Both the position numbers and the translations under genes were made by a program. A stretch of DNA of 64,000 nt, taken from contig CANTFK010000287.1 of the NCBI GenBank assembly GCA_947646735.1, positions 1-64,000 on the forward strand, read 5' to 3'. Below the pieces are notes generated by a model, which was given only the letters and a program-made list of their open reading frames with translations, was not told the origin of the DNA and made no database searches. Below, piece after piece: positions 1 through 64,000 of the stretch. The stretch comes from Peronospora farinosa. Taxonomy: Eukaryota; Oomycota; Peronosporomycetes; Peronosporales; Peronosporaceae. Positions within the stretch are counted from its first letter, which is position 1. Every line of letters starts with the position of its first letter.

Positions 1-178
1 GAAGATTTGTCAAGAAATAGAGTATGCAATTGTGTTGCTCAATCCCCACGACGGTTTACGCGGGCGGCTGTTTACTGCCTGCTGTATAACGAGACATCGT
101 TGCTCGCATTATCGTCAATTTTGTTTTGTCGCAACGGTCTATTGCATTTTTAGACCGCTGCAGACAAACTATCAGCTT

Positions 179-1383
179 TTAAATGATGTTCGGTTTCATA
201 TACGAGTCTTGAGTACTCTGCTCGAAAAAAATAGCCTCGTAGAAGTTCCGGAACGCCTCCATCTCCTCTACGCCTTGCGAATACTTGGCAGCGTAGCTAT
301 TGGGTCCGCCTGAAGGCAGCAAAAGCTTGTTCGTCTCTGCTTGCAGACACGGAATGAGCTTCGCAAGAGGCGGCGCCGGTTTCTTCTCAGGCAGCTCGGC
401 AGCGTTATCCTCGACAACACGACATTCCTGTTTACTCGGTCCATAAACGACATCATCAAGGTCCTGGAAGGCATTGCCACACAAAAACCTCAAGCTATGC
501 TGCAGTGCAGGCATAAAGAGATCACTTTCCAGTAGATCCCACAAGTCGTTGAGAAGACAAATCACATGTTCGTCCTGGTCCTTTTGCTTGTCTGGATAGA
601 TCAAAAATTCTCTCCACATGTTCAATTCTGTCGATTCTTCGTGCTTTTCCGCTGCTGCTACTGCAGTCAGTGACGGCATTACCGCCAAGAACAATGTCTG
701 CAATAATTCATTGAGCTCATCAGCTCTCACCGTTGCTTTGCAACTGACTTGCCACGTCTGTAATTGCGTATTTTTGCTCACTACAGTCTCCACATGAGTC
801 TTCAGTTTGCTCAACCCCTTGTCTAAAAAATACTCGAGTCCTGACGACAGGAACGTGTGGTGTGCTTGCTCCTCTGTCTCTTTTCTTGCTCACGATTTAC
901 TAGCCTCACTAGTCGCGTGTTCTTGTCAAAAACTCTCTTTCCAATGATAGAAACTTGGGCAAATACCAGTAAATGCCACAATCCAAACGCCACGAGCGTT
1001 GTGAAGTAACGCGTAAACGCCAGTAACTTGGCGTCTTCCCAGAGCGCATTCCGTTCATTCTTTTGTGTCTTGTCAAGCCTTTTAAGCTCTTGTACCACGT
1101 TCTCAAGATCCAAAAGATGATACAATTGCGTCTTAAGTCGCGGTAGAAAACGTCGTACAGTTGCGCGACTTTCGTCTGTTGTACTGCTGAGAGCCAATTG
1201 CAAACGCTGATGCTCGACCATTTGCTCCTGGATCTGCTTTGTTAATCGCTCAGCTTCATTCAGCATTCTTTTGTACGCATAATACGCACCTCCTGCACAT
1301 GCTGCACTTACACCTGTTACGACTAGGAGCTTCTTATGACGGCGTGCGAATCCACATGCCGTCTCCTTGAACGCTGACCACAT
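179..1383 (-). CDS. PEX3: Peroxin-3 (peroxisome biogenesis), frame interrupted
   Basis: PEX3 is the peroxisomal membrane anchor that docks PEX19 with its membrane-protein cargo. The N-terminus (MWSAFKETACGFARRHKK) is basic and is followed by a membrane segment (LLVVTGVSAACAGGAYYAY), the usual PEX3 layout. Next come a coiled-coil-prone stretch, then FTRYFTTLVAFGLWHLLVFAQVSIIG, which matches the family core. The second half lies in another frame: FLSSGLEYFLDKGLSKLKTHVE and the C-terminal part run on to 179. The frame changes between about 865 and 895, with no credible GT-AG intron there, so this is an indel or a real break. I chose the ATG at 1383 over an upstream in-frame ATG at 1407 because it starts the conserved N-terminus. 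The gene diverges from NudC, about 150 bp away. Identity is inferred from motif layout; whether it is intact is unresolved. Confidence 0.78.
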
Positions 1384-1530
1384 TTTATCTTGAACTGAGT
1401 ATAGCACGTATCATTTTGGTTGCTCGATGAGTTCGATGATTTCATTGGTTATAAAGGTATCGACTACTTCAGAAAAGATACTTTTTCTTTTATCGGCTAC
1501 TTTAGAAGAGATACTTTTTTTATTCGCATA

Positions 1531-2537
1531 ATGGACGCCATGAGTGCTGCTCCTGGACGCTTTGATATGCTCTTGACGGAGCTAGCACAGCAACATGGTA
1601 GCGTTGAGTCCTTGATGGATTCATTTTTGACTTTCTATACCGCAAAACGGACTTTTACGTGGTCTCCAAGGACCCAGAGAGACACAAGATGGGATTTTTA
1701 CCTGGTCAAGCACAGGAAAAAGTGCTGAAAGCCTTTCAGAAGTACCCAATGAAGATTCTGGATGGAAATGATAGTTACAACATGATTGCCAAGAAGAACA
1801 CTGCGACAATTGACCAAGTTGTATCTGCTGCAAGTTCAATTAAAGCTTCTTGTGGTGCTAAAAATGAACCGAAGCTTACGGACGAGGGCAAACAATGTAT
1901 GGCTAGTGCTACTTGCTTTTTATATTAAGAATGGAACGTGGGTTGTCTGATGTTATTATGCAGTTCCTGTGGGTAATGGAGGACGAGCAGGAACTTTACA
2001 TGGACGCAGACTTTGGAGGAAGTTTCAGTAGGTCTTTTTAGCTGATTTAACAAGATGCTGATGGTGGGCTGATGGTATGGATATGTGTGATTGGTCTTGT
2101 AGATTCAGATGGAGTTAGTACAAGGCACTCAAGCAAAGGACTTGGACTGTCGGATTACATCTACGCACCTGTATGTGGCATTGAAAAGCAACACGATCAA
2201 GCCACTTCTGGAAGGAGAGTTTCCAGAACAAATCCGTGTGGACGAGAGCATTTGGTCGCTAGAGAGCAACCATACACTTCTCATCATTCTAGAGAAGACC
2301 AAACCGACGTGGTGGGCTAGTGCACTGAAAGGAGAACCAGAGATTGACACGAACCAAGTAGATTATCGAAGGAGTATTTACGAGTACGATGAAGTCACAC
2401 AAGGTGCTATCAGAAAAGCTGTATACGACCAACGTCAATACCAGTCGAACGGTAGAGTGCCACTTACACCAGAGGAGCAAATGTTGGAGACAGCAAAGGA
2501 CTTGCCTGGCTCTCCTTTTCTGTCGTCAACACAATAA
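1531..2537 (+). CDS. NudC-family nuclear movement protein (CS domain), frame interrupted
   Basis: This is a NudC/NUDCD3-like HSP90 co-chaperone-type protein involved in dynein and cytoskeletal function. The N-terminal NudC domain is visible (FDMLLTELAQQHGSVES, then RKTDFYVVSKDPERHKMGF). A CS domain follows, with PVGNGGRA, TWTQTLEEVS, DLDCRITSTHLYVALK and ESNHTLLIILEKTKPTWW. Coding runs 1531 to about 1890, then a likely intron ending in tatgcag at about 1962, a short exon to about 2029, an intron ending in cttgtag at about 2102, and a last exon to 2537. Two frame changes are needed, one at about 1600-1640 and one at about 1985-2000; neither looks like an intron. Start: the ATG at 1531 opens the conserved N-terminus. 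The gene converges on EMG1. It is either a recent pseudogene or carries consensus indels. Confidence 0.75.
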
Positions 2538-2742
2538 CATACACTACTGTAGCTGGTAACGTGCGCAAAGCATAGCACTAGTGTTTCATATTCAGCTTGC
2601 AAGCTCTGCCCATATTCAGCTCTGCATAGTTGTTCATAGCTATTAACTCAGTTGCTTAGTGTCTTTCATCTATCAGCATTCTCATCTTCCCGCTCGTATC
2701 GCCGGTCCAGATCACAGCAAAGGCTACAAGTCCAAAATAAAG

Positions 2743-3647
2743 TTACAGGATACCCCAGTGACGTTCAAAGCCGTTAAGAAGACGGCAGATAGCCTGGGCT
2801 CCGCTCATCGGGTACTCCGAGATCGAAATGGTCTCGTCCAGCTGCATACATCAACAGAAGCACAACAATTAGTATCACTTTTCTATACCTCCAATTCCAA
2901 GAAAGTCACGTACATAGTTGCAGTTTTCCTTCGAAACGTGGCCGTGTGCCATGGCACCAATAATAAACACTACCGGTTCATCCTTCGGCAGTGTCTCCAC
3001 CCATTCCCACGGATTTACCAGTGTACCCGTACGCGACAGTGCGTATTTCGTGCAATTTGCTGGCAGGTACTTGGTCACGGGATTCTTGATTACTTTTAGC
3101 AACGTCTGATTGCCGTCTGATGACCGAATCTTTAGCGTGTGTAACAGTTGCACTGAGCCATCCAGTTACAGTGTTAGTCTATTTACATCTACAACAGCTA
3201 TATATATATGTTATAGCATCAACTGACCCATAAGACCTGCGAATCGCTTGTACGTACGAGGCACGCGCATCTGTGAGCTCACCTCAACGAGCACGCCCTT
3301 AGTGCTCTGGGTGTACATCTATCGTAGCAACAATAGAGAAATTCATGACCGTTCAGCTATTTTCAATAGCATGAATACTACTAGAAAAAGAATACACGAA
3401 CCTTGAGATATCCAGCCTTATTAAGCGGCGAGTCCAACAATGCCATAAGCTCTTGGTGGAGAATATCTGGACGGGATTGACTTGCTTCACGATTAAGTTT
3501 CTTGTGAATCCCTTTGTGATCATCACAGTTAAGCAATTGATAACCTTTCGAGGTCTTGACCGTCTCCAATGCCGCCTGTTCCAAGATTACAATCACTTGA
3601 CGACGTTTTACGTCTTCTTTGCTTGCACTCATTGTTACGATTGTCAC
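2743..3647 (-). CDS. EMG1: EMG1/NEP1, rRNA pseudouridine N1-methyltransferase
   Basis: This SPOUT-class methyltransferase methylates a pseudouridine in 18S rRNA and is needed for 40S subunit biogenesis in the nucleolus. I reconstruct four exons: 3402-3647, 3228-3318, 2914-3152 and 2743-2841, with introns 3319-3401, 3153-3227 and 2842-2913. All introns are GT-AG and the coding sum is 675 nt (224 aa), which is family length. Diagnostic stretches are EQAALETVK, LLNCDDHKG, RPDILHQELMALLDSPLNKA, GVLVEVSSQMRVPRTYKRFA, VQLLHTLKIRSSDG, VIKNPVTKYLP, FIIGAMAHG and the C-terminal ISISEYPMSGAQAICRLLNG. The frame is intact. An alternative start is MSASKED, five codons in. Part of exon 3 is also open on the opposite strand, which is only a shadow. 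Confidence 0.93.
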
Positions 3648-3886
3648 TGTCTCATCAAAGCATTGGTTCCTATGAATGTAGTGTGTACCACGTCGGACAC
3701 GGCTTCATACTTGATCTTGAAACGACAAAACGTTTTGATGTATCTCACACAAAGGCAACAATGGTCGATGATGACGGACGTTGCATCTTCATATAGCAGA
3801 CAGGGATGAGTTCTATTATCTTGCAGCTAAGTGTTAGTTGTATCCGGTTGCGACACGTTATTTTCTGGTAGTACTTGCAGGCTGAT

Positions 3887-6800
3887 CTATGAAACCAGCA
3901 TCTGAATAGGAATCTGCGATGACGACGTCTGCTGTCGCTGTTCATCCTCACCTTCTTGTTGGTCTTGTTGATCATTGACGAGAGGAGTAGGTACTGTGCT
4001 ACTTGTAGCTGCAGAAGCGGATGTAGCAGAACCGATGGGATTCAATGCTTCAGCTACACGTAAATACTCGTCACGACGGCCTTGCGATTCATTTAAGAAC
4101 GTAGCGAGTGCTTCTGGACGACCAGCATTTCCAGACTCTCCTGGCGTGTAGTTAGCTGGGAGAGGCTCGATACTAGGAAGTAATTCCTCCTCTTGCTTTA
4201 CACGAGCCAAGACCAGTTTTTCAAAACAGTTCCCTGGTGGTGACAGGCTAAACTCGCGACGGTCTTCAGGCTCCACATAGCGCTCTGCGACATTTCCATG
4301 TTCTTCGAGTATAGCAGCGCAAATCGTCTCCACCTTACGCTCCAAGACTGAAAGAGACGGAAACTCGTTCAGGGTACGTAGAAACCAGTCATTCATCTCT
4401 GCAATCGTCTCGAAGTGATGACGGTACAGAGGATGGAAGGTAGTCGTACCCTCCAAAAACACAGTGCGAATGTGGTGCTCTCGTGCCTGACGGTGGAATG
4501 GCAGCTGACGATCCAGCATCATATGTTCCCAGCCGTAAATACCATAGCGAGCCATGCCGTAAAAGACACCCAAGTCGTGAATCCATGGACACCACCACAC
4601 TGGCATATTCTCCACCAAACCGTGCTTTCCAGACCGAAGGAGAGTCTCCAGTGCGTCTCGTTTAGTGGATAAGATGTCTAGCACATCTTCAAGCAATTGA
4701 GTGCGCCGCATTGTTACCCAAGCAGTGTTGCGAGCCTTCAGCCCATGGGCCAATACACCCTCGAAAGCATCCACAAACTCGATACCAATAAGATCGCCCA
4801 ACGCCACTGCACGCTGGTCTGAGCCCAGCGGATCTGCCCGCATACGTGCAACCTCACGACACTTGGGGGCAAACTTTGTCTCGTAAAAGGTTCGTGTGAG
4901 AGTGGCAGTCTTGTTCAAATTGCCCCACTCCACAATGTTGCGCCACGAAATGCTATCCGTCGCCCATGAAAATTCGCGCGCTTGCTCCGTCACGAAGGGA
5001 AACACCGACGGGGTTGGTCTACCATCCGGAGCAATTACGGCACGTTTTGCTAAGATTCGCGGCGCGCCATGGAGTGCCATCATGTACGCAAATGAGCGAC
5101 GCTCCTCCTTGGTCCAATCTGTATTTTTCATGCGGTGCTGTGGAGTAGCGAACAATGTGGCATCCGGAAGTTGGCGAGCATTGTGCAGTACTGTCATGTG
5201 CCGGAGAATGTCTACCTGCGCAAGCTGCATGGCCTTTAGCTCCAGCCGACGCAAAGCTAAAGAACGCGCTCGCATTTCGTGGCCAACTTGTCGCCTTTGT
5301 TCAATAGCTGCGCGCTCCTTCTTGTATCGGTCCTTTTCGTGGCGCCGCTTAGTCTCCTCCGCAGACAGCAGCCAACTCAACAAGCGGTTCATATGCTGAA
5401 CCTCAGGCTGCTTAAATGAATAAGCAGCTGCTAACACTTTACTTTCAGCTGCGCCAGCTTCGGTCTTCACTTGCGTAAACATATTACTACTGTCATCGAT
5501 AACAGAGCCTGTCGCACTCTCCGAATCAACATCACTCATATCTGCGTCGTCACCTCCATCTGCAGCTGTGGCGCTTTCCATTCTAACCGGATCCACGGCC
5601 AGCCGAAATGCACTTGTCATACCGGATTGGCTCATGTTACTCACTTCAACTTGATCTTGAGCAGCTTTCTCTAAGCGTGCAAAATACAGCCGCGGGTCTG
5701 CCAGGATTTGGGCGCAACGGCCGTATCCATGAAGAAAAACACCCATCAGCAAGTTCCGGTCAGCATTTTCATTCCACCATGGCGTAATTTGTGTCCATGC
5801 TGGTCGCTCTCCTAAGTCAACTAACTCGATATGCGGTACTAGCTTATCCGCACCGTAGTATCTAGCACGGTCATCAATACTAGCAGTCGGTTTGGGTTTC
5901 GACTTTGAGCTATCATCAGTATCTCCATAAATCTTGTCACACATATCACAAGCAGTAGTAACCAGATGCTGAAGTCTTTGAAGCATATCCAGTCGAACCA
6001 GCACCCGTCGACCGCCACCTTGCTTTAATTTAAGCATAAAGTCCTCTTCCTTCAGAACTGTTGACAGTTCCTCTTCATCAACAAGATTTTCCGTTTGAGC
6101 GAACGTCGCTGCGTGAATTGACGCCTTCACAAACGTTGAATCATCTTTACGCTGATCACAAGACAGGCCCGAGACATAGATAAACCCGCGCGCAAAGCGT
6201 TCCACTTCCTTCACAGAACGACTACCGCCGCTCTGGCTTCGAATAACCTCCCAGCGACCAAAACCATAGTGCATTAGCGCACGCTGCAAGCGATCACGTC
6301 CATTTTGTGTCCACTCTCGGGGTGCACTTTTCTCCTCAAGCCGTTCGCGTTCTTCCTTTTCTCTCTCACGCTTTTCTTGCTCATATTCGTCATCGGATAT
6401 ACTGCCGTCAGAGAAATTGCCTCCGTCGCCGAAGCGCGCAACACGAGTTCGCTTGCGTTGATGCGGCAACAAGATTTCGGTTTCCACTGGGTCTGGCTCT
6501 GTAAGACCCACAGCTTTCTTCCAGAAATCAGGATCGTCGAGATCCACATCGTCCGAGGTAGTGGCTGATACAAAACTTGCTTTTGAAAAGCTTGACTGCG
6601 CCTGCTCAGTGTACTGTATAACCTGTGACGAGCGCTGTAAGATCTGGTCGATGTCTAATGCACAAAATTGTTCGCCAGCGGTATCATCGTCGCGGAACAC
6701 ATCGTACGCACCACGTTTCAGCAAATCATCGATCTCCTTAGATTCTTGTGCCCTGGCGCTCTTGTTTCGTTTTTTGCCGCCCTCTTCTTCGTTTTCACGA

Positions 6801-9559
6801 CGCATGTGCGTAAGCACGGCTTTGTCTAATCCAAGTTTCAGGGAGGCTTTGTGAAACATATGCATCTCGTAGGTTTTACGAGTAATTAAACGATAAATCT
6901 TCACCGAATGTGTCTGGCCGATACGATGAGCACGAGCTTGTGCTTGCAGGTCATTCTGAGGATTCCAGTCGCTATCGAAAATAATGACCGTATCTGCAGC
7001 TGTTAAATTCAATCCTAAACCACCAGCCTTGGTCGACAACAGCATCACAAATCGCTTATACTCGGGTTTGACAAAGCGGTCAACCGCAGCTTGGCGGTCA
7101 TTGCCACGAATGTTACCATCCAGCCTTTCGTACAGATGCCCACAGTAGCGTAGATAGTCTTCGATAATGTCCAACACACGGACCATTTGGCTAAAGATGA
7201 GCACTTTGTGTCCTCCGTCATTCAATCGCGGCAGCAACTTATCGATTAACACCATCTTGCCGCAACACTTTACCATCATCTCATGACGTTGTGCGTCCGT
7301 CGTCAATCCTTCGTTTAAAATGTCCTCCACCCCGTTATTCAAATATGGGTGGTTGCAACATTTGCGAAGCTCCATCATGACGTTCATCAGATTAGGAACA
7401 TTGCGGGGATTTCCGCCGCGGTTCAAAAACGCCGTGTTTCTCTCGTAGATTGCACGATACCATTGTTTTTGAACCGGTGTAAGTTCCACTTCAACAATGG
7501 TCTCCTCCTTAGGGGGCAATGACTTTTCAACGTCTTCCTTTACTCGACGAAGTAGGTACGGCTTTAGCATCTTGTGCAAGTCTGCCACTTGCTGGGCCTC
7601 ACGAAGGTCACCAAACTTAGCAAGGAAATCAGAAACAGTTGGAAATGATTTTCCATCCAAGAAGTTTAGCAGCGCCCATAACTCTTCTGTCTTGTTTTGT
7701 AAAGGAGTGCCCGTAAGAAGCACGCAGTGATCACGGCGCAGAGAACGCATTTGCTCGACAAGCCGCGAGGATTGGTTTTTTAGTCGGTGTGCTTCGTCAA
7801 CTACAAGGCAGCGCCAGTGAATTTTCGAGAGGACAGCAATGTCCTTTATCGCCACTTCGTACGTTGTCACAACAATATTAAAGCGGTAGGGTTTCTTCTT
7901 GTCGGGACGCAGTTTATCATCCAAATAGTAAAACTCGTAATCGCGAATAATTTCTCGGGAGGCGGTGTTGCCGTGGTACACGACACAGTTCATCGTTGTC
8001 CACATTTCACACTCGTTTTGCCACTGCACAATCAGCGACAGTGGCGCCACGATCAAAAATGGCCCGCGAATTCGGATCTTAGGGTCATCGCGAAGATGGT
8101 TCAAGAAAGAGAGTGTCTGAATGGTCTTGCCCAATCCCATTTCGTCGGCCAAGATACTTGGCCGCTCGTTGTACCAATTCCAAAGCAACCAATTCAGACC
8201 TTCTAGCTGATACGCACGAAGTGATAGTGACTGGTCTTCCCCAAACAAGGGGGATGCCTCCAGTTTGCGATATTCACGAATGCTTGGTCGCGGTTTTGGC
8301 TTCCATACCTCCTCATCAGGAACAACAATGGTCGCCTTATATTTAAGAAGAGCAGCATCGTCCTTGATGTCACATGCACGTTCCCATGTCGCTTCCGTAT
8401 ACGACAAGACACGCCATTTAATGTAGTAACGCATACCATCATCAATCGGTGCATCGGGAAAGTTGGCATCAGCAAGCATCGGTGGATCTTGTCGATGAGC
8501 AACAATACGATGGATCTCCAAGTACTCGGGATTAAAGTACTCAAGTTCATCCACTGCCATCGAGTCCCCATTCAAGTTTCCAGCTTGTCGATGTGGTTGA
8601 TGTAGTCGAAGTTGTTCCTTCTCATGGAACCTCTTGATCTTTTGCTTGTTCGTCAATGGATCCATCTCCAGCAGCACTTGTTCTGTCTCCCACGTTGCAT
8701 GCATGTATGCAAATCCTTTCCATTTGATTAGATACTCGACAATTGTCGTCTTTGTCGGACGATTCGTAAACAAATTCGAACTCATCAAGTCGGTAGCTAC
8801 AGCTACAGGACGTGCTTTTGATTCGACGTCTTCTCGTTGATTTCTCATCCCCATAATCTTGTCAATAATCATCGTCGGTGTGGCCATCGCTGATGTCTGT
8901 GCTTGGCTAGTTTCCATCTTGAATTGATGTGGTAGTTTATCGACTTGATATTCCGCCTCATCCGACTCACTTTCATCATCTCGTTTCGTGTATTTCTTGT
9001 ATTTCTTCGTCTTCTTCTTCTTGTACTCGTCATCATCTGATGTACCAAGATCTTCATCCGAGTTGGGAACATGATATGATTTCCGCTTTTTATTAGCAGC
9101 TCGTTTACTATGACGTCGTTCATCTTGTGCCAAGACTCGCGCCGTCTCTTCATCATCTTCGGGAGGTTTTTTCTGTTTATAATGTGGTACGATACGTTTC
9201 GTGTGGCACACTTCACATTCCCGCGTCCGCCGGTCACGATTTGGATGTTGACAGGTCAGACAAACCCATGGGTTCTTCACGGGTTTGACGCGCTGCTGAT
9301 GACGCTGACGCTTGGCCTGGCGGTTCGCGAGGCTCGTATTGAAGGCTCTTAAGGCTGTAAAGTCATCGTCGGGCTTCTCACAGAGAGGACAGACATAGGC
9401 ATCCAATGCCTCGAGTTCTTTTTGAGTCAAAATGAGTCCACAACAGCTTGGATGCACCCATCCATGACAGCCACCAGACCCACGGATGCATTCAATCATA
9501 ATCCCAGCGCCATCTACTTGCTGACACAAGCAGTAGCGTGTGGGATCAGGGGTTGACAT
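3887..9559 (-). CDS. CHD-type chromatin remodelling ATPase with PHD and RanBP2 zinc fingers
   Basis: An uninterrupted 1,890-aa SNF2-family nucleosome remodeller of the chromodomain-helicase-DNA-binding group. Domains in order: PHD finger (residues 10-60, CLCQQVDGAGIMIEC to YVCPLC); RanBP2-type zinc finger (about 96-121, WVCLTCQHPN to CEVCHTKR); Lys/Asp-rich linker; tandem chromodomains (about 273-300 around YLIKWKGFAYMHATWE, and about 378-395 around YYIKWRVLSYTEATWE); SNF2 ATPase with Walker A DEMGLGKT (about 472-479), DEAH (588-591) and LLTGTPLQNK; helicase C with STKAGGLGLNL and QARAHRIGQ (about 780-895). Then DDPDFWKKAVG, a motif shared with CHD6-9, a Myb/SANT-like region, and a Ser/Gln-rich tail. 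The mix of PHD and CHD6-9-like traits leaves the subfamily open. The upstream 5' region is a strongly strand-biased purine tract (9563-9620 on the plus strand). Confidence 0.95.
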   Translation of the reverse strand: MSTPDPTRYCLCQQVDGAGIMIECIRGSGGCHGWVHPSCCGLILTQKELEALDAYVCPLCEKPDDDFTALRAFNTSLANRQAKRQRHQQRVKPVKNPWVCLTCQHPNRDRRTRECEVCHTKRIVPHYKQKKPPEDDEETARVLAQDERRHSKRAANKKRKSYHVPNSDEDLGTSDDDEYKKKKTKKYKKYTKRDDESESDEAEYQVDKLPHQFKMETSQAQTSAMATPTMIIDKIMGMRNQREDVESKARPVAVATDLMSSNLFTNRPTKTTIVEYLIKWKGFAYMHATWETEQVLLEMDPLTNKQKIKRFHEKEQLRLHQPHRQAGNLNGDSMAVDELEYFNPEYLEIHRIVAHRQDPPMLADANFPDAPIDDGMRYYIKWRVLSYTEATWERACDIKDDAALLKYKATIVVPDEEVWKPKPRPSIREYRKLEASPLFGEDQSLSLRAYQLEGLNWLLWNWYNERPSILADEMGLGKTIQTLSFLNHLRDDPKIRIRGPFLIVAPLSLIVQWQNECEMWTTMNCVVYHGNTASREIIRDYEFYYLDDKLRPDKKKPYRFNIVVTTYEVAIKDIAVLSKIHWRCLVVDEAHRLKNQSSRLVEQMRSLRRDHCVLLTGTPLQNKTEELWALLNFLDGKSFPTVSDFLAKFGDLREAQQVADLHKMLKPYLLRRVKEDVEKSLPPKEETIVEVELTPVQKQWYRAIYERNTAFLNRGGNPRNVPNLMNVMMELRKCCNHPYLNNGVEDILNEGLTTDAQRHEMMVKCCGKMVLIDKLLPRLNDGGHKVLIFSQMVRVLDIIEDYLRYCGHLYERLDGNIRGNDRQAAVDRFVKPEYKRFVMLLSTKAGGLGLNLTAADTVIIFDSDWNPQNDLQAQARAHRIGQTHSVKIYRLITRKTYEMHMFHKASLKLGLDKAVLTHMRRENEEEGGKKRNKSARAQESKEIDDLLKRGAYDVFRDDDTAGEQFCALDIDQILQRSSQVIQYTEQAQSSFSKASFVSATTSDDVDLDDPDFWKKAVGLTEPDPVETEILLPHQRKRTRVARFGDGGNFSDGSISDDEYEQEKREREKEERERLEEKSAPREWTQNGRDRLQRALMHYGFGRWEVIRSQSGGSRSVKEVERFARGFIYVSGLSCDQRKDDSTFVKASIHAATFAQTENLVDEEELSTVLKEEDFMLKLKQGGGRRVLVRLDMLQRLQHLVTTACDMCDKIYGDTDDSSKSKPKPTASIDDRARYYGADKLVPHIELVDLGERPAWTQITPWWNENADRNLLMGVFLHGYGRCAQILADPRLYFARLEKAAQDQVEVSNMSQSGMTSAFRLAVDPVRMESATAADGGDDADMSDVDSESATGSVIDDSSNMFTQVKTEAGAAESKVLAAAYSFKQPEVQHMNRLLSWLLSAEETKRRHEKDRYKKERAAIEQRRQVGHEMRARSLALRRLELKAMQLAQVDILRHMTVLHNARQLPDATLFATPQHRMKNTDWTKEERRSFAYMMALHGAPRILAKRAVIAPDGRPTPSVFPFVTEQAREFSWATDSISWRNIVEWGNLNKTATLTRTFYETKFAPKCREVARMRADPLGSDQRAVALGDLIGIEFVDAFEGVLAHGLKARNTAWVTMRRTQLLEDVLDILSTKRDALETLLRSGKHGLVENMPVWWCPWIHDLGVFYGMARYGIYGWEHMMLDRQLPFHRQAREHHIRTVFLEGTTTFHPLYRHHFETIAEMNDWFLRTLNEFPSLSVLERKVETICAAILEEHGNVAERYVEPEDRREFSLSPPGNCFEKLVLARVKQEEELLPSIEPLPANYTPGESGNAGRPEALATFLNESQGRRDEYLRVAEALNPIGSATSASAATSSTVPTPLVNDQQDQQEGEDEQRQQTSSSQIPIQMLVS

Positions 9560-9865
9560 AGTACGAGGGGAGAGGGAGGAAGGAAGGGGGAGGGAGGGAG
9601 GAAAGAGGAAAGAGGTGTTGGATGTAGAAAAAGGGGGGAAGAATACCCTTTGATCAAAGCCAAGGGCGCCCGTCCTTGTCGTATTCTCTGCTCCCTAAAC
9701 TGCCGGGTCTCCTGGAACCACCCGCATTCTGCATTCACTATACTTCCATCCAGTAAAGAAAATATTTTCCATCAAGGGGTATGAAATCTATTTCGAGAGG
9801 GTAACCTTTGTAACCTTTTATATACAAAAAGAGAGGATCCGGATACGAGAGAAAATGTATACAGA

Positions 9866-10789
9866 CTAAAACTCATACGTAAACGACTTCTTGGCAATTA
9901 GCTCGGCAAGCTCCTTGTCGGTCGTAGGCTCCAGAACGGCAACATACTCGCTATTACTGACCGTTGGAGATTTGTCTAGACTCAAGTCTTGACCACGATT
10001 ACCATTGTGTGGTTGTTTTAATAGACTTTGGTTGCCATGCTTATGAGAAGCATCAAATGACGATCCCTGCTGATGACTTGCACGCTGTGCTTGTCCTTGT
10101 TGAAGCTGTTGCTGACTTGCGTCTAACTGTTGAAAGCCCTGTTGTCGATTCAAGCCCGTTCTCTTTGGTGGCACTCGAATATCACCACCAATCATGTGGA
10201 CCGTGTAGCTCTGTTGCTGTGGTTGCTGCAGAGATTGTCGGTCTTCCTGTTCTTGCTTTTGCTCTTGTTCGGTCTGACGTGGAGTCGTATTGTGGATGAT
10301 GAACGAGTTGCCATTCTCATCATACTCCACATCCGTCAAGTGCTTCATGTCCATGATAAAGCGCCCGATATCAGTGATACAAAAGAGAATGGATACACCC
10401 AATGACGGGCCCGTCTTGATGACCATATCGGGGTCCCAAATGAGAAAAGCAAAGGCGTAAAACCACGTGAATATCTTGCACCGCAGCATATTGCGTTCAA
10501 AATTTTCAGGTGATGGGAACATTGAGCTGGAGATTTTAGGTCCATAGACGAGGATAATTGCAAAGAAAACGGGTACCCATGCCAGTGTATACAGCGTTTG
10601 CAATTCCTGCTCGGCTTGAACCATCTCATCCGGACACTGAAAGAAGGACGCCACGAGTGATGCAGAGAGATAAAACTCCAGTCCACATACTAGCATCGCC
10701 TTGAGTGAATTCTCATACAATTCGCCTAATTCTTTGAGCGGCTGATCCACCAAAAGCTCACGCACAAATTCTGGTGCTCTTGTCACCAT
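9866..10789 (-). CDS. Hypothetical multi-pass membrane protein with Gln-rich tail
   Basis: I do not recognise a family. The 307-aa frame is intact and starts with ATG. The first 150 residues contain about four hydrophobic segments: around MLVCGLEFYLSASLVASFF, TLAWVPVFFAIILVYG, CKIFTWFYAFAFLIW and GVSILFCITDIGRFIM. The remaining 150 residues are hydrophilic and low-complexity, rich in Gln, His and Asn, with basic patches and a compact conserved-looking end (ELIAKKSFTYEF). The compact membrane part with a disordered cytosolic tail resembles, in general design only, the four-segment protein at 57945-58598. The gene is followed downstream by nothing on the same strand until CHD, and its promoter faces V-ATPase E, about 270 bp away. 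Function unknown; an oomycete-restricted protein is possible but untested. Confidence 0.7.
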   Translation of the reverse strand: MVTRAPEFVRELLVDQPLKELGELYENSLKAMLVCGLEFYLSASLVASFFQCPDEMVQAEQELQTLYTLAWVPVFFAIILVYGPKISSSMFPSPENFERNMLRCKIFTWFYAFAFLIWDPDMVIKTGPSLGVSILFCITDIGRFIMDMKHLTDVEYDENGNSFIIHNTTPRQTEQEQKQEQEDRQSLQQPQQQSYTVHMIGGDIRVPPKRTGLNRQQGFQQLDASQQQLQQGQAQRASHQQGSSFDASHKHGNQSLLKQPHNGNRGQDLSLDKSPTVSNSEYVAVLEPTTDKELAELIAKKSFTYEF

Positions 10790-11057
10790 CGTCGTTATTT
10801 GCTGAAGTTTTTTACAGCGCCTTTTCGTGCTGTTGTGTACACAATTTGTACATCACTTTTCCCTTTTCTGGTATCAGTTGTGAGGGAAGAAGTTCGGAAC
10901 AAAAAAATAGCAAAAAAATAAGGGATAAGTACGGTATTCTTCGGTTATGTACGAATAGGGCCATTTGGAAGATTTTTTTTTCTTCAATAAAGCAGAACTT
11001 GGGGCTGTGTGTACCTTGTTGTGTATTGATTAATCCAGCCACGAACTCCGAGTCAAG

Positions 11058-11929
11058 ATGAATGCATCTGATGCCGACCGTCAGATTAAACAGATGGTGA
11101 ATTTTATTCTCCAGGAAGCGCAAGAGAAAGCCAACGAGATTCGCATCAAGGTAAAAAGTCGTCGATTATTTGTTTCTATCGTTTTGTGCACTGGAAATGT
11201 AGAAGAGAAGCAAAAAACAGTGTTTATTAGTAAGGATTCATGGACATTTTCGGCTTGTTTTTTTACTAGACGGAGCATGATTTTAATCTGGAAAAACAAA
11301 TGTTAGTGCATAACGCTAAACTCAAGATTCAGGAAGAGTACAAGCGCAAAGAGAAGGAGCGGGAAGTAAACAAGCGCATGTGTGTGAGCTGATCCTTTGT
11401 GTTTTAATTTCTAAAAACCAAGTTTTGACGCTTTTATTGATGTTTTTCCAGTGCTCGGTCGGCTGAAATTGGTGCTTCACGTCGACAGAAAATGATCGCT
11501 CGGGACGAGTTATTGAAGACGCTTATTGTAGAGGGACAAAGTCAGCTGAAGAACTACACGACTTCGGACGACAAAAATAAGGTTCTTCTACGTGACCTCA
11601 TCGTCCAAGGTCTGATCAAGCTATTCGAGACAGATGTAGTGGTCGCAGTACGTGCCAAGGACGTGCAACTTGCTGAGATGGTGGTCACGGAAGTCATGGA
11701 CAAGTACATTGCTACGATGAAGAAGGAGGCTAATTTGGACGTGAGCGAGGTCAAGTTGAAGATTAACAAGATTGCGGAGGGCATGTTGCCGGACGCCAAG
11801 GCTGGTGGTGTTGTGCTGTACGCCAAGCAGGGCAAGATCGTGTGTGACAACACGCTGGACACGCGCCTGGACCAGATCTATTACGATCTGAAGCCAACGG
11901 TGCGCAAGATGCTGTTCCCAACTCCGTAA
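11058..11929 (+). CDS. V-type proton ATPase subunit E
   Basis: A peripheral-stalk subunit of the V1 sector that links the catalytic head to the membrane ring of the vacuolar proton pump. Three exons: 11058-11150, 11270-11379 and 11452-11929. The introns (gtaaaa...tactag and gtgtgt...ttccag) are canonical, and the 681-nt sum gives 226 aa, the usual subunit E length. The N-terminal half is a long charged helix (DRQIKQMVNFILQEAQEKAN, KIQEEYKRKEKEREVNK, ARSAEIGASRRQKMIARDEL). The C-terminal half is the conserved globular domain (LLRDLIVQGLIKLFE, GGVVLYAKQGKIVCDNTLDT, RLDQIYYDLKPTVRKMLF). The frame is intact and the call is firm. Confidence 0.95.
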
Positions 11930-12013
11930 AAGGGACGGGGTGTCATATCCAAACCATTGATACTGTCTCCTATCACTACACAATACGGTAATCTAGTCGA
12001 TTTGGAACGAACA

Positions 12014-12740
12014 CTAAGATCTAGCAAGGTTCTTGCCTTTCTTCTTGACTGTCTCTATAGGCACGCTTGCAATTACGTTATTATGATCGAAGCAGATCTT
12101 GCAGTCTCCATTGTTGCCATGCTGCGCATTATCAAAACCAGTAATTAGCAAAACAGAGTACGAGTCAACGTCCAAGAACAAGGAGCTAATCTCAGGCATC
12201 CACATCGCCGAATAGGGCCCGTATGCAACACTCACGAGATGCATCGATTCAAGCTGTGTAGACTTGAAATGCCCATCAATAGCACGCTAGCCACTCAAAA
12301 TAAGCTTCCATCGGGCCGAATCCCCTCGGACAAACTCGGCTCGTAGCATATAGAAGCCGAGCCCAATGCCCACCGCCTTACTGTATGCCTCCTTGAGCGA
12401 CCATCGTCGGTAGAATCGGGTATATTGACTATCTTCATCCTTCACTTCGCATATGTAAACCCGCTTCTTCGGATTGATGTGATCAGCAAAAGCTCAAAAA
12501 ATCTCCTCGGCTGACTTCTTTTAAAGAGGTCCATCTCTTAGTCGAACAATATCTACGCTAAGTAAAGTCGAGGGAATCACTGACAATTGCCACGATGGTC
12601 CCATGATGGAAGACGTTGTAACTCAACAACAAAGGAGTAGGACTTTGGGTATGTCCCTTCCAGTATGACTTATTCTGTAACCATTTGCCGAGAGCTGTAG
12701 CAGAAGACGTTGCCAATCTGGAGATGTCAATTGCCTACCT
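12014..12740 (-). pseudogene. Decayed 4'-phosphopantetheinyl transferase (Sfp/AASDHPPT type)
   Basis: The family activates acyl and peptidyl carrier proteins by attaching phosphopantetheine from CoA. Recognisable blocks on the minus strand: YNVFHHGTIVAIVSDSLDFT (the NxSHH-type block) near 12600, VDIVRLRDGPL (the VDI metal-binding block) near 12560, and the signature RRWSLKEAYSKAVGIGLGF near 12400, followed by the C-terminal block ESMHLVSVAYGP near 12240. The blocks are in correct order, but the frame is interrupted by a TAG after SLDFT, a frame change before VDIV, then TAA, TGA and TAG within the remaining 150 codons. Four stops plus a shift are hard to blame on introns or single errors. The catalytic Trp-x-x-Lys-Glu is still legible, so decay looks recent. 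The N-terminal limit is uncertain. Confidence 0.82.
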
Positions 12741-12851
12741 GACAACAATTAAACCAAGAAACATTGTAACAACACGTTATAGCAAAAAATGTCGTAGCTA
12801 CCTTGTTTTGATAGCGAAAAACATTGACAATGTCTCCATTTTCCTCTTCTT

Positions 12852-13394
12852 TTAGTTGCTCATATACTTTTTGTTCTGCTCAAATCCTTCAATGGACGCC
12901 TTCCCTAACGGAGACGAGAGACAATACGCCTGAAGCCGTTTCATCATCGGTGTATTTAGTCGCTCAGGGACGTCATTTTTGCCAGAAATGTAATTAAAAA
13001 TGTCAATCGTCTCCTCATTCAAAATGTCTTCGTACTGTTGCAACTCGTCACTTGAGAGCTGCATGACGTTTTGACTGGCCCAGCGACCAAGCAGAAGATC
13101 CACCTCCAGCCAGCCACGTTGTTTACTGCGGTAGATAATGCGTTTGCGATTCGCCTCGTCCACGTCGACCTGATGCTCACCCTGACTCGAGACGGGAAAG
13201 TCGCTCTTGACGGCAAAGTGGTCCGCGCGGATAGCAGCGCTACGTTCTAACGCCTTCTTTGCCTGCTCCTTGGACATACTATGCACAAATGCATTGTTAT
13301 CGACGTCCGTATTGGTCGACAGCGAGCGTTGGAACGTCGGAAGATGAAAGCAACCACGTGTGGCCGCAACGATCCGAGTTCGTGCGAAGTTCAT
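12852..13394 (-). CDS. SDHAF2: Succinate dehydrogenase assembly factor 2, mitochondrial
   Basis: SDHAF2/Sdh5 promotes covalent FAD attachment to the SDH flavoprotein in the mitochondrial matrix. The conserved core is RKRIIYRSKQRGWLEVDLLL, then GRWASQNVMQLSSDELQQYE, LNEETIDIFNYISGKND and PERL, the full Sdh5/YgfY helical bundle. The start chosen is the ATG at 13394 (MNFARTRIVAATRGCFHLPT), because the following 25 residues are basic, Ser/Thr-rich and acid-free, as expected of a mitochondrial presequence; an in-frame extension to 13472 exists. This gives 180 aa. The frame is intact. The gene diverges from CSN3 with about 190 bp between the starts, which holds a triple direct repeat. Confidence 0.92.
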   Translation of the reverse strand: MNFARTRIVAATRGCFHLPTFQRSLSTNTDVDNNAFVHSMSKEQAKKALERSAAIRADHFAVKSDFPVSSQGEHQVDVDEANRKRIIYRSKQRGWLEVDLLLGRWASQNVMQLSSDELQQYEDILNEETIDIFNYISGKNDVPERLNTPMMKRLQAYCLSSPLGKASIEGFEQNKKYMSN

Positions 13395-13467
13395 TTCGGT
13401 TTTTACAATAGCGTTTGATTGGGGAGGGAAGAAATTCGAATCTAACGTTAGAAACGTACGTTTTGAC

Positions 13468-13524
13468 ACCAATTCAATCGTCTTACACCAATTGAATCGT
13501 CTTACACCAATTCAATCGTCTTAC
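13468..13524. promoter_or_regulatory. Three 19-bp direct repeats in a divergent promoter
   Basis: Three consecutive copies of accaattcaatcgtcttac (the middle copy differs by one base) lie head to tail between the SDHAF2 start on the minus strand and the CSN3 start on the plus strand. The repeat contains CCAAT and ATTCAAT-like cores. Repeat and position are seen directly; a binding-site role is inference. Confidence 0.55.
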
Positions 13525-13587
13525 ATACATTCTTCGTTTCTACACTATTTCTAACATAAACTAAATCAATCCAAAAAAGATTGAATC

Positions 13588-15201
13588 ATGGAGTGGGGTC
13601 CATTGGAGCCGATTTTATCGCTATTACTACCTGAAGAAGGCGTAAACGACGGCATTGTGGATCGTAAACAGACGGATACTACACTAGCGCATGCTCTGAG
13701 TGGAGAAGAGCTCACAGCAGCGGTGCGTTTGGCTTCAATCGATCAATTAGACACGGCGCTCAGTCACGAGGTATTAAATGTCGAACGACTGCCTCTGAGT
13801 GTTTTATTACTATTGTGAGTATATAACAATGAAGAGGTAATGAAAAAAAATATTCGAGATAAGAATAACATTTTGTTGTCATTATTCCTATTCACAGGTC
13901 AGCTAAAGCCACCAAATGGGAGCATACAAACCACCAAGAAGAGTCGATACATGACCAAATGAAGTTTTTACTACAACTTTCACAACTTTTATACCAAATT
14001 CCAGTGGCTTTAGCTGCGAAGGAAATCAAGAGAGTCAGTGTTTTGGCCAATCAGTACACGAAACTGGCTATTGATACGCAACAGAGTATCAAGACCATTT
14101 TTCCACTCCAGAGCTTCCTACGTCGTTTCCATCAGCAAGGCCATGCAATTCTTACGCCATTACATGCTCACTTTTTTTATTTATGTCTTCATGCTAAATG
14201 TTACTCTGCAGCTATGGAAATTCTGGACGAGTAAGCAGTTGTTTCTCTTTTATTCCGGATGGGGGAAGTATAACAGAACAGAGTATTTTGGATATTAATT
14301 CTTGTATATGTCTTTCTCTTTTGATAATAATAATTTTGATAGAGCGTTGGTGGAAATTCAAGCCCAGTCACATGTGGTAACTTCGGTGGACTTTTTAGGC
14401 TATGCGTACTATGGAGGACTGCTCTATCTAGGAGAAAAACGATATCAGGACGCACTTGATTTCTTCCAACTTGCCATTACAGCTCCTGCTGTGTCACTTA
14501 GTGCCTTTGTAATTGAAGCATACAAGAAACTATTGCTCGTGACACTCATTCTACATGGTGAAGCAGTAGTGATGCCCAAGTACACGCCATTTGTAGTCAC
14601 GAGAAACATTGAAAACCACTGCACGGCGTATGCTACTCTAGCCAACGCTTTTGTCGTTGAAAAGGACTTTGCGGCGGTACAAGCAGTCGTTACAAAGAAC
14701 GAAGAGCTATTTATTCAGGACGGCAACTGGGGGCTTGTGAAGCAGGTCGTACAGGCATTCAAACAGCGGAAGCTTCTTCAACTTACTCGCACATACGCGA
14801 CTATTGAGCTTACGAAAATTGCGACAGCTGCCGGAATGTCCAACAGCGATGCGGTGGCCGCTGAAAAGATGCTGTTAACTCTTATATCCAATGGTCAGAT
14901 GGATGCTGTGATTGATAAGCAGAAAGCCATGGTGCGTTTTGTGCACGAGAATGAAGATGGCGGCGCTTACCAAGACGAAGTGCAAAGTGAAGCTTCAAAA
15001 AGGCTGCAAGACGAGATGAAGAAACTCGTAGTAGTTGCATCGCAGCTACGCGTCATGGATACGGAACTCGTCACGAGCGCCAAGTTCCAATCTCGCTTAC
15101 AGAAAGACAAGGATCGGCGCTCGAGGATTCACATGCACAATCAGCAAAGTGATGAGCGACTGACCGTTGATGCTGCTAGCGGCATGGATACGCTGGAATA
15201 A
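13588..15201 (+). CDS. CSN3: COP9 signalosome complex subunit 3
   Basis: A PCI-domain subunit of the COP9 signalosome, which removes NEDD8 from cullin-RING ubiquitin ligases. Exons 13588-13814, 13898-14230 and 14343-15201 join in frame through introns gtgagt...ttcacag and gtaagc...tgatag, giving 472 aa. Recognisable CSN3 stretches are TPLHAHFFYLCLHAKCYSAA, YYGGLLYLGEKRYQDALDFF, VSLSAFVIEAYKKLLLVTLI and the PCI/winged-helix part YATIELTKIATAAGMSNSDA, AEKMLLTLISNGQMDAVID. The tail is charged. The frame is intact. It shares its promoter with SDHAF2. Confidence 0.93.
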
Positions 15202-15339
15202 GCAGCAGTGCACAGGGTGATGTTATACAGCTCATTTACAATTTGCGGTAATGGTTTTACGGACACGAGATAAACGGTTGAAACAATTTAGTTTCTAAGA
15301 TATAAACTCTACTACTGCTCACAACTATTTTCAAGGATC

Positions 15340-18300
15340 TCACTGCATGACAAGAGCCAGCTGAATCTTGCGTTGGCGCACCAGCGATACCGGGTTCTTC
15401 ATGCGAATTACTCGGCACAATGCAGAGTTACCGGCGTTAAACACGCGATAAATGCAGTATGTCGAACCATGGATTGCTGCTTGATCCAGCTCATTCATAC
15501 TAATCTCGAACACACCCTTCTCCGTCGTGCGCGTGGACTTGACCTCAATATACTCCACTACTTTATTTCCTGATGACAGCGTGAGGTCGTACGGGAGACC
15601 GGATTCCTCCTTTTCGTTCACCCACTCGACAATCAGGTTTGACGCACTGTCAGCATGCTGCTGCTTCAGTTGGTTATACACATACTCCTCACCCCAGCGA
15701 CCGATAGCCTCTCGTTCCTCCTTCGACATCGTGTTCGACAACGACAGAGATTGCATCCCTGTACCAAAGGATGATGAAGGGGGTAGCGGTGGATAATGCG
15801 GAGCTCTGTCAGCACTTCCGTTTGCTGGTGGAAGGGGCAGGTACGAAGGTCTTTGCATCTGCATGTCATAGCTTTCCCCATTTCCAGCCGTGCCGTAGTT
15901 TGTTGGTGCGAACGGAGGCAACGAAGTATTGTACGTTTTGTCATTTTGCAGTGGAGCATAGTGTTTCTTCGTCGGACCATCTTCTGCAGCAACCTCGCCA
16001 TCTTCAAAGTCTTTCGACGTTCGCTTTCGATTAACATTGTTAGCAGTGGAAGATGTGGTAAATTGCTCTACCCACAAACTTCCAGCTTCACTGGCAGGAA
16101 ATGGAGGCAAAAGCTGGGTCTGCACTAGCCACTGGTCTCTCAATAGAGAATTAGGCTGCAACAAACTCAGATACAGCAAGTTCGCAACGCTAGAAGCCAC
16201 TTGAGTACCAAAAAGTTTACGACAGAGCTCCATTAAGACCACAGAGAGCGCACTTACTTCTTCGTCTCCTGTCACAGATTGCATATACAGGGTATTTTTC
16301 GAGACATCGAGGAAGCATTGTGACAATGCATCAGCTCCACGGCGAAGACTGAACGAATTTCCAACTCGATACACCACTTGAAACCCATCGTGACCATCAA
16401 CCAAAACACACTGAAGCTCGGACGCAAGCTTTGCTATCGATTCATGATGGAACTGATCATACAGATGCCGGTGGGTGTGGAATAGGAATCGCTGGGCCAG
16501 AACAAATGCAGTGCGAATCTTTTCATGAAAAGCCTCACTTGCAAGATGCTGCGTACTAAGGACACTGACTTCGTATTGCAAGTGCTCCTTAAGCGACTTC
16601 ATACCACAATACTCGGTGAGAAACTTGCGAACCCGAGTCGCCTCGCTACCTCTGTCTTCACTTGCTGGATTGTCCACGAAATAGTTCCACGAAAACAATC
16701 CAAGTACTTTCAACTGTCCAGCTAGTCCTGGTTGTTGTAGATCTTGCTTGGACAGCTCGGTTTGGTCATTGATATAGAAATTGGTAGCGGATACCCATTG
16801 CTGGTTGTCATCAACCGTTGGAAAAAAGATGAAATGTTGCACATTCCGCTGGATCTCCTGTTCGCCAACAACCGAAGATGAAGACGAGCAAAATACATTT
16901 GCCCAGGCTTTTACCAAAAGCTGTTCAAGCTTCAGTAATTTCTTCCTACCTTTTTTGCGATCGAGCTGAGTAGATTTTGTAAAGCGAGCAAATATCTTAC
17001 ACCAGGAGCTTGCATGGGCCCCGAGGTGGGCAGATACTGTCGATATTTTTGCAAAACCGAGCAGTGCGTCCAGAACGCCGTTGTCCGTGAAGGCATCAAG
17101 CTGAACCATTTTGACATCCTCTCCGTCCTTGTTCTTTTCGTCTTCGTATAGGCTGACATCATGGTCTGCGGAAATCTCCGTAGTGAGAGACAACATCAAC
17201 TTCTGCAGCTTCTTTTCGTTCTCCGTCGTCGCTAATACAGGCTGGTCTTTTAATCTACAAAACACTAGACCATTTTGAAATCCATTCATGCATCGTGCTG
17301 GCAGCCAAGGAGCTGACTTTATAGTCTTCCTGATCGTCTTAGTCTCTTTCTTCGACAGCGAGCGCTTTTTCACTTTCTTGGCTAGTGCGCACAGAAGTGG
17401 TAACAGCTTTTTTTCCACAACTTGGTTTTCTCGGACGCGCTCCGTTTGTTGCTACCATGAGTGCTCAAGAAGGATGCTTGTCTAGTGATCATTTCACACA
17501 AGAATGAGATCGATGGTTTTCGTTGTACACCGCATACCTCAGTGAAGAAGGCGGATAATGTCTTCGGATACTGGGTCTCTAGCGAAAACAGCTCTCCGTT
17601 GTGCGCTGTCGATGACCATACCGCATTCTTTATACCAGCGAAGTGGTTTCGAGTTTCCTTTCCTGATGTATGTGCCTCAGCTGGAACAAACAGCATCATT
17701 TTGCACGAGAACGCTTTCATGATTTCGTCACGATAAGCATCAGACTGCTGACTTTGTTCCCACAAGAACGTGTACATTCGGATCATTTGGTCAATTTCTA
17801 GTGCATACACCAACGTTGAGTCAACAGAGAGACTCGAGATAGTTGAAAGCACATCAAACACAGTTGCGTCCGCTTTCATACCAAGGACCCGTTCGGAGAA
17901 ATCTTTGTTCTTCCACGTCATTGTGGCGAACGTAACCATGGCCGGTGTGAACAAACGAGTGATCGTCTCGGTCGACAAATATAGATCAATCGAGCGGTGA
18001 AAGTTCCCATCGGATCCTTCCAGCCAGTTGTTTTGACGCCACCAGTCAAAAGTATCCGCCTGATTGCTAGTGGTAAAAGCAGAATCAAAGCTTTCGGAGT
18101 TGAGTTTACTCTCGTTTGCTCTCCAGTGTTTGTCCAAGTGCTCTGCCAAATGCTTGGAAATATTGCGTTTCACGGCAATATCATCCTCACCTTCGATCCA
18201 CTCGAGAACCTGCTTCATTCCTGCCTGTGAACATGGGTCTAAGATGAGACTTGCAGTGTCAAACAGTAGAGGCAACTCACAAACATCCACCAGCAACTCC

Positions 18301-21300
18301 TGCCATTTTTTATCCACCGAGTTCTTCAACACCATTTCAGTCTTGCTATCGTTGTCGGAAAAATATTCGCCTGACACAATACCAAAAGCGCTTTCATCTA
18401 GCTTGGAAGTCTTCGTCTTCGTTGTGATCCACGAAACTAGCTGGGACATATCCTTGAACGTGGATGGCAGGACTACGAACACGTTAGACACGCCAACGGT
18501 GAGAACGCGACCGTCGGTCGCTGCAACAACCATGTTGGCTTTCACATCTGCGTGCATCGGACAATTTGAGCAAGAGACCAGATGCGACGATAGAAACTGC
18601 CCGTACTCAATCACCACCCTGACGTCCAGCTCTGCAGTATTACAATCGCTCAAATCGTCAGTAGGTGAACGCAACATCGTCATCTTCGGAAAGATATGGT
18701 GCCGAATCAATTCGTGGTCTTCCATCACGTGGATGCCCACATCATTTGTCAGGAATGTCCGTAGCTTCGGGCTCTTGGAAACAGCCTGCGTGAATCTGTC
18801 ATCCAGAATGCGAAGGTCTCCGTAAAATTCGTACGATTCTCCACGACTGGAATTAGTGTCGCCCGCTTGGACACCAGATACAAAAAGTGTGTCGTGGCCT
18901 TCAGCTAGCGATATCCACCTAATATTACCGTCCATGCTGCGCCTTTGTTGAAGCGGGAAGCACTTAATTAACCGAAGTTCCTGCCAAAGTAATTTAGAAT
19001 GGCAGTCCTTTCGCCAAAGCTTTGTGAGAAGTGCAAGAATCTTCACCGTCCAGTGGATGTCATTCATTTTCGCCGATAGCGATAAAACCCGCATCAAATG
19101 AGATGAATGAAGCTGCTCAATCCGTAGCTGCTTTTTCATCGATATCGGCATGTCTCGAGAAAGGGCAGGATGTAGGAAGCGCTTGTTAAACGTCGACGTT
19201 ATGACGTCTTCGCTGAGAGCTCCCAACAATGCTGTCATGTTTCCACTGACTTCGTTCCCCGTCAACTCCACACAATCAATCAAGTCTGATGGCATAAGCA
19301 GTTTTTCCACGGATGAAGATGGCGTAAAGAAAGCACCGGCTAGCCACTTTACTTGGCGTAGCTCACGCATAATCTCCGGAATTATGCTCCGGAAAGGAGC
19401 TTGCACCTCGTTTTCGAGAGGCAGTAGCGAAATTAAGTGTGAGATTGCAGCAATTACGTTTTCGCCGCTCATTTGACCGTCGCTCGTTTCGTCTTTTTCA
19501 ACCGTGAAGATGTAGTTGCTCACGGCTGCGCGTACAAGCGGTGGGAATTTGGATACAAGCCACTCATTCCACTCACTTCCGTTTGTAATAGCTTCTCTTG
19601 AGCTCGGAATTTCAAAGTCTCCCTGTAGAATAAATCGGAACCCATAAGACCGCAGTGGCAAGTACGCAAAAACTTGTTGAAGTGGTGGTCGGTCGCTTCG
19701 CTCGCTGGAATCCTTTTGATGCCCTGCAACAGGAAGCGCAAGCGCTATCTCGGTCGGACGGCCATGAGTGAATAACGGCGGCGATTCCAGTTTCGCCTTC
19801 ACAACCAGCCAGTTTTGCTTCACCACATCCACGCTATTCTCGCTTTTCTTTACTCGTGAAAGCAGCTGAACAATAAGCGTGTTTGGTTGCAACTTCTTCT
19901 CTCTCTTAAGAAAGTGAAGCGTGTGCTGCCGAGCCAAATCGCGAAGGCGAAGCTCGCGAATACGTCGAAGAAAGAGCAATACAGACGGCTCGAATGCCAG
20001 GAGTGACTGCGAAATTTCATCCACCCTATGCATTGATGTTTCGTTCAACGGTAACACAAATGTCGTACCACGACGCTGTTTCCACTGAGTGGTGTCGTTT
20101 AGCCAGTACGGCAAGATATACCCCATACCATTGCCGTGCTGCGAAGTCTTCGCGTGAAAACAAATGTGAAAACCGTTCGAATGTACCTGCGGGTTGTCGG
20201 ATACCTTGAATACGCTCTTAAAGCCAATACCTTTTTTGCCTATACTTGCCTCCGAGCTTATTGCCGCCTTCGTAGATGCACCCACATCACATATCGCTTG
20301 AATATTTTCTGGTGAGAATCCCCGTTCATTGTTGTAAAAGACAATTTCCTTGTCGGCTGTCAACGAAAAATCACCAAGTGGAATCACAGCATCGTCATAA
20401 GCGTTATCATCTGCGTTCTGCAACAGCTCGAGAACGAAGTGTGTGCTCTCGCTGTAGAGCTCATCGCTAAGCCGCTTGAGTGCACGCTCCAGCCGTTGCT
20501 GCTGAATTAGCAGCACTGATGTCGTTGCCTCGTCATGAATTTGAAGTCCAACGCCAAACTGCTTCTTACGCAAGTCTTCAATAAACAAATGACGCGAATT
20601 AGCGCTAGTCAAGCTCTCAGTAGAGGGCCCATCTTCAATATCTTGGTCAAGTAGCTCGTTTGAGAAGCTGGCCAACGCCACTTCAGAATCAGAAGTGTCC
20701 AGGAAGTTAGATGTCATGCTGTCATCTTTGTCATTGCTATTGCTTGCATCAGTCGGAGATGCAGACTTGGTCTCAGTCACATCTCTACCGGTACCAGTAG
20801 AACCACCAGCATCATCCTCCACGACCGCAACCGTCAGGTTCTCACGCATAGTGCGCCACTGCTCCGTTTGGTTCGCCCACAGCGGCGACGAGCTTCGGTT
20901 AGATATGAACACAAGGGCTTTTCTTTCAGCATCGCTGTGGCAAGCCTTCCAGATCTTATCTGCAGTGCCCCAATCGTTCGAGAACCCCGGCCCATCCTGT
21001 CCGACTATACCTAATAGTAACGACATGATGCATTCTGCAAACTCGACCGGCGTTTCCATAAGCACCTCCAAAACAAAGCGAGGTCGCCAGCTGTCAGCCA
21101 TCCAGTCCTTGGCGAAGCTCAACAAGTGAGCACGTAGATGAGCTTGAACAAGTTGCTTCGGGAAATTTGCTTGACTCTTGCACGTCACCATCATCGACAC
21201 TAAGTGAACTGCCACTTGGCTGGCGGCAACAAGGGTTTGCTCTTGTTGAGCTCGTGCAAGCAACAATTCGAGATCAGACGGTGTCGATTTCTCATTAACA

Positions 21301-23790
21301 CGCAAAATCGTTCCGTCTAAACAGCACACAAACATACAGTTGTTTGACGGTGCATGATCAAGTAAAATCATTTCATGCACACGAATAAACGAGAGCAATG
21401 ACCCACACATAGGAGCATACCGCTCGTGCCAATCCATATAAAGCGATACATCAATCAAGTACGGACATTTGCACAATTTTTCAAGAGCTTGCTCCGTCAA
21501 GAACTGCATGGACTCACCTGTTGCACCTTCCCGCGTGACTGCGACGTCAAAGCTGCCGCTGCCATGGTTAAGGTCCAAACTGCCGATGTACTTGATTATC
21601 GAAGTCGCTTCTTCGTGAGGTTGCTGATCCACGAGTCGAACCAGTTCTTCAGCACTCGGAAGTTCACGCTCTTCCGTGCGACTGCATCCAAGCTGCACGG
21701 AAACTCGGTGTGTTATCCATTGGTGTTGCTTTTCACTGGAAAGTGAAGACAACGAAGAAGATGAAGAGATGACAGCGCGGCATTCTCGAACAAATGGCAT
21801 CACTTCTTCTAGTAGGCGCTTTTCGCTGATAACTTTCAGTGAGATCGCGTCGTTATCACTCCTTTCTGAAGAACGCATAAGGCTACGCAGCCACGTGCTT
21901 GCACTGGTTTCGTCTTTGCTATGTGCGTCCTCCGTGTCGCTTAGGATATGAGACAATAGTTCTAGTACGGATCGTCGTCCCGCCCAAGAAACACTGCTGC
22001 ACGTGACCGAGAACTTGCTAATCAAGTGGTTTTCGAGGGACGACAACACCAAAAGCACGTCTTTCGCTGTATGCGGCTGATTGTCACGTGATTGTTGAGA
22101 GCTCAAAAATCTCTCCACCTCGGTTGTCACTTCTTCAAGCGTCACAGTCACTTCTGGGATGATTTTTCCTAGCCTGCTGGCAAACGGGTCTGTCGGCATA
22201 ACAGGAAAACTGCCAACGTTGCCAGAGGTTTCCGGTTCCACATCTACCTTTGCTGCCTTGTCTTGACAATCGCTATCCTCGTCTTCTTCATCACTCGACT
22301 CCACATGGCATTTGCAAGTACAAGGACAGGTGCAAGAGTCCTTACCCACACAGCAACAATCACACTCTTCCTTGTCACTTTCAGCTAGTTTATTGGCAGC
22401 CTTCGGCTTGTCCTCTTCTATGCCGTCGTCATCAGGGAGTTTGTCATCGCTTAGTAGCAAGGCATACGTCTTCGCCATGATACTACAGATGACCCAAGTT
22501 ATCACCTTGAGCCTCGAGTGATGCCTGCTTTTTTGTGATGACACTAGAAATCGTGTCAACTGATTGCGAAGTTTCGAATCGGTCTCTGCAATCTCCTGCG
22601 ATGAAATGGGTTTGACAAACTTCTGTTGGCTAGTTGCATCCGCAGCAGCTTTACGACGCAACATATTGTCTAGATACACGTCAACATCAGTGACACGCTT
22701 GAGCATGTCTAACGAGAGTGATTGCATGCTGCTTTTCTTGCCTCTACGTCTTTTATGCGACTCTTCATCATTCTCCTGTTGACATAAGCGTACATTGGTT
22801 TGCTGCAGCAGGTCGTCCAATGCTTGTTTTCGATTATCATCACTGAATTTCTCCTTGGTGAGTCGAAACATTTTTTCAGCCACTTCAGATTGAAATTGTT
22901 TCTCCAATGTCTTGATCTCTTTCATTTCATGATTCCCAATGCGACGCAGCATACCGACATAAACTCCAAATCCAGATGGATCAATGATGACACCCATTGT
23001 TTGTAAACTTGGTTGTCTATACTGTTGAGCTAAAAAGTGAGCAAACTCATGCAAATCAATATGTGAAGACGCTCGAAATGCATCATGAACCACCATGTCT
23101 TCAAATTGACGTAAACAATTCAATACGTCTTTGGTTGTAATGTTCATTACAGCAACAGGTGAATGATAAAAATGTTGGACTGCTTCAGTATGTAAAAAGG
23201 AATTTCCAAGCTTCAGTTCGTGAAACGATTGAAGTCCTTCTTGTTGTAAAAAAATTCTTGACATTCCAAGAGCGTATGAATCCGACGACTTTGGATGAAA
23301 CAAGTAACAAATGTCCACACCCGTTGATTTACAGTATGTAACTGTTTTAGTATGGGTAATTGTAATGGACTGATGCCCATCAAGTCTTCAAATGTATTGA
23401 CATCTAGAGTATTATACATGGAGCAATCATTAGCATACAATCTAAAATGTACCGTAACATATATTTGTATATTCAACGTACGGAAATGATTGCAAATAGC
23501 TTGGACCACGACGTTTATTGTCAGTGCATTCGGTGGTGCTGCAAGACTCGACTGATTTGCTCGTAACTTTTCAATAAAAGCTACAACATCTTTTTGTCTA
23601 GGTGGTGCATTAACAGCAGCTCTCGATTGTTGATAGACTTTTGACTGAGAACGTGGATAGAAACTTTGGGATTCATTGGGGTGAGACTCGAGCGTCGAGT
23701 TATGATGTAATATTGATGTTGTTGCTGTTGGAAACGCTGCCAATTATTATTATGATTATTATTGCCACGACCGCCAGAGGATTGATGCAT
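15340..23790 (-). CDS. Giant NO VEIN/sacsin-like GHKL ATPase, frame interrupted
   Basis: A protein of about 2,800 aa related to plant NO VEIN and to sacsin N-terminal domains. The N-terminus starts at 23790 with an Asn/Gln-rich stretch (MHQSSGGRGNNNHNNNWQ). A central GHKL/HATPase domain sits near 20230-20450 (VLELLQNADDNAYDDA as the N box, and ASIGKKGIGFKSVFK as the G box). The C-terminus is a NOV_C/DUF3883 endonuclease-like domain at about 15420-15750 (AIGRWGEEYVYNQL, VVEYIEVKSTRTTEKGVFEI). Between them are Cys-rich CDCCCVGKDSCTCPCTCKC (near 22330) and helical regions. Three frame changes are needed: about 23690-23740, about 23315-23345 (rejoining at VDICYLFHPKS) and 17440-17460 (rejoining at NQVVEKKLLPL). 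Indels or real decay are both possible. The plant relative acts in vesicle traffic and patterning; the role here is unknown. Confidence 0.8.
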
Positions 23791-24118
23791 GGATAGAGGA
23801 AGAGAGAATGGTCAGATGCCTGTGGAATATTGGGTGGTTACGGTTGAATTGGGTGGTTATGAAACTACGTGTGACTTGAAATCGTGTCCAGTGGTCGGAC
23901 ATATTAAAACAAAGAGGTTATGTCAATATGTATCATTTGAAGATATTGTCCGAACAGATACAAAATATGTACTCACTGACAATTGTCGTACATTTTTGAA
24001 ACTCTACTATCTATGACCAAGTATAGTCCATGTAGTATTGATCCTACCAAAAGGACGATGGACAAACGTACTACCTACCCTTCTCAGCATGTAGAATGCC
24101 AATTCACAGCTCCTTTAT

Positions 24119-27100
24119 CTACTTGGTCTTGGCATCTCGGGCACTTTTTACTTCGAGATACGCCCATTTGATCCACGGTAACAAAGCTTCCAAGTCTTTG
24201 GTCTCTACCGTAGCACCACACCAGATACGCAGTCCAGGTGGTGCATCTCGATACGAACCCACGTCATACGCAACTTGTTCACGCTCGAGCAATACTTGCA
24301 TTTGCTTCACTTCGTTCTTTGATAGACCGTCAATTAGCAGGCATACGGACGTACTGGAGCGAATCTCTTTCTTGGCTGCGAGGAACTTGAACCATCTCGA
24401 GTTATCGGCTGCAAACACTTCAAGCACCTTTAAATTACGCTGCGAGATTGCAATCAGTCCGTCTTGACCACCCACGCTCTCTGCCCAACGCAGAGCATCA
24501 AGATAGTCCTCTACACACAACATCGACGGCGTGTTGATGGTGCTACCCTCAAAAATCCCCTTTAGGAGCTTGCTTGTACTGGCGTTGGTCATGCGGAAGA
24601 TCTTAGGAAGTGGGCGGTTTTCCGGCACGAACGACTCCAAACGCTCCACAGCGCGCGGACTCAATATTACGACACCGTGGCCGCCTTCGCCACCAAGAAC
24701 CTTTTGCCAGCTAAACGTGCACACATCGATTTTGTTCCACGGAATGTCCATGGCAAACGCAGCTGACGTAGCATCGTTAAAGATCAGACCCTTGCGGTCG
24801 TCTGGGATCCAGTCGGCGTTGGGAACACGGACGCCACTAGTCGTGCCATTCCACGTGAACAATACGTCGTGATCACAGTTCACTTGAGAGAAGTCTGGGA
24901 TCTGGCCAAACGGCGCACCAAACTCTCTCACGTTGTCAAGCTTTAGCTCAGTCGTAACATCCTTAAACCACTGTTTGCCAAATGACTCCCAGTAGCACAC
25001 ATCCACGGGACGCTCGCCCAACATGGACCACATTGCCATCTCGAATGCGCCTGTGTCTGAAGCCGGCACGATGCCAAGAAGGTAGTCCTCCGGGAGCTTC
25101 AGAATCTTCTTCGAACGCACAATGGCTTCCTCAAGCAAGCCCTTGCCCAGCTTAGAACGGTGACTACGGCCTAGAACAATGTCAGGTATGGAAGCCAGCG
25201 AATATCCCGGCCGCTTCTTGCAAGGTCCTGAGCCAAAATTCGGTGATGCCGGCTTTACGCGTGGCTTCGGGTGACGCACGATCTCTACTCCAGCGTCAAC
25301 CGCGTTGGTTTCTTCCTCAGCAGAGCTCGCACTCGGCTTAAGGAACTTCTCCAATATACCACCCGAGACAGCCGTGTCCAGCTCGAGCAGGTTCACGCGG
25401 CGAAGATTAGTGAGCATGCCCAGTGCTTCGAGCTCCTCCATAACGGCATCTGGAATAGCCTCGTCCACATTGAGCACGCCGACAGCAGCGGTGCCATGTT
25501 CTTCACGCGCCAGACCGAAACAACCGATATTAATCTTGTGTTTCGCTAGCACCGACGTCACCTTGTGCAGCACACCAGGCTGGTCAGTGTTGTTGAACAA
25601 CAGCATTGATCCACTCGGAATAGCATCCATAGGCAGATCGTCAAAAGACACAAAGCGCAACTGGTTCTTGCCGAATACCGTACCCGTGATCTTCTTCGAT
25701 GTGCCGTTCTCCTTCTCAAAAATGACAGTAAGCTGGTCCGAGAAGCTGCTGCCAGAGGCTTCATCGTGCTTGTGCTCCACAGTCTGAATGCCCATGACGT
25801 CAGCAAGCTGTTTTGCGTTCGTAAACGTCACCTCCTCCTCCAGCATGTGCGATAGCAATCCCTTCATCACGCCTTTTACTAGCTGCCCCGACAGTTCCGA
25901 CGACGTAACCTTAGGCCCCTCCGCGATGACAAGTACGCGCTTAAGACGACTGTCGTCTAGCAACTGCGCCTGCATACTACCAAGCTTTTCCGCAAGTGAC
26001 AGCAAAGGCATGAGCTCCTCGCGCCTGTCGAAATCAATGTTTGGCGCGTTGACCACGCCCTTGTAAGACTTGCCTGCGAGAGCGTCATTCACCTTGTAAG
26101 CCAAGTCACGTGCCACCTTTTCCTGTGCGTCAGTAGTCAACGCACCAATGTGCGGCGTAACAATCACATTCTCGTGATTCACGAGTTTCTTCCAAGTCTC
26201 GGACGGAGGCGACGGCGTGTTGATATCAAAGGCCATACCCGCAACTTTGCCACTCTCAATAGCTTCCAGCAGCGCTGGGTGGTCGATCAGACCCGCCCGA
26301 GCTCCATTCACTAGCTTGACACCGTCTTTGCAGAGCGCGAGACGTTGCGCATTCACTAAGTGCTTGGTATTGGCATTAAGTGGGACATGGAGAGTGATGT
26401 AGTCACTGCGGGAGAAGAGTTCATCCAACGAAACAGGCTCAATGCCGTGCATCTTGGCACTAGCATTGGACAGAATAGGATCGTAGCCAATAATGTTCAA
26501 ACCAAAAGCATTGCATCGTGCAGCCACTTCTCGACCAATGCGGCCAAGACCGACGATACCGAGCGTTTTACCGTGGATTTCCGAGTGACGGACGACTAAC
26601 TCCTCCATGTCAGTGGCCTTGTCAAGTCGAGAGACGGCAGTAATGAGCCCCAATGTGAGCTCAGCGGCCGAAATGGTGTTGCCAAAGGGCGTATTCATGA
26701 CCAGCACGCCCTGTTTCGTAGCGTTTACCATGTCAATGTTATCCACGCCTGTGCCAGCGCGACCAATGAGCTGCAACTTTTGTCCAGCATCCAGTACTTG
26801 TCGATCCACTTTAGAGCCGGAGCGAACGATGAGCACGTCGTAATCAGGCACCTGCGTAATCAATTCAGTGTGGGAGAGACCCGTCGAGTCGCATGTAACG
26901 TCGTGACCGGCAGCACGTAACAGTTCCGGGCATATGGGATCAATGGGATCACTGCAGAGGATACGCGCCATCATGGCAGATGAAGATTGGTGGAAACTGC
27001 GCGTGATTGGCGGCTGGTGCGTGAGCAAGCGAGACCTGCGCGTCCAGAGAATACGACGCAACATGGAGCTGCTGGTGGAGACAAATGAGACTTTCCAAAG

Positions 27101-27142
27101 TGATTGGTGCTGGAAAGGGAGATTCATAAAAAATGCCTGCAT
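24119..27142 (-). CDS. Fused D-3-phosphoglycerate dehydrogenase / phosphoserine aminotransferase
   Basis: An intact 1,007-aa bifunctional enzyme for the first two committed steps of serine synthesis: 3-phosphoglycerate to phosphohydroxypyruvate (NAD-dependent), then transamination to phosphoserine (PLP-dependent). PGDH half: substrate-binding start [19 protein letters not shown], Rossmann motif GIVGLGRIG (about residue 196), [11 protein letters not shown] and catalytic [10 protein letters not shown]; then an ASB-like region and an ACT domain ([20 protein letters not shown], about 507-550). PSAT half from about 634: [39 protein letters not shown] and the PLP lysine in [14 protein letters not shown] (about 814). 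The PSAT is of the alphaproteobacterial/Methanosarcina type, not the usual eukaryotic SerC. The region [20 protein letters not shown] (alternative ATG at 27064) looks like a mitochondrial presequence. It lies about 125 bp downstream of PGK on the same strand. Confidence 0.95.
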
Positions 27143-27267
27143 AGTACTATCATTGTTTTGTACAACGTGATGGATACCCCTTTGCTAATTGCTTTCATCT
27201 ATTCTTGCTTTGACCAATTGATACCTTTCAACAAGCTGTATGCAGCATTCTAACAAGCTTGGATAAC

Positions 27268-28557
27268 TTACACGTTGTTCAGAGCAGCTACACCCGGAAG
27301 CACCTTGCCCTCGAGCAACTCCAGGCTAGCGCCGCCACCCGTGGAGATATGGCTCATCCTAGAACCAAGACCGGCTTGCTCGACAGCGGCCACAGAGTCA
27401 CCGCCTCCGACGATGGTGGTGACGCCGTTATCCGTACTCGCCGCAAGAGCCTCAGCCACACTGATCGTACCTTTAGCAAAGTTGGGAAATTCAAAGACAC
27501 CCATGGGGCCATTCCACACAACAGTCTTGCACTCCTTCAGCTCCTTGGCAAACATGGTCTGTGAGTCCGGGCCAATGTCCAGACCCAACCAGTCGTCGGG
27601 GATAGCGTTAGCGGGTACAACCTTCCACTGAGCATCTGCATCAAACTTGTCAGCAATCACGACGTCAGTGGGGAGCACAATATGCACCCCGCGTTTCTTG
27701 GCCTCGTCTAGAATCTCCTTAGCGAGCTCGACCTTGTCTTCCTCAATGATAGATTTGCCTACGTCTAGACCTTGGGCTTTGTAGAACGTGAAAATCATGC
27801 CACCACCAATCATAATCTTGTCACACTTTTGCAGCAAAGACTTGAGCACGGGAATCTTGGTAGACACCTTGGCACCGCCAATGATAGCACCCAATGGACG
27901 TAAGGGGGCGTCCACTGCACCGGACAAGTACTTGAGCTCCTTCTCAATCAAAAACCCTGCCACGTTGGTTTTGATGTAATTGGTCACACCTTCCGTAGAA
28001 GCGTGAGCACGATGAGCCGTACCGAACGCGTCATTGACGTAGATATCAGCACCGTGAGCGAGCTGCTTGGCAAACTCGGGATCATTCTTTGTCTCTTGTT
28101 TGTAAAAACGAACATTCTCGAGCAGCACGATCTCGCCGTCCTTAAGCGCTTCAATGTCTACGTCCACCTGTGGACCGACGCAGTCGTCTAGGTTTATAAT
28201 GGGGCTACCAAGTAGCTCACCAAGACGTGTGGCTACGGGCGTAAGACGGAGCTCATTCTTTGTCTCACCGTCAGGACGGCCCAGATGCGAGCACAACACC
28301 GTGCGAGCACCCGATTTTTGAAGCAGTTTGAGTGTCGGTAAGACGGCACGGATACGCGTATCGTCCGTGATAATAGCGGGCGTTACGTTCTTCTTGAGCG
28401 GCACGTTCAGATCAGCACGCACTAGTACGCGTGCCCCTTTGAGGCTCTGACGCTGCGCCAGATTCTCAAGACTGAGCTTGGATACGCTCATTGTACGCGC
28501 TATGGAGCTAGATGGACATGCTATTTGCATGCCCATGGCACGTGATAGATTCAGCAT
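27268..28557 (-). CDS. PGK: Phosphoglycerate kinase, probably mitochondrial
   Basis: Interconverts 1,3-bisphosphoglycerate and 3-phosphoglycerate with ADP/ATP. Signature stretches: [95 protein letters not shown] and [13 protein letters not shown] with [14 protein letters not shown]. The frame runs on upstream but without an ATG, so the start taken is 28557 ([20 protein letters not shown]), giving 429 aa. The 40-residue leader is basic and Ser-rich without acids until the core, consistent with mitochondrial import; the lower half of glycolysis is known to be partly mitochondrial in stramenopiles. It is adjacent to the PGDH-PSAT gene, which uses its product. Confidence 0.95.
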
Positions 28558-29343
28558 CTTGACGGAAAATAAAAGAAGAGGAAGGAGACTTGTGCAATAT
28601 AGACTTGATGAAGGAATACCAGTGACGACACTAAGCAGTATTTCTGCTTGGAAAAGGTGATGGGTACAGCAAATGCATAAGCTGTACGTTGATCGGATTG
28701 TACAGGGTAACAAAGGATACAGGTAACTGATAGACTATCTTTCTCTATAGATATGAAACTGTAATGTATACAATATGCGTGGGTATTGATATATGAAGCA
28801 CTATATTAAATCAAATATGATACTAGGCTCATTCAATTCATATGCGACTATCGCGTTCATGGGTCACCCACGAGCTCATCTTTGCGCTGCTTTTCAAAAG
28901 ACTTCATGCTCTTCTTCTTACTCGTCTTGGCACGTACGGCTTTAAGGGTACGAACGCTACTTATCGCACGGAGCCAGGATCTTCAATACGTTAAAGACAT
29001 TAATATATGATAGTTGTTACTTGTGTACGAGTGACCACGTATCTACGATACCATAAATATGATAACAGGGCTAATCAATTATGTGATGGCCATCAGATAG
29101 TATAAATTTTGTATATCCATAAACACCATGCTGAATGGAGGCCATGTTTGTAACAAATAGTATAATGCAGGTACGAATCTATTTACATGAGTTAAAATAA
29201 AATCTGCTTCAAATATGAATATAAATGAAATAGATTATGTATAAATAACAGGGAATATAAAATAGCAAATTTTAGAATTATTCATTAAAAAATATTCTTC
29301 TATTAATTTTAGAAGAAGCTGCAAAAGCAAAAATTATTCAGAT
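28558..29343. other. AT-rich intergenic region, one short coding-like scrap
   Basis: Mostly AT-rich sequence upstream of PGK. At about 28870-28960 the minus strand reads LKAVRAKTSKKKSMKSFEKQ followed by RKDELVGDP and a stop, a lysine-rich tail like that of nucleolar proteins. There is no upstream frame to support a gene, so it is listed as a possible remnant only. Confidence 0.3.
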
Positions 29344-29985
29344 TTATCGGTACAAAACACCTAAGGTTTCTGGCCGGACTGCTACCGTCATGAGCTGCTT
29401 ATTTAAAATAGGAAAATGCCGTGAAATGTAGAATATACTATTGTCGTTACGTAGTACATCAGACAGCGGGCCGCAGAAGCAATCATCCGATGGTTTGGGC
29501 ATGTACTTTTCGACCATCTTTTTGAAAACGAAATGCATCAGATCCCTGCTATTCTTTCAGCTCCAAAGGAACAGCCAAGCTGTTGCTAAATCATCATTAT
29601 GCCGAGTTACGACTTCGCTCACTTCATCATGCACTGGCATGAGCTAATATGCTTGTTATAAAGATTCCCACCTTGATGGCAGTAAGAAGCATCAAGCTTT
29701 TAGAACCCAAAATTTGGCGTAGCTGAACTTGTTTTTCTACGCTCATATCAGCACCGGTAGCCTTCATTACTCCTTCAACTCTAGCGTGGATTTCATGTAG
29801 AAATTTCGTGGTACAAGGATCAAATTTATTTGGTTTTGTCCAGTTGTTCCCCTGGATAACTCAAAACGGACTACACCTTTCAGTGCTGCCCGACCCGAAA
29901 AGATGGATCGAGTAGCGATATAAAGGTCGCCTCTGTTTTGTAATGAAAGGACTGGTACATGTGTGCTGTTTGTGCTTAGTACCAT
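29344..29985 (-). pseudogene. Decayed gene of unknown function
   Basis: Three consecutive minus-strand pieces look coding. The first is 29767-29985 (RGDLYIATRSIFSGRAALKG, then NQINLILVPRNFYMKSTLEL). A frame change leads into GVMKATGADMSVEKQVQLRQ and ILGSKSLMLLTAIK. A likely intron (gtggga...tgccag) leads into MPVHDEVSEVVTRHNDDLAT and, after a stop, MHFVFKKMVEKYMPKPSDDC with DNSIFYISRHFPIL and VRPETLGVLY. The amino-acid texture is that of a real protein, but I recognise no domain. It lies downstream of the broken Crinkler gene on the same strand, in a gene-poor stretch. It could be an unrelated oomycete gene or part of a secreted-protein family; I infer decay from the shift and stop. Confidence 0.4.
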
Positions 29986-30210
29986 TGTGGATAATGTATA
30001 CGACTATCGAAAGTAATGTTGAGATGGCAAGATGCATTAAAAATATTCAAGTCCTTAGTTCGCCAACCTTTGCTAAGCCTACTCAACCTTTGAATTCGTT
30101 CCCTATCCTAACTTACGAGCTTGACTACAATCTGTTATTGCGCCATCACCGCAGTGTTATCACCATGACGTCATTCGGGTTCTGCTTTCTGCTCGAGCGT
30201 TTCCAGGTCA

Positions 30211-31921
30211 TTAAAACCTGCAGCCTAATGCTACTTCTTCGGCCAAATGATCGAGATTTTCTTGCGTAGCGCATTGATAATAGCTATTAAGCGACTGCAC
30301 CAGCGCCAGGCTCAGCGTGCTCTTGACAGGGAGTCTCAGGATGGACCGTGTAAGATTTTCAGCATCCCATCCTTTCATAGCGGGGCTCGCATCCATTACT
30401 TCCACAAGATCAATCCAGAGAGCCTTCTTCTCAGTGAGGATCACATTCGGCACACGAGGATCTCCATGGACCAGGCCATTCACGTGGAGCTGCCATAGCA
30501 GTTGAAAAAGGCTTTGTACTTCCTCTCGAGTTTCTGGTTGCGGTAGAGATTTCCCGACAGAAGACAGTAATAGCGCTGCGCTTCCAGGAGTTTCGATGAC
30601 CTCTCCAACAGGGGCAATCGTCAAGCCTGTACGCTGGGCATTCATCAAGGCTTGTCGCTCTCGATAAAGACGTTTCGATTTTTTTGCTCGACGATTTTCA
30701 GCGCGAAAATCTCTCCACCTTGCCCAGTTACCTTAAAAACGCGTCCATACGCGCCACGACCGAGAAATGCATCGCCTTCCACCACATCAACGTGTAATGC
30801 AATGCAGGCATTGGTCAAGTATGCCACCCACGGCAACATGCTCTCAGAAATAAAGTTCTGAAACAATGATTTCGAGCCCTTGGTGATCCATTTCGCGGTT
30901 TGAACGCTGTAAACAGCAGTCTTGGCGCTTTTGATTAACCAGAAGGAGTGGCGGTCAAAGAGAATGGCGTTTGCTGCCCTCTCGGGGCAAAGGTTTTGCA
31001 GGTATTGTACCACTTGGCCGAACGCAGCAGCAGATATACTAAGCTTGCTTTCGAACAGAATGAGGCAGTCGAATAATCCTTCCTCTGCTACTCCAAATCA
31101 AAATCCATCCGGACGATGAACACGATCTTGTGGTGTTGGCTTGACACGAAACATTCCACGGTGGGTCGCAAATTCATCCGGTTTGAGGTCTTTGTCCTTC
31201 TTCAAATTTGGAGACTGAGGCAACCACTTATGCTGCTTACTATTCACAAATACCAAACCAAAGCGTTCTAGAATGCTGCAGAAAAAAGGAGTGATAAATG
31301 CGATAAAAGCAGCCTCATTCGTGATAGCCTTGGCTAAAATCTGAATTTCCTTCGACCAAAATGCTTCTCCGTCCTCAACTAGTGCAAAATCGATGATCTG
31401 TTTATAGTCATTCAATCTTTCAAGCTCAAGTTGACCAAGTGCCTCACTCGAGAAGGTCTTTGACGGTTTGTGTGACAAGCAGGCTATGGTTTGCTCAAGA
31501 AGCGTCTCAAGTCGCGATTCGCGAGCTCTGGCTTCTCGCAGCCGTACTGAATCATGGTACAACTGTTGTTCCTGCTCTGGAACCACAACCAGCACGTGAA
31601 TTTGTTCTGGCAATGGCTGCGACATCGTGTTATCATTAAACAGCCAACGCTGTAATGTCCTCGTTGCAATCACTTGCTCTCCACCAATCATCTGCTGAGT
31701 AACTGGATGTATCTCCCCTTTATATAAATGTTGCGCGGCAGCATCGTCATCTTTTAGCCACTTGTCGTCCGTTCCCTTTGCCAGAAAGAGCTGCAGCTGG
31801 TCCGCATCAAAGTTCTCGCCATCTTAGCCTCAATGGCCTTTTTCAAGTCCCCCACACTCTCTGCCACATCGATCTTCACAGGAAACGCACTTCCCCTTAC
31901 ACCAACGATGACGCAGAACAT
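30211..31921 (-). pseudogene. Crinkler (CRN) effector-like gene with kinase-like C-terminus, broken
   Basis: Crinklers are oomycete host-targeted effectors with a conserved LFLAK/DWL N-terminus and variable C-terminal domains. The N-terminus from 31921 has [20 protein letters not shown] and [12 protein letters not shown], then [14 protein letters not shown] and, at the end of the N-terminal module, EQIHVLVVVP. The C-terminal half is a kinase-like fold: glycine loop FLGRGAYGRVFKV, lysine in FALKIVEQ, catalytic loop GLVHGDPRVPNVIL and WIDLVEV in place of DFG. Breaks: a frame change near 31815-31825 within the N-terminal module, an in-frame TGA at about 31098, and a frame change near 30650-30665 within the kinase part. 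Its 5' side ends about 45 bp from a truncated retrotransposon, so the promoter may be lost. The catalytic Asp is present but the product is probably not made. Confidence 0.82.
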
Positions 31922-31966
31922 GATTTTGAGCCAGAATATTCTCTTTCTGTTCGCTAATGAATATGA

Positions 31967-34170
31967 TTGGTTTTAAAGTGGAACTGGAACACTGACTGTC
32001 AGCGTTTTTTTGAGCGCATCAAGCAAAGCTTAATGCAATCGCCAGGATTGGCGAGTGCAGATCAGTATAGACTATTTTACGTGGTCTGTGACGCAAGCAA
32101 TTTTGCAATCGATTGTGCACTGATGCAATATGATACAGGCGTAGAGCTTGTCGTCTGCTATCAATCGCGTCATCTGCAACCGGCTGAGAACAAATACCCG
32201 GTGCATGAAAAAAACTCTTTTCCATGAAAGATGCACTGGCCAAATTTCGCGTCTATCCTTTCGAAGATAGACCGTTCATTGTGTATACAGACCATGCGTC
32301 ATTACGCACGGCTGTAAACAGTTCACACCTCTCGCAACGAATGGCGAGATGGTTGTTGTTTTTCGCGGAGTACAACTTCTCCGTGTAGTATAAACCGGGA
32401 CGACTTAACGTCGTCGCCGATGCTCTTGCACGTCAGCCTGACATAGAGCCGACTTTGCAATTTGACAGTGATGTGAAAACACTGTCGCCACGCTGAGTAC
32501 CAGCGTCTTGTCGTCGAGTAAACTCGACGACATTAGAACGGCATGCGCACAAGATAATGATCTTGTACGCCTGATGGAGTTCATCAAGGACCCATCCAAG
32601 CAAGTTAAGAAGCGCTTGCCTGCCATGTATAAGATCTTTGGAAGATCGATACACCCAGAGGGACGGCTTATAGTACTACACAGCCTTCAACAACGACACT
32701 CCTCGTGTCGTTGTACCGCCACAACATGATCTCAGGATACGGATCATGTTTGAATGTCACGATGCACCAATAAGTGGGCATCGCAGCCGTGAGAAGACTT
32801 ATCTCACGGTCAGTCGCGACATTTACTGACCATGCCAGTATAAATTCGTGCGCAAGTACGTGCGTGCTTGCGAGGTGTGTCAACGAGTGAAGCCTAGTCC
32901 TTCACTCCGTGCACCATTGCAGCCTCTACCTGTTCCGGCAGAGTGCTGGGAGTACGTATCAATGGACTTCGTCTTTGGGTTTCCCAAAGACGCTCACGGG
33001 AATAATGGTATTCTCGTGTTTGTAGACAGGTTCAGCAAGATGGTACATCTTGTTGCTGTACCTGAGTCGATCACAGCAGAAGGCTGTTCTCGAGTGTTTA
33101 TCGATACAATCTTTCGATTGCACGGTTTACCCCGTGAACTTGTGTCCGATAGGGACCCCCGGTTCACGGCTGAGTTTTAACGTTCCGTGTTCCAAACACT
33201 TGGAACACGGCTCACAATGTCTACTTCTGACCATCCAGAAACTGATGGTCAGACTGAACGCGCCAATCGCGTCCTCGAAGAGATTATTCGAGGGTACGTC
33301 CACTCGTTTACGAGTTGGAGTGAGTTCTTGTCGATGGTCGAATTCGCCATCAACAACTCATTGCATGCTTCCACGACGCATACACCGTTCTACGTGAATG
33401 GCCTTCGCCATCCACGTGTCCCCACCTTAGTAGAGGGTGACTTTAATTTAAGGGGGGAAGGGACTAGCTCGAGCGAGAACCAATCTATCTCTTGCTCATC
33501 ACGCGACGACGTTATGGTCGACGCGAAAGTGAACGAAGTCGTACCATTCGACTTCGGTGAAGAGGAAGAAAGAAGAGCGATGAATCTCTTACTGATAACG
33601 ATGCTGAAGATATCATCATCGTTCGAGGTATCACAAGTGAGAACAGTAATGTTCTCGCTGAATTAGTAAACGATATCTCTGCAGTGCACTCACAATGCAC
33701 TGCAGCCAAAAGCAACGAGTCAACTGAGGATTTTCTGCTGACTCGTGAAGTGGTAGTCCGTTTCGTGCAAGACTCCATCGCAGAAGCGGTGGATAAGCAA
33801 AAGCGAAACGCAGACAATAATGGAAGGGCAAATGCTCAGACATTTATTGAAGGTGATTTAGTTTTACTGTGAACAGTAAACCTACCTAAACATGTAGTGA
33901 CTAACGTGGGCAGCAATAAATTGTTGCCCAAGTACATCGGCCCGTTTCGTGTATTGCGCCGCCTAGGGAACGCATACACGATCGATTTGCCACGCAGGAT
34001 GCGTACGCATCCTACGTTTTACGTGGGACGTCTTCGTCCGTACGTTCAGTACACGGCTTCTTCGAACGACGAAGATAGCCATTACTTTCAAGAATCCCCT
34101 TCAGATTCTTGTTTTCACGAACCAGATTCGATACCTGGTCGTGTAGAGATGAGATCTTCCCATGATATTG
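31967..34170 (+). mobile_element. Ty3/Gypsy retrotransposon, 3' half of pol (RNase H, integrase, chromodomain), degenerate
   Basis: The piece starts abruptly after the reverse-transcriptase core, at WNWNTDCQRFFERIKQSLMQ. It continues through RNase H (VVCDASNFAIDCALMQYD, then FIVYTDHASLRTAV), the integrase HHCC region (CEVCQRVKPSPSLR), the DDE core (SMDFVFGFP, VDRFSKMVHLVAVP, LVSDRDPRFTAEF, STSDHPETDGQTERANRVLE) and a C-terminal chromodomain-like block (YIGPFRVLRRLGNAYTIDLP, THPTFYVGRLRPYV) near 33930-34050. In-frame stops occur in RNase H, in the zinc-binding region and after the second catalytic Asp, so it is non-functional. The missing 5' half of an element of the same type lies on the opposite strand at 46.1-49.9 kb. 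Confidence 0.9.
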
Positions 34171-35641
34171 GACGATCTCCTGACGAGCTGTCACCAGCTC
34201 GTTACTTAGAGAATGAAGCCGCCGTTCATTCTCCAATAGTGCGACACCATTGTTTGCCCGAGACATCTCATGGTCAAACCCAAGCTGTCGCACAATGTCC
34301 TCTAAGCGGCGACGCTTATCCCGTTTGTGATCAACATTACAACGGAGCTCACGAGTTACACGGGTAAACCCGTCTAACTCAGCAGCCAAGTCCGATGAAA
34401 GAATCGGACAGGGTTTTTCCTCCACCACCGCATCCGCTGGTGGACTCCCATGGTGGTAAGCGCTTTCTCGTGGAACGCTTACTAAAGCACCGCGAGGTGA
34501 AGGGACGTCGGACGAGTTATCTTGTCCTTCGGCGGATAGCTGGGAACCTCGGGCCCAACTGATGGCCGACGTTCCCGGCCTTGTCGAACAGTACGACAAG
34601 GGACACCCGATGGTGAGGGACCATCGGAAAATGAGCGCCCAGCGCGCTCGTAGAGGGATTGCAAAGAAGCAATCCCTTCACGCATCTCAGAAGAGATGCG
34701 AGCCCTCCACCAGGGCTCAGTAAGGAGGTACGCCTCCTTAGGCGCTCTTGACGAGGTTCTCAGGCACCCCGGGCATGGGTCGCCTCAAGAGAGGCATAAC
34801 AGGCCTGCCTCTCTAGATAACCGGTGCAAACGATAGCATGCACCGGACGTACTTCGTTTCTGAAACTTTTGCGGCTAGCATAAAGTCTTTGAAACCAAGC
34901 ATCTTTCCCAACGTTTAAAACGTTGGTGATAAACGCGTTCCAAGATTGGAGGAACGCATCAGCCTCACGCTTCTTGTGTGGGCCATACCATCGATGTTCA
35001 AGAAACACATCGATGTAATAGTCGTTCTCAGTGCGAAAGTTCTTCGCACTGGCGTCAAGGCCATGAAGCTTTGACGCATCAAACAACGGTATGGGAAACC
35101 GTTCGTTGGTCTTTCCAGACCAACGATCAAGCAGATGCTTAGGTAGCATCCATGGCTTGCGATCAGGAGCAAGACGCAATACGTTGCGGTCTAAAGCCTC
35201 CTGCGTGGTGTCAACAGAAGTACCGACACCACGAGCATTAGTGTCAACAGAAGTACCGACACTATGATTATTGATGTCAGTAGAAGCACTGACATCACCC
35301 TTACGGTCCCCACCCGAGTCACTATCCTTCGACTCGTTTGGCGAGTCGTCTGATTCATCAGACAACCCGAACATTTCACGGTACATTGATTCAATCAATG
35401 TACCACGATCCCTCTTCGTAACATTTGACGACGAGGTATCACCCCGGGGAGAGCCCGGGAGTGACACAGGTGGATTTGAGTCGGATGCGTCATCCGACTC
35501 ACCAGAGTAGTCAACAACTAACTCTGGGTCAACATCTTCACGTACGTGAACCTGCAACAGGCGTTGCAGGCTGATGTTGACTTCCAGCATACACATTAGT
35601 GTCTGCTGGATGAGGCTGTGAAGCCTCAGTAACGGCTGCAC
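34012..35641 (-). other. Antisense reading frames inside the Ty3/Gypsy element
   Basis: Between the chromodomain and the 3' LTR the minus strand is largely open. One frame (34760-35641, 293 aa) carries an acidic Ser/Asp-rich region with a repeated VGTSVDTNARG/VGTSVDTTQEA and then a compact domain (MLPKHLLDRWSGKTNERFPI, YIDVFLEHRWYGPHKKREAD, AFLQSWNAFITNVLNVGKDA). A second (34012-34599) is rich in charged coiled-coil residues (SNELVTARQEIVQYHGKISS, LHDQVSNLVRENKNLKGILE). They may once have been one protein. I do not recognise a family. Antisense extra ORFs are known from some plant Gypsy elements; whether this one was expressed is unknown. The whole stretch is tiled with perfect hairpins. Confidence 0.5.
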
Positions 35642-35784
35642 ACAGGCGTGCAGCCGAGCTCTTAGCTGCCTAAGCAGCGACGCGCATTGACTTAGTCATA
35701 GCGTAAAATTGTTGGAATAATAGAAAATTCAACAAGTGCTCCTTTCCCATAGTCACTAAACAGTCACTAATGTGACTGTTGGTT

Positions 35785-35797
35785 GAGGGGGGGGTGA
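35785..35797 (+). other. Polypurine tract of the Ty3/Gypsy element
   Basis: A G-rich run (gaggggggggtga) abuts the 3' LTR start, the expected position of the plus-strand primer. Confidence 0.6.
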
Positions 35798-36256
35798 TGT
35801 AACGGGGTGAGCCCGTTACATAATATTGACACTTATATGAAGTGTCAATAAAAATATTATTATAACTAATAATATTTTGACAATATTACCTTTTCTTATA
35901 ATATTGTTCCCAGATCTCCTTGAAGTTGGAGATGCCCTCTCATTGGTTGATATGAGCCATCATATCAACCAACGCACTGACCAATGACCGATGGACGCGC
36001 GCAATGAGTGGAGGGAAAGTTGTCAACATACATAGTTGTAGTTTAATATAGTTAACATAGGTTATAACAGATTAGTTTTATTAGACAGTTAACTATATTA
36101 AATACAGTTTTCTTTTTCTTCTCAACTAAGCGTGTGTTTAGTTGATTGCCTTCCTCTGCTCACGTATACGTGAGGTAATTGAGGCACCTGCTTTCACTGT
36201 AATCAGTGAAAGTAGACTATACTGTAATCAGTATAGTCGGAGGGTGCCCCATTACA
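35798..36256 (+). repeat. 3' LTR of the Ty3/Gypsy element
   Basis: The LTR begins TGTAACGGGG and ends CCCCATTACA (TG...CA). It is the reverse complement, with scattered substitutions and an extra block of about 32 bp (near 35829-35860, itself containing gacacttat/atgaagtgtc inverted arms), of the sequence at 49512-49938. It carries perfect hairpins at 35798-35820, 35945-35970, 36159-36174, 36191-36212 and 36215-36238. The base following it is the target-site copy aggat (36257-36261). Confidence 0.9.
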
Positions 36257-36261
36257 AGGAT
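36257..36261. other. Target-site duplication, AGGAT (3' side)
   Basis: The five bases after the 3' LTR are aggat. The five bases outside the other LTR (49939-49943, atcct) are the reverse complement, as expected if both LTRs belong to one insertion now split by an inversion. Confidence 0.7.
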
Positions 36262-36296
36262 CGTGCCAATATTCAACTCACGGTTCTGTGAAGTGG

Positions 36297-36990
36297 GTTC
36301 TCAAAATTGTATGATGAGACCCCAAACCACTCACTGTGCCGGACTGCCGACTGTCGGAGGGGGTACCCCGATGCCGCGTATGGACCTTCTCTCACCTTGT
36401 GTACCCGTCGGCTGGCGGGTTGCACTCTTCGGAAGACTTGGTGAAGATGTAGACGTCTGCCTTGAGGGAGGTAGACCTGGGGGGCCTCGAGTGGATATGC
36501 TTCACTCGGTGGGCCGGTAGGTGGCCACTCGATCGACCTTGTCGAGAGTGGACTTAGAGCCAAATTCTTCAGGGAGCTTGTCGTCCCTGGCCTTTTCCTT
36601 CTGTTTCAGGGGTATTAACCACCTGACCTTTACTTTGCTCCCAGACCGTGAGGTGAGGGAGACCGCTTCCGATAGCGGGTCTTGGGGGGTGTTGCTACTC
36701 GAACGAGCTCACAGGCCAAATATATCCTGGAGCTACTTTCGCACTTGAACTTCGCTACACAACTGTCTTCGACGGGGGGCCAAAATATATCCCTTCCCGG
36801 AACAGTGAGTAGCTTAGAGCAAGTTCTTCTTGGGTGACGGATTCGTGCCACGTATATCGCAAATTGAGTAGTATTTAATAATGTCCTATCCTTTTAACTC
36901 CTTTACTCAATCCTTGCCTGAGCTCTGATTCCTTGCGTCTACTGGTATGATCCTTGTATTAACTGGTCAGGAGTGGCTGAACCCCGAGGG
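36297..36990. repeat. Duplicated block, copy 1
   Basis: About 700 bp starting gttctcaaaattgtatgatg is nearly identical to 43201-43895 (offset 6,904 bp), with only a few substitutions. It directly precedes a minisatellite array in both places. The minus strand has short open stretches (for example VRWLIPLKQKEKARDD), but no identifiable protein. Only the first copy is cut on its left by the retrotransposon. Confidence 0.9.
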
Positions 36991-39900
36991 GCCGAGGTCG
37001 ACCAATGAGGGACCCAGGTCTACCAACGAGGGACCGGGTCGACCAATGAGGGACCCAGGTCGACCAATGAGGGACCCAGGTCGACCAATGAGGGACCCAG
37101 GTCTACCAGCGAGGGACCGGGTCGACCAATGAGGTACCCAGGTCTACCAGCGAGGAACCGGGTCGACCAATGAGGTACCCAGGTATACCAACGTGGGACC
37201 GTGTCTACCGATGAGGGACTCAGGTCTACCAACGAGGGACCGGGTCGACCGATGAGGGACCAGGTCGACCGACGAGGGACCCAGGTCTACCGATAAGGGA
37301 CTCAGGTCTACCAACGAGGGACCGGGTCGACCGATGAGGGACCAGGTCGACCGGCGAGGGACCCAGGTATACCGATGAGGGACCGGGTCGACCAATGAGG
37401 GACCCAGGTCTACCAACGAGGGACCGGGTCGACCAATGAGGGACCCAGGTCTACCAGCGAGGGACCGAGTCGACCAATGAGGGACCCAGGTCTACCGATG
37501 AGGGACCTGTTCGACCAATGATGGACCGGGTCGACCAATGAGGGCCATGGTCGACTCCCTTCGGTACGGGTTAAACAGTACCCTGGTAATGACCTCTCAT
37601 TTGTTTGTATTTCAAATTCTCAGCCAACGGTCGCTCCACTCCGAGGTTCCCATTATCTCCGGTCCCTTCTCTCGAGTGCGTGGTCCCTTCTCCCTAGTCC
37701 ACGGCCCCTTGTCCCTTCAATCCAACTGGCCCCTGGGTTCTTCACAATTTAGGAAAGCACTTTACCACAGCCGCCCCTTGCACTTGCTCAGCCGTACAGC
37801 GGCTTGAGCATGGGCATGTATTCCCACGTCAATCACGTAGGGTTATTTGCTTGCTCTTTGGTAGGTAGTCCGTGGCCAACCTGGGTCACTCCAGCTGTGG
37901 TTTCATCCTTCGATACAGTGAGCTGCATTCTTGAGTGACCCAGGTCTACTGAAGAGGGACAGAGGTTTACCGAAGAGGGAACCAGGTGTACTAACGAGGG
38001 ATCGGGTCTACTGACAGGGGCCGAGTTCGACCAATGAGGGACCGGGCCTACCAACGAGGGGCCGAGGTCGACCGATGAGGGACCCAGGTCTACCAGCGAG
38101 GGACCGGGTCGACCAATGAGGTACCCAGGTCTACCAACGAGGGACCGGGTCGACCGATGAGGGACCAGGTCGACCGACGAGGGACCCAGGTCTACCAGCG
38201 AGGGACCGGGTCGACCAATGAGGGACCCAGGTCTACCAACGAGGGACCGGGTCTACCGATAAGGGACTCAGGTCTACCAACGAGGGACCGAGTCGACCAA
38301 TGAGGGACCCAGGTCTACCGATGAGGGACCTGTTCGACCAATGATGGACCGGGTCGACCAATGAGGGCCATGGTCGACTCCCTTCGATACCGGTTAAACA
38401 GTACCCTGGTAATGACCTCTCCTTTGTTTGTATTTCAAATTCTCAGCCAACGGTCGCTCCACTCCGAGGTTCCCATTATCTCTGGTCCCTTCTCTCGAGT
38501 GCGTGGTCCCTTCTCCCTAGTCCACGGCCCCTTGTCCCTTCAATCCAACTGGCCCCTGGGTTCTTCACAATTTAGGAAAGCACTTTACCACAGCCGCCCC
38601 TTGCACTTGCTCAGCCGTACAGCGGCTTGAGCATGGGCATGTATTCCCACGTCAATCACGTAGGGTTATTTGCTTGCTCTTTGGTAGGTAGTCCGTGGCC
38701 AACCTGGGTCACTCCAGCTGTGGTTTCATCCTTCGATACAGTGAGCTGCATTCTTGAGTGACCCAGGTCTACTGAAGAGGGACAGAGGTTTACCGAAGAG
38801 GGAACCAGGTGTACTAACGAGGGATCGGGTCTACTGACAGGGGCCGAGTTCGACCAATGAGGGACCGGGCCTACCAACGAGGGGCCGAGGTCGACCGATG
38901 AGGGACCCAGGTCTACCAGCAAGGGACCGGGTCGACCAATGAGGTACCCAGGTCTACCAACGAGGGACCGGGTCGACCGATGAGGGACCAGGTCGACCGA
39001 TAAGGGACTCAGGTCTACCAGCGAGGGACCGGGTCGACCGATGAGGGACCAGGTCGACCGGCGAGGGACCCAGGTATACCGATAAGGGACCGGGTCGACC
39101 AATGAGGTACCCAGGTCTACCAACGAGGGACCGGGTCGACCGATGAGGGACCAGGTCGACCGACGAGGGACCCAGGTCTACCAGCGAGGGACCGGGTCGA
39201 CCAATGAGGGACCCAGGTCTACCAACGAGGGACCGGGTCTACCGATAAGGGACTCAGGTCTACCAACGAGGGACCGGGTCGACCGATGAGGGACCAGGTC
39301 GACCGGCGAGGGACCCAGGTATACCGATAAGGGACCGGGTCGACCAATGAGGTACCAGGTCTACCAACGAGGGACCGGGTCGACCAATGAGGGACCCAGG
39401 TCTACCAACGAGGGACCGGGTCGACCAATGAGGGACCCAGGTCTACCAGCGAGGGACCGAGTCGACCAATGAGGGACCCAGGTCTACCGATGAGGGACCT
39501 GTTCGACCAATGATGGACCGGGTCGACCAATGAGGGCCATGGTCGACTCCCTTCGGTACGGGTTAAACAGTACCCTGGTAATGACCTCTCATTTGTTTGT
39601 ATTTCAAATTCTCAGCCAACGGTCGCTCCACTCCGAGGTTCCCATTATCTCCGGTCCCTTCTCTCGAGTGCGTGGTCCCTTCTCCCTAGTCCACGGCCCC
39701 TTGTCCCTTCAATCCAACTGGCCCCTGGGTTCTTCACAATTTAGGAAAGCACTTTACCACAGCCGCCCCTTGCACTTGCTCAGCCGTACAGCGGCTTGAG
39801 CATGGGCATGTATTCCCACGTCAATCACGTAGGGTTATTTGCTTGCTCTTTGGTAGGTAGTCCGTGGCCAACCTGGGTCACTCCAGCTGTGGTTTCATCC

Positions 39901-42083
39901 TTCGATACAGTGAGCTGCATTCTTGAGTGACCCAGGTCTACTGAAGAGGGACAGAGGTTTACCGAAGAGGGAACCAGGTGTACTAACGAGGGATCGGGTC
40001 TACTGACAGGAACCGAGTTCGACCAATGAGGGACCGGGCCTACCAACGAGGGGCCGAGGTCGACCGATGAGGGACCCAGGTCTACCAGCGAGGGACCGGG
40101 TCGACCAATGAGGGACCCAGGTCGACCAATGAGGGACCCAGGTCTACCAGCGAGGGACCGGGTCGACCAATGAGGTACCCAGGTCTACCAGCGAAGGACC
40201 GGGTCGACCAATGAGGGACCCAGGTCTACCAACGAGGGACCGGGTCTACCGATAAGGGACTCAGGTCTACCAACGAGGGACCGGGTCGACCGATGAGGGA
40301 CCAGGTCGACCGGCGAGGGACCCAGGTATACCGATGAGGGACCGGGTCGACCAATGAGGGACCCAGGTCTACCAACGAGGGACCGGGTCGACCAATGAGG
40401 GACCCAGGTCTACCAGCGAGGGACCGAGTCGACCAATGAGGGACCCAGGTCTACCGATGAGGGACCTGTTCGACCAATGATGGACCGGGTCGACCAATGA
40501 GGGCCATGGTCGACTCCCTTCGGTACGGGTTAAACAGTACCCTGGTAATGACCTCTCATTTGTTTGTATTTCAAATTCTCAGCCAACGGTCGCTCCACTC
40601 CGAGGTTCCCATTATCTCCGGTCCCTTCTCTCGAGTGCGTGGTCCCTTCTCCCTAGTCCACGGCCCCTTGTCCCTTCAATCCAACTGGCCCCTGGGTTCT
40701 TCACAATTTAGGAAAGCACTTTACCACAGCCGCCCCTTGCACTTGCTCAGCCGTACAGCGGCTTGAGCATGGGCATGTATTCCCACGTCAATCACGTAGG
40801 GTTATTTGCTTGCTCTTTGGTAGGTAGTCCGTGGCCAACCTGGGTCACTCCAGCTGTGGTTTCATCCTTCGATACAGTGAGCTGCATTCTTGAGTGACCC
40901 AGGTCTACTGAAGAGGGACAGAGGTTTACCGAAGAGGGAACCAGGTGTACTAACGAGGGATCGGGTCTACTGACAGGGGCCGAGTTCGACCAATGAGGGA
41001 CCGGGCCTACCAACGAGGGGCCGAGGTCGACCGATGAGGGACCCAGGTCTACCAGCGAGGGACCGGGTCGACCAATGAGGGACCCAGGTCGACCAATGAG
41101 GGACCCAGGTCTACCAGCGAGGGACCGGGTCGACCAATGAGGTACCCAGGTCTACCAGCGAAGGACCGGGTCGACCAATGAGGGACCCAGGTCTACCAAC
41201 GAGGGACCGGGTCTACCGATAAGGGACTCAGGTCTACCAACGAGGGACCGGGTCGACCGATGAGGGACCAGGTCGACCGGCGAGGGACCCAGGTATACCG
41301 ATGAGGGACCGGGTCGACCAATGAGGGACCCAGGTCTACCAACGAGGGACCGGGTCGACCAATGAGGGACCCAGGTCTACCAGCGAGGGACCGAGTCGAC
41401 CAATGAGGGACCCAGGTCTACCGATGAGGGACCTGTTCGACCAATGATGGACCGGGTCGACCAATGAGGGCCATGGTCGACTCCCTTCGGTACGGGTTAA
41501 ACAGTACCCTGGTAATGACCTCTCATTTGTTTGTATTTCAAATTCTCAGCCAACGGTCGCTCCACTCCGAGGTTCCCATTATCTCCGGTCCCTTCTCTCG
41601 AGTGCGTGGTCCCTTCTCCCTAGTCCACGGCCCCTTGTCCCTTCAATCCAACTGGCCCCTGGGTTCTTCACAATTTAGGAAAGCACTTTACCACAGCCGC
41701 CCCTTGCACTTGCTCAGCCGTACAGCGGCTTGAGCATGGGCATGTATTCCCACGTCAATCACGTGGGTTATTTGCTTGCTCTTTGGTAGGTAGTCCGTGG
41801 CCAACCTGGGTCACTCCAGCTGTGGTTTCATCCTTCGATACAGTGAGCTGCATTCTTGAGTGACCCAGGTCTACTGAAGAGGGACAGAGGTTTACCGAAG
41901 AGGGAACCAGGTGTACTAACGAGGGATCGGGTCTACTGACAGGGGGCCGAGTTCGACCAATGAGGGACCGGGCCTACCAACGAGGGGCCGAGGTCGACCG
42001 ATGAGGGACCCAGGTCTACCAGCGAGGAACCGGGTCGACCAATGAAGGACCCAGGTCGACCGACGAGGGACCATGACCAACCA
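36990..42083. repeat. Minisatellite arrays alternating with a 380-bp spacer (macrosatellite)
   Basis: Six arrays of 20/21-bp monomers of the type ggtcgaccaatgagggaccc and aggtctaccaacgagggacc alternate with five almost identical spacers of about 380 bp (37553-37934, 38376-38756, 39545-39925, 40512-40892, 41479-41859). The spacer starts at gggccatggtcgactccctt and ends near tgcattcttgagtgacccag. The distance between successive spacers is 823, 1169, 967 and 967 bp, so the last units are an exact higher-order repeat. Open frames on both strands follow from the monomer lacking stops and are not evidence of a protein. Confidence 0.92.
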
Positions 42084-42274
42084 TTTAAGGAGATTTCTAT
42101 TGGCTGAAACTACAACCTATCAGAAACCTGGATTTTTGTTGGTCGTCCACGCGTCACAGTTTCTTGAGCTCGCTGTTCCTGCTTCGCGCCCCTCGCTCGG
42201 GACTTAAGCAGCGCCGCATCAGTCGGTCCCAGAGGAATCCTTATTACTGAGTCAGTCGACGATGATCCTTGTGC

Positions 42275-43238
42275 TCACTGCCCCACTACACTTTGGTCGC
42301 TCGACGGCAGGAGGTGTAGTGGACATTGCTTCGCCCCTGGGTGGACAGCGGCTCCATACATTTGAGGGTAGACCGCGATGTCTTGAAGTTTCATCTGGCT
42401 GTCCCTGGATCGTGATCGTGTGTTTGTCGTCAGTGGTAGGTGCACCTTTGCTGGCGTGGTACCGACTAGGATCGACAGACGCTTGTATATCTTCGCTAAC
42501 GTCGTTGTGATTCTATCGAACCCCAGGAAAAGCAGGTTGTCCGGGTCGATACTTCCTGCGACCTTGTTTGCTTCCCGAAGAAGGGTACCCAGCGCAGTGA
42601 TCGCGTCTGTGACGGTCTGCAGCTGTGATAGGGTCGACACCGGTCCAGTAAGCTGACCTAGCAGCCGGATCTCGAGGGACTTCGCGACGGGATCGCTCTC
42701 CAGGAATGCGTTCAGCTTGCGTTTGTGGTAAGCCTTCGTGACGTCAGCGTCCGACTATGATGCCAGTCCAGACTTCTTGGGTCCTATCGACTTGGTGTTT
42801 CCTGGCGCCTTCATCCGGCACTTTGTCGGCTTGGACTGCGCGATCTTGGTTTGTTGTTTTCTTCGGGGACCTTAGCCTCTCGGTTTTCGCCGTCGGCTGA
42901 TGGTCCTCTGGATCATGATAGGCATCATGACCCAAGGTGTCCTCTACGAGGACATAGGGAGGGTATTTATGTTTATCTTCAATAAGTTCAACCTCGACCA
43001 TGTTGACCGGGCCCCTCCCAAGGTCCGGTCGGCCCTTCGATCCTTTGTTTTTCTCTTCTTGAGTCACTGGCGATCGGTCTTCCAGTGGCTCTTCGGTCTT
43101 GTTCTCCTTCTTGACATGAACATCTTTATCTTCTAGGGACTCGCGGTGAAATCCCGCGTCTTCCGAAGATCCGGGCACGCGCACCATTGTGGTGAAGTGC
43201 GTTCTCAAAATTGTATGATGAGACCCCAAACCACTCAC
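42275..43238 (-). other. Unidentified minus-strand open frames between repeat blocks
   Basis: Unique sequence between the arrays holds two minus-strand open stretches: 42744-43238 (charged, EESKED-like, PVTQEEKNKGSKGRPDLGRG, YPPYVLVEDTLGHDAYHDPE) and 42275-42640 (MSTLSQLQTVTDAITALGTL, LREANKVAGSIDPDNLLFLG). The first seems to continue a frame from the duplicated block (VYIFTKSSEECNPPADGYTR). The composition suggests a protein that has decayed or a transposon-derived gag-like protein, but no domain is recognised. Confidence 0.35.
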
Positions 43239-43895
43239 TGTGCCGGACTGCCGACTGTCGGAGGGGGTACCCCGATGCCGCGTATGGACCTTCTCTCACC
43301 TTGTGTACCCGTCGGCTGGCGGGTTGCACTCTTCGGAAGACTTGGTGAAGATGTAGACGTCTGCCTTGAGGGAGGTAGACCTGGGGGGCCTCGAGTGGAT
43401 ATGCTTCACTCGGTGGGCCGGTAGGTGGCCACTCGATCGACCTTGTCGAGAGTGGACTTAGAGCCAAATTCTTCAGGGAGCTTGTCGTCCCTGGCCTTTT
43501 CCTTCTGTTTCAGGGGTATTAACCACCTGACCTTTACTTTGCTCCCAGACCGTGAGGTGAGGGAGACCGCTTCCGATAGCGGGTCTTGGGGGGTGTTGCT
43601 ACTCGAACGAGCTCACAGGCCAAATATATCCTGGAGCTACTTTCGCACTTGAACTTCGCTACACAACTGTCTTCGACGGGGAGCCAAAATATATCCCTTC
43701 CCGAAACAGTGAGTAGCTTAGAGCAAGTTCTTCTTGGGTGACGGATTCCTGCCACGTATATCGCAAATTGAGTAGTATTTAATAATGTCCTATCCTTTTA
43801 ACTCCTTTACTCTATCCTTGCCTGAGCTCTGCTTCCTTGCGTCTACTGGTATGATCCTTGTATTAACTGGTCAGGAGTGGCTGAACCCCGAGGGG
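43201..43895. repeat. Duplicated block, copy 2
   Basis: Second copy of the block at 36297-36990, with only isolated base changes. It is followed, as in copy 1, by a gtcgaccaatgaggg minisatellite, so block, array and spacer were duplicated together. Confidence 0.9.
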
Positions 43896-44785
43896 CCGAG
43901 GTCGACCAATGAGGGACCCAGGTCTACCAACGAGGGACCGGGTCGACCAATGAGGGACCCAGGTAGACCAATGAGGGACCCAGGTCTACCAGCGAGGGAC
44001 CGGGTCGACCAATGAGGTACCCAGGTCTACCAACGAGGGACCGGGTCGACCAATGAGGTACCCAGGTCTACCAACGAGGGACCAGGTCGACCGACGAGGG
44101 ACCCAGTGAGGGACCGGGTCGACCAATGAGGTACCCAGGTCTACCAGCGAGGAACCGGGTCGACCAATGAGGTACCCAGGTATACCAACGTGGGACCGTG
44201 TCTACCGATGAGGGACTCAGGTCGACCAACGAGGGACCAGTTTCAGGAGGTACCGGGTCGACCAATGAGGGACCCAGGTCTACCAACGAGGGACCCGGGT
44301 CTACCGATAAGGGACTCAGGTCTACCAACGAGGGACCGGGTCGACCGATGAGGGACCAGGTCGACCGGCGAGGGACCCAGGTATACCGATGAGGGACCGG
44401 GTCGACCAATGAGGGACCCAGGTCTACCAACGAGGGACCGGGTCGACCAATGAGGGACCCAGGTCTACCAGCGAGGGACCGAGTCGACCAATGAGGGACC
44501 CAGGTCTACCGATGAGGGACCTGTTCGACCAATGATGGACCGGGTCGACCAATGAGGGCCATGGTCGACTCCCTTCGATACCGGTTAAACAGTACCCTGG
44601 TAATGACCTCTCCTTTGTTTGTCTTTCAAATTCTCAGCCAACGGTCGCTCCACTCCGAGGTTCCCATTATCTCCGGTCCCTTCTCTCGAGTGCGTGGTCC
44701 CTTCTCCCTAGTCCACGGCCCCTTGCCCTTCAATCCAACTGGCCCCTGGGTTCTTCACAATTTAGGAAACCACTTTACCACAGTT
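43891..44785. repeat. Seventh minisatellite array plus truncated spacer
   Basis: The same 20/21-bp monomers run from 43891 to about 44566, with one internal irregular junction near 44240 (caggaggtaccggg). A sixth spacer follows but is lost after cactttaccacag (about 44784), where unrelated sequence begins. Confidence 0.85.
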
Positions 44786-44929
44786 CCTGTGGGCACGCAA
44801 GAAGAACTGTCGGATCGACAAGCATTGGCGCCGTATCGGTTGGACTATATTTGCCGTGCTAGCCCGGATCGACTCTACATAGCACTATACTCCATCCTGT
44901 CCATCTTAAGTCGCTGAAAGGAGAGACAA

Positions 44930-45620
44930 AAAAATCGTGTTAGACGAAAGATAACAAGAAAGGATCAGGTGGAGACTAAAGAGCAAGTGCGGAAGCTGTA
45001 GTTCATGTAGTAATTGTAACAGGCTATAAGTTACACGGTACGTTAAGTGTTGAGTGCTTAACGGGTAGGCCTAAATGGGTACGAGGTACCTTAGGCCTAC
45101 CACTTGGGTGTGGCACATCAATGTGACCCACCCTCGTGAATGTGATATCCATGGGTAGATTCACATTCAACGAGGATGACGCCAGTTGGGACTGGGCGTC
45201 ATGATGACGCTTCAGAAAGACGTCATCAGCGAGCTTAAATATATTTTAAGCTCGCACGGAATGATACGTTTCTAAAGAGACGCGTATCCAATCTTTGCAT
45301 AATTAACCAATCAGTAGTTAAGTTTATATTTCGTTTAATTCTATTACATATATATCAGTATTGAATCTACTAAACATCGCACACTGCGAACGAGAAGCTG
45401 TATAAGCTTCTGCGTAGCTCTTGTCTTAGCAGTTCGTTGCGCGTTTCGCTTCAAAGCGACCGGCAACGGTTGGTACAGCGCTTCTTAGCGCCGACCAACA
45501 CCACCACCACCGCACGCGGAGGTAAGACGGTATAAACGCTTCCTCGCGCTTCTTGAAGGTGTGTCCGCGTAGTACGTGGCAGCTTCATTACGAAGTGCCC
45601 GTCTAAAGTAGCAATAATAA
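44930..45620. repeat. Hairpin-rich LTR-like sequence, possible solo LTR
   Basis: About 450 bp (45048-45500) begins TGTTG and ends CAACA. It contains long perfect inverted arms such as ggtaggcctaa/ttaggcctacc (near 45064-45101) and gcgagcttaaa/tttaagctcgc (near 45230-45256). It resembles the Gypsy LTR in style, not in sequence. No target-site duplication is visible, so the limits and the solo-LTR reading are tentative. Confidence 0.4.
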
Positions 45621-46079
45621 TCCAGGTTTATGCATTACGTTTCTTGTTCTTTGCCTAGTGTTGAAAATAAACATGCAAGACACGTATTTGCCATTTGCGA
45701 CTGTCTATCTAGCACTGTGACAGTCCAGAAACCATCATCTAATACAACCTTCAGTAAAAAAGTCTACAACAGCAACGGCTTTACTAGACATAGGCGTAGA
45801 TAGCAGGCTTGCCGGCGACGCCGTCTCAACATTTTTTGCGTCTCCGTTCGGAATGTTCTCGCTTACGTAGTAAAACTGCAATGAAACAAATCGCCATGAG
45901 AGTTCTGAGTAGTTTTTTGAGCTCTCCATGTTGCAGTGCTTCAGATATACTCGACATTTACACGTCACTAAAGGATAAAAATTACGTCAATGTCCTGGAG
46001 GTCCAGCGACCGGCAAAAGTACAGCTTGTTTATGACGTCATATAATAATAACTTCAGTAAAGCACACAGCACTACAAAA

Positions 46080-47710
46080 CAGTACACACATACCTCAGCT
46101 TCAGGACATTGCGGCCACGCTTAGTGGTAGTGAGTAGAAAAACTCTTACCCGACAAGAAAGACGTACTGTCATCTCGGCGTAGTTGCGTGAGTGCTTGGG
46201 CGAGTACGCCGCTAGCCTAAGGAACTTCCTTAGTCCCTTGAAATCGACTGGCACTGGCCAGTCGGTGATCGCCTTGATCTTTTCTGGATTAGGACGTACG
46301 CCATTCTTTCCGACGATGTACCCAAGAAGTGGTATTTCGCTAGCTGCGAATATACACTTCTTGAGGTTGGCGTACAACATATGCTCGCGCATAAGGGTAA
46401 AATCCTTACAGACGTGGAGACTATGGGCTTACACGTCTGTTTTCCCGTCCATAGCCCGGATATGGACGAACACGTCATCGAAGTAATTCGTGTAAAATCG
46501 CGCACCGGTCCTAATAGATGTGAAACACATCTATTGAATGTGGCTGGTGCATTTCTAAGCCCTTGCGGCATCACCAACTATTCCCAGAGCATACCACTGG
46601 GAGTGCTCACTGCTGTGTATGGGATGTCCCGTTCACGCATTAGGATATGATAGAAACCATCCATCAGATCCATGGACGAAAAGATGGTACTCTTAGACAT
46701 ACCATCGATGATTACGTCCTTTCTCGTTATCGACGTTTGCGCCGGTATCGTTGCAGCGTTCAACTTAATGAACGCGTGTACTATCCGCCACCCTCCTGTG
46801 GCCTTGCGCACACAGAAGGTCGGAGAGCTGTGAGGTGAAATTGACTCCCTCGCATGGCCCGCTGCTAGGCGTATCGGCAAAGAGCTTGTCGATCGCCTCG
46901 ACCTGTTCCCGAGGCAGTGGCCACACAATATTTTGTGCCAGGAACAAGGTCGATCTCGTGTCGAGCACCTTTATCCTTCGGCAACTCGCACGGAAAGGAT
47001 CCAGGGAATACATCCTTGAATTCGACCAAATTCTTGTACAAAGGATTTGACTTCAGCGACTCCCAGGATTGCGATTTATATCGCTCAATCCGAGTCTTCT
47101 CATCAAGGAAACTTTCGTCCATTGATGAGCTGCTGAGAACCCGTTCGTTCTCGGCAAAAACTGTTGCTGACCGAATGTCAGTCATGTACTCGTCCTCTGC
47201 GACGAGCACACAGATCTGCTTGACTTTGCCACTACGTAGATCACGCAAGAACCTTTTAGGTTCTAGCGTAGGCAACTGAGTTATCCCCGAAGTTAACTTC
47301 GGAGGCGCGATCAGATCAAGCGTATAAGCGCCTACGTTTGATCCGTCATTAACCAAGACGTTCAACGTCTCGGTTACTTCCTGGGGACTTATTCCCTCAG
47401 GACACTGGGGGCTTATTCCCTCAGGGCACCGGGGACTTATTCCCGCAGGCTCGATGGAACTTGTTCCATCGCCTTCCTCTAGCTGTGGTGGCGCAGCCAC
47501 AGCGAGATCCTCTACGATTAACTCTCCAGTTGATCTAGGATTACCGTGTTGCCGCTTCTGGGCAACCGGTTTACTCTTCGGTGAATGCTGCCCTCTAGGC
47601 GAGCATTCATGTCCCGGTCCACTCGACTTATTCGAGTGGTGGACCTTCGGCGCTGCCTGTGCTTGTGCACAGCCACCGGCAGCTTGCTCCACAGCGTGAC
47701 TGTCTGTCAC
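46080..47710 (-). mobile_element. Ty3/Gypsy retrotransposon, reverse transcriptase region, degenerate and truncated
   Basis: The minus strand carries a linker with a triple GISPxCPE motif near 47420, then RT: WRIVHAFIKLNAATIPAQTS, SSMDLMDGFYHILMRERDIP, MPQGLRNAPATFNRCVSHLL, the catalytic NYFDDVFVH, LKKCIFAASEIPLLGYIVGK and DWPVPVDFKGLRKFLRLAAY. The sequence is spread over several frames, with multiple stops and shifts. It stops being element-like after NYAEMTVRLS (about 46150), a few codons before the point at which the piece at 31967 starts. Together the two pieces cover pol with only a short gap. Confidence 0.88.
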
Positions 47711-47872
47711 GCTGAGTTCTTGTGCAGTCGTATTAACGACCTAACCGCAAGTGAGGCCATCACACTCACTCGTAATACATTCACACACTTGTGAACGCTC
47801 CAAGACGTTCATCAGATGGCCATTTGATGAACAAGCGGCAGGCATCTTCACGGTTCGATGCTGCCAGCTGAT

Positions 47873-49497
47873 TCATGGCTCGTACCTTCTGAGACATGGT
47901 AATCCTAGGATGACATTAAATTTGTCATCCAGATCAAGTACGATGAAATCATTATCGTGCTTTTTGCCTTCAAGCGTGTAGTGAATTCCCACTACACGTT
48001 TCTTTACTGTTACGGATGCGCCAGTTGCAAGGCGCACCGTCATCCTCGTTGGAGGGGTCTCGCGCTCAACATATTTGAGCCTACGATCATCTAGCGATTG
48101 GCGTCGAACAAAGTTGTCCAAAGCCCCACAATCAACTAGGGCGCGAAGTGACATGTTCTTTGTCACTTCGATCTTCAAGGTGATGAGGGATACTTTATCG
48201 CTTGGAGCGACAACACACAGTGACTGTGTGTTGGGTGCAGCCCTCGTCAAGAGTCCCGCGAACTCTCTTGACGTTGCTGGATCAGTAGGGCGCTCCGCCC
48301 CTACTGACCCCGACTGTTCTTTTGATGGTCCATCACGTTGTTGCGATTTTGCAGCAATGTGGGACCCACGTCTCTGGCCCTTCTTGGCAGACGATCGATC
48401 GTCACTCCCAGTGTTACGAGACACTGGGCGTGGGGCACTACACTCATAAGCGTAGTGGCCCAACTTCTGACAGCGATTGCATTTTTGCAATCGCTTGTAC
48501 CCTGGAGAGCGAGGTCGCTCGCTCTCTACATAGGAGAGGTCCATTGGTTCTGGACCTCCTCCCTCCTGCCGTCTCGGTGGACGATAGGCCCCCGAGTGGA
48601 CGTGAGCCTGTTGTAGGCTAAAGTCCTCCTGTTCCGCTGCAGAGATCGCTTGGTCCAGCGATTCTAGTTCCAAGCGGAACAGGTGGGTCTTGACAGGATC
48701 ATCTGTCAGACCCTTGATGAACACAGTAACCTGCGTGTGTTCATCGATTGGGTTCAGTACGATACATCTAACGAGGTATCGTACGTGTTGGGCGTAAGCG
48801 TGTATATCACGCTTACCCTGTTTCAAATCCAGGAGCTCAGCTCGAGCTCTGAATTCGGCGCGAGGCGGTTCAAACGTGTGTTTGAGCCGCGCCTTGAAGA
48901 CGTCATACGCTGGGAAAACGTATGGGTCGTGCAGTTTGAGCCCTAAGGCCCAAGCTTTGGCACGTCCTGCCAAGTTCGACATGGCGAACTTGACCTTCAT
49001 CGCATCGTCATCGATGCGACGAGCCTCAATGGCATCGTCGAGTTCGACGAACCATCTTAACAAGGAGTCGCTTTCGACTGCCTTGTACTTGGAGACATCA
49101 ATCTTCAAGGACTCGGGTCGACGTGTATACGTCGACCCGGCAGCAACAGCACTAGCCTGCTGTTGTCTCAACAGTTCAGACTGTTAAGCACCCTGCTGCA
49201 TCAACAAGTCAGCTTGTTGAGCGCCTTGTTGAGAACCTGCTCCTGTAGCAAGGTGAGTTTCTTTACAACTTCGTCAAGTTCATGTTGTATGAACTTGGCG
49301 ATGGTTGCATGTTGGTCGTCTCCGCTAAGAGAGAGCAACATGGCACCAACGGCAGGGTTGCCGATGGTTTCAGCCATACGCTGAACCGCATTCCATTCGA
49401 GGTCACTTAAATGGCGGAAGTCATCACGCGTTGCGTGGTGACGTTCATCACCCGCTGATTCCATAGCGGATATGGCGGTGGTCGCTGAATGGACCAC
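47873..49497 (-). mobile_element. Ty3/Gypsy Gag and protease, degenerate
   Basis: Gag with capsid-like helices (RWFVELDDAIEARRIDDDAM, KVKFAMSNLAGRAKAWALGL, VFKARLKHTFEPP, VTVFIKGLTDDPVKTHLFRL) and a zinc knuckle, CNRCQKLGHYAYEC. The protease follows in the same frame, with the active-site block LRALVDCGALDNFVRRQSLD and a flap-like VVGIHYTLEG, then VILGLPCLRRYEP. DCGA replaces the usual DTGA/DSGA. The beginning of Gag (to 49497) lies in another frame with one stop before QSELLRQQQASAVAAG. The coding strand is packed with perfect hairpins (48472-48495, 48505-48526, 48757-48784, 48794-48816, 49114-49139). Confidence 0.88.
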
Positions 49498-49509
49498 GAA
49501 GTGCTACCA
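49495..49509 (-). other. Primer-binding site of the Ty3/Gypsy element
   Basis: Two bases inside the 5' LTR end the minus strand reads TGGTAGCACTTCG, beginning with TGG as expected for complementarity to a tRNA 3' CCA end. The tRNA was not identified. Confidence 0.5.
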
Positions 49510-49511
49510 GG

Positions 49512-49938
49512 TGTAATGGGGCACCCTCCGACTATACTGATTACAGTATAGTCTACTTTCACTGATTACAGTGAAAGCAGGTGCCTCAATTACCTCACGT
49601 ATACGTGAGCAGAGGAAGGCAATCAACTAAACACACGCTTAGTTGAGAAGAAAAAGAAAACTGTATTTAATATAGTTAACTGTCTAATAAAACTAATCTG
49701 TTATAACCTATGTTAACTATATTAAACTACAACTATGTATGTTGACAACTTGCCCTCCACTCATTGCGCGCGTCCATCGGTCATTGGTCAGTGCGTTGGT
49801 TGATATGATGGCTCATATCAACCAATGAGAGGGCATCTTAAACTTCAAGGAGATCTAGGAACAATATTATAAGAAAAGATAATATTGTCAAATATTATTA
49901 GTTATATTAATATTATGTAACGGGCTCACCCCGTTACA
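49512..49938 (-). repeat. 5' LTR of the Ty3/Gypsy element
   Basis: Read on the minus strand it starts TGTAACGGGG and ends CCCCATTACA, matching the 3' LTR at 35798-36256 but lacking about 32 bp of it and differing at scattered positions. It is flanked outside by atcct (49939-49943), the complement of the AGGAT next to the other LTR. Confidence 0.9.
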
Positions 49939-49943
49939 ATCCT

Positions 49944-50769
49944 GCTTCACAGACAACACCTTTCGTTTCGACAGCTTCTGCTTTTTCGAGACCTGCTACC
50001 CTCACACCTAGACTAAAATACGAAGAGAATAGAATAACAAAATTATTTATAAATACAGAAAAACCACCTCCCAATTCGCGCCTTCGAGCAACAACGGCCA
50101 AGAGACGAAGACCTTCAAAGAGCCGGTCAACCGGCCCCCTCCGACCAGGGCGGGAAGTCCCTTCAACGGGAGGCCCAGGATAAGAGGGGGGAGGTTTTTC
50201 CTTTGCTGCGTGCGCTATGGGGGGCAAGCGCAGCGTGCGAACCGTAAGGGGAGCACCAACCCTGTTACCCCCGGGGGGAGAGGATCGACGACCGCGGTTA
50301 TCATTCCCTCTTTCTCCAATAGTTCCTGCTATTCTACGTCAGCCTTCAAGACGCCGATTCGATCGCTGAGCGCGAATCTCGGTCCCACGAAGTGAGTTTG
50401 CCAAGAACGTGAATTGATCGGCCCCGTCCAGGTGCATCATCGGTCGATCGGGACTGATCGGCGTGGTGCCCGGCGCTTGTTGCGATCATTGAGCCACTGT
50501 TTACACCTCGGGCTGGATACCTGATTCCACGTGCCCTTTTCGGAGTGTCCCCCGTGACGCCCGACGTCTCGAGCCAGCAGATTGAGCCAGCGAGGCGAAG
50601 ACTGACGAAGTCCTGGTAGAAGCACTCCAGACATCTTACTAATCCTTAATGTTTGAAATAGACGGTCTGTTCTTCTAAATACAGAAGAACCTGTCTAAAA
50701 TATTACTTTGAGGACAGCAATGTTATCATTCAAGACATATGTAAAATAATTGCTTGTCGCGGCTCAGGA
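49944..50769. other. Region beyond the retrotransposon insertion, no clear gene
   Basis: On the minus strand 49934-50227 is open (VRVAGLEKAEAVETKGVVCE, then AG at the target site) and ends exactly at the insertion. It may be a reading frame interrupted by the element. The remaining sequence to 50769 is GC-rich and holds no recognisable feature. Confidence 0.3.
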
Positions 50770-50773
50770 CTAA

Positions 50774-51110
50774 GTGTGCCTCTACGTGGACGATATGATG
50801 ACAAGGATCATGTCGTCCACGTAAAGGCACACGTGCATGCAAATTGTCTTATGCCAGGTACTAGCTGCTTATGGTCGCAGATTGTCTCGTCCAGCTTGAA
50901 CATCATATTTTGGCGTCTTCGATGCCCTATGGACTTCCATGTAGCTCGTTACTTGAAGACCACCGTTCAAAAGTGCTGTGTCCATAATCAGCTACTCGGT
51001 CATGTATGCATTCGCCACCATCGCGAACATCACCAAGTTCATGGTAGTGACGAGCATATAGATCTCGAAGAAGTCCACGCCGACTTTATGCTTGAATAGA
51101 TGTGATGTCA
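50774..51110 (-). mobile_element. Copia reverse-transcriptase fragment with a snap-back end
   Basis: The minus strand reads VDFFEIYAPVTTMNLVMFAM, then QLIMDTALLNGGLQ-like residues and CLYVDDMILVI, the order of Copia RT motifs, with shifts and stops. At the YVDDM motif the sequence folds back: 50774-50799 and 50807-50832 are 26-base inverted arms with two mismatches and a 7-base loop, so both strands read CLYVDDM. The element is a non-functional scrap. Confidence 0.7.
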
Positions 51111-54100
51111 ATGTCCGGGTTGTGACTTCGTCTATCTTGTCATTTAGCAAATCATCTCCATGTACAAGAGATGAAATTGTGTTGACCTATGGTGATATTC
51201 GATATGAATACAGGTATCGCAGCAAAGTGTATATATGTATTCATATCAAGCTTATGCATCATGGTTGTGATGCAAATTTTGTCGTCAACTAATGCCTTAA
51301 GGTGACCTCGTCATTGCAGCTCCTTTGCAGTAGAGATCATAGGTTCCCACCCTTTACCACTTTGAAAGTACGTAGACGGTAGTGAGCAAGCACCACAACA
51401 CGCCAAGAAAACGCAAAAGCCTTACATAGTGTGACTCAGCCTCTGCAGAGAAAAGTCCAACTATTTCAAATCATTTTGCACGGCTGGAAGCAACAGATTT
51501 TCTCGCGATTGTAAACATTCTTGTCGACCTTACCAAGTCTTGCATAAATACTTGCGATACTAAATCGTCGTTCCACAGTCCTGGCCAAAGATCATTTTTA
51601 AGTCGAAGCCAACACATCACTTCCTACAACTGTACTTACAGCTCCTAAAATGGTAACGTGGTTGATATCTAAAAAGGATCAGCAAGCCGAAAGTGTTTGC
51701 TGTTGACGCAGGCCCGAGAGTTTTGCTATTTGAGGACGATCGAGGTGAGCATGATGCTGCAGCGCTTGAGCTGCGGATGCTACGACTCGATTAATGAAGA
51801 TATTGAGTACGTTCATTAGGAAGGTGATCTGGAAAAGCGAGTCTTGGTTGTAGTACAAGCGGAAGACGTATTATAAAACACTCCCTTCTCCGATGTCTTG
51901 GAGGTTTTACAGATATCTTTGCTAATGTCAAAGCTGGGAACATTAAACTCGTAGAAGCCAGGGCCCGCTTGATTTGGGATACCATATTGCGCTCCTCATG
52001 TTTAACTCGAAACCTCATGACAAAATCTTTGCGCACTTCGCTGGTGGATATCCATCGTATATGGTCTCACAATACCCACTAAGTGAGTATGCTGCCGATG
52101 TCGTAGCCGTGCAGTGCATCGTCTAGAAAGAAGTCATACGTCATGTAGGACTCCACTCACAGCTAAGAGCTCCAGTACGACAGCCTGCCGCCCAGAATGC
52201 AGTAATCTTATGCACGCAGCGCCACGGCGCGCGCAAATTTCTACAAAGTCGAATTGAGGCCATACAGCACGCAAGTCTGCCGCTTTCTCTTCTTCACTGG
52301 TGCCATATATCTCGGCTTCAAGCTGACAATCATACTTTACCGGTCGCCAACAAGATAATACGAGGGGCGTGTTTTAGAATTAGGTTCTGCTTCGACCTTG
52401 TCAATGAACTGTGTCATGATGACTATGATCTAGGCACTTTTACCTCACGCTTGATGAACAGGGAGCACCTATGAGCTCACGCAAATAGCGAAAGCCAATT
52501 TTCGCCGGGACGGCAGTCCTAGCGACTTACTTTTTACTGTTTAATAAGCGAGCGTCGTATTATCCAGTAGCTAAGATTAGGTACCATGCGGCCGCTGCAT
52601 TATCACTTTGCTTGTTACTAGCACTATAAACGAAGAATTGACGCTCAGCATTTGCACATATAGCCGCACTTTCCATTCAAAAATTGTCTTTCGCGTCGGA
52701 CGTTACATACACAATGGTTCTTATCTTTCCGCTTGAAGTCGAAAGCTAACTTCACGTCGTCACTTTTTACTCGTGCAGTGTTTCTTGAGCGTGGTCTGCC
52801 CACACTAGAGAGTACTAGATTACATCTGAGCTGGCGGCCAGTGCTATTCAAGTCGATCAAACTTACACGAGACACAAGATGCCCTGTCAGTCTCGTCTGA
52901 ATTCAGGACACCAAGACGTAAGTAACACCGACGGAGCAAGTGAGTCAAAGGCGGAATGTAGTAACATCAACGGTTTTTGTCCGCCGCTTACAACGCCGAA
53001 CAAAAGATTGTGCCGGCGACGATAGGCTGTTTGAATCATGGCTCGACGACTAAAACGCTATGGATATGGCCGGAACATGATGATTGCACAAGTTTCGAGT
53101 AATGCTTAAGGTATCCTGGAATCCAGGATACCTCGAGCAAGTCCAACGTAGCTGCAATTACACGAAATAATCCAGGACCTGGATTACTTCGTGTAAATGC
53201 AGCTACGTTGGACTTGCGTGCGTGAGAACAAACGCTTGAGCTAGAGCGAGCCACAAGTCGAAATGCGTCGTCGAGGTCCCGATACTATCGGCGATTAGTC
53301 GATGAGCCTATCCCGTCTTTGCGTTGGCTAGTAAAGAGTGCTGACTGATCGAACGTTCACCGCTTGAGCCTTCGATCGACGCGACGAGAATACTACGTCT
53401 ATATGGACGTTATCGCTTATGCTGGGAAAATGAGTGGGTGAGCTTGCGAGGAGCTTCCAAATAAGAAGCCTTGTGGAACGTGACGAACATAAGGACGAGC
53501 AGTTGACGCATTACTAGCGGCCCATGCGTTACTTACAACATCGTCTACTCAACCAAATCGATCCACATTGCTACTAACGTAATTTTTTCCCCGTGCGGGA
53601 AGTGTCGTGCTTTCAATACTCGAGATATTCATCATGCACCGCTCGACAATGTCCCTTTAACGACAGGCACTTTCACTGCCGGTCGGAATCATCCTTTAGT
53701 CGGAGCAAGGTCCGACCTACGACTACTAACAAGTCGTGATGTAAACAGAGATTTGCCCCATGCTCTCTGGCTGATTTGACGTTGCAGCCTGAAGCAATTA
53801 CATATGTTATGGACGCATTGAATACAGCGACCGGGGCCAACGGCGAAGCGTTGGGGCGCTGGCAGAAAGTCAGAAACAGCAGCCAGGCATGCGTTGACGA
53901 ATTGAACAGAGCCGCGGGGCGGAAGATGAAGTGCACAAGGCCGGACGGCAATACGCAACTTGTGGTTAAACCGGGCGTCACGGTCTCTCGTTTGCGAACA
54001 TAGAGGAACGTCATTGAGCTCATGTGTGTGTAGTCAAATATACCATGGAATATAGGTGCATACGTCTGCGCGCCCTTCTCGCCAATTGAACTTGCCATAA

Positions 54101-54728
54101 TGGCGCCATTGTACTCCATCGCTTGCGTAACAAGTCTGGCCTGCATGCACCGCCCTTTATTAGATTTTTTCACGACGGGATGTCTTCGAACGAAGGTAGC
54201 ACTCGCCACACCATTCTGATTTGTCTGACGCCGCGACGGCCATTAACGGCAACAAAAATGTACGCAATGCGCACGGTCGATCGATCCATCGGTCGCTACG
54301 TCAAGTCGCGTCCAGGATTTAGCTGGAGTGAACGTTGAATTAACTGACATTCACATCGAATCCACGCTCTCTTTCTCGAAACAGTTGATATCGATCGATC
54401 GATCGCACCAAATGCCCAACTCAAGGCCAATTGCGGCTCCAACGATAAAAGTTTTGCAAAAGAGGCACGTAAGTTTTGCATGGTGCACAAAAACGCAAGT
54501 CGGCGCCAATGGCCGAGCAAAGAGAGGTATGATCATTTGAGATTTTCACTCTCACCCCCATCTACTTGTCCCGCGTAACACCGGAGCAAGAGATATAACC
54601 CGCACCAGTAGCTCTTCCCGTATCGGAATCCTACTACACTCACACCTCCAACGACTCAGCGTCGTATCTACCTCTCAAGCTCAGCATTAGCAACAGCTTT
54701 TACAGTCCAACTCGACGCGCATCATTTG
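51111..54728. other. Gene-poor stretch without supported genes
   Basis: Short open frames occur on both strands (for example 52645-52875 minus, and 53673-54209 minus with a plus-strand frame inside), but none has recognisable motifs, introns or conserved texture. The only clear structure is the pair of inverted repeats at 53109-53217. Confidence 0.4.
53109..53217. repeat. Two adjacent inverted repeats, one with a 39-bp stem
   Basis: A perfect 11-bp stem with a 3-base loop (aggtatcctgg/ccaggatacct, 53109-53133) is followed after three bases by 53137-53217: arms of 39 bases (53137-53175 and 53179-53217) with two mismatches and a 3-base loop. It resembles a small fold-back element or a hairpin RNA precursor. 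Confidence 0.85.
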
Positions 54729-55700
54729 ATGAACGCGAGTACTATCCCTTCATTTATTACCCACCACGACCACCTCGCTACTCCGGACTCTCCCTCCACC
54801 TCTCGCTACCCTGTGCTCCCACAGATTCAGCACTTGCATTCTCCTCTTAGCAAGGTCCTCGCTCGTCCAGGCGAGGAGCCCGCCAAGCTGTCCATGGCGC
54901 ACGCTATGGCGGCCGACCGCTTCGACTCCGGCACGTCGAGCGACGACGATGGGAATGTGGGCCGCAGCAACGCCTATGCATACGACGGCACTACAGTCTC
55001 ACCTTTTCGTAACTCGGACGAAGGAGAAGCGGTCAGTGGCATCGCGGCCATGAGTCTCAGCTTCATCATCAATGGCGAGATGAAGCAGGTGGGCGATGAC
55101 GATAGCAGCAGCAGTGCCTGTGGTAGCTTGCGTGGCGGGTTCGATCTCTCGTCCATGCTCAACACGGTGTGCGCTAAGCCCGACTGCTACCGCACCATTC
55201 GCGGACCGAGCGGCACGTTCTGCAAGTATCACAAGCAGGGTCGGTTCTGTCACGCCGAGGGCTGCGCGAAGAGCGCCAAGACCGGCGGCTTTTGCATCTC
55301 GCATGGAGGTGGTAAGCGCTGCGCACACCCAGATTGCAACAAAAGCGCCAAACAAGGTGGATTCTGCATTTCACACGGTGGAGGCAAGCGATGCCGCGAA
55401 GCAGCTTGCACCAAGTCGGCACTTGTGGGCGGTTTTTGCTCGGCTCACGGTGGCGGACGCAAGTGCAAAATGCCAGAGTGTACCAAGACAGCGCTTCTGG
55501 GAGGACTGTGCATTGCGCACGGTGGTGGCAAGCGCTGTCAGGTCGAACGTTGTTCCAAGAGTGCTGTGGGAGGCACTCTGTGCGTCTCACACGGTGGTGG
55601 CAAACGCTGCCAAGCTGAGGGTTGCAACAAGGGTGCCGTGCGGAACGGAGTCTGCATTCGCCATGGTGCCAAGCGTGACCATACTTCAGTGTCGCCCTAG
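54729..55700 (+). CDS. Cys/His-rich repeat protein, WRKY19-like
   Basis: An intact 323-aa protein. The first 145 residues are Ser/Asp-rich and probably disordered, ending in SSSACGSLRGGFDLSSMLNT. The rest is six to seven tandem units of about 24 residues of the form C-x4-C-x-K-x-A-x3-G-x-C-x2-HGGG-x-R/K, for example CNKSAKQGGFCISHGGGKRC and CTKTALLGGLCIAHGGGKRC. These conserved Cys/His spacings suggest zinc-binding units; databases often label such oomycete proteins WRKY transcription factor 19-like, although no WRKY domain is present. The start used is the ATG at 54729. A putative nuclear or nucleic-acid-binding role is inference. Upstream sequence holds CT-rich tracts near 54550-54690 but no clear promoter element. 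Confidence 0.85.
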   Translation: MNASTIPSFITHHDHLATPDSPSTSRYPVLPQIQHLHSPLSKVLARPGEEPAKLSMAHAMAADRFDSGTSSDDDGNVGRSNAYAYDGTTVSPFRNSDEGEAVSGIAAMSLSFIINGEMKQVGDDDSSSSACGSLRGGFDLSSMLNTVCAKPDCYRTIRGPSGTFCKYHKQGRFCHAEGCAKSAKTGGFCISHGGGKRCAHPDCNKSAKQGGFCISHGGGKRCREAACTKSALVGGFCSAHGGGRKCKMPECTKTALLGGLCIAHGGGKRCQVERCSKSAVGGTLCVSHGGGKRCQAEGCNKGAVRNGVCIRHGAKRDHTSVSP

Positions 55701-56083
55701 ACAGCCGAAGGCTTTCGTGAGCCACAAGGGCTGGTCAGACGAACCTCGATAAAGGATGTAATGTGGTTGCCATCGGAAGTGGCCGCAAAAACATTTGTTC
55801 ACTCCACACTACCATCAAACTACTGCATTTGCATGTACCTAATGCGCCATTTTGCATTGCAAATGTTGCTTTGTCCATGTAGGGGTTGATTTTACGCGAT
55901 GCTGAAGCTAGAAAGCTAGAAAGCCAGACAGATAACAACGATCCCAATTTGACAAACTAGGCATTTTGCTGCAGACACTTCATCCAATTGAAAATAGATC
56001 AACATCACATGGAGCGGTGTACTTGTTTGTATCGATGACTATCGGGTCGTCTTTGCGTTCAATTTCATAGGACCGCGACCAAT

Positions 56084-57265
56084 TCAACCAAAGCGTTTGA
56101 TGCGCAACTGGATCTTTTGCCGACAGAGAGGGTAGTGCGAGAGCAGCTCACCGCACTTCTCACACGTGTCGTGGGCGCATTGAAACACCACGTCCTTTTT
56201 TCTCTCCTCACAAATGGGGCACATCAATGCGTCTTGAAGTCGAGCAAGCTCTTCTTTAACTCGCGACGTGCAATCCTGCATCGTCGATTCGTTACGCGTA
56301 TTGTCTGCAGAATTTAAAAGCGGCGCTGATGATGATGTCGTTTGCTCTTATTGCACCGTTGTCGTTGCAGTAGCTACATTATGAGTCTACTGCAACATGA
56401 GCTCGCTGAAGTCAAATTGTTGGCTGGTAGACGTTATTTATAGTAGAGGTGGTAGAATAACGTCTTTCTGTCAAATTTCGATCCATACCTTGTAAGGTCT
56501 GCAATCCAAATACTGCATCCCTTGATCACTTGATATTGATCACGTATTTTCACATGTGATACTCTAGGAAAAAAAAGAAGGTATCAACCTTCCGGTGTAA
56601 AAGATAATTGTCAAATAAATCATCGACTCCCATGACCCATCACGTACATTGACCATTACAATACTCGATAGAAAATTACTGACATGAGTGATGGCATCGA
56701 TCGTTTTCTTGCTCACTGTATTGAGGTAAAATATCCATCGATCTTGTAACTTGTCCATTGACAATAATCAAAAAAGAATAGAATAATCTCTTGTACGATT
56801 GACAATATTAATTGCCTCGTTACTAAGAGCTGGAAAAGATGTAGAACCTGCTATGACGACATGCTGCATTACTTCTCGATACCACAAGCGACGATATTCT
56901 TGTAAAAAAATAGTAAATACTGCACGGTCGCACGTCAGCTCATCTCTAAAAACGTCAGTTTGTCACTTTGCTCATCGGATTTTTGTACCTAAAACATACT
57001 ATTAGCATGTGAGATATTATTCAGTGGATTTTATTTCAATTTTTGATTTTTTAAGTCATATACAGTCGATGCCAACGATGAGATTATAACTCTCAAGACG
57101 CAAGGCTTGCGTCACTTGTGGAAGCGTTGTGAATAGATCCGGGATCGTTGCGTCAAGAATGTCAGAGACCGATGGCCGAACGCCGACCAGTCTGCGTGTT
57201 GGACTGTGACCGTCGTCACAGCTGCTTGGTGGATGATTTGCCCAAGAATTAAGAGCAAATGACAC
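56084..57265 (-). pseudogene. Decayed copine/RING ubiquitin ligase (RGLG-like)
   Basis: Copine-type pieces appear in order on the minus strand: FTTLPQVTQALRLESYNLIV with GID near 57080, YREVMQHVVIAGSTSFPALS with NEAINIVNRT near 56850, and TIDAITHVSNFLSSIVMVNV with RDGSW near 56650. The C-terminal RING finger is intact at 56084-56281: MCPICEERKKDVVFQCAHDT, CEKCGELLSHYPLCRQKIQ (C3HC4). The vWA/copine part is cut after GID, a stretch of about 80 codons is missing or scrambled, and stops and shifts follow. An in-frame stop also lies upstream of the RING. RGLG proteins attach ubiquitin at membranes in plants. The RING piece alone could be an independent small ORF, but the order of motifs favours one decayed gene. 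Confidence 0.65.
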
Positions 57266-57944
57266 TGGATTTTATCTTGATTTTCCTCGGATCGTTTTTT
57301 GGATAATTTGTAGTACGCATTGCGGTGTATACAAATAGAAGTCTTGACGGATTTAGTCTTGACGAGATAAACAAACTCCTTACTTACATACTCTGGTCAA
57401 AAGTACTTGATACAAGTCCGAGAAACAATGTAGCAATGAAATAGTATATGTTACCAGTGCCAAGCAACCCAAATGTATACAGTATTAATATTAAACTTCT
57501 CCTGCTTCAGCAATAGCGAAAAAGGTCACTAGCAGGCTACTTTATCTTCTCTGCAAGTGACCTTCTCCCACTAACGCTGAATCTTGCAGCTATACTCGCT
57601 GCGTCATCGTCCTTATCCTGAAAGCTCTAGCCGTTTACACAACCTGACCAATAATCTCAGGTATGCCGATATCGCGTTCGTCTCACAATTTCAGTCCTCT
57701 GCAAGTTTCTAATTCCGGATCTGATCGGACCCCGATAATTGGTTTTCTACAACGTGTACAGGAACCACTTCGCTTTGCTCTTGAGGCTGGAAGCCACATG
57801 CATTTATACCTAGTTCTTTAGCCAACGAAAAAACACACCGCGTTCCACAATTTTCCTTCTCAACAACGTCATCGCTCATTAAATCCCCTCTGTATATGTG
57901 TGTTGTCCATTCTTGACACTGACTGCCTCCAAAGAACTCTCCAT
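57266..57944. other. Intergenic region without supported features
   Basis: No conserved frames, RNAs or repeats were noticed between the decayed copine gene and the membrane protein gene at 57945. Confidence 0.4.
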
Positions 57945-58598
57945 CTACAGCATGGCCGCAGGGTCTATAGCATGTGCCAATTGCTCCTGCTCCGCGTCAG
58001 ATTTAAGTTGAGGTTGACGGTATGTCTGCTCGTCAGCTGCCAGCTGTTCTCGTAGCAATTTCTTCTTTTGATGACGATCCTTGCGCTTTTTCCGTTCATC
58101 AAACACCTCAATACCTACAAGGCCAAGCTCACAGAGTCCAATAAGAATCGCACTACGGAGTTTAGGGCCCGAGTAGAGCGTCATCTTGAGCACCGATTTC
58201 AGGACAAAAGCATAGAAGACAGCGACAATTAATGACGCTAACATGAGATTGTACTTGTAATTCCGCGCCTTGCGCAGACGCTTGATCTCCCAGCAAAAGA
58301 AGAACTTGGCAAAATAGACGAGGATCCACGCAAAAGCGCACGGTGTCGGGTAGAAAATGTAAATCCATTGCAACAGCCGCAGATTCTCGTCTAATTGGCC
58401 CTGCGTGTACTTACTGGCCACAAAGCGTGCAGCATGTGTCGTACCGGCACCCACGTCAAAGAAAGCCACGACCACGGCAAAGATGGCAAAGAACGTTAGC
58501 GATGCGTACATCCATCGATAGAAGCGTTTCTGATGCACAAATCCCCAGTATCCGTCCGATATCGTCAACATTTTACGGATTGCGCGGCGTTTGCTCAT
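57945..58598 (-). CDS. Hypothetical four-segment membrane protein
   Basis: An intact frame of 217 aa from the ATG at 58598 (MSKRRAIRKMLTISDGYWGF); the open frame extends further upstream without an ATG. Hydrophobic segments: WMYASLTFFAIFAVVVAFFD, LLQWIYIFYPTPCAFAWILV, YNLMLASLIVAVFYAFVL and LRSAILIGLCELGLVGIEVF. The C-terminus is strongly charged (FDERKKRKDRHQKKKLLREQ). I recognise no family. It has the general design of a compact membrane core with a cytosolic tail, as in 9866-10789, without detectable sequence similarity by eye. The neighbours give no functional hint. Confidence 0.7.
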   Translation of the reverse strand: MSKRRAIRKMLTISDGYWGFVHQKRFYRWMYASLTFFAIFAVVVAFFDVGAGTTHAARFVASKYTQGQLDENLRLLQWIYIFYPTPCAFAWILVYFAKFFFCWEIKRLRKARNYKYNLMLASLIVAVFYAFVLKSVLKMTLYSGPKLRSAILIGLCELGLVGIEVFDERKKRKDRHQKKKLLREQLAADEQTYRQPQLKSDAEQEQLAHAIDPAAML

Positions 58599-59304
58599 AA
58601 TGACCCAATGCCAGTGCAAGACGTCACAACAAATGACCGGGTTTCGTGTATTCAGCACGGACGGCAAATACCGGTACACTGAATAGTAATGTAGTTATAT
58701 TACTCTCAAAAAATAATATTACAAAGCGTCAACTTAGAAATAGTAGTACATTAAAAATATAATTTATTAAAATATTTCGCCGCTCGTCATAAAATATGCG
58801 ACTAGCCCTTCATACTGAGACTATAAATGACACATAGCATGGGAAGTCTAATGTTACAAACACCTATGGCTGACAACTGCAGTAGACTCTAGCTGCTTTA
58901 CTTGAGCGGTATGTGCATGATGGCAAGCGTTGCTAACGCAGTATAAGATTCACAAGAGGCGACATCTGTGAATGCCACTATGCCTGTAGTCTTTTCACCA
59001 TGGCTATACCGTACTTTTGCATGTACAAAATGTACAAAGTGACGATCTGACGAATCAGGTTGCTCTAGTGCACATTCTGAGCACAAAATTTAACAGCTTA
59101 GAAAATTATACCTCGAAATGAAATAGCTGCAAAATATATTTTTGATTATTTCAAAATCAAATATTATGTATCATTTTATTGCACACTAAGTTCGGCACGC
59201 TTAAAACGCTGCTAAGTACGTATGACATCACATACTATAGGCTAACAACATCACTGTTTTTTGCAGGTCAATTTTCCGGTGGCTGTCATTAGAAGAGCAT
59301 TCTA
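58599..59304. other. Intergenic region upstream of the ketoacyl-CoA reductase
   Basis: AT-rich sequence with a possible minor open stretch on the minus strand (58898-59086) but no recognisable gene. It must contain both divergent promoters. Confidence 0.4.
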
Positions 59305-60373
59305 ATGGTTAACCACGGGCTTGAAATGCTAGCACCCCTGCACTTTGTGCTGACCCTGTCTCCTCTGCATGTAAAGATCGCGCTGATTGTGGGCTTTCTA
59401 GTGCTATCTCGTCTGGCACTGCAGCTGCTGACGTCGCTCTACGCGTTCTTCCTCCGTCCAGCCAAGAACCTCAAGAGCTTTGGTCAATGGGGCGTGGTCA
59501 CGGGCGCCACAGACGGTATCGGTAAGGCGCTGGCCATGGAGTTAGCGCGCAAGGGAATGAATGTGGTACTGATAAGTCGCACGCAGAGTCGTCTAGAGGA
59601 AGCACGTGCCGAGATATTGGCCAAGTATCCCAAGGTACAAGTGGAGATCTTGGCCGTGGACTTTAACCGTGTGGACGAGCCGAGCGTGCGTGAGGCACTG
59701 CAGAAGACACTTGACAAGGTACAAGATGTTGGTGTCCTTTTCAACAACGTGGGCGTATCGTATGACTTTCCTGAATACTTTGATCGGCTGCCAGAAGACC
59801 GCGTGGACAGCCTCATTAAACTTAATGTGACCGCGGCTACAATCATGTCCAAGATGGTGCTTCCAGGCATGACACAGCGCAAACGCGGCGTAATCGTGAA
59901 CGTCAGCTCTGGATCGGGTCGTATGGTTGTGCCGCTGCTTAGCGAGTACAGTGCTACTAAGAAGTACATTGAGCAGCTCACGCTGTGCCTCGCGGCTGAG
60001 TACAGCGCCAAGAACGTGCACATCCAGTGCCACGTGCCCATGTTTGTGTCCACCAAGCTGGCCAAAATCCGCCACGCGAGCTTCATGGTTCCGTCCCCTG
60101 CGACGTACGCTCGCGCATCGGTTGCTCATTTAGGCTACGACACGCTCGTGTCACCCTATTGGCCACATGCTCTGCAGATTTGGCTGTACGAAAGCGCGCC
60201 TACGTGGCTACTGAGCAAGGTACGTGTTGCTGATCGCCGCCTAACCTCACTTACTCTCTTTGACTGACGACTTGTACATGACCGTGTTTCTATGTGTTTA
60301 GGGCGCCATGATGACCCACCTGTCGCTGCGTAAGCGCGCCCTCAAGAAGCTCGAGGCGAAGAAGAACCAATAG
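59305..60373 (+). CDS. Very-long-chain 3-ketoacyl-CoA reductase (HSD17B12-like)
   Basis: A short-chain dehydrogenase that reduces 3-ketoacyl-CoA with NADPH in ER fatty-acid elongation. Exons 59305-60219 and 60302-60373 (intron gtacgt...gtttag) give 328 aa. Features: N-terminal membrane segment (HVKIALIVGFLVLSRLALQL), cofactor motif VVTGATDGIGKALA, ISRTQSRLEEA, NNVG, VNVSSGSG, catalytic YSATK (Tyr and Lys of YxxxK), then a C-terminal hydrophobic part. The small second exon ends LEAKKNQ, so the last four residues KKNQ fit a KKxx ER-retrieval signal that would be missed if the intron were read through. The frame is intact. Sterol dehydrogenases of the same family are the main alternative. Confidence 0.92.
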
Positions 60374-61775
60374 TGACATAAGAAGTTGGTCAGCACGTAG
60401 CTCGTCACGTAGCGATTCCCACTTATAAGCAAAACTACTATAACTAGAGTTTATCGTTGCACTGGAAATCATCGCTTCGACAGCACGTCTAGTAACGTAA
60501 TGATGACGATTACCAACCAGTACCACCATCAGCAAATGATCGCACTTGAGGATACCTTTGTCACGATCTGGCCACTCTGTCACGGGAAGCAGCGAGACCC
60601 GGTCACTGACGCTGCATTACCTGTCGACTGCTTCCTGCGCTGCGGAATCAGTATGAATCATAGACGCTCGAATGCTTTCTGGACTCCACCCATTAATTGA
60701 CGGAGTCGATCGTTCTTGTTCCGATTGCGGTGGTGTTGATGTTGGTCATGCTGCCACTTTTTCCACCAACCAGTCATTCTGCCGTCAGACCGGCCACCTT
60801 CTCAATGCTTACTTCTGATCATTCGAAACGCTCGGCACTATAGCCCATCTCCCTCTGCAGACTAGCCACTTTCTTTCTTCCTCGTTCGACGGCACGCTTG
60901 CGAAATAGAAACAAGTTGTTAAATTGAGCCACGTAGCGAGCGCCCGATTGTAGTGCTTTGGTGATTGGCTCAGATGCTCTGTAAAAAGCAGCTACCATGC
61001 ACTCCCAAGAGCCGGACGACTCAAGAGCTCATCTCAGCAGCTTGGAACCAGCACAAATACAGACACAACCCCAAGAACATTTAAAACAATGGCCAACAGT
61101 AGGAAGAAAACTTTATTTTTACAGCAAAAATCGGCCTTGAAACGAAAGTGGTGGCGACTACGATGAGAATGGCAGCAGCTTGAGATCAAATTGACACACG
61201 TGGTGGCCGCTGTCAGCTGATCACGCCCTTTTGTATACGGTGTGAAAGGCAGGCGGGTGGACGGGGGTTTTCTGCAGGCCTATCCGTATGAGCAGCAGGC
61301 TTGATCGACTCCACCAAGAAGCGTAGGTATGACCAATCACTAGAGGGTTTACATGGATTTAGCCCTACCCCAGTCCGCCCCGAAGCGCACGCAATTCCAA
61401 ATCTTAAACTGTAATCATCAATTATTAGGTACGAACATTGCCCTGTTAGGTCCTGGTCTTTATTCTTCTTCACTTGATTAAACTATGATGTCGTACAATA
61501 CGTACCTATGATATTCTATATCCTGTCACCTTTTATCATTTGATCAAAATACACCCCTACTTCTGTTCTCCACGTACTCTTAAATCTATCGCACGTGCTT
61601 GAAATCGACAAATGGGTTCCCTGTCGCCATAATTAAAAGCCACTGGCAATAAAAAAAAGTTGAAAACATTGTTGTTTTTCCTTTCAAGTGCGTACGTCAC
61701 TTTGGGATTTTTTATTTTATCCGTCCGACTAAAAACGTCACGAGATATTATCCTCATATTATCTATCTACTTACA
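60374..61775. other. Intergenic region without supported features
   Basis: Nothing gene-like was noticed in about 1.4 kb before the VPS9 gene. Short open frames near 60290-60700 and 61213-61473 lack motifs. Confidence 0.4.
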
Positions 61776-63260
61776 ATGACCTATGAGGATCTTGGCGTCT
61801 CAAATGCCACTGAACCCGAACGTCTCGTGAACAACAAGGTCATTACACCCGTTTTATCACCAATTGAGTCGGAAGCAGCCGCTCTTCGTCGTCGTACATC
61901 CATCCCCAGCACGTTTTCTTTTGGTGGTGTGGACCACGTTATCCCCGCTGACGTCAGTCAACGTCGTTGGCGAAGCTTTGATGCTGCTGCGATTGTAAAC
62001 AATGCCGCTGCGTCTTCAGCTCTTGAGATGTTGTCCCAACGTATTCAACATGAGAGTCAGCACGTACTCAAGCGGAAAGCACGACTGTCCAAACGTCGAG
62101 AGCTTTTACGCAGTGTCAGTTGTTGGCTCAGCTCTAGTCGACGTGATCAAGTTGCTTTGTTACAGATGCAGCTGGTAGCTGAAGTAGCAACAGGCAATCG
62201 GTCGTTGGCTGTACTTAGTGATATGCATACGGTACTCGCTCTCGATGAAGCGGATGAACTTCGTCATCGAGGAAGTTTTGCAGCGAGTCAGTCCTTATTG
62301 GACGGAATTGAACAATCGGAACGTGCATTGGCTGAAGATTGGCTACGACAAGTACTGCAATTACAAGCTCATTATCTTGCTAAGCTTGTGGAACTTCACA
62401 GGCAGAAAAATATCGTGTCAAACAGTTTGACACTTGAGCAATTGCTTCTTCAAGTGGATAATGTCAAGTCAGCTACAGATGAACCGACACTTGCTTTTGT
62501 ACGTTTTGAAAAGCTTCTGAGTCGTCAGAAATTGCTCAAGCCAGAGCTTAAGAAAGCACTGGACAAGCTCTGCTTGGATACGATGCGGTCTTTTACACGT
62601 GCTAGCAGCCAACCAGGACCCAAGACGGTTTTTGACGATAGAGAACCACGTGATGTCATGCAATCGCTCGTCTTGGAGATTGTCAATGCTGTTGCTAAGG
62701 AAGCCAAGCTGGATACGAATCAAATGCCAGCACTACTGGTGTTTGTGGAGCACATGGTCTTTAGTCGCCTTGCATGTGCGTGCTATCGTGGCACAGCTGC
62801 TGATCTGGATGAGCTTAATAGTTCATGGCGTGACCAGGCAGCTAAAATTCGCACACTGAGTCTGGAAGAAGTTGGCTTGCCCGTGGAAATTCCTGTAAAA
62901 GCTCAGCAGCAAGAGCTTTTTAGCAAATCTATTGCTGCGTTCAACAAAATCCCGCACCTCGTGCCTTCTAGTGTGCTGGCGTCGTTCATGCGTGCTGTGT
63001 GTACGTTGTATTGTGAGGCCAAGGAAGAATTTGGCCTGGACAGCAGCTGCATTTCGGCTGATGTATTACTGCCATTGTTGGTGTACGTGTTGAGCCGCTG
63101 CGAGCTGCCGCACTTGCACTCGCAGGTGTATTTGATGGAGCAATACGCCATTGATGAATCCCAGAGTGGCTCAGAAGCTGCTTACTATTTGGCGTGCTTG
63201 CAGGCTGCAATGGGCTACATCGTGGGCAATGGAGTTGTTGAGGTCACTGAGTCTCAGTAA
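61776..63260 (+). CDS. VPS9-domain protein, probable Rab5-family GEF
   Basis: VPS9 domains exchange GDP for GTP on Rab5-like GTPases in early endosome traffic. The single-exon 494-aa protein has a helical N-terminal half (ALEMLSQRIQHESQHVLKRK, RKARLSKRRELLRSV) and a C-terminal VPS9 domain at about 370-485. The core reads SADVLLPLLVYVLSRCELPH (the conserved D of the SADxxLP motif), HSQVYLMEQYAIDE and SEAAYYLACLQAAMGYI (the conserved Tyr). Upstream helical-bundle residues SSVLASFMRAVCTLYCEAKE fit as well. The frame is intact. No RIN or ankyrin domain is visible, so the partner is unknown. Confidence 0.88.
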   Translation: MTYEDLGVSNATEPERLVNNKVITPVLSPIESEAAALRRRTSIPSTFSFGGVDHVIPADVSQRRWRSFDAAAIVNNAAASSALEMLSQRIQHESQHVLKRKARLSKRRELLRSVSCWLSSSRRDQVALLQMQLVAEVATGNRSLAVLSDMHTVLALDEADELRHRGSFAASQSLLDGIEQSERALAEDWLRQVLQLQAHYLAKLVELHRQKNIVSNSLTLEQLLLQVDNVKSATDEPTLAFVRFEKLLSRQKLLKPELKKALDKLCLDTMRSFTRASSQPGPKTVFDDREPRDVMQSLVLEIVNAVAKEAKLDTNQMPALLVFVEHMVFSRLACACYRGTAADLDELNSSWRDQAAKIRTLSLEEVGLPVEIPVKAQQQELFSKSIAAFNKIPHLVPSSVLASFMRAVCTLYCEAKEEFGLDSSCISADVLLPLLVYVLSRCELPHLHSQVYLMEQYAIDESQSGSEAAYYLACLQAAMGYIVGNGVVEVTESQ

Positions 63261-63537
63261 AGAAGCTCAAAGGGGTTATAGTCATTGATGTATAGAAGTT
63301 GTGAGTTTATTTGTCAAGAAGAGAACTTATTTATCTAAGAAAGTATGTAACAATACAAACGAGTCTTGAATCGATAAGTGATGCTTGATCAATCTGTCTA
63401 TTGATTCGGGTCTGTCGTTATTGGAGCGAGTCGATCCAATGCCGCACATTAGCGATTGAGCTCTCTAAGTCTGGATGTGAAACAAACAGCAGGAGTGCAT
63501 TAGCTACATATAGTACCATCACCACATTTCAAAGCTG

Positions 63538-64000
63538 CTAGAATAATAACTCACTGACTGCTCCACAGCGCTGTAACCAACGGGATTTAAGCAGGGTATC
63601 AGCTGATGCGCGGTCTAGCGGATTCTTTTGCAGACATTGATGCAGGAATGCACAAAAATCTTGCGAGAACTCTTGCGGTGAAAGAGCAGGTGGCGGTGCT
63701 TCCAGTACGCTCTGCAGCATATCGATGCATGTTTTGTCGTTCGGATACGGATAGACACCCGTGGCAGCCTCCATAAGCACGAGACCAAGACTCCACGTGT
63801 CTGAGCTGTAGCTGTACTGCGTGTGCTGAATCCGCTCGGGGGACATGTAACGAAAGGTACCTACAAAAGTGCCGCACATAGCTACAAGGAACAAGCTAGC
63901 AAGGTCAGACATGCAGTCGAACCTGCAAGTAAACTGATTAACCACAGTACCCATTGAGTTGCCGAGTTCGGTGGCGATGCCGAAGTCTGATAGCTTGACT
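63538..64000 (-). CDS. MAP kinase kinase, C-terminal part (cut by window edge)
   Basis: Exon 63951-64000 reads VKLSDFGIATELGNS with the DFG magnesium-binding motif; an intron (63882-63950, gtactg...ttgtag) is followed by the exon 63538-63881. The latter has the activation loop MCGTFVGTFRYMSPERIQ, then the APE-equivalent PERI, DTWSLGLVLMEAATGVYPYP and the C-lobe PLDRASADTLLKSRWLQRC. The SxxxxFVGTxxYMSPER arrangement is typical of STE7/MAP2K dual-specificity kinases. The N-lobe lies beyond the window. A GT-AG intron right after DFG is supported by conserved frame on both sides. Confidence 0.88.
   Translation of the reverse strand, partial: VKLSDFGIATELGNSMGTVVNQFTCRFDCMSDLASLFLVAMCGTFVGTFRYMSPERIQHTQYSYSSDTWSLGLVLMEAATGVYPYPNDKTCIDMLQSVLEAPPPALSPQEFSQDFCAFLHQCLQKNPLDRASADTLLKSRWLQRCGAVSELLF

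Follow-up and report, generated by a model that had tools for sequence, protein, structure and literature searches.

A Ty3/Gypsy element of Peronospora farinosa is tiled with short perfect hairpins, far in excess of shuffled controls. The window, meaning the whole 64,000-nucleotide stretch that we analyzed (GCA_947646735.1, contig CANTFK010000287.1, positions 1-64,000), and all the element loci described below come from one genome. Unless stated otherwise, a hairpin is a perfect inverted repeat with arms of at least 8 bp and a loop of at most 12 nt, and the controls are dinucleotide shuffles. The two pieces of the element (8.07 kb together) contained 79 hairpins compared to 1.3 in the shuffles, and the flanks (46 kb) contained 12 compared to 8.9. 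Each piece carried the excess, with 42 hairpins against 0.73 expected in 31967-36256 (maximum of 4 in 100 shuffles) and 37 against 0.53 in 46156-49938 (maximum of 3 in 100 shuffles). When arms of at least 10 bp were required, the pieces retained 15 and 9 hairpins compared to 0.07 and 0.01 in the shuffles. The left flank (1-31966) yielded 4 compared to 6.8, and the right flank (49939-64000) 8 compared to 2.1 (30 shuffles each). The excess suggests either a copying process that keeps making near-matches perfect or strong selection for folding.

The window harbors a single copy of the element, split by an inversion within RNase H, so that position 31967 is the breakpoint and not an LTR end (Table 1). 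An earlier note on this DNA had treated 31967-49938 as one tiled element. This holds for the two halves; the region between them (36257-46155) is mostly tandem repeats (41-bp and ~823-967-bp units) with a modest excess, 19 hairpins compared to 2.3. The gag-protease frame matched the Pfam profiles Retrotrans_gag (2.4e-12), Ty3_capsid (2e-7) and Peptidase_A2B (6.5e-7), and the frame at 33873-34364 matched SH3_Tf2-1 (2.3e-14). By tblastn, residues 509-747 of the T1 pol protein aligned with the reverse transcriptase segment (RVT_1 4.2e-5, under the curated cut-off), residues 756-1165 with 31979-33171 as two segments, and T1 polC 64-302 with the integrase C-terminal part; collinearity therefore holds across the inversion, with integrase after RNase H. 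The gag, Ty3 capsid, protease and Tf2-1-type SH3 profiles, together with this collinearity, identify a Ty3/Gypsy element, with reverse transcriptase and zinc-knuckle scores under the Pfam cut-offs and no match to a separate RNase H or integrase-core profile. The antisense frame had no Pfam match. Both LTRs have TG...CA ends and are inverted by the rearrangement; the 5' LTR is a 98.3% inverted match to 35853-36256, and its terminal hairpin matches exactly over a further 30 bp.

Table 1. Parts of the element and selected hairpins, in window coordinates.
Feature	Position	Strand	Detail
5' LTR	49512..49938	- (sense = - strand)	8 perfect hairpins with arms of at least 8 bp, 18.7/kb
gag (capsid, CCHC zinc knuckle) and protease frame	47876..49183	-	17 hairpins
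Reverse transcriptase and first part of RNase H	46156..46970	-	up to the inversion breakpoint
Remaining RNase H and start of integrase region	31967..33171	+	beyond the inversion breakpoint
Integrase C-terminal part	33720..34496	+	SH3-like Tf2-1 domain
Antisense open frame	34763..35695	-	311 aa, overlaps 12 hairpins
3' LTR	35798..36256	+ (sense = + strand)	TG start, CA end; 8 hairpins with arms of at least 8 bp, mean arm 10
Example hairpin	33185..33210	+	arm 11, loop 4
Example hairpin	35380..35404	+	arm 12, loop 1; perfect here, 11/12 pairs in 6 of 8 aligned rows
LTR hairpin	35943..35972	+	arm 13, loop 4
gag hairpin	49114..49139	-	arm 11; 4-nt loop in both orientations among copies (ATAC, GTAT)
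Hairpin	47452..47471	-	2-nt loop, AA here and in other copies, TT in L044

Chance and base composition were ruled out by the dinucleotide shuffles and by permutation of synonymous codons. Under the latter control, the gag-protease frame had 17 hairpins compared to 0.60, the antisense frame 12 compared to 0.44, the integrase frame (33873-34364) 4 compared to 0.29 and the frame at 33181-33663 3 compared to 0.14, while six host genes showed no excess (4 in total compared to about 3.3). The earlier note had listed 18 hairpins, each of which proved exact in position, and had looked to shuffled and codon-preserving controls for an excess that neighboring genes would lack; these results bear it out. 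Its estimate of one hairpin per 30-40 bp was too dense, the whole element having one per 70-84 bp with arms of at least 7 bp and one per 102 bp with arms of at least 8 bp, and its remark that a stretch of the CHD gene (6.0-6.1 kb) shows nothing similar was nearly right, there being one hairpin there (arm 7, loop 2). It had also argued that no single protein constraint could account for the pattern, and we agree, since the hairpins lie across the LTRs, gag, integrase and the antisense frame and vanish under synonymous permutation.

The excess extended to related elements, as the same note had proposed to check. Searches for the window-element family gave lists of 40 and 103 matches, and 8 (L001-L008) and 30 (L039-L068) of these loci were read; L001 and L039 represent the copy in the window, and L005 and L062 overlap. 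All 38 showed an excess (3.7-16.7 hairpins/kb compared to 0.37/kb or less in shuffles). Three other Ty3 families gave 1.4-3.4/kb in nine of nine loci (0.34 or less in shuffles). No excess was observed at 29 LINE-like loci (L009-L037; 0-0.8/kb), a label that comes from five open frames (L014, L025, L029, L033 and L035) judged by eye and from matches of L009, L022, L027 and L036 to some of these frames, and that is extended to the remaining loci. The highest of them, L022, has an end stretch 95.9% identical to the window-element family. Two Copia loci had one hairpin each compared to about 0.46, which is no excess. Among the classes sampled (Ty3, LINE-like and Copia), the excess was confined to Ty3 families. 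Hairpin positions turn over between families: an aligned stretch of T1 and T2 had 7 and 8 hairpins with 2 in common, one of these with a compensatory pair. A single scan of viral contigs with T1 pol as the query detected no relatives.

Comparison of copies revealed the hallmark of template switching, namely loop inversion or a multi-base rewrite of one arm. The loop was exactly reverse-complemented between copies at seven hairpin sites (four in the 30-row and three in the 8-row alignment), and in four of the seven a plain complement does not fit. None was exactly reversed or complement-only among the 430 and 70 distinct ordered loop-allele pairs with at least two differences. In three clear cases one arm had been rewritten to match its partner, twice together with loop inversion (L004 and L006) and once (L004) as a multi-base change making an 11-bp stem; the rewritten arm was the sense-3' arm in all three. 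These individual events support template switching, one of the causes put forward earlier, and they might postdate integration. The alignments in question also contain 1,077 single private changes, against which the loop inversions are a small number. In a strict test of private clusters, fold-back copying explained 4 of 179, compared to 2 in the mirror control, and the two-base cases among the four fell on opposite arms (5' in L049, 3' in L006), which is control level. New hairpins that have multiple mismatches in other copies and occur in few copies were found at two sites of the 8-row alignment and at none in the other three alignments. The T1 and T2 alignments (5 and 3 rows) showed no loop inversion, their 6 and 1 loop pairs with at least two differences being too few to be informative. 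A broader pairwise fold-back search returned 88 and 15 clusters compared to 10 and 4 in the mirror control, but was set aside and is not counted as support because decayed copies of existing hairpins inflate it.

Deeper comparisons placed 76 differences on the 3' arm and 60 on the 5' arm (13 hairpins to 8, with 7 ties; not independent), and protein-level identity was 0.728 on the 3' arm, 0.789 on the 5' arm and 0.732 outside hairpins. Arm polarity between families and with gag homologues was weak.

Private changes per column were as frequent in arms as elsewhere (0.338 compared to 0.331, and 0.123 compared to 0.132). The arms of genomic copies thus decay neutrally, like other sequence, with no sign that the hairpins are kept up once in the genome; stronger conservation of arms, suggested by a first comparison, was an ascertainment effect. 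Where hairpins lie on conserved protein motifs, conservation is not lost. The paired changes between copies for which the earlier note had proposed a test were present at some sites: 17 site entries, 14 from one alignment and 3 from a second, carried at least one. Overall, the note's interpretation is partly supported. One hairpin shows up to four paired changes between two LTR haplotypes, and one of the aligned copies (L051) is a mosaic; broken intermediates exist at some paired-change sites (site 4600, second LTR hairpin). At the LTR hairpin 35943-35972 the commonest form in other copies has 12/13 pairs, and a single-base change in the 5' arm, shared by both LTRs of the window (35943-35972 and 49796-49825), gives 13/13 pairs.

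Predicted folding was 36-52% stronger than in shuffles in the window-element family, 31% in T3, 8-9% in T1 and T2, and 1.5-2% in Copia and CHD; for gag-protease it was 45% stronger under synonymous permutation. Sense and antisense strands were predicted to fold equally well. We would expect selection on one sense RNA to tolerate wobble and to fold the sense strand better than the antisense. These marks were absent. G.U made up 3.9-8.4% of predicted pairs compared to 12.6-13.8% in shuffles (in Copia, 11.4 and 12.6% compared to 12.4 and 13.9%). The first mismatch beyond 610 unique hairpin cores was G.T in 130 and A.C in 147, and 14 of the 37 pair-breaking arm variants seen in more than one copy give G.T and 12 give A.C. 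There is no wobble preference, and the stems are near Watson-Crick-only. Loops of 4 nt were the commonest (21 of 101 window hairpins with arms of at least 8 bp and loops of at most 60 nt), but a preference for RNA tetraloops was dropped as an idea, with GNRA at 3, its complement TYNC at 2 and UNCG at 1 of 34 four-base loop sites. Among loops of 3-8 nt in the window-element family, arms of 8 bp outnumbered arms of 7 bp (23 compared to 13), which looks like a stability threshold; the T families have no such dip at 7 bp (9 arms of 8 bp and 22 of 7 bp).

We consider it about evenly balanced whether the hairpins are made and perfected by fold-back template switching while the element is active, probably with its reverse transcriptase as the enzyme. 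A single strand would fold back at a chance near-palindrome, and the polymerase would copy the strand's own first arm in place of the proper template before switching back. The second arm would become the exact complement of the first, and the loop would sometimes be inverted. Over many rounds, filtered by selection on the proteins, near-palindromes may be ratcheted into perfect Watson-Crick hairpins across LTR, untranslated and coding sequence; after integration, the hairpins would decay at the ordinary mutation rate. Beyond the individual events seen, we infer that switching of this kind produced the majority of the hairpins, with the element's own reverse transcriptase as the likeliest agent and perhaps plus-strand DNA synthesis as the step. 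Copia also uses reverse transcriptase yet lacks the excess, so a property specific to Ty3 is needed.

The main rival, to which we give a substantial but minority share of belief and which may act as well, holds that folding of the genome is itself selected, as with the genome-scale ordered RNA structure (GORS) of RNA viruses, and that the placement of individual hairpins hardly matters. The benefit would lie in packaging, resistance to nucleases or small RNAs, or copying, of the transcript or of single-stranded cDNA. The strength of the predicted folding argues for this rival, including that of gag-protease under the synonymous control, as do the persistence of the property while T1 and T2 positions turn over, the threshold-like arm lengths and the respect of the hairpins for protein constraint; the positions of viral GORS, too, are poorly conserved (PMC7642675). 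The depletion of G.U, the equal folding of both strands and the scarcity of GNRA, TYNC and UNCG loops are hard to fit to it, the stems are more perfect than folding alone requires, and arm columns are no more conserved than others in shared variants, a weak test because most variation among copies looks post-insertion.

Strand symmetry, near Watson-Crick-only stems and the common 4-nt loop would suit selection for single-stranded DNA or cruciforms (for example in cDNA, nucleosome exclusion or recombination), which is indifferent to strand and intolerant of wobble. It is an improbable explanation, since dozens of unrelated coding-sequence hairpins would need to be functional, and the genomic copies show no retention. 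Ordinary template switching during host replication would, on another reading, make and maintain hairpins wherever DNA is poorly constrained; template switching in genomes is documented and can invert loops (PMC8794818). We regard this reading as very unlikely, and already disfavored, given that the window genes and the LINE-like and Copia loci lack the excess and that arms decay neutrally in genomic copies. An artefact of composition, assembly or search is effectively refuted by both controls and by the recurrence of the same hairpins at many separate loci, the modest excess of the 41-bp arrays in 36257-46155 being all that we found in its favor.

We compared the element with known systems. 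As in GORS, the mean folding energy lies well under that of shuffled controls, and local stem-loops pervade coding and non-coding sequence with poorly conserved positions (PMC7642675). GORS values there are 15% for SARS-CoV-2 and 23.4% for the highest genome recorded, compared to 36-52% here, a comparison in which window step and shuffles differ from those of that study; the element differs further in its G.U-poor, strand-symmetric stems and in being a retrotransposon. Quasi-palindrome mutations that create and maintain RNA hairpins (PMC8794818, PNAS 2022) show the same loop inversion, multiple compensatory changes and enrichment of 4-nt loops in rRNA events. That paper, whose title refers to DNA replication and which does not settle the biological mechanism, describes rare occurrences in RNA genes, whereas here a whole mobile element has the pattern and the other sequences sampled from the genome do not. 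Palindromes that cluster and fold are also known in maize Sireviruses, which are LTR retrotransposons as well (Bousios 2016, via PMC10760457); those lie in the LTR cis-region of Copia elements, unlike the hairpins described here, which occur throughout an element with Ty3 proteins, coding sequence included, and maize Ty3 is given as having no obvious peak of such structure. Yeast Ty3 genomic RNA also has stable folded regions, about 20% of the sequence forming a well-folded core in an adenosine-rich genome, and the sections consulted make no mention of tiling with perfect hairpins (PMC11381356). We found no earlier report in the literature of a retrotransposon tiled in this way.

Either reading can be tested, given dozens of hairpins per copy, many copies, and LINE-like and Copia controls in the same genome. 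If selection is responsible, the folding exceeds, by the measure used, the RNA-virus maximum cited above from PMC7642675, and what the folding protects against becomes the question. If copying makes the hairpins, the element documents template switching in nature to an extent for which we found no description in the literature, and it is relevant to how perfect stems and compensatory pairs can form without broken intermediates. It is possible, although we stop short of calling it an even bet, that the replication enzyme of a Ty3 lineage leaves a genome-wide signature of self-templating, perfecting quasi-palindromes in each round of reverse transcription as the nascent strand folds on itself. 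The sequence of the element, its proteins included, would in this way have become a nearly unbroken run of perfect hairpins. On this self-templating reading, the copying habit of a polymerase would set the order of the sequence as much as selection does.

The hairpin tiling of the Ty3/Gypsy element in the window, proposed in the earlier note, was confirmed to lie far beyond chance on the measures used. All 18 example hairpins listed there were exact, and with perfect inverted repeats of arm at least 8 nt and loop at most 12 nt the two element pieces held 42 and 37, where dinucleotide shuffles gave 0.73 and 0.53; at arms of at least 10 nt, 24 were counted in the two pieces together against 0.08. 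Synonymous permutation abolished the excess (gag-protease 17 to 0.60, an antisense ORF 12 to 0.44; pol of T1, another Ty3 family of the genome, 10 to 0.77), which means that the hairpins follow neither from the protein nor from its codon usage. For loops of 3-8 nt the excess was marked already at arm 5 (63 against 28) and became larger with arm length (14 against 0.07 at arm 9), with LINE-like and Copia loci and the window genes near shuffle level. The LTRs were the densest part (17-19/kb, mean arm 9.4-10), followed by gag-protease and the 3' region at 13/kb; the leader, PR/RT linker and RH/IN had 6-8/kb, and RT had the fewest, 4.6/kb. The commonest loop length was four (21 of 101 window hairpins with arm at least 8 and loop at most 60). 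Outside the element, the left flank had 4 against 6.8 expected and the right flank 8 against 2.1. Longer-looped perfect inverted repeats also lie in the right flank, at 50783-50823 (arm 11, loop 19) and 51201-51247 (arm 12, loop 23). Among the open-licence papers listed in the literature searches, none described a Ty3 element covered in perfect hairpins like these.

The window belongs to a genome of 46.85 Mb in 274 contigs and contains genes for a CHD-type remodeller, phosphoglycerate kinase (PGK), a COP9 subunit and a Crinkler N-terminus. The alignment of T1 pol protein stops at residue 747 (46156, - strand) and picks up again at residue 756 (31979, + strand), from which we infer a single element whose RNase H was cut by an inversion of about 31967-46155. 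Besides the 3' half of the element, the inverted segment holds a tandem-repeat region, in which 41-bp units are arranged in blocks of about 823-967 bp. Within 36985-44783 these units consist of two halves of about 20-21 bp, the arrays are nested in the higher-order repeats, and a 181-bp stretch is 99-100% identical across five of them. The stretch 36288-37544 occurs a second time at 43192-44415. Frame 31101-31823 (-), adjoining the breakpoint at 31967, matches the N-terminal domain of Crinkler effectors above cut-off (5.8e-7). An antisense frame of 311 aa at 34763-35695 (-) stays open despite overlapping 12 hairpins and had no Pfam match. The best gag protein match was 94% identical and the following 19 of 120 matches listed were 59-79% identical, many of these 19 being labelled Peronospora matthiolae. 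Together with the window's genes, these gag matches point to a downy-mildew-like oomycete.

Parts of the Ty3/Gypsy retrotransposon in the window
Part	Position	Strand	Remark
gag-protease	47876-49183	-	
RT	adjoins gag-protease	-	
integrase end	33873-34364	+	with Tf2-1-type SH3 domain
LTRs	49512-49938 and 35798-36256		mutually opposite orientation

Related copies showed the excess in every locus read. A gag search of the genome listed 103 matches, and the 30 loci read, including the window's own, carried 3.7-14.9 hairpins/kb; a search with the integrase-LTR end gave 40 matches, and the eight loci read, again including the window's own, carried 9.1-16.7/kb. Three other Ty3 families, T1 (L069, L071, L073, L075, L076), T2 (L038, L070, L072) and T3 (L074), had 1.4-3.4/kb against 0.34 or less; T1 and T2 are about 70-72% identical, and T3 is 64-67% identical to both. 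LINE-like loci (n=29) had 0-0.8/kb, the maximum in L022, which runs into a piece of the window family, and two 2-kb Copia loci had one hairpin each against about 0.46. A T1 3' end, L079, held six hairpins in 3 kb, its final 0.8 kb being a T3 piece; its stretch 1201-1500 matched at 100% identity (rounded) at 12 of 40 scored genome places, with the top score at four, its own included. These many nearly identical copies indicate that T1 was active very recently. On contig C25 (102259-110878), two gag copies in the same orientation lie 7.73 kb apart with an integrase-LTR match in between, which looks like tandem elements with a common LTR.

Folding was equally strong in both strands of the window copy (mean energy in 120-nt windows -40.1 sense, -40.8 antisense, -28.8 shuffled; z -3.5). 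Two other loci reached a z of -4.5 and part of T3 reached -3.2; T1 and T2 stood at about -1, two genes at -0.3, and LINE-like and Copia loci at 0. With 350-nt windows, folding exceeded the shuffles by 36%, 40% and 52% in three pieces of the window family, by 31% in T3, by 8-9% in T1 and T2 and by 1.5-2% in Copia and CHD. When synonymous permutations served as the control, the excess was 45% for gag-protease, against 7.5% for T1 pol and only 3.2% for PGK. A coronavirus paper gives 15% for SARS-CoV-2, 7.5-10.7% for HCV and 23.4% as its highest recorded genome value; window step and shuffles there differ from those behind our 36-52% (PMC7642675). Predicted pairs were poor in G.U in four pieces of the window family (3.9-8.4% against 12.6-13.8% in shuffles) and in T3 (4.9% against 14.5%), with T1 at 10.7% against 13.6%, T2 at 8.8% against 12.6%, and Copia at 11.4 and 12.6% against 12.4 and 13.9%. 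The T3 locus folds strongly throughout (z -2.2 to -8.2, windows up to 240 nt) and is poor in G.U; its perfect stems are few, its hairpins longer, branched and imperfect.

We consider it an even call whether the hairpins were produced by fold-back copying during the active phase. Selection for a folded genome is a tentative explanation with a lesser chance of being correct, and the two can act jointly. An RNA structure selected in one strand is expected to tolerate G.U pairs and to fold better in that strand; the window family showed neither. The first mismatch past the stem was G.T in 130 and A.C in 147 of 610 unique stems (8 and 15 of 84 in the other Ty3 families), and among 34 four-base loop entries, LTR sites being counted from both alignments, three were GNRA, two TYNC and one UNCG. 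Copying is suggested by seven hairpins whose loops are exactly reverse-complemented between copies, four in the 30-row alignment (AAC/GTT, ATAC/GTAT, AA/TT, TTT/AAA) and three in the 8-row alignment (CAAA/TTTG, AAG/CTT, ATTA/TAAT). The 430 and 70 distinct ordered loop-allele pairs that had two or more differences included no exact reversal and no complement-only loop; since complement equals reverse complement in AA/TT, TTT/AAA and ATTA/TAAT, four of the seven are unambiguous. Two inversions, in L004 and L006, came with simultaneous correction of the 3' arm, L004 having an additional multi-base rewrite on the 3' side that gave an 11-bp stem. All three clear arm rewrites fell on the sense-3' side, which is what synthesis of a new strand in the sense direction would give.

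Against copying, fold-back explained only four of 179 clusters in the strict private-cluster test, compared to two in the mirror control; two weaker two-base cases in this test (L049, L006) fell one per side. T1 and T2 had no loop inversion, and arm asymmetry was at most weak in deeper comparisons. Arm 8 exceeded arm 7 in the window family, resembling a stability threshold, a pattern that the T families lack, and hairpins lie on conserved gag motifs without lowered conservation (5' arms 0.79, 3' arms 0.73, elsewhere 0.73). Most variation in copies looks post-insertion, leaving the active-phase rate poorly known.

Two LTR haplotypes exist that differ by up to four paired changes in one hairpin (one locus, L051, is mosaic), but intermediate forms occurred at a second LTR hairpin and at the single-pair site 4600. 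In both LTRs of the window, the same single-base change on a 5' arm makes a 13-bp stem complete. Comparison of 35798-35852 with 49915-49938 shows that about 31 bp of the 3' LTR, which contain a perfect hairpin of arm 11 and are present in seven of eight rows of the 3' alignment, are absent from the 5' LTR, a hairpin-sized deletion. In an aligned T1/T2 stretch, T1 had seven hairpins and T2 eight; of the two that both families have, one shows a compensatory change of T:A to C:G. Counted per column, the shared arm variants numbered 62: 14 were compensated (both columns of each pair counted), nine had a rarer form that pairs and a commoner one that does not, 37 broke a pair and two did neither. 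Arm columns mutated as fast as other columns, so nothing visible keeps the hairpins after integration, and their making and keeping therefore appear to belong to the active phase of the element.
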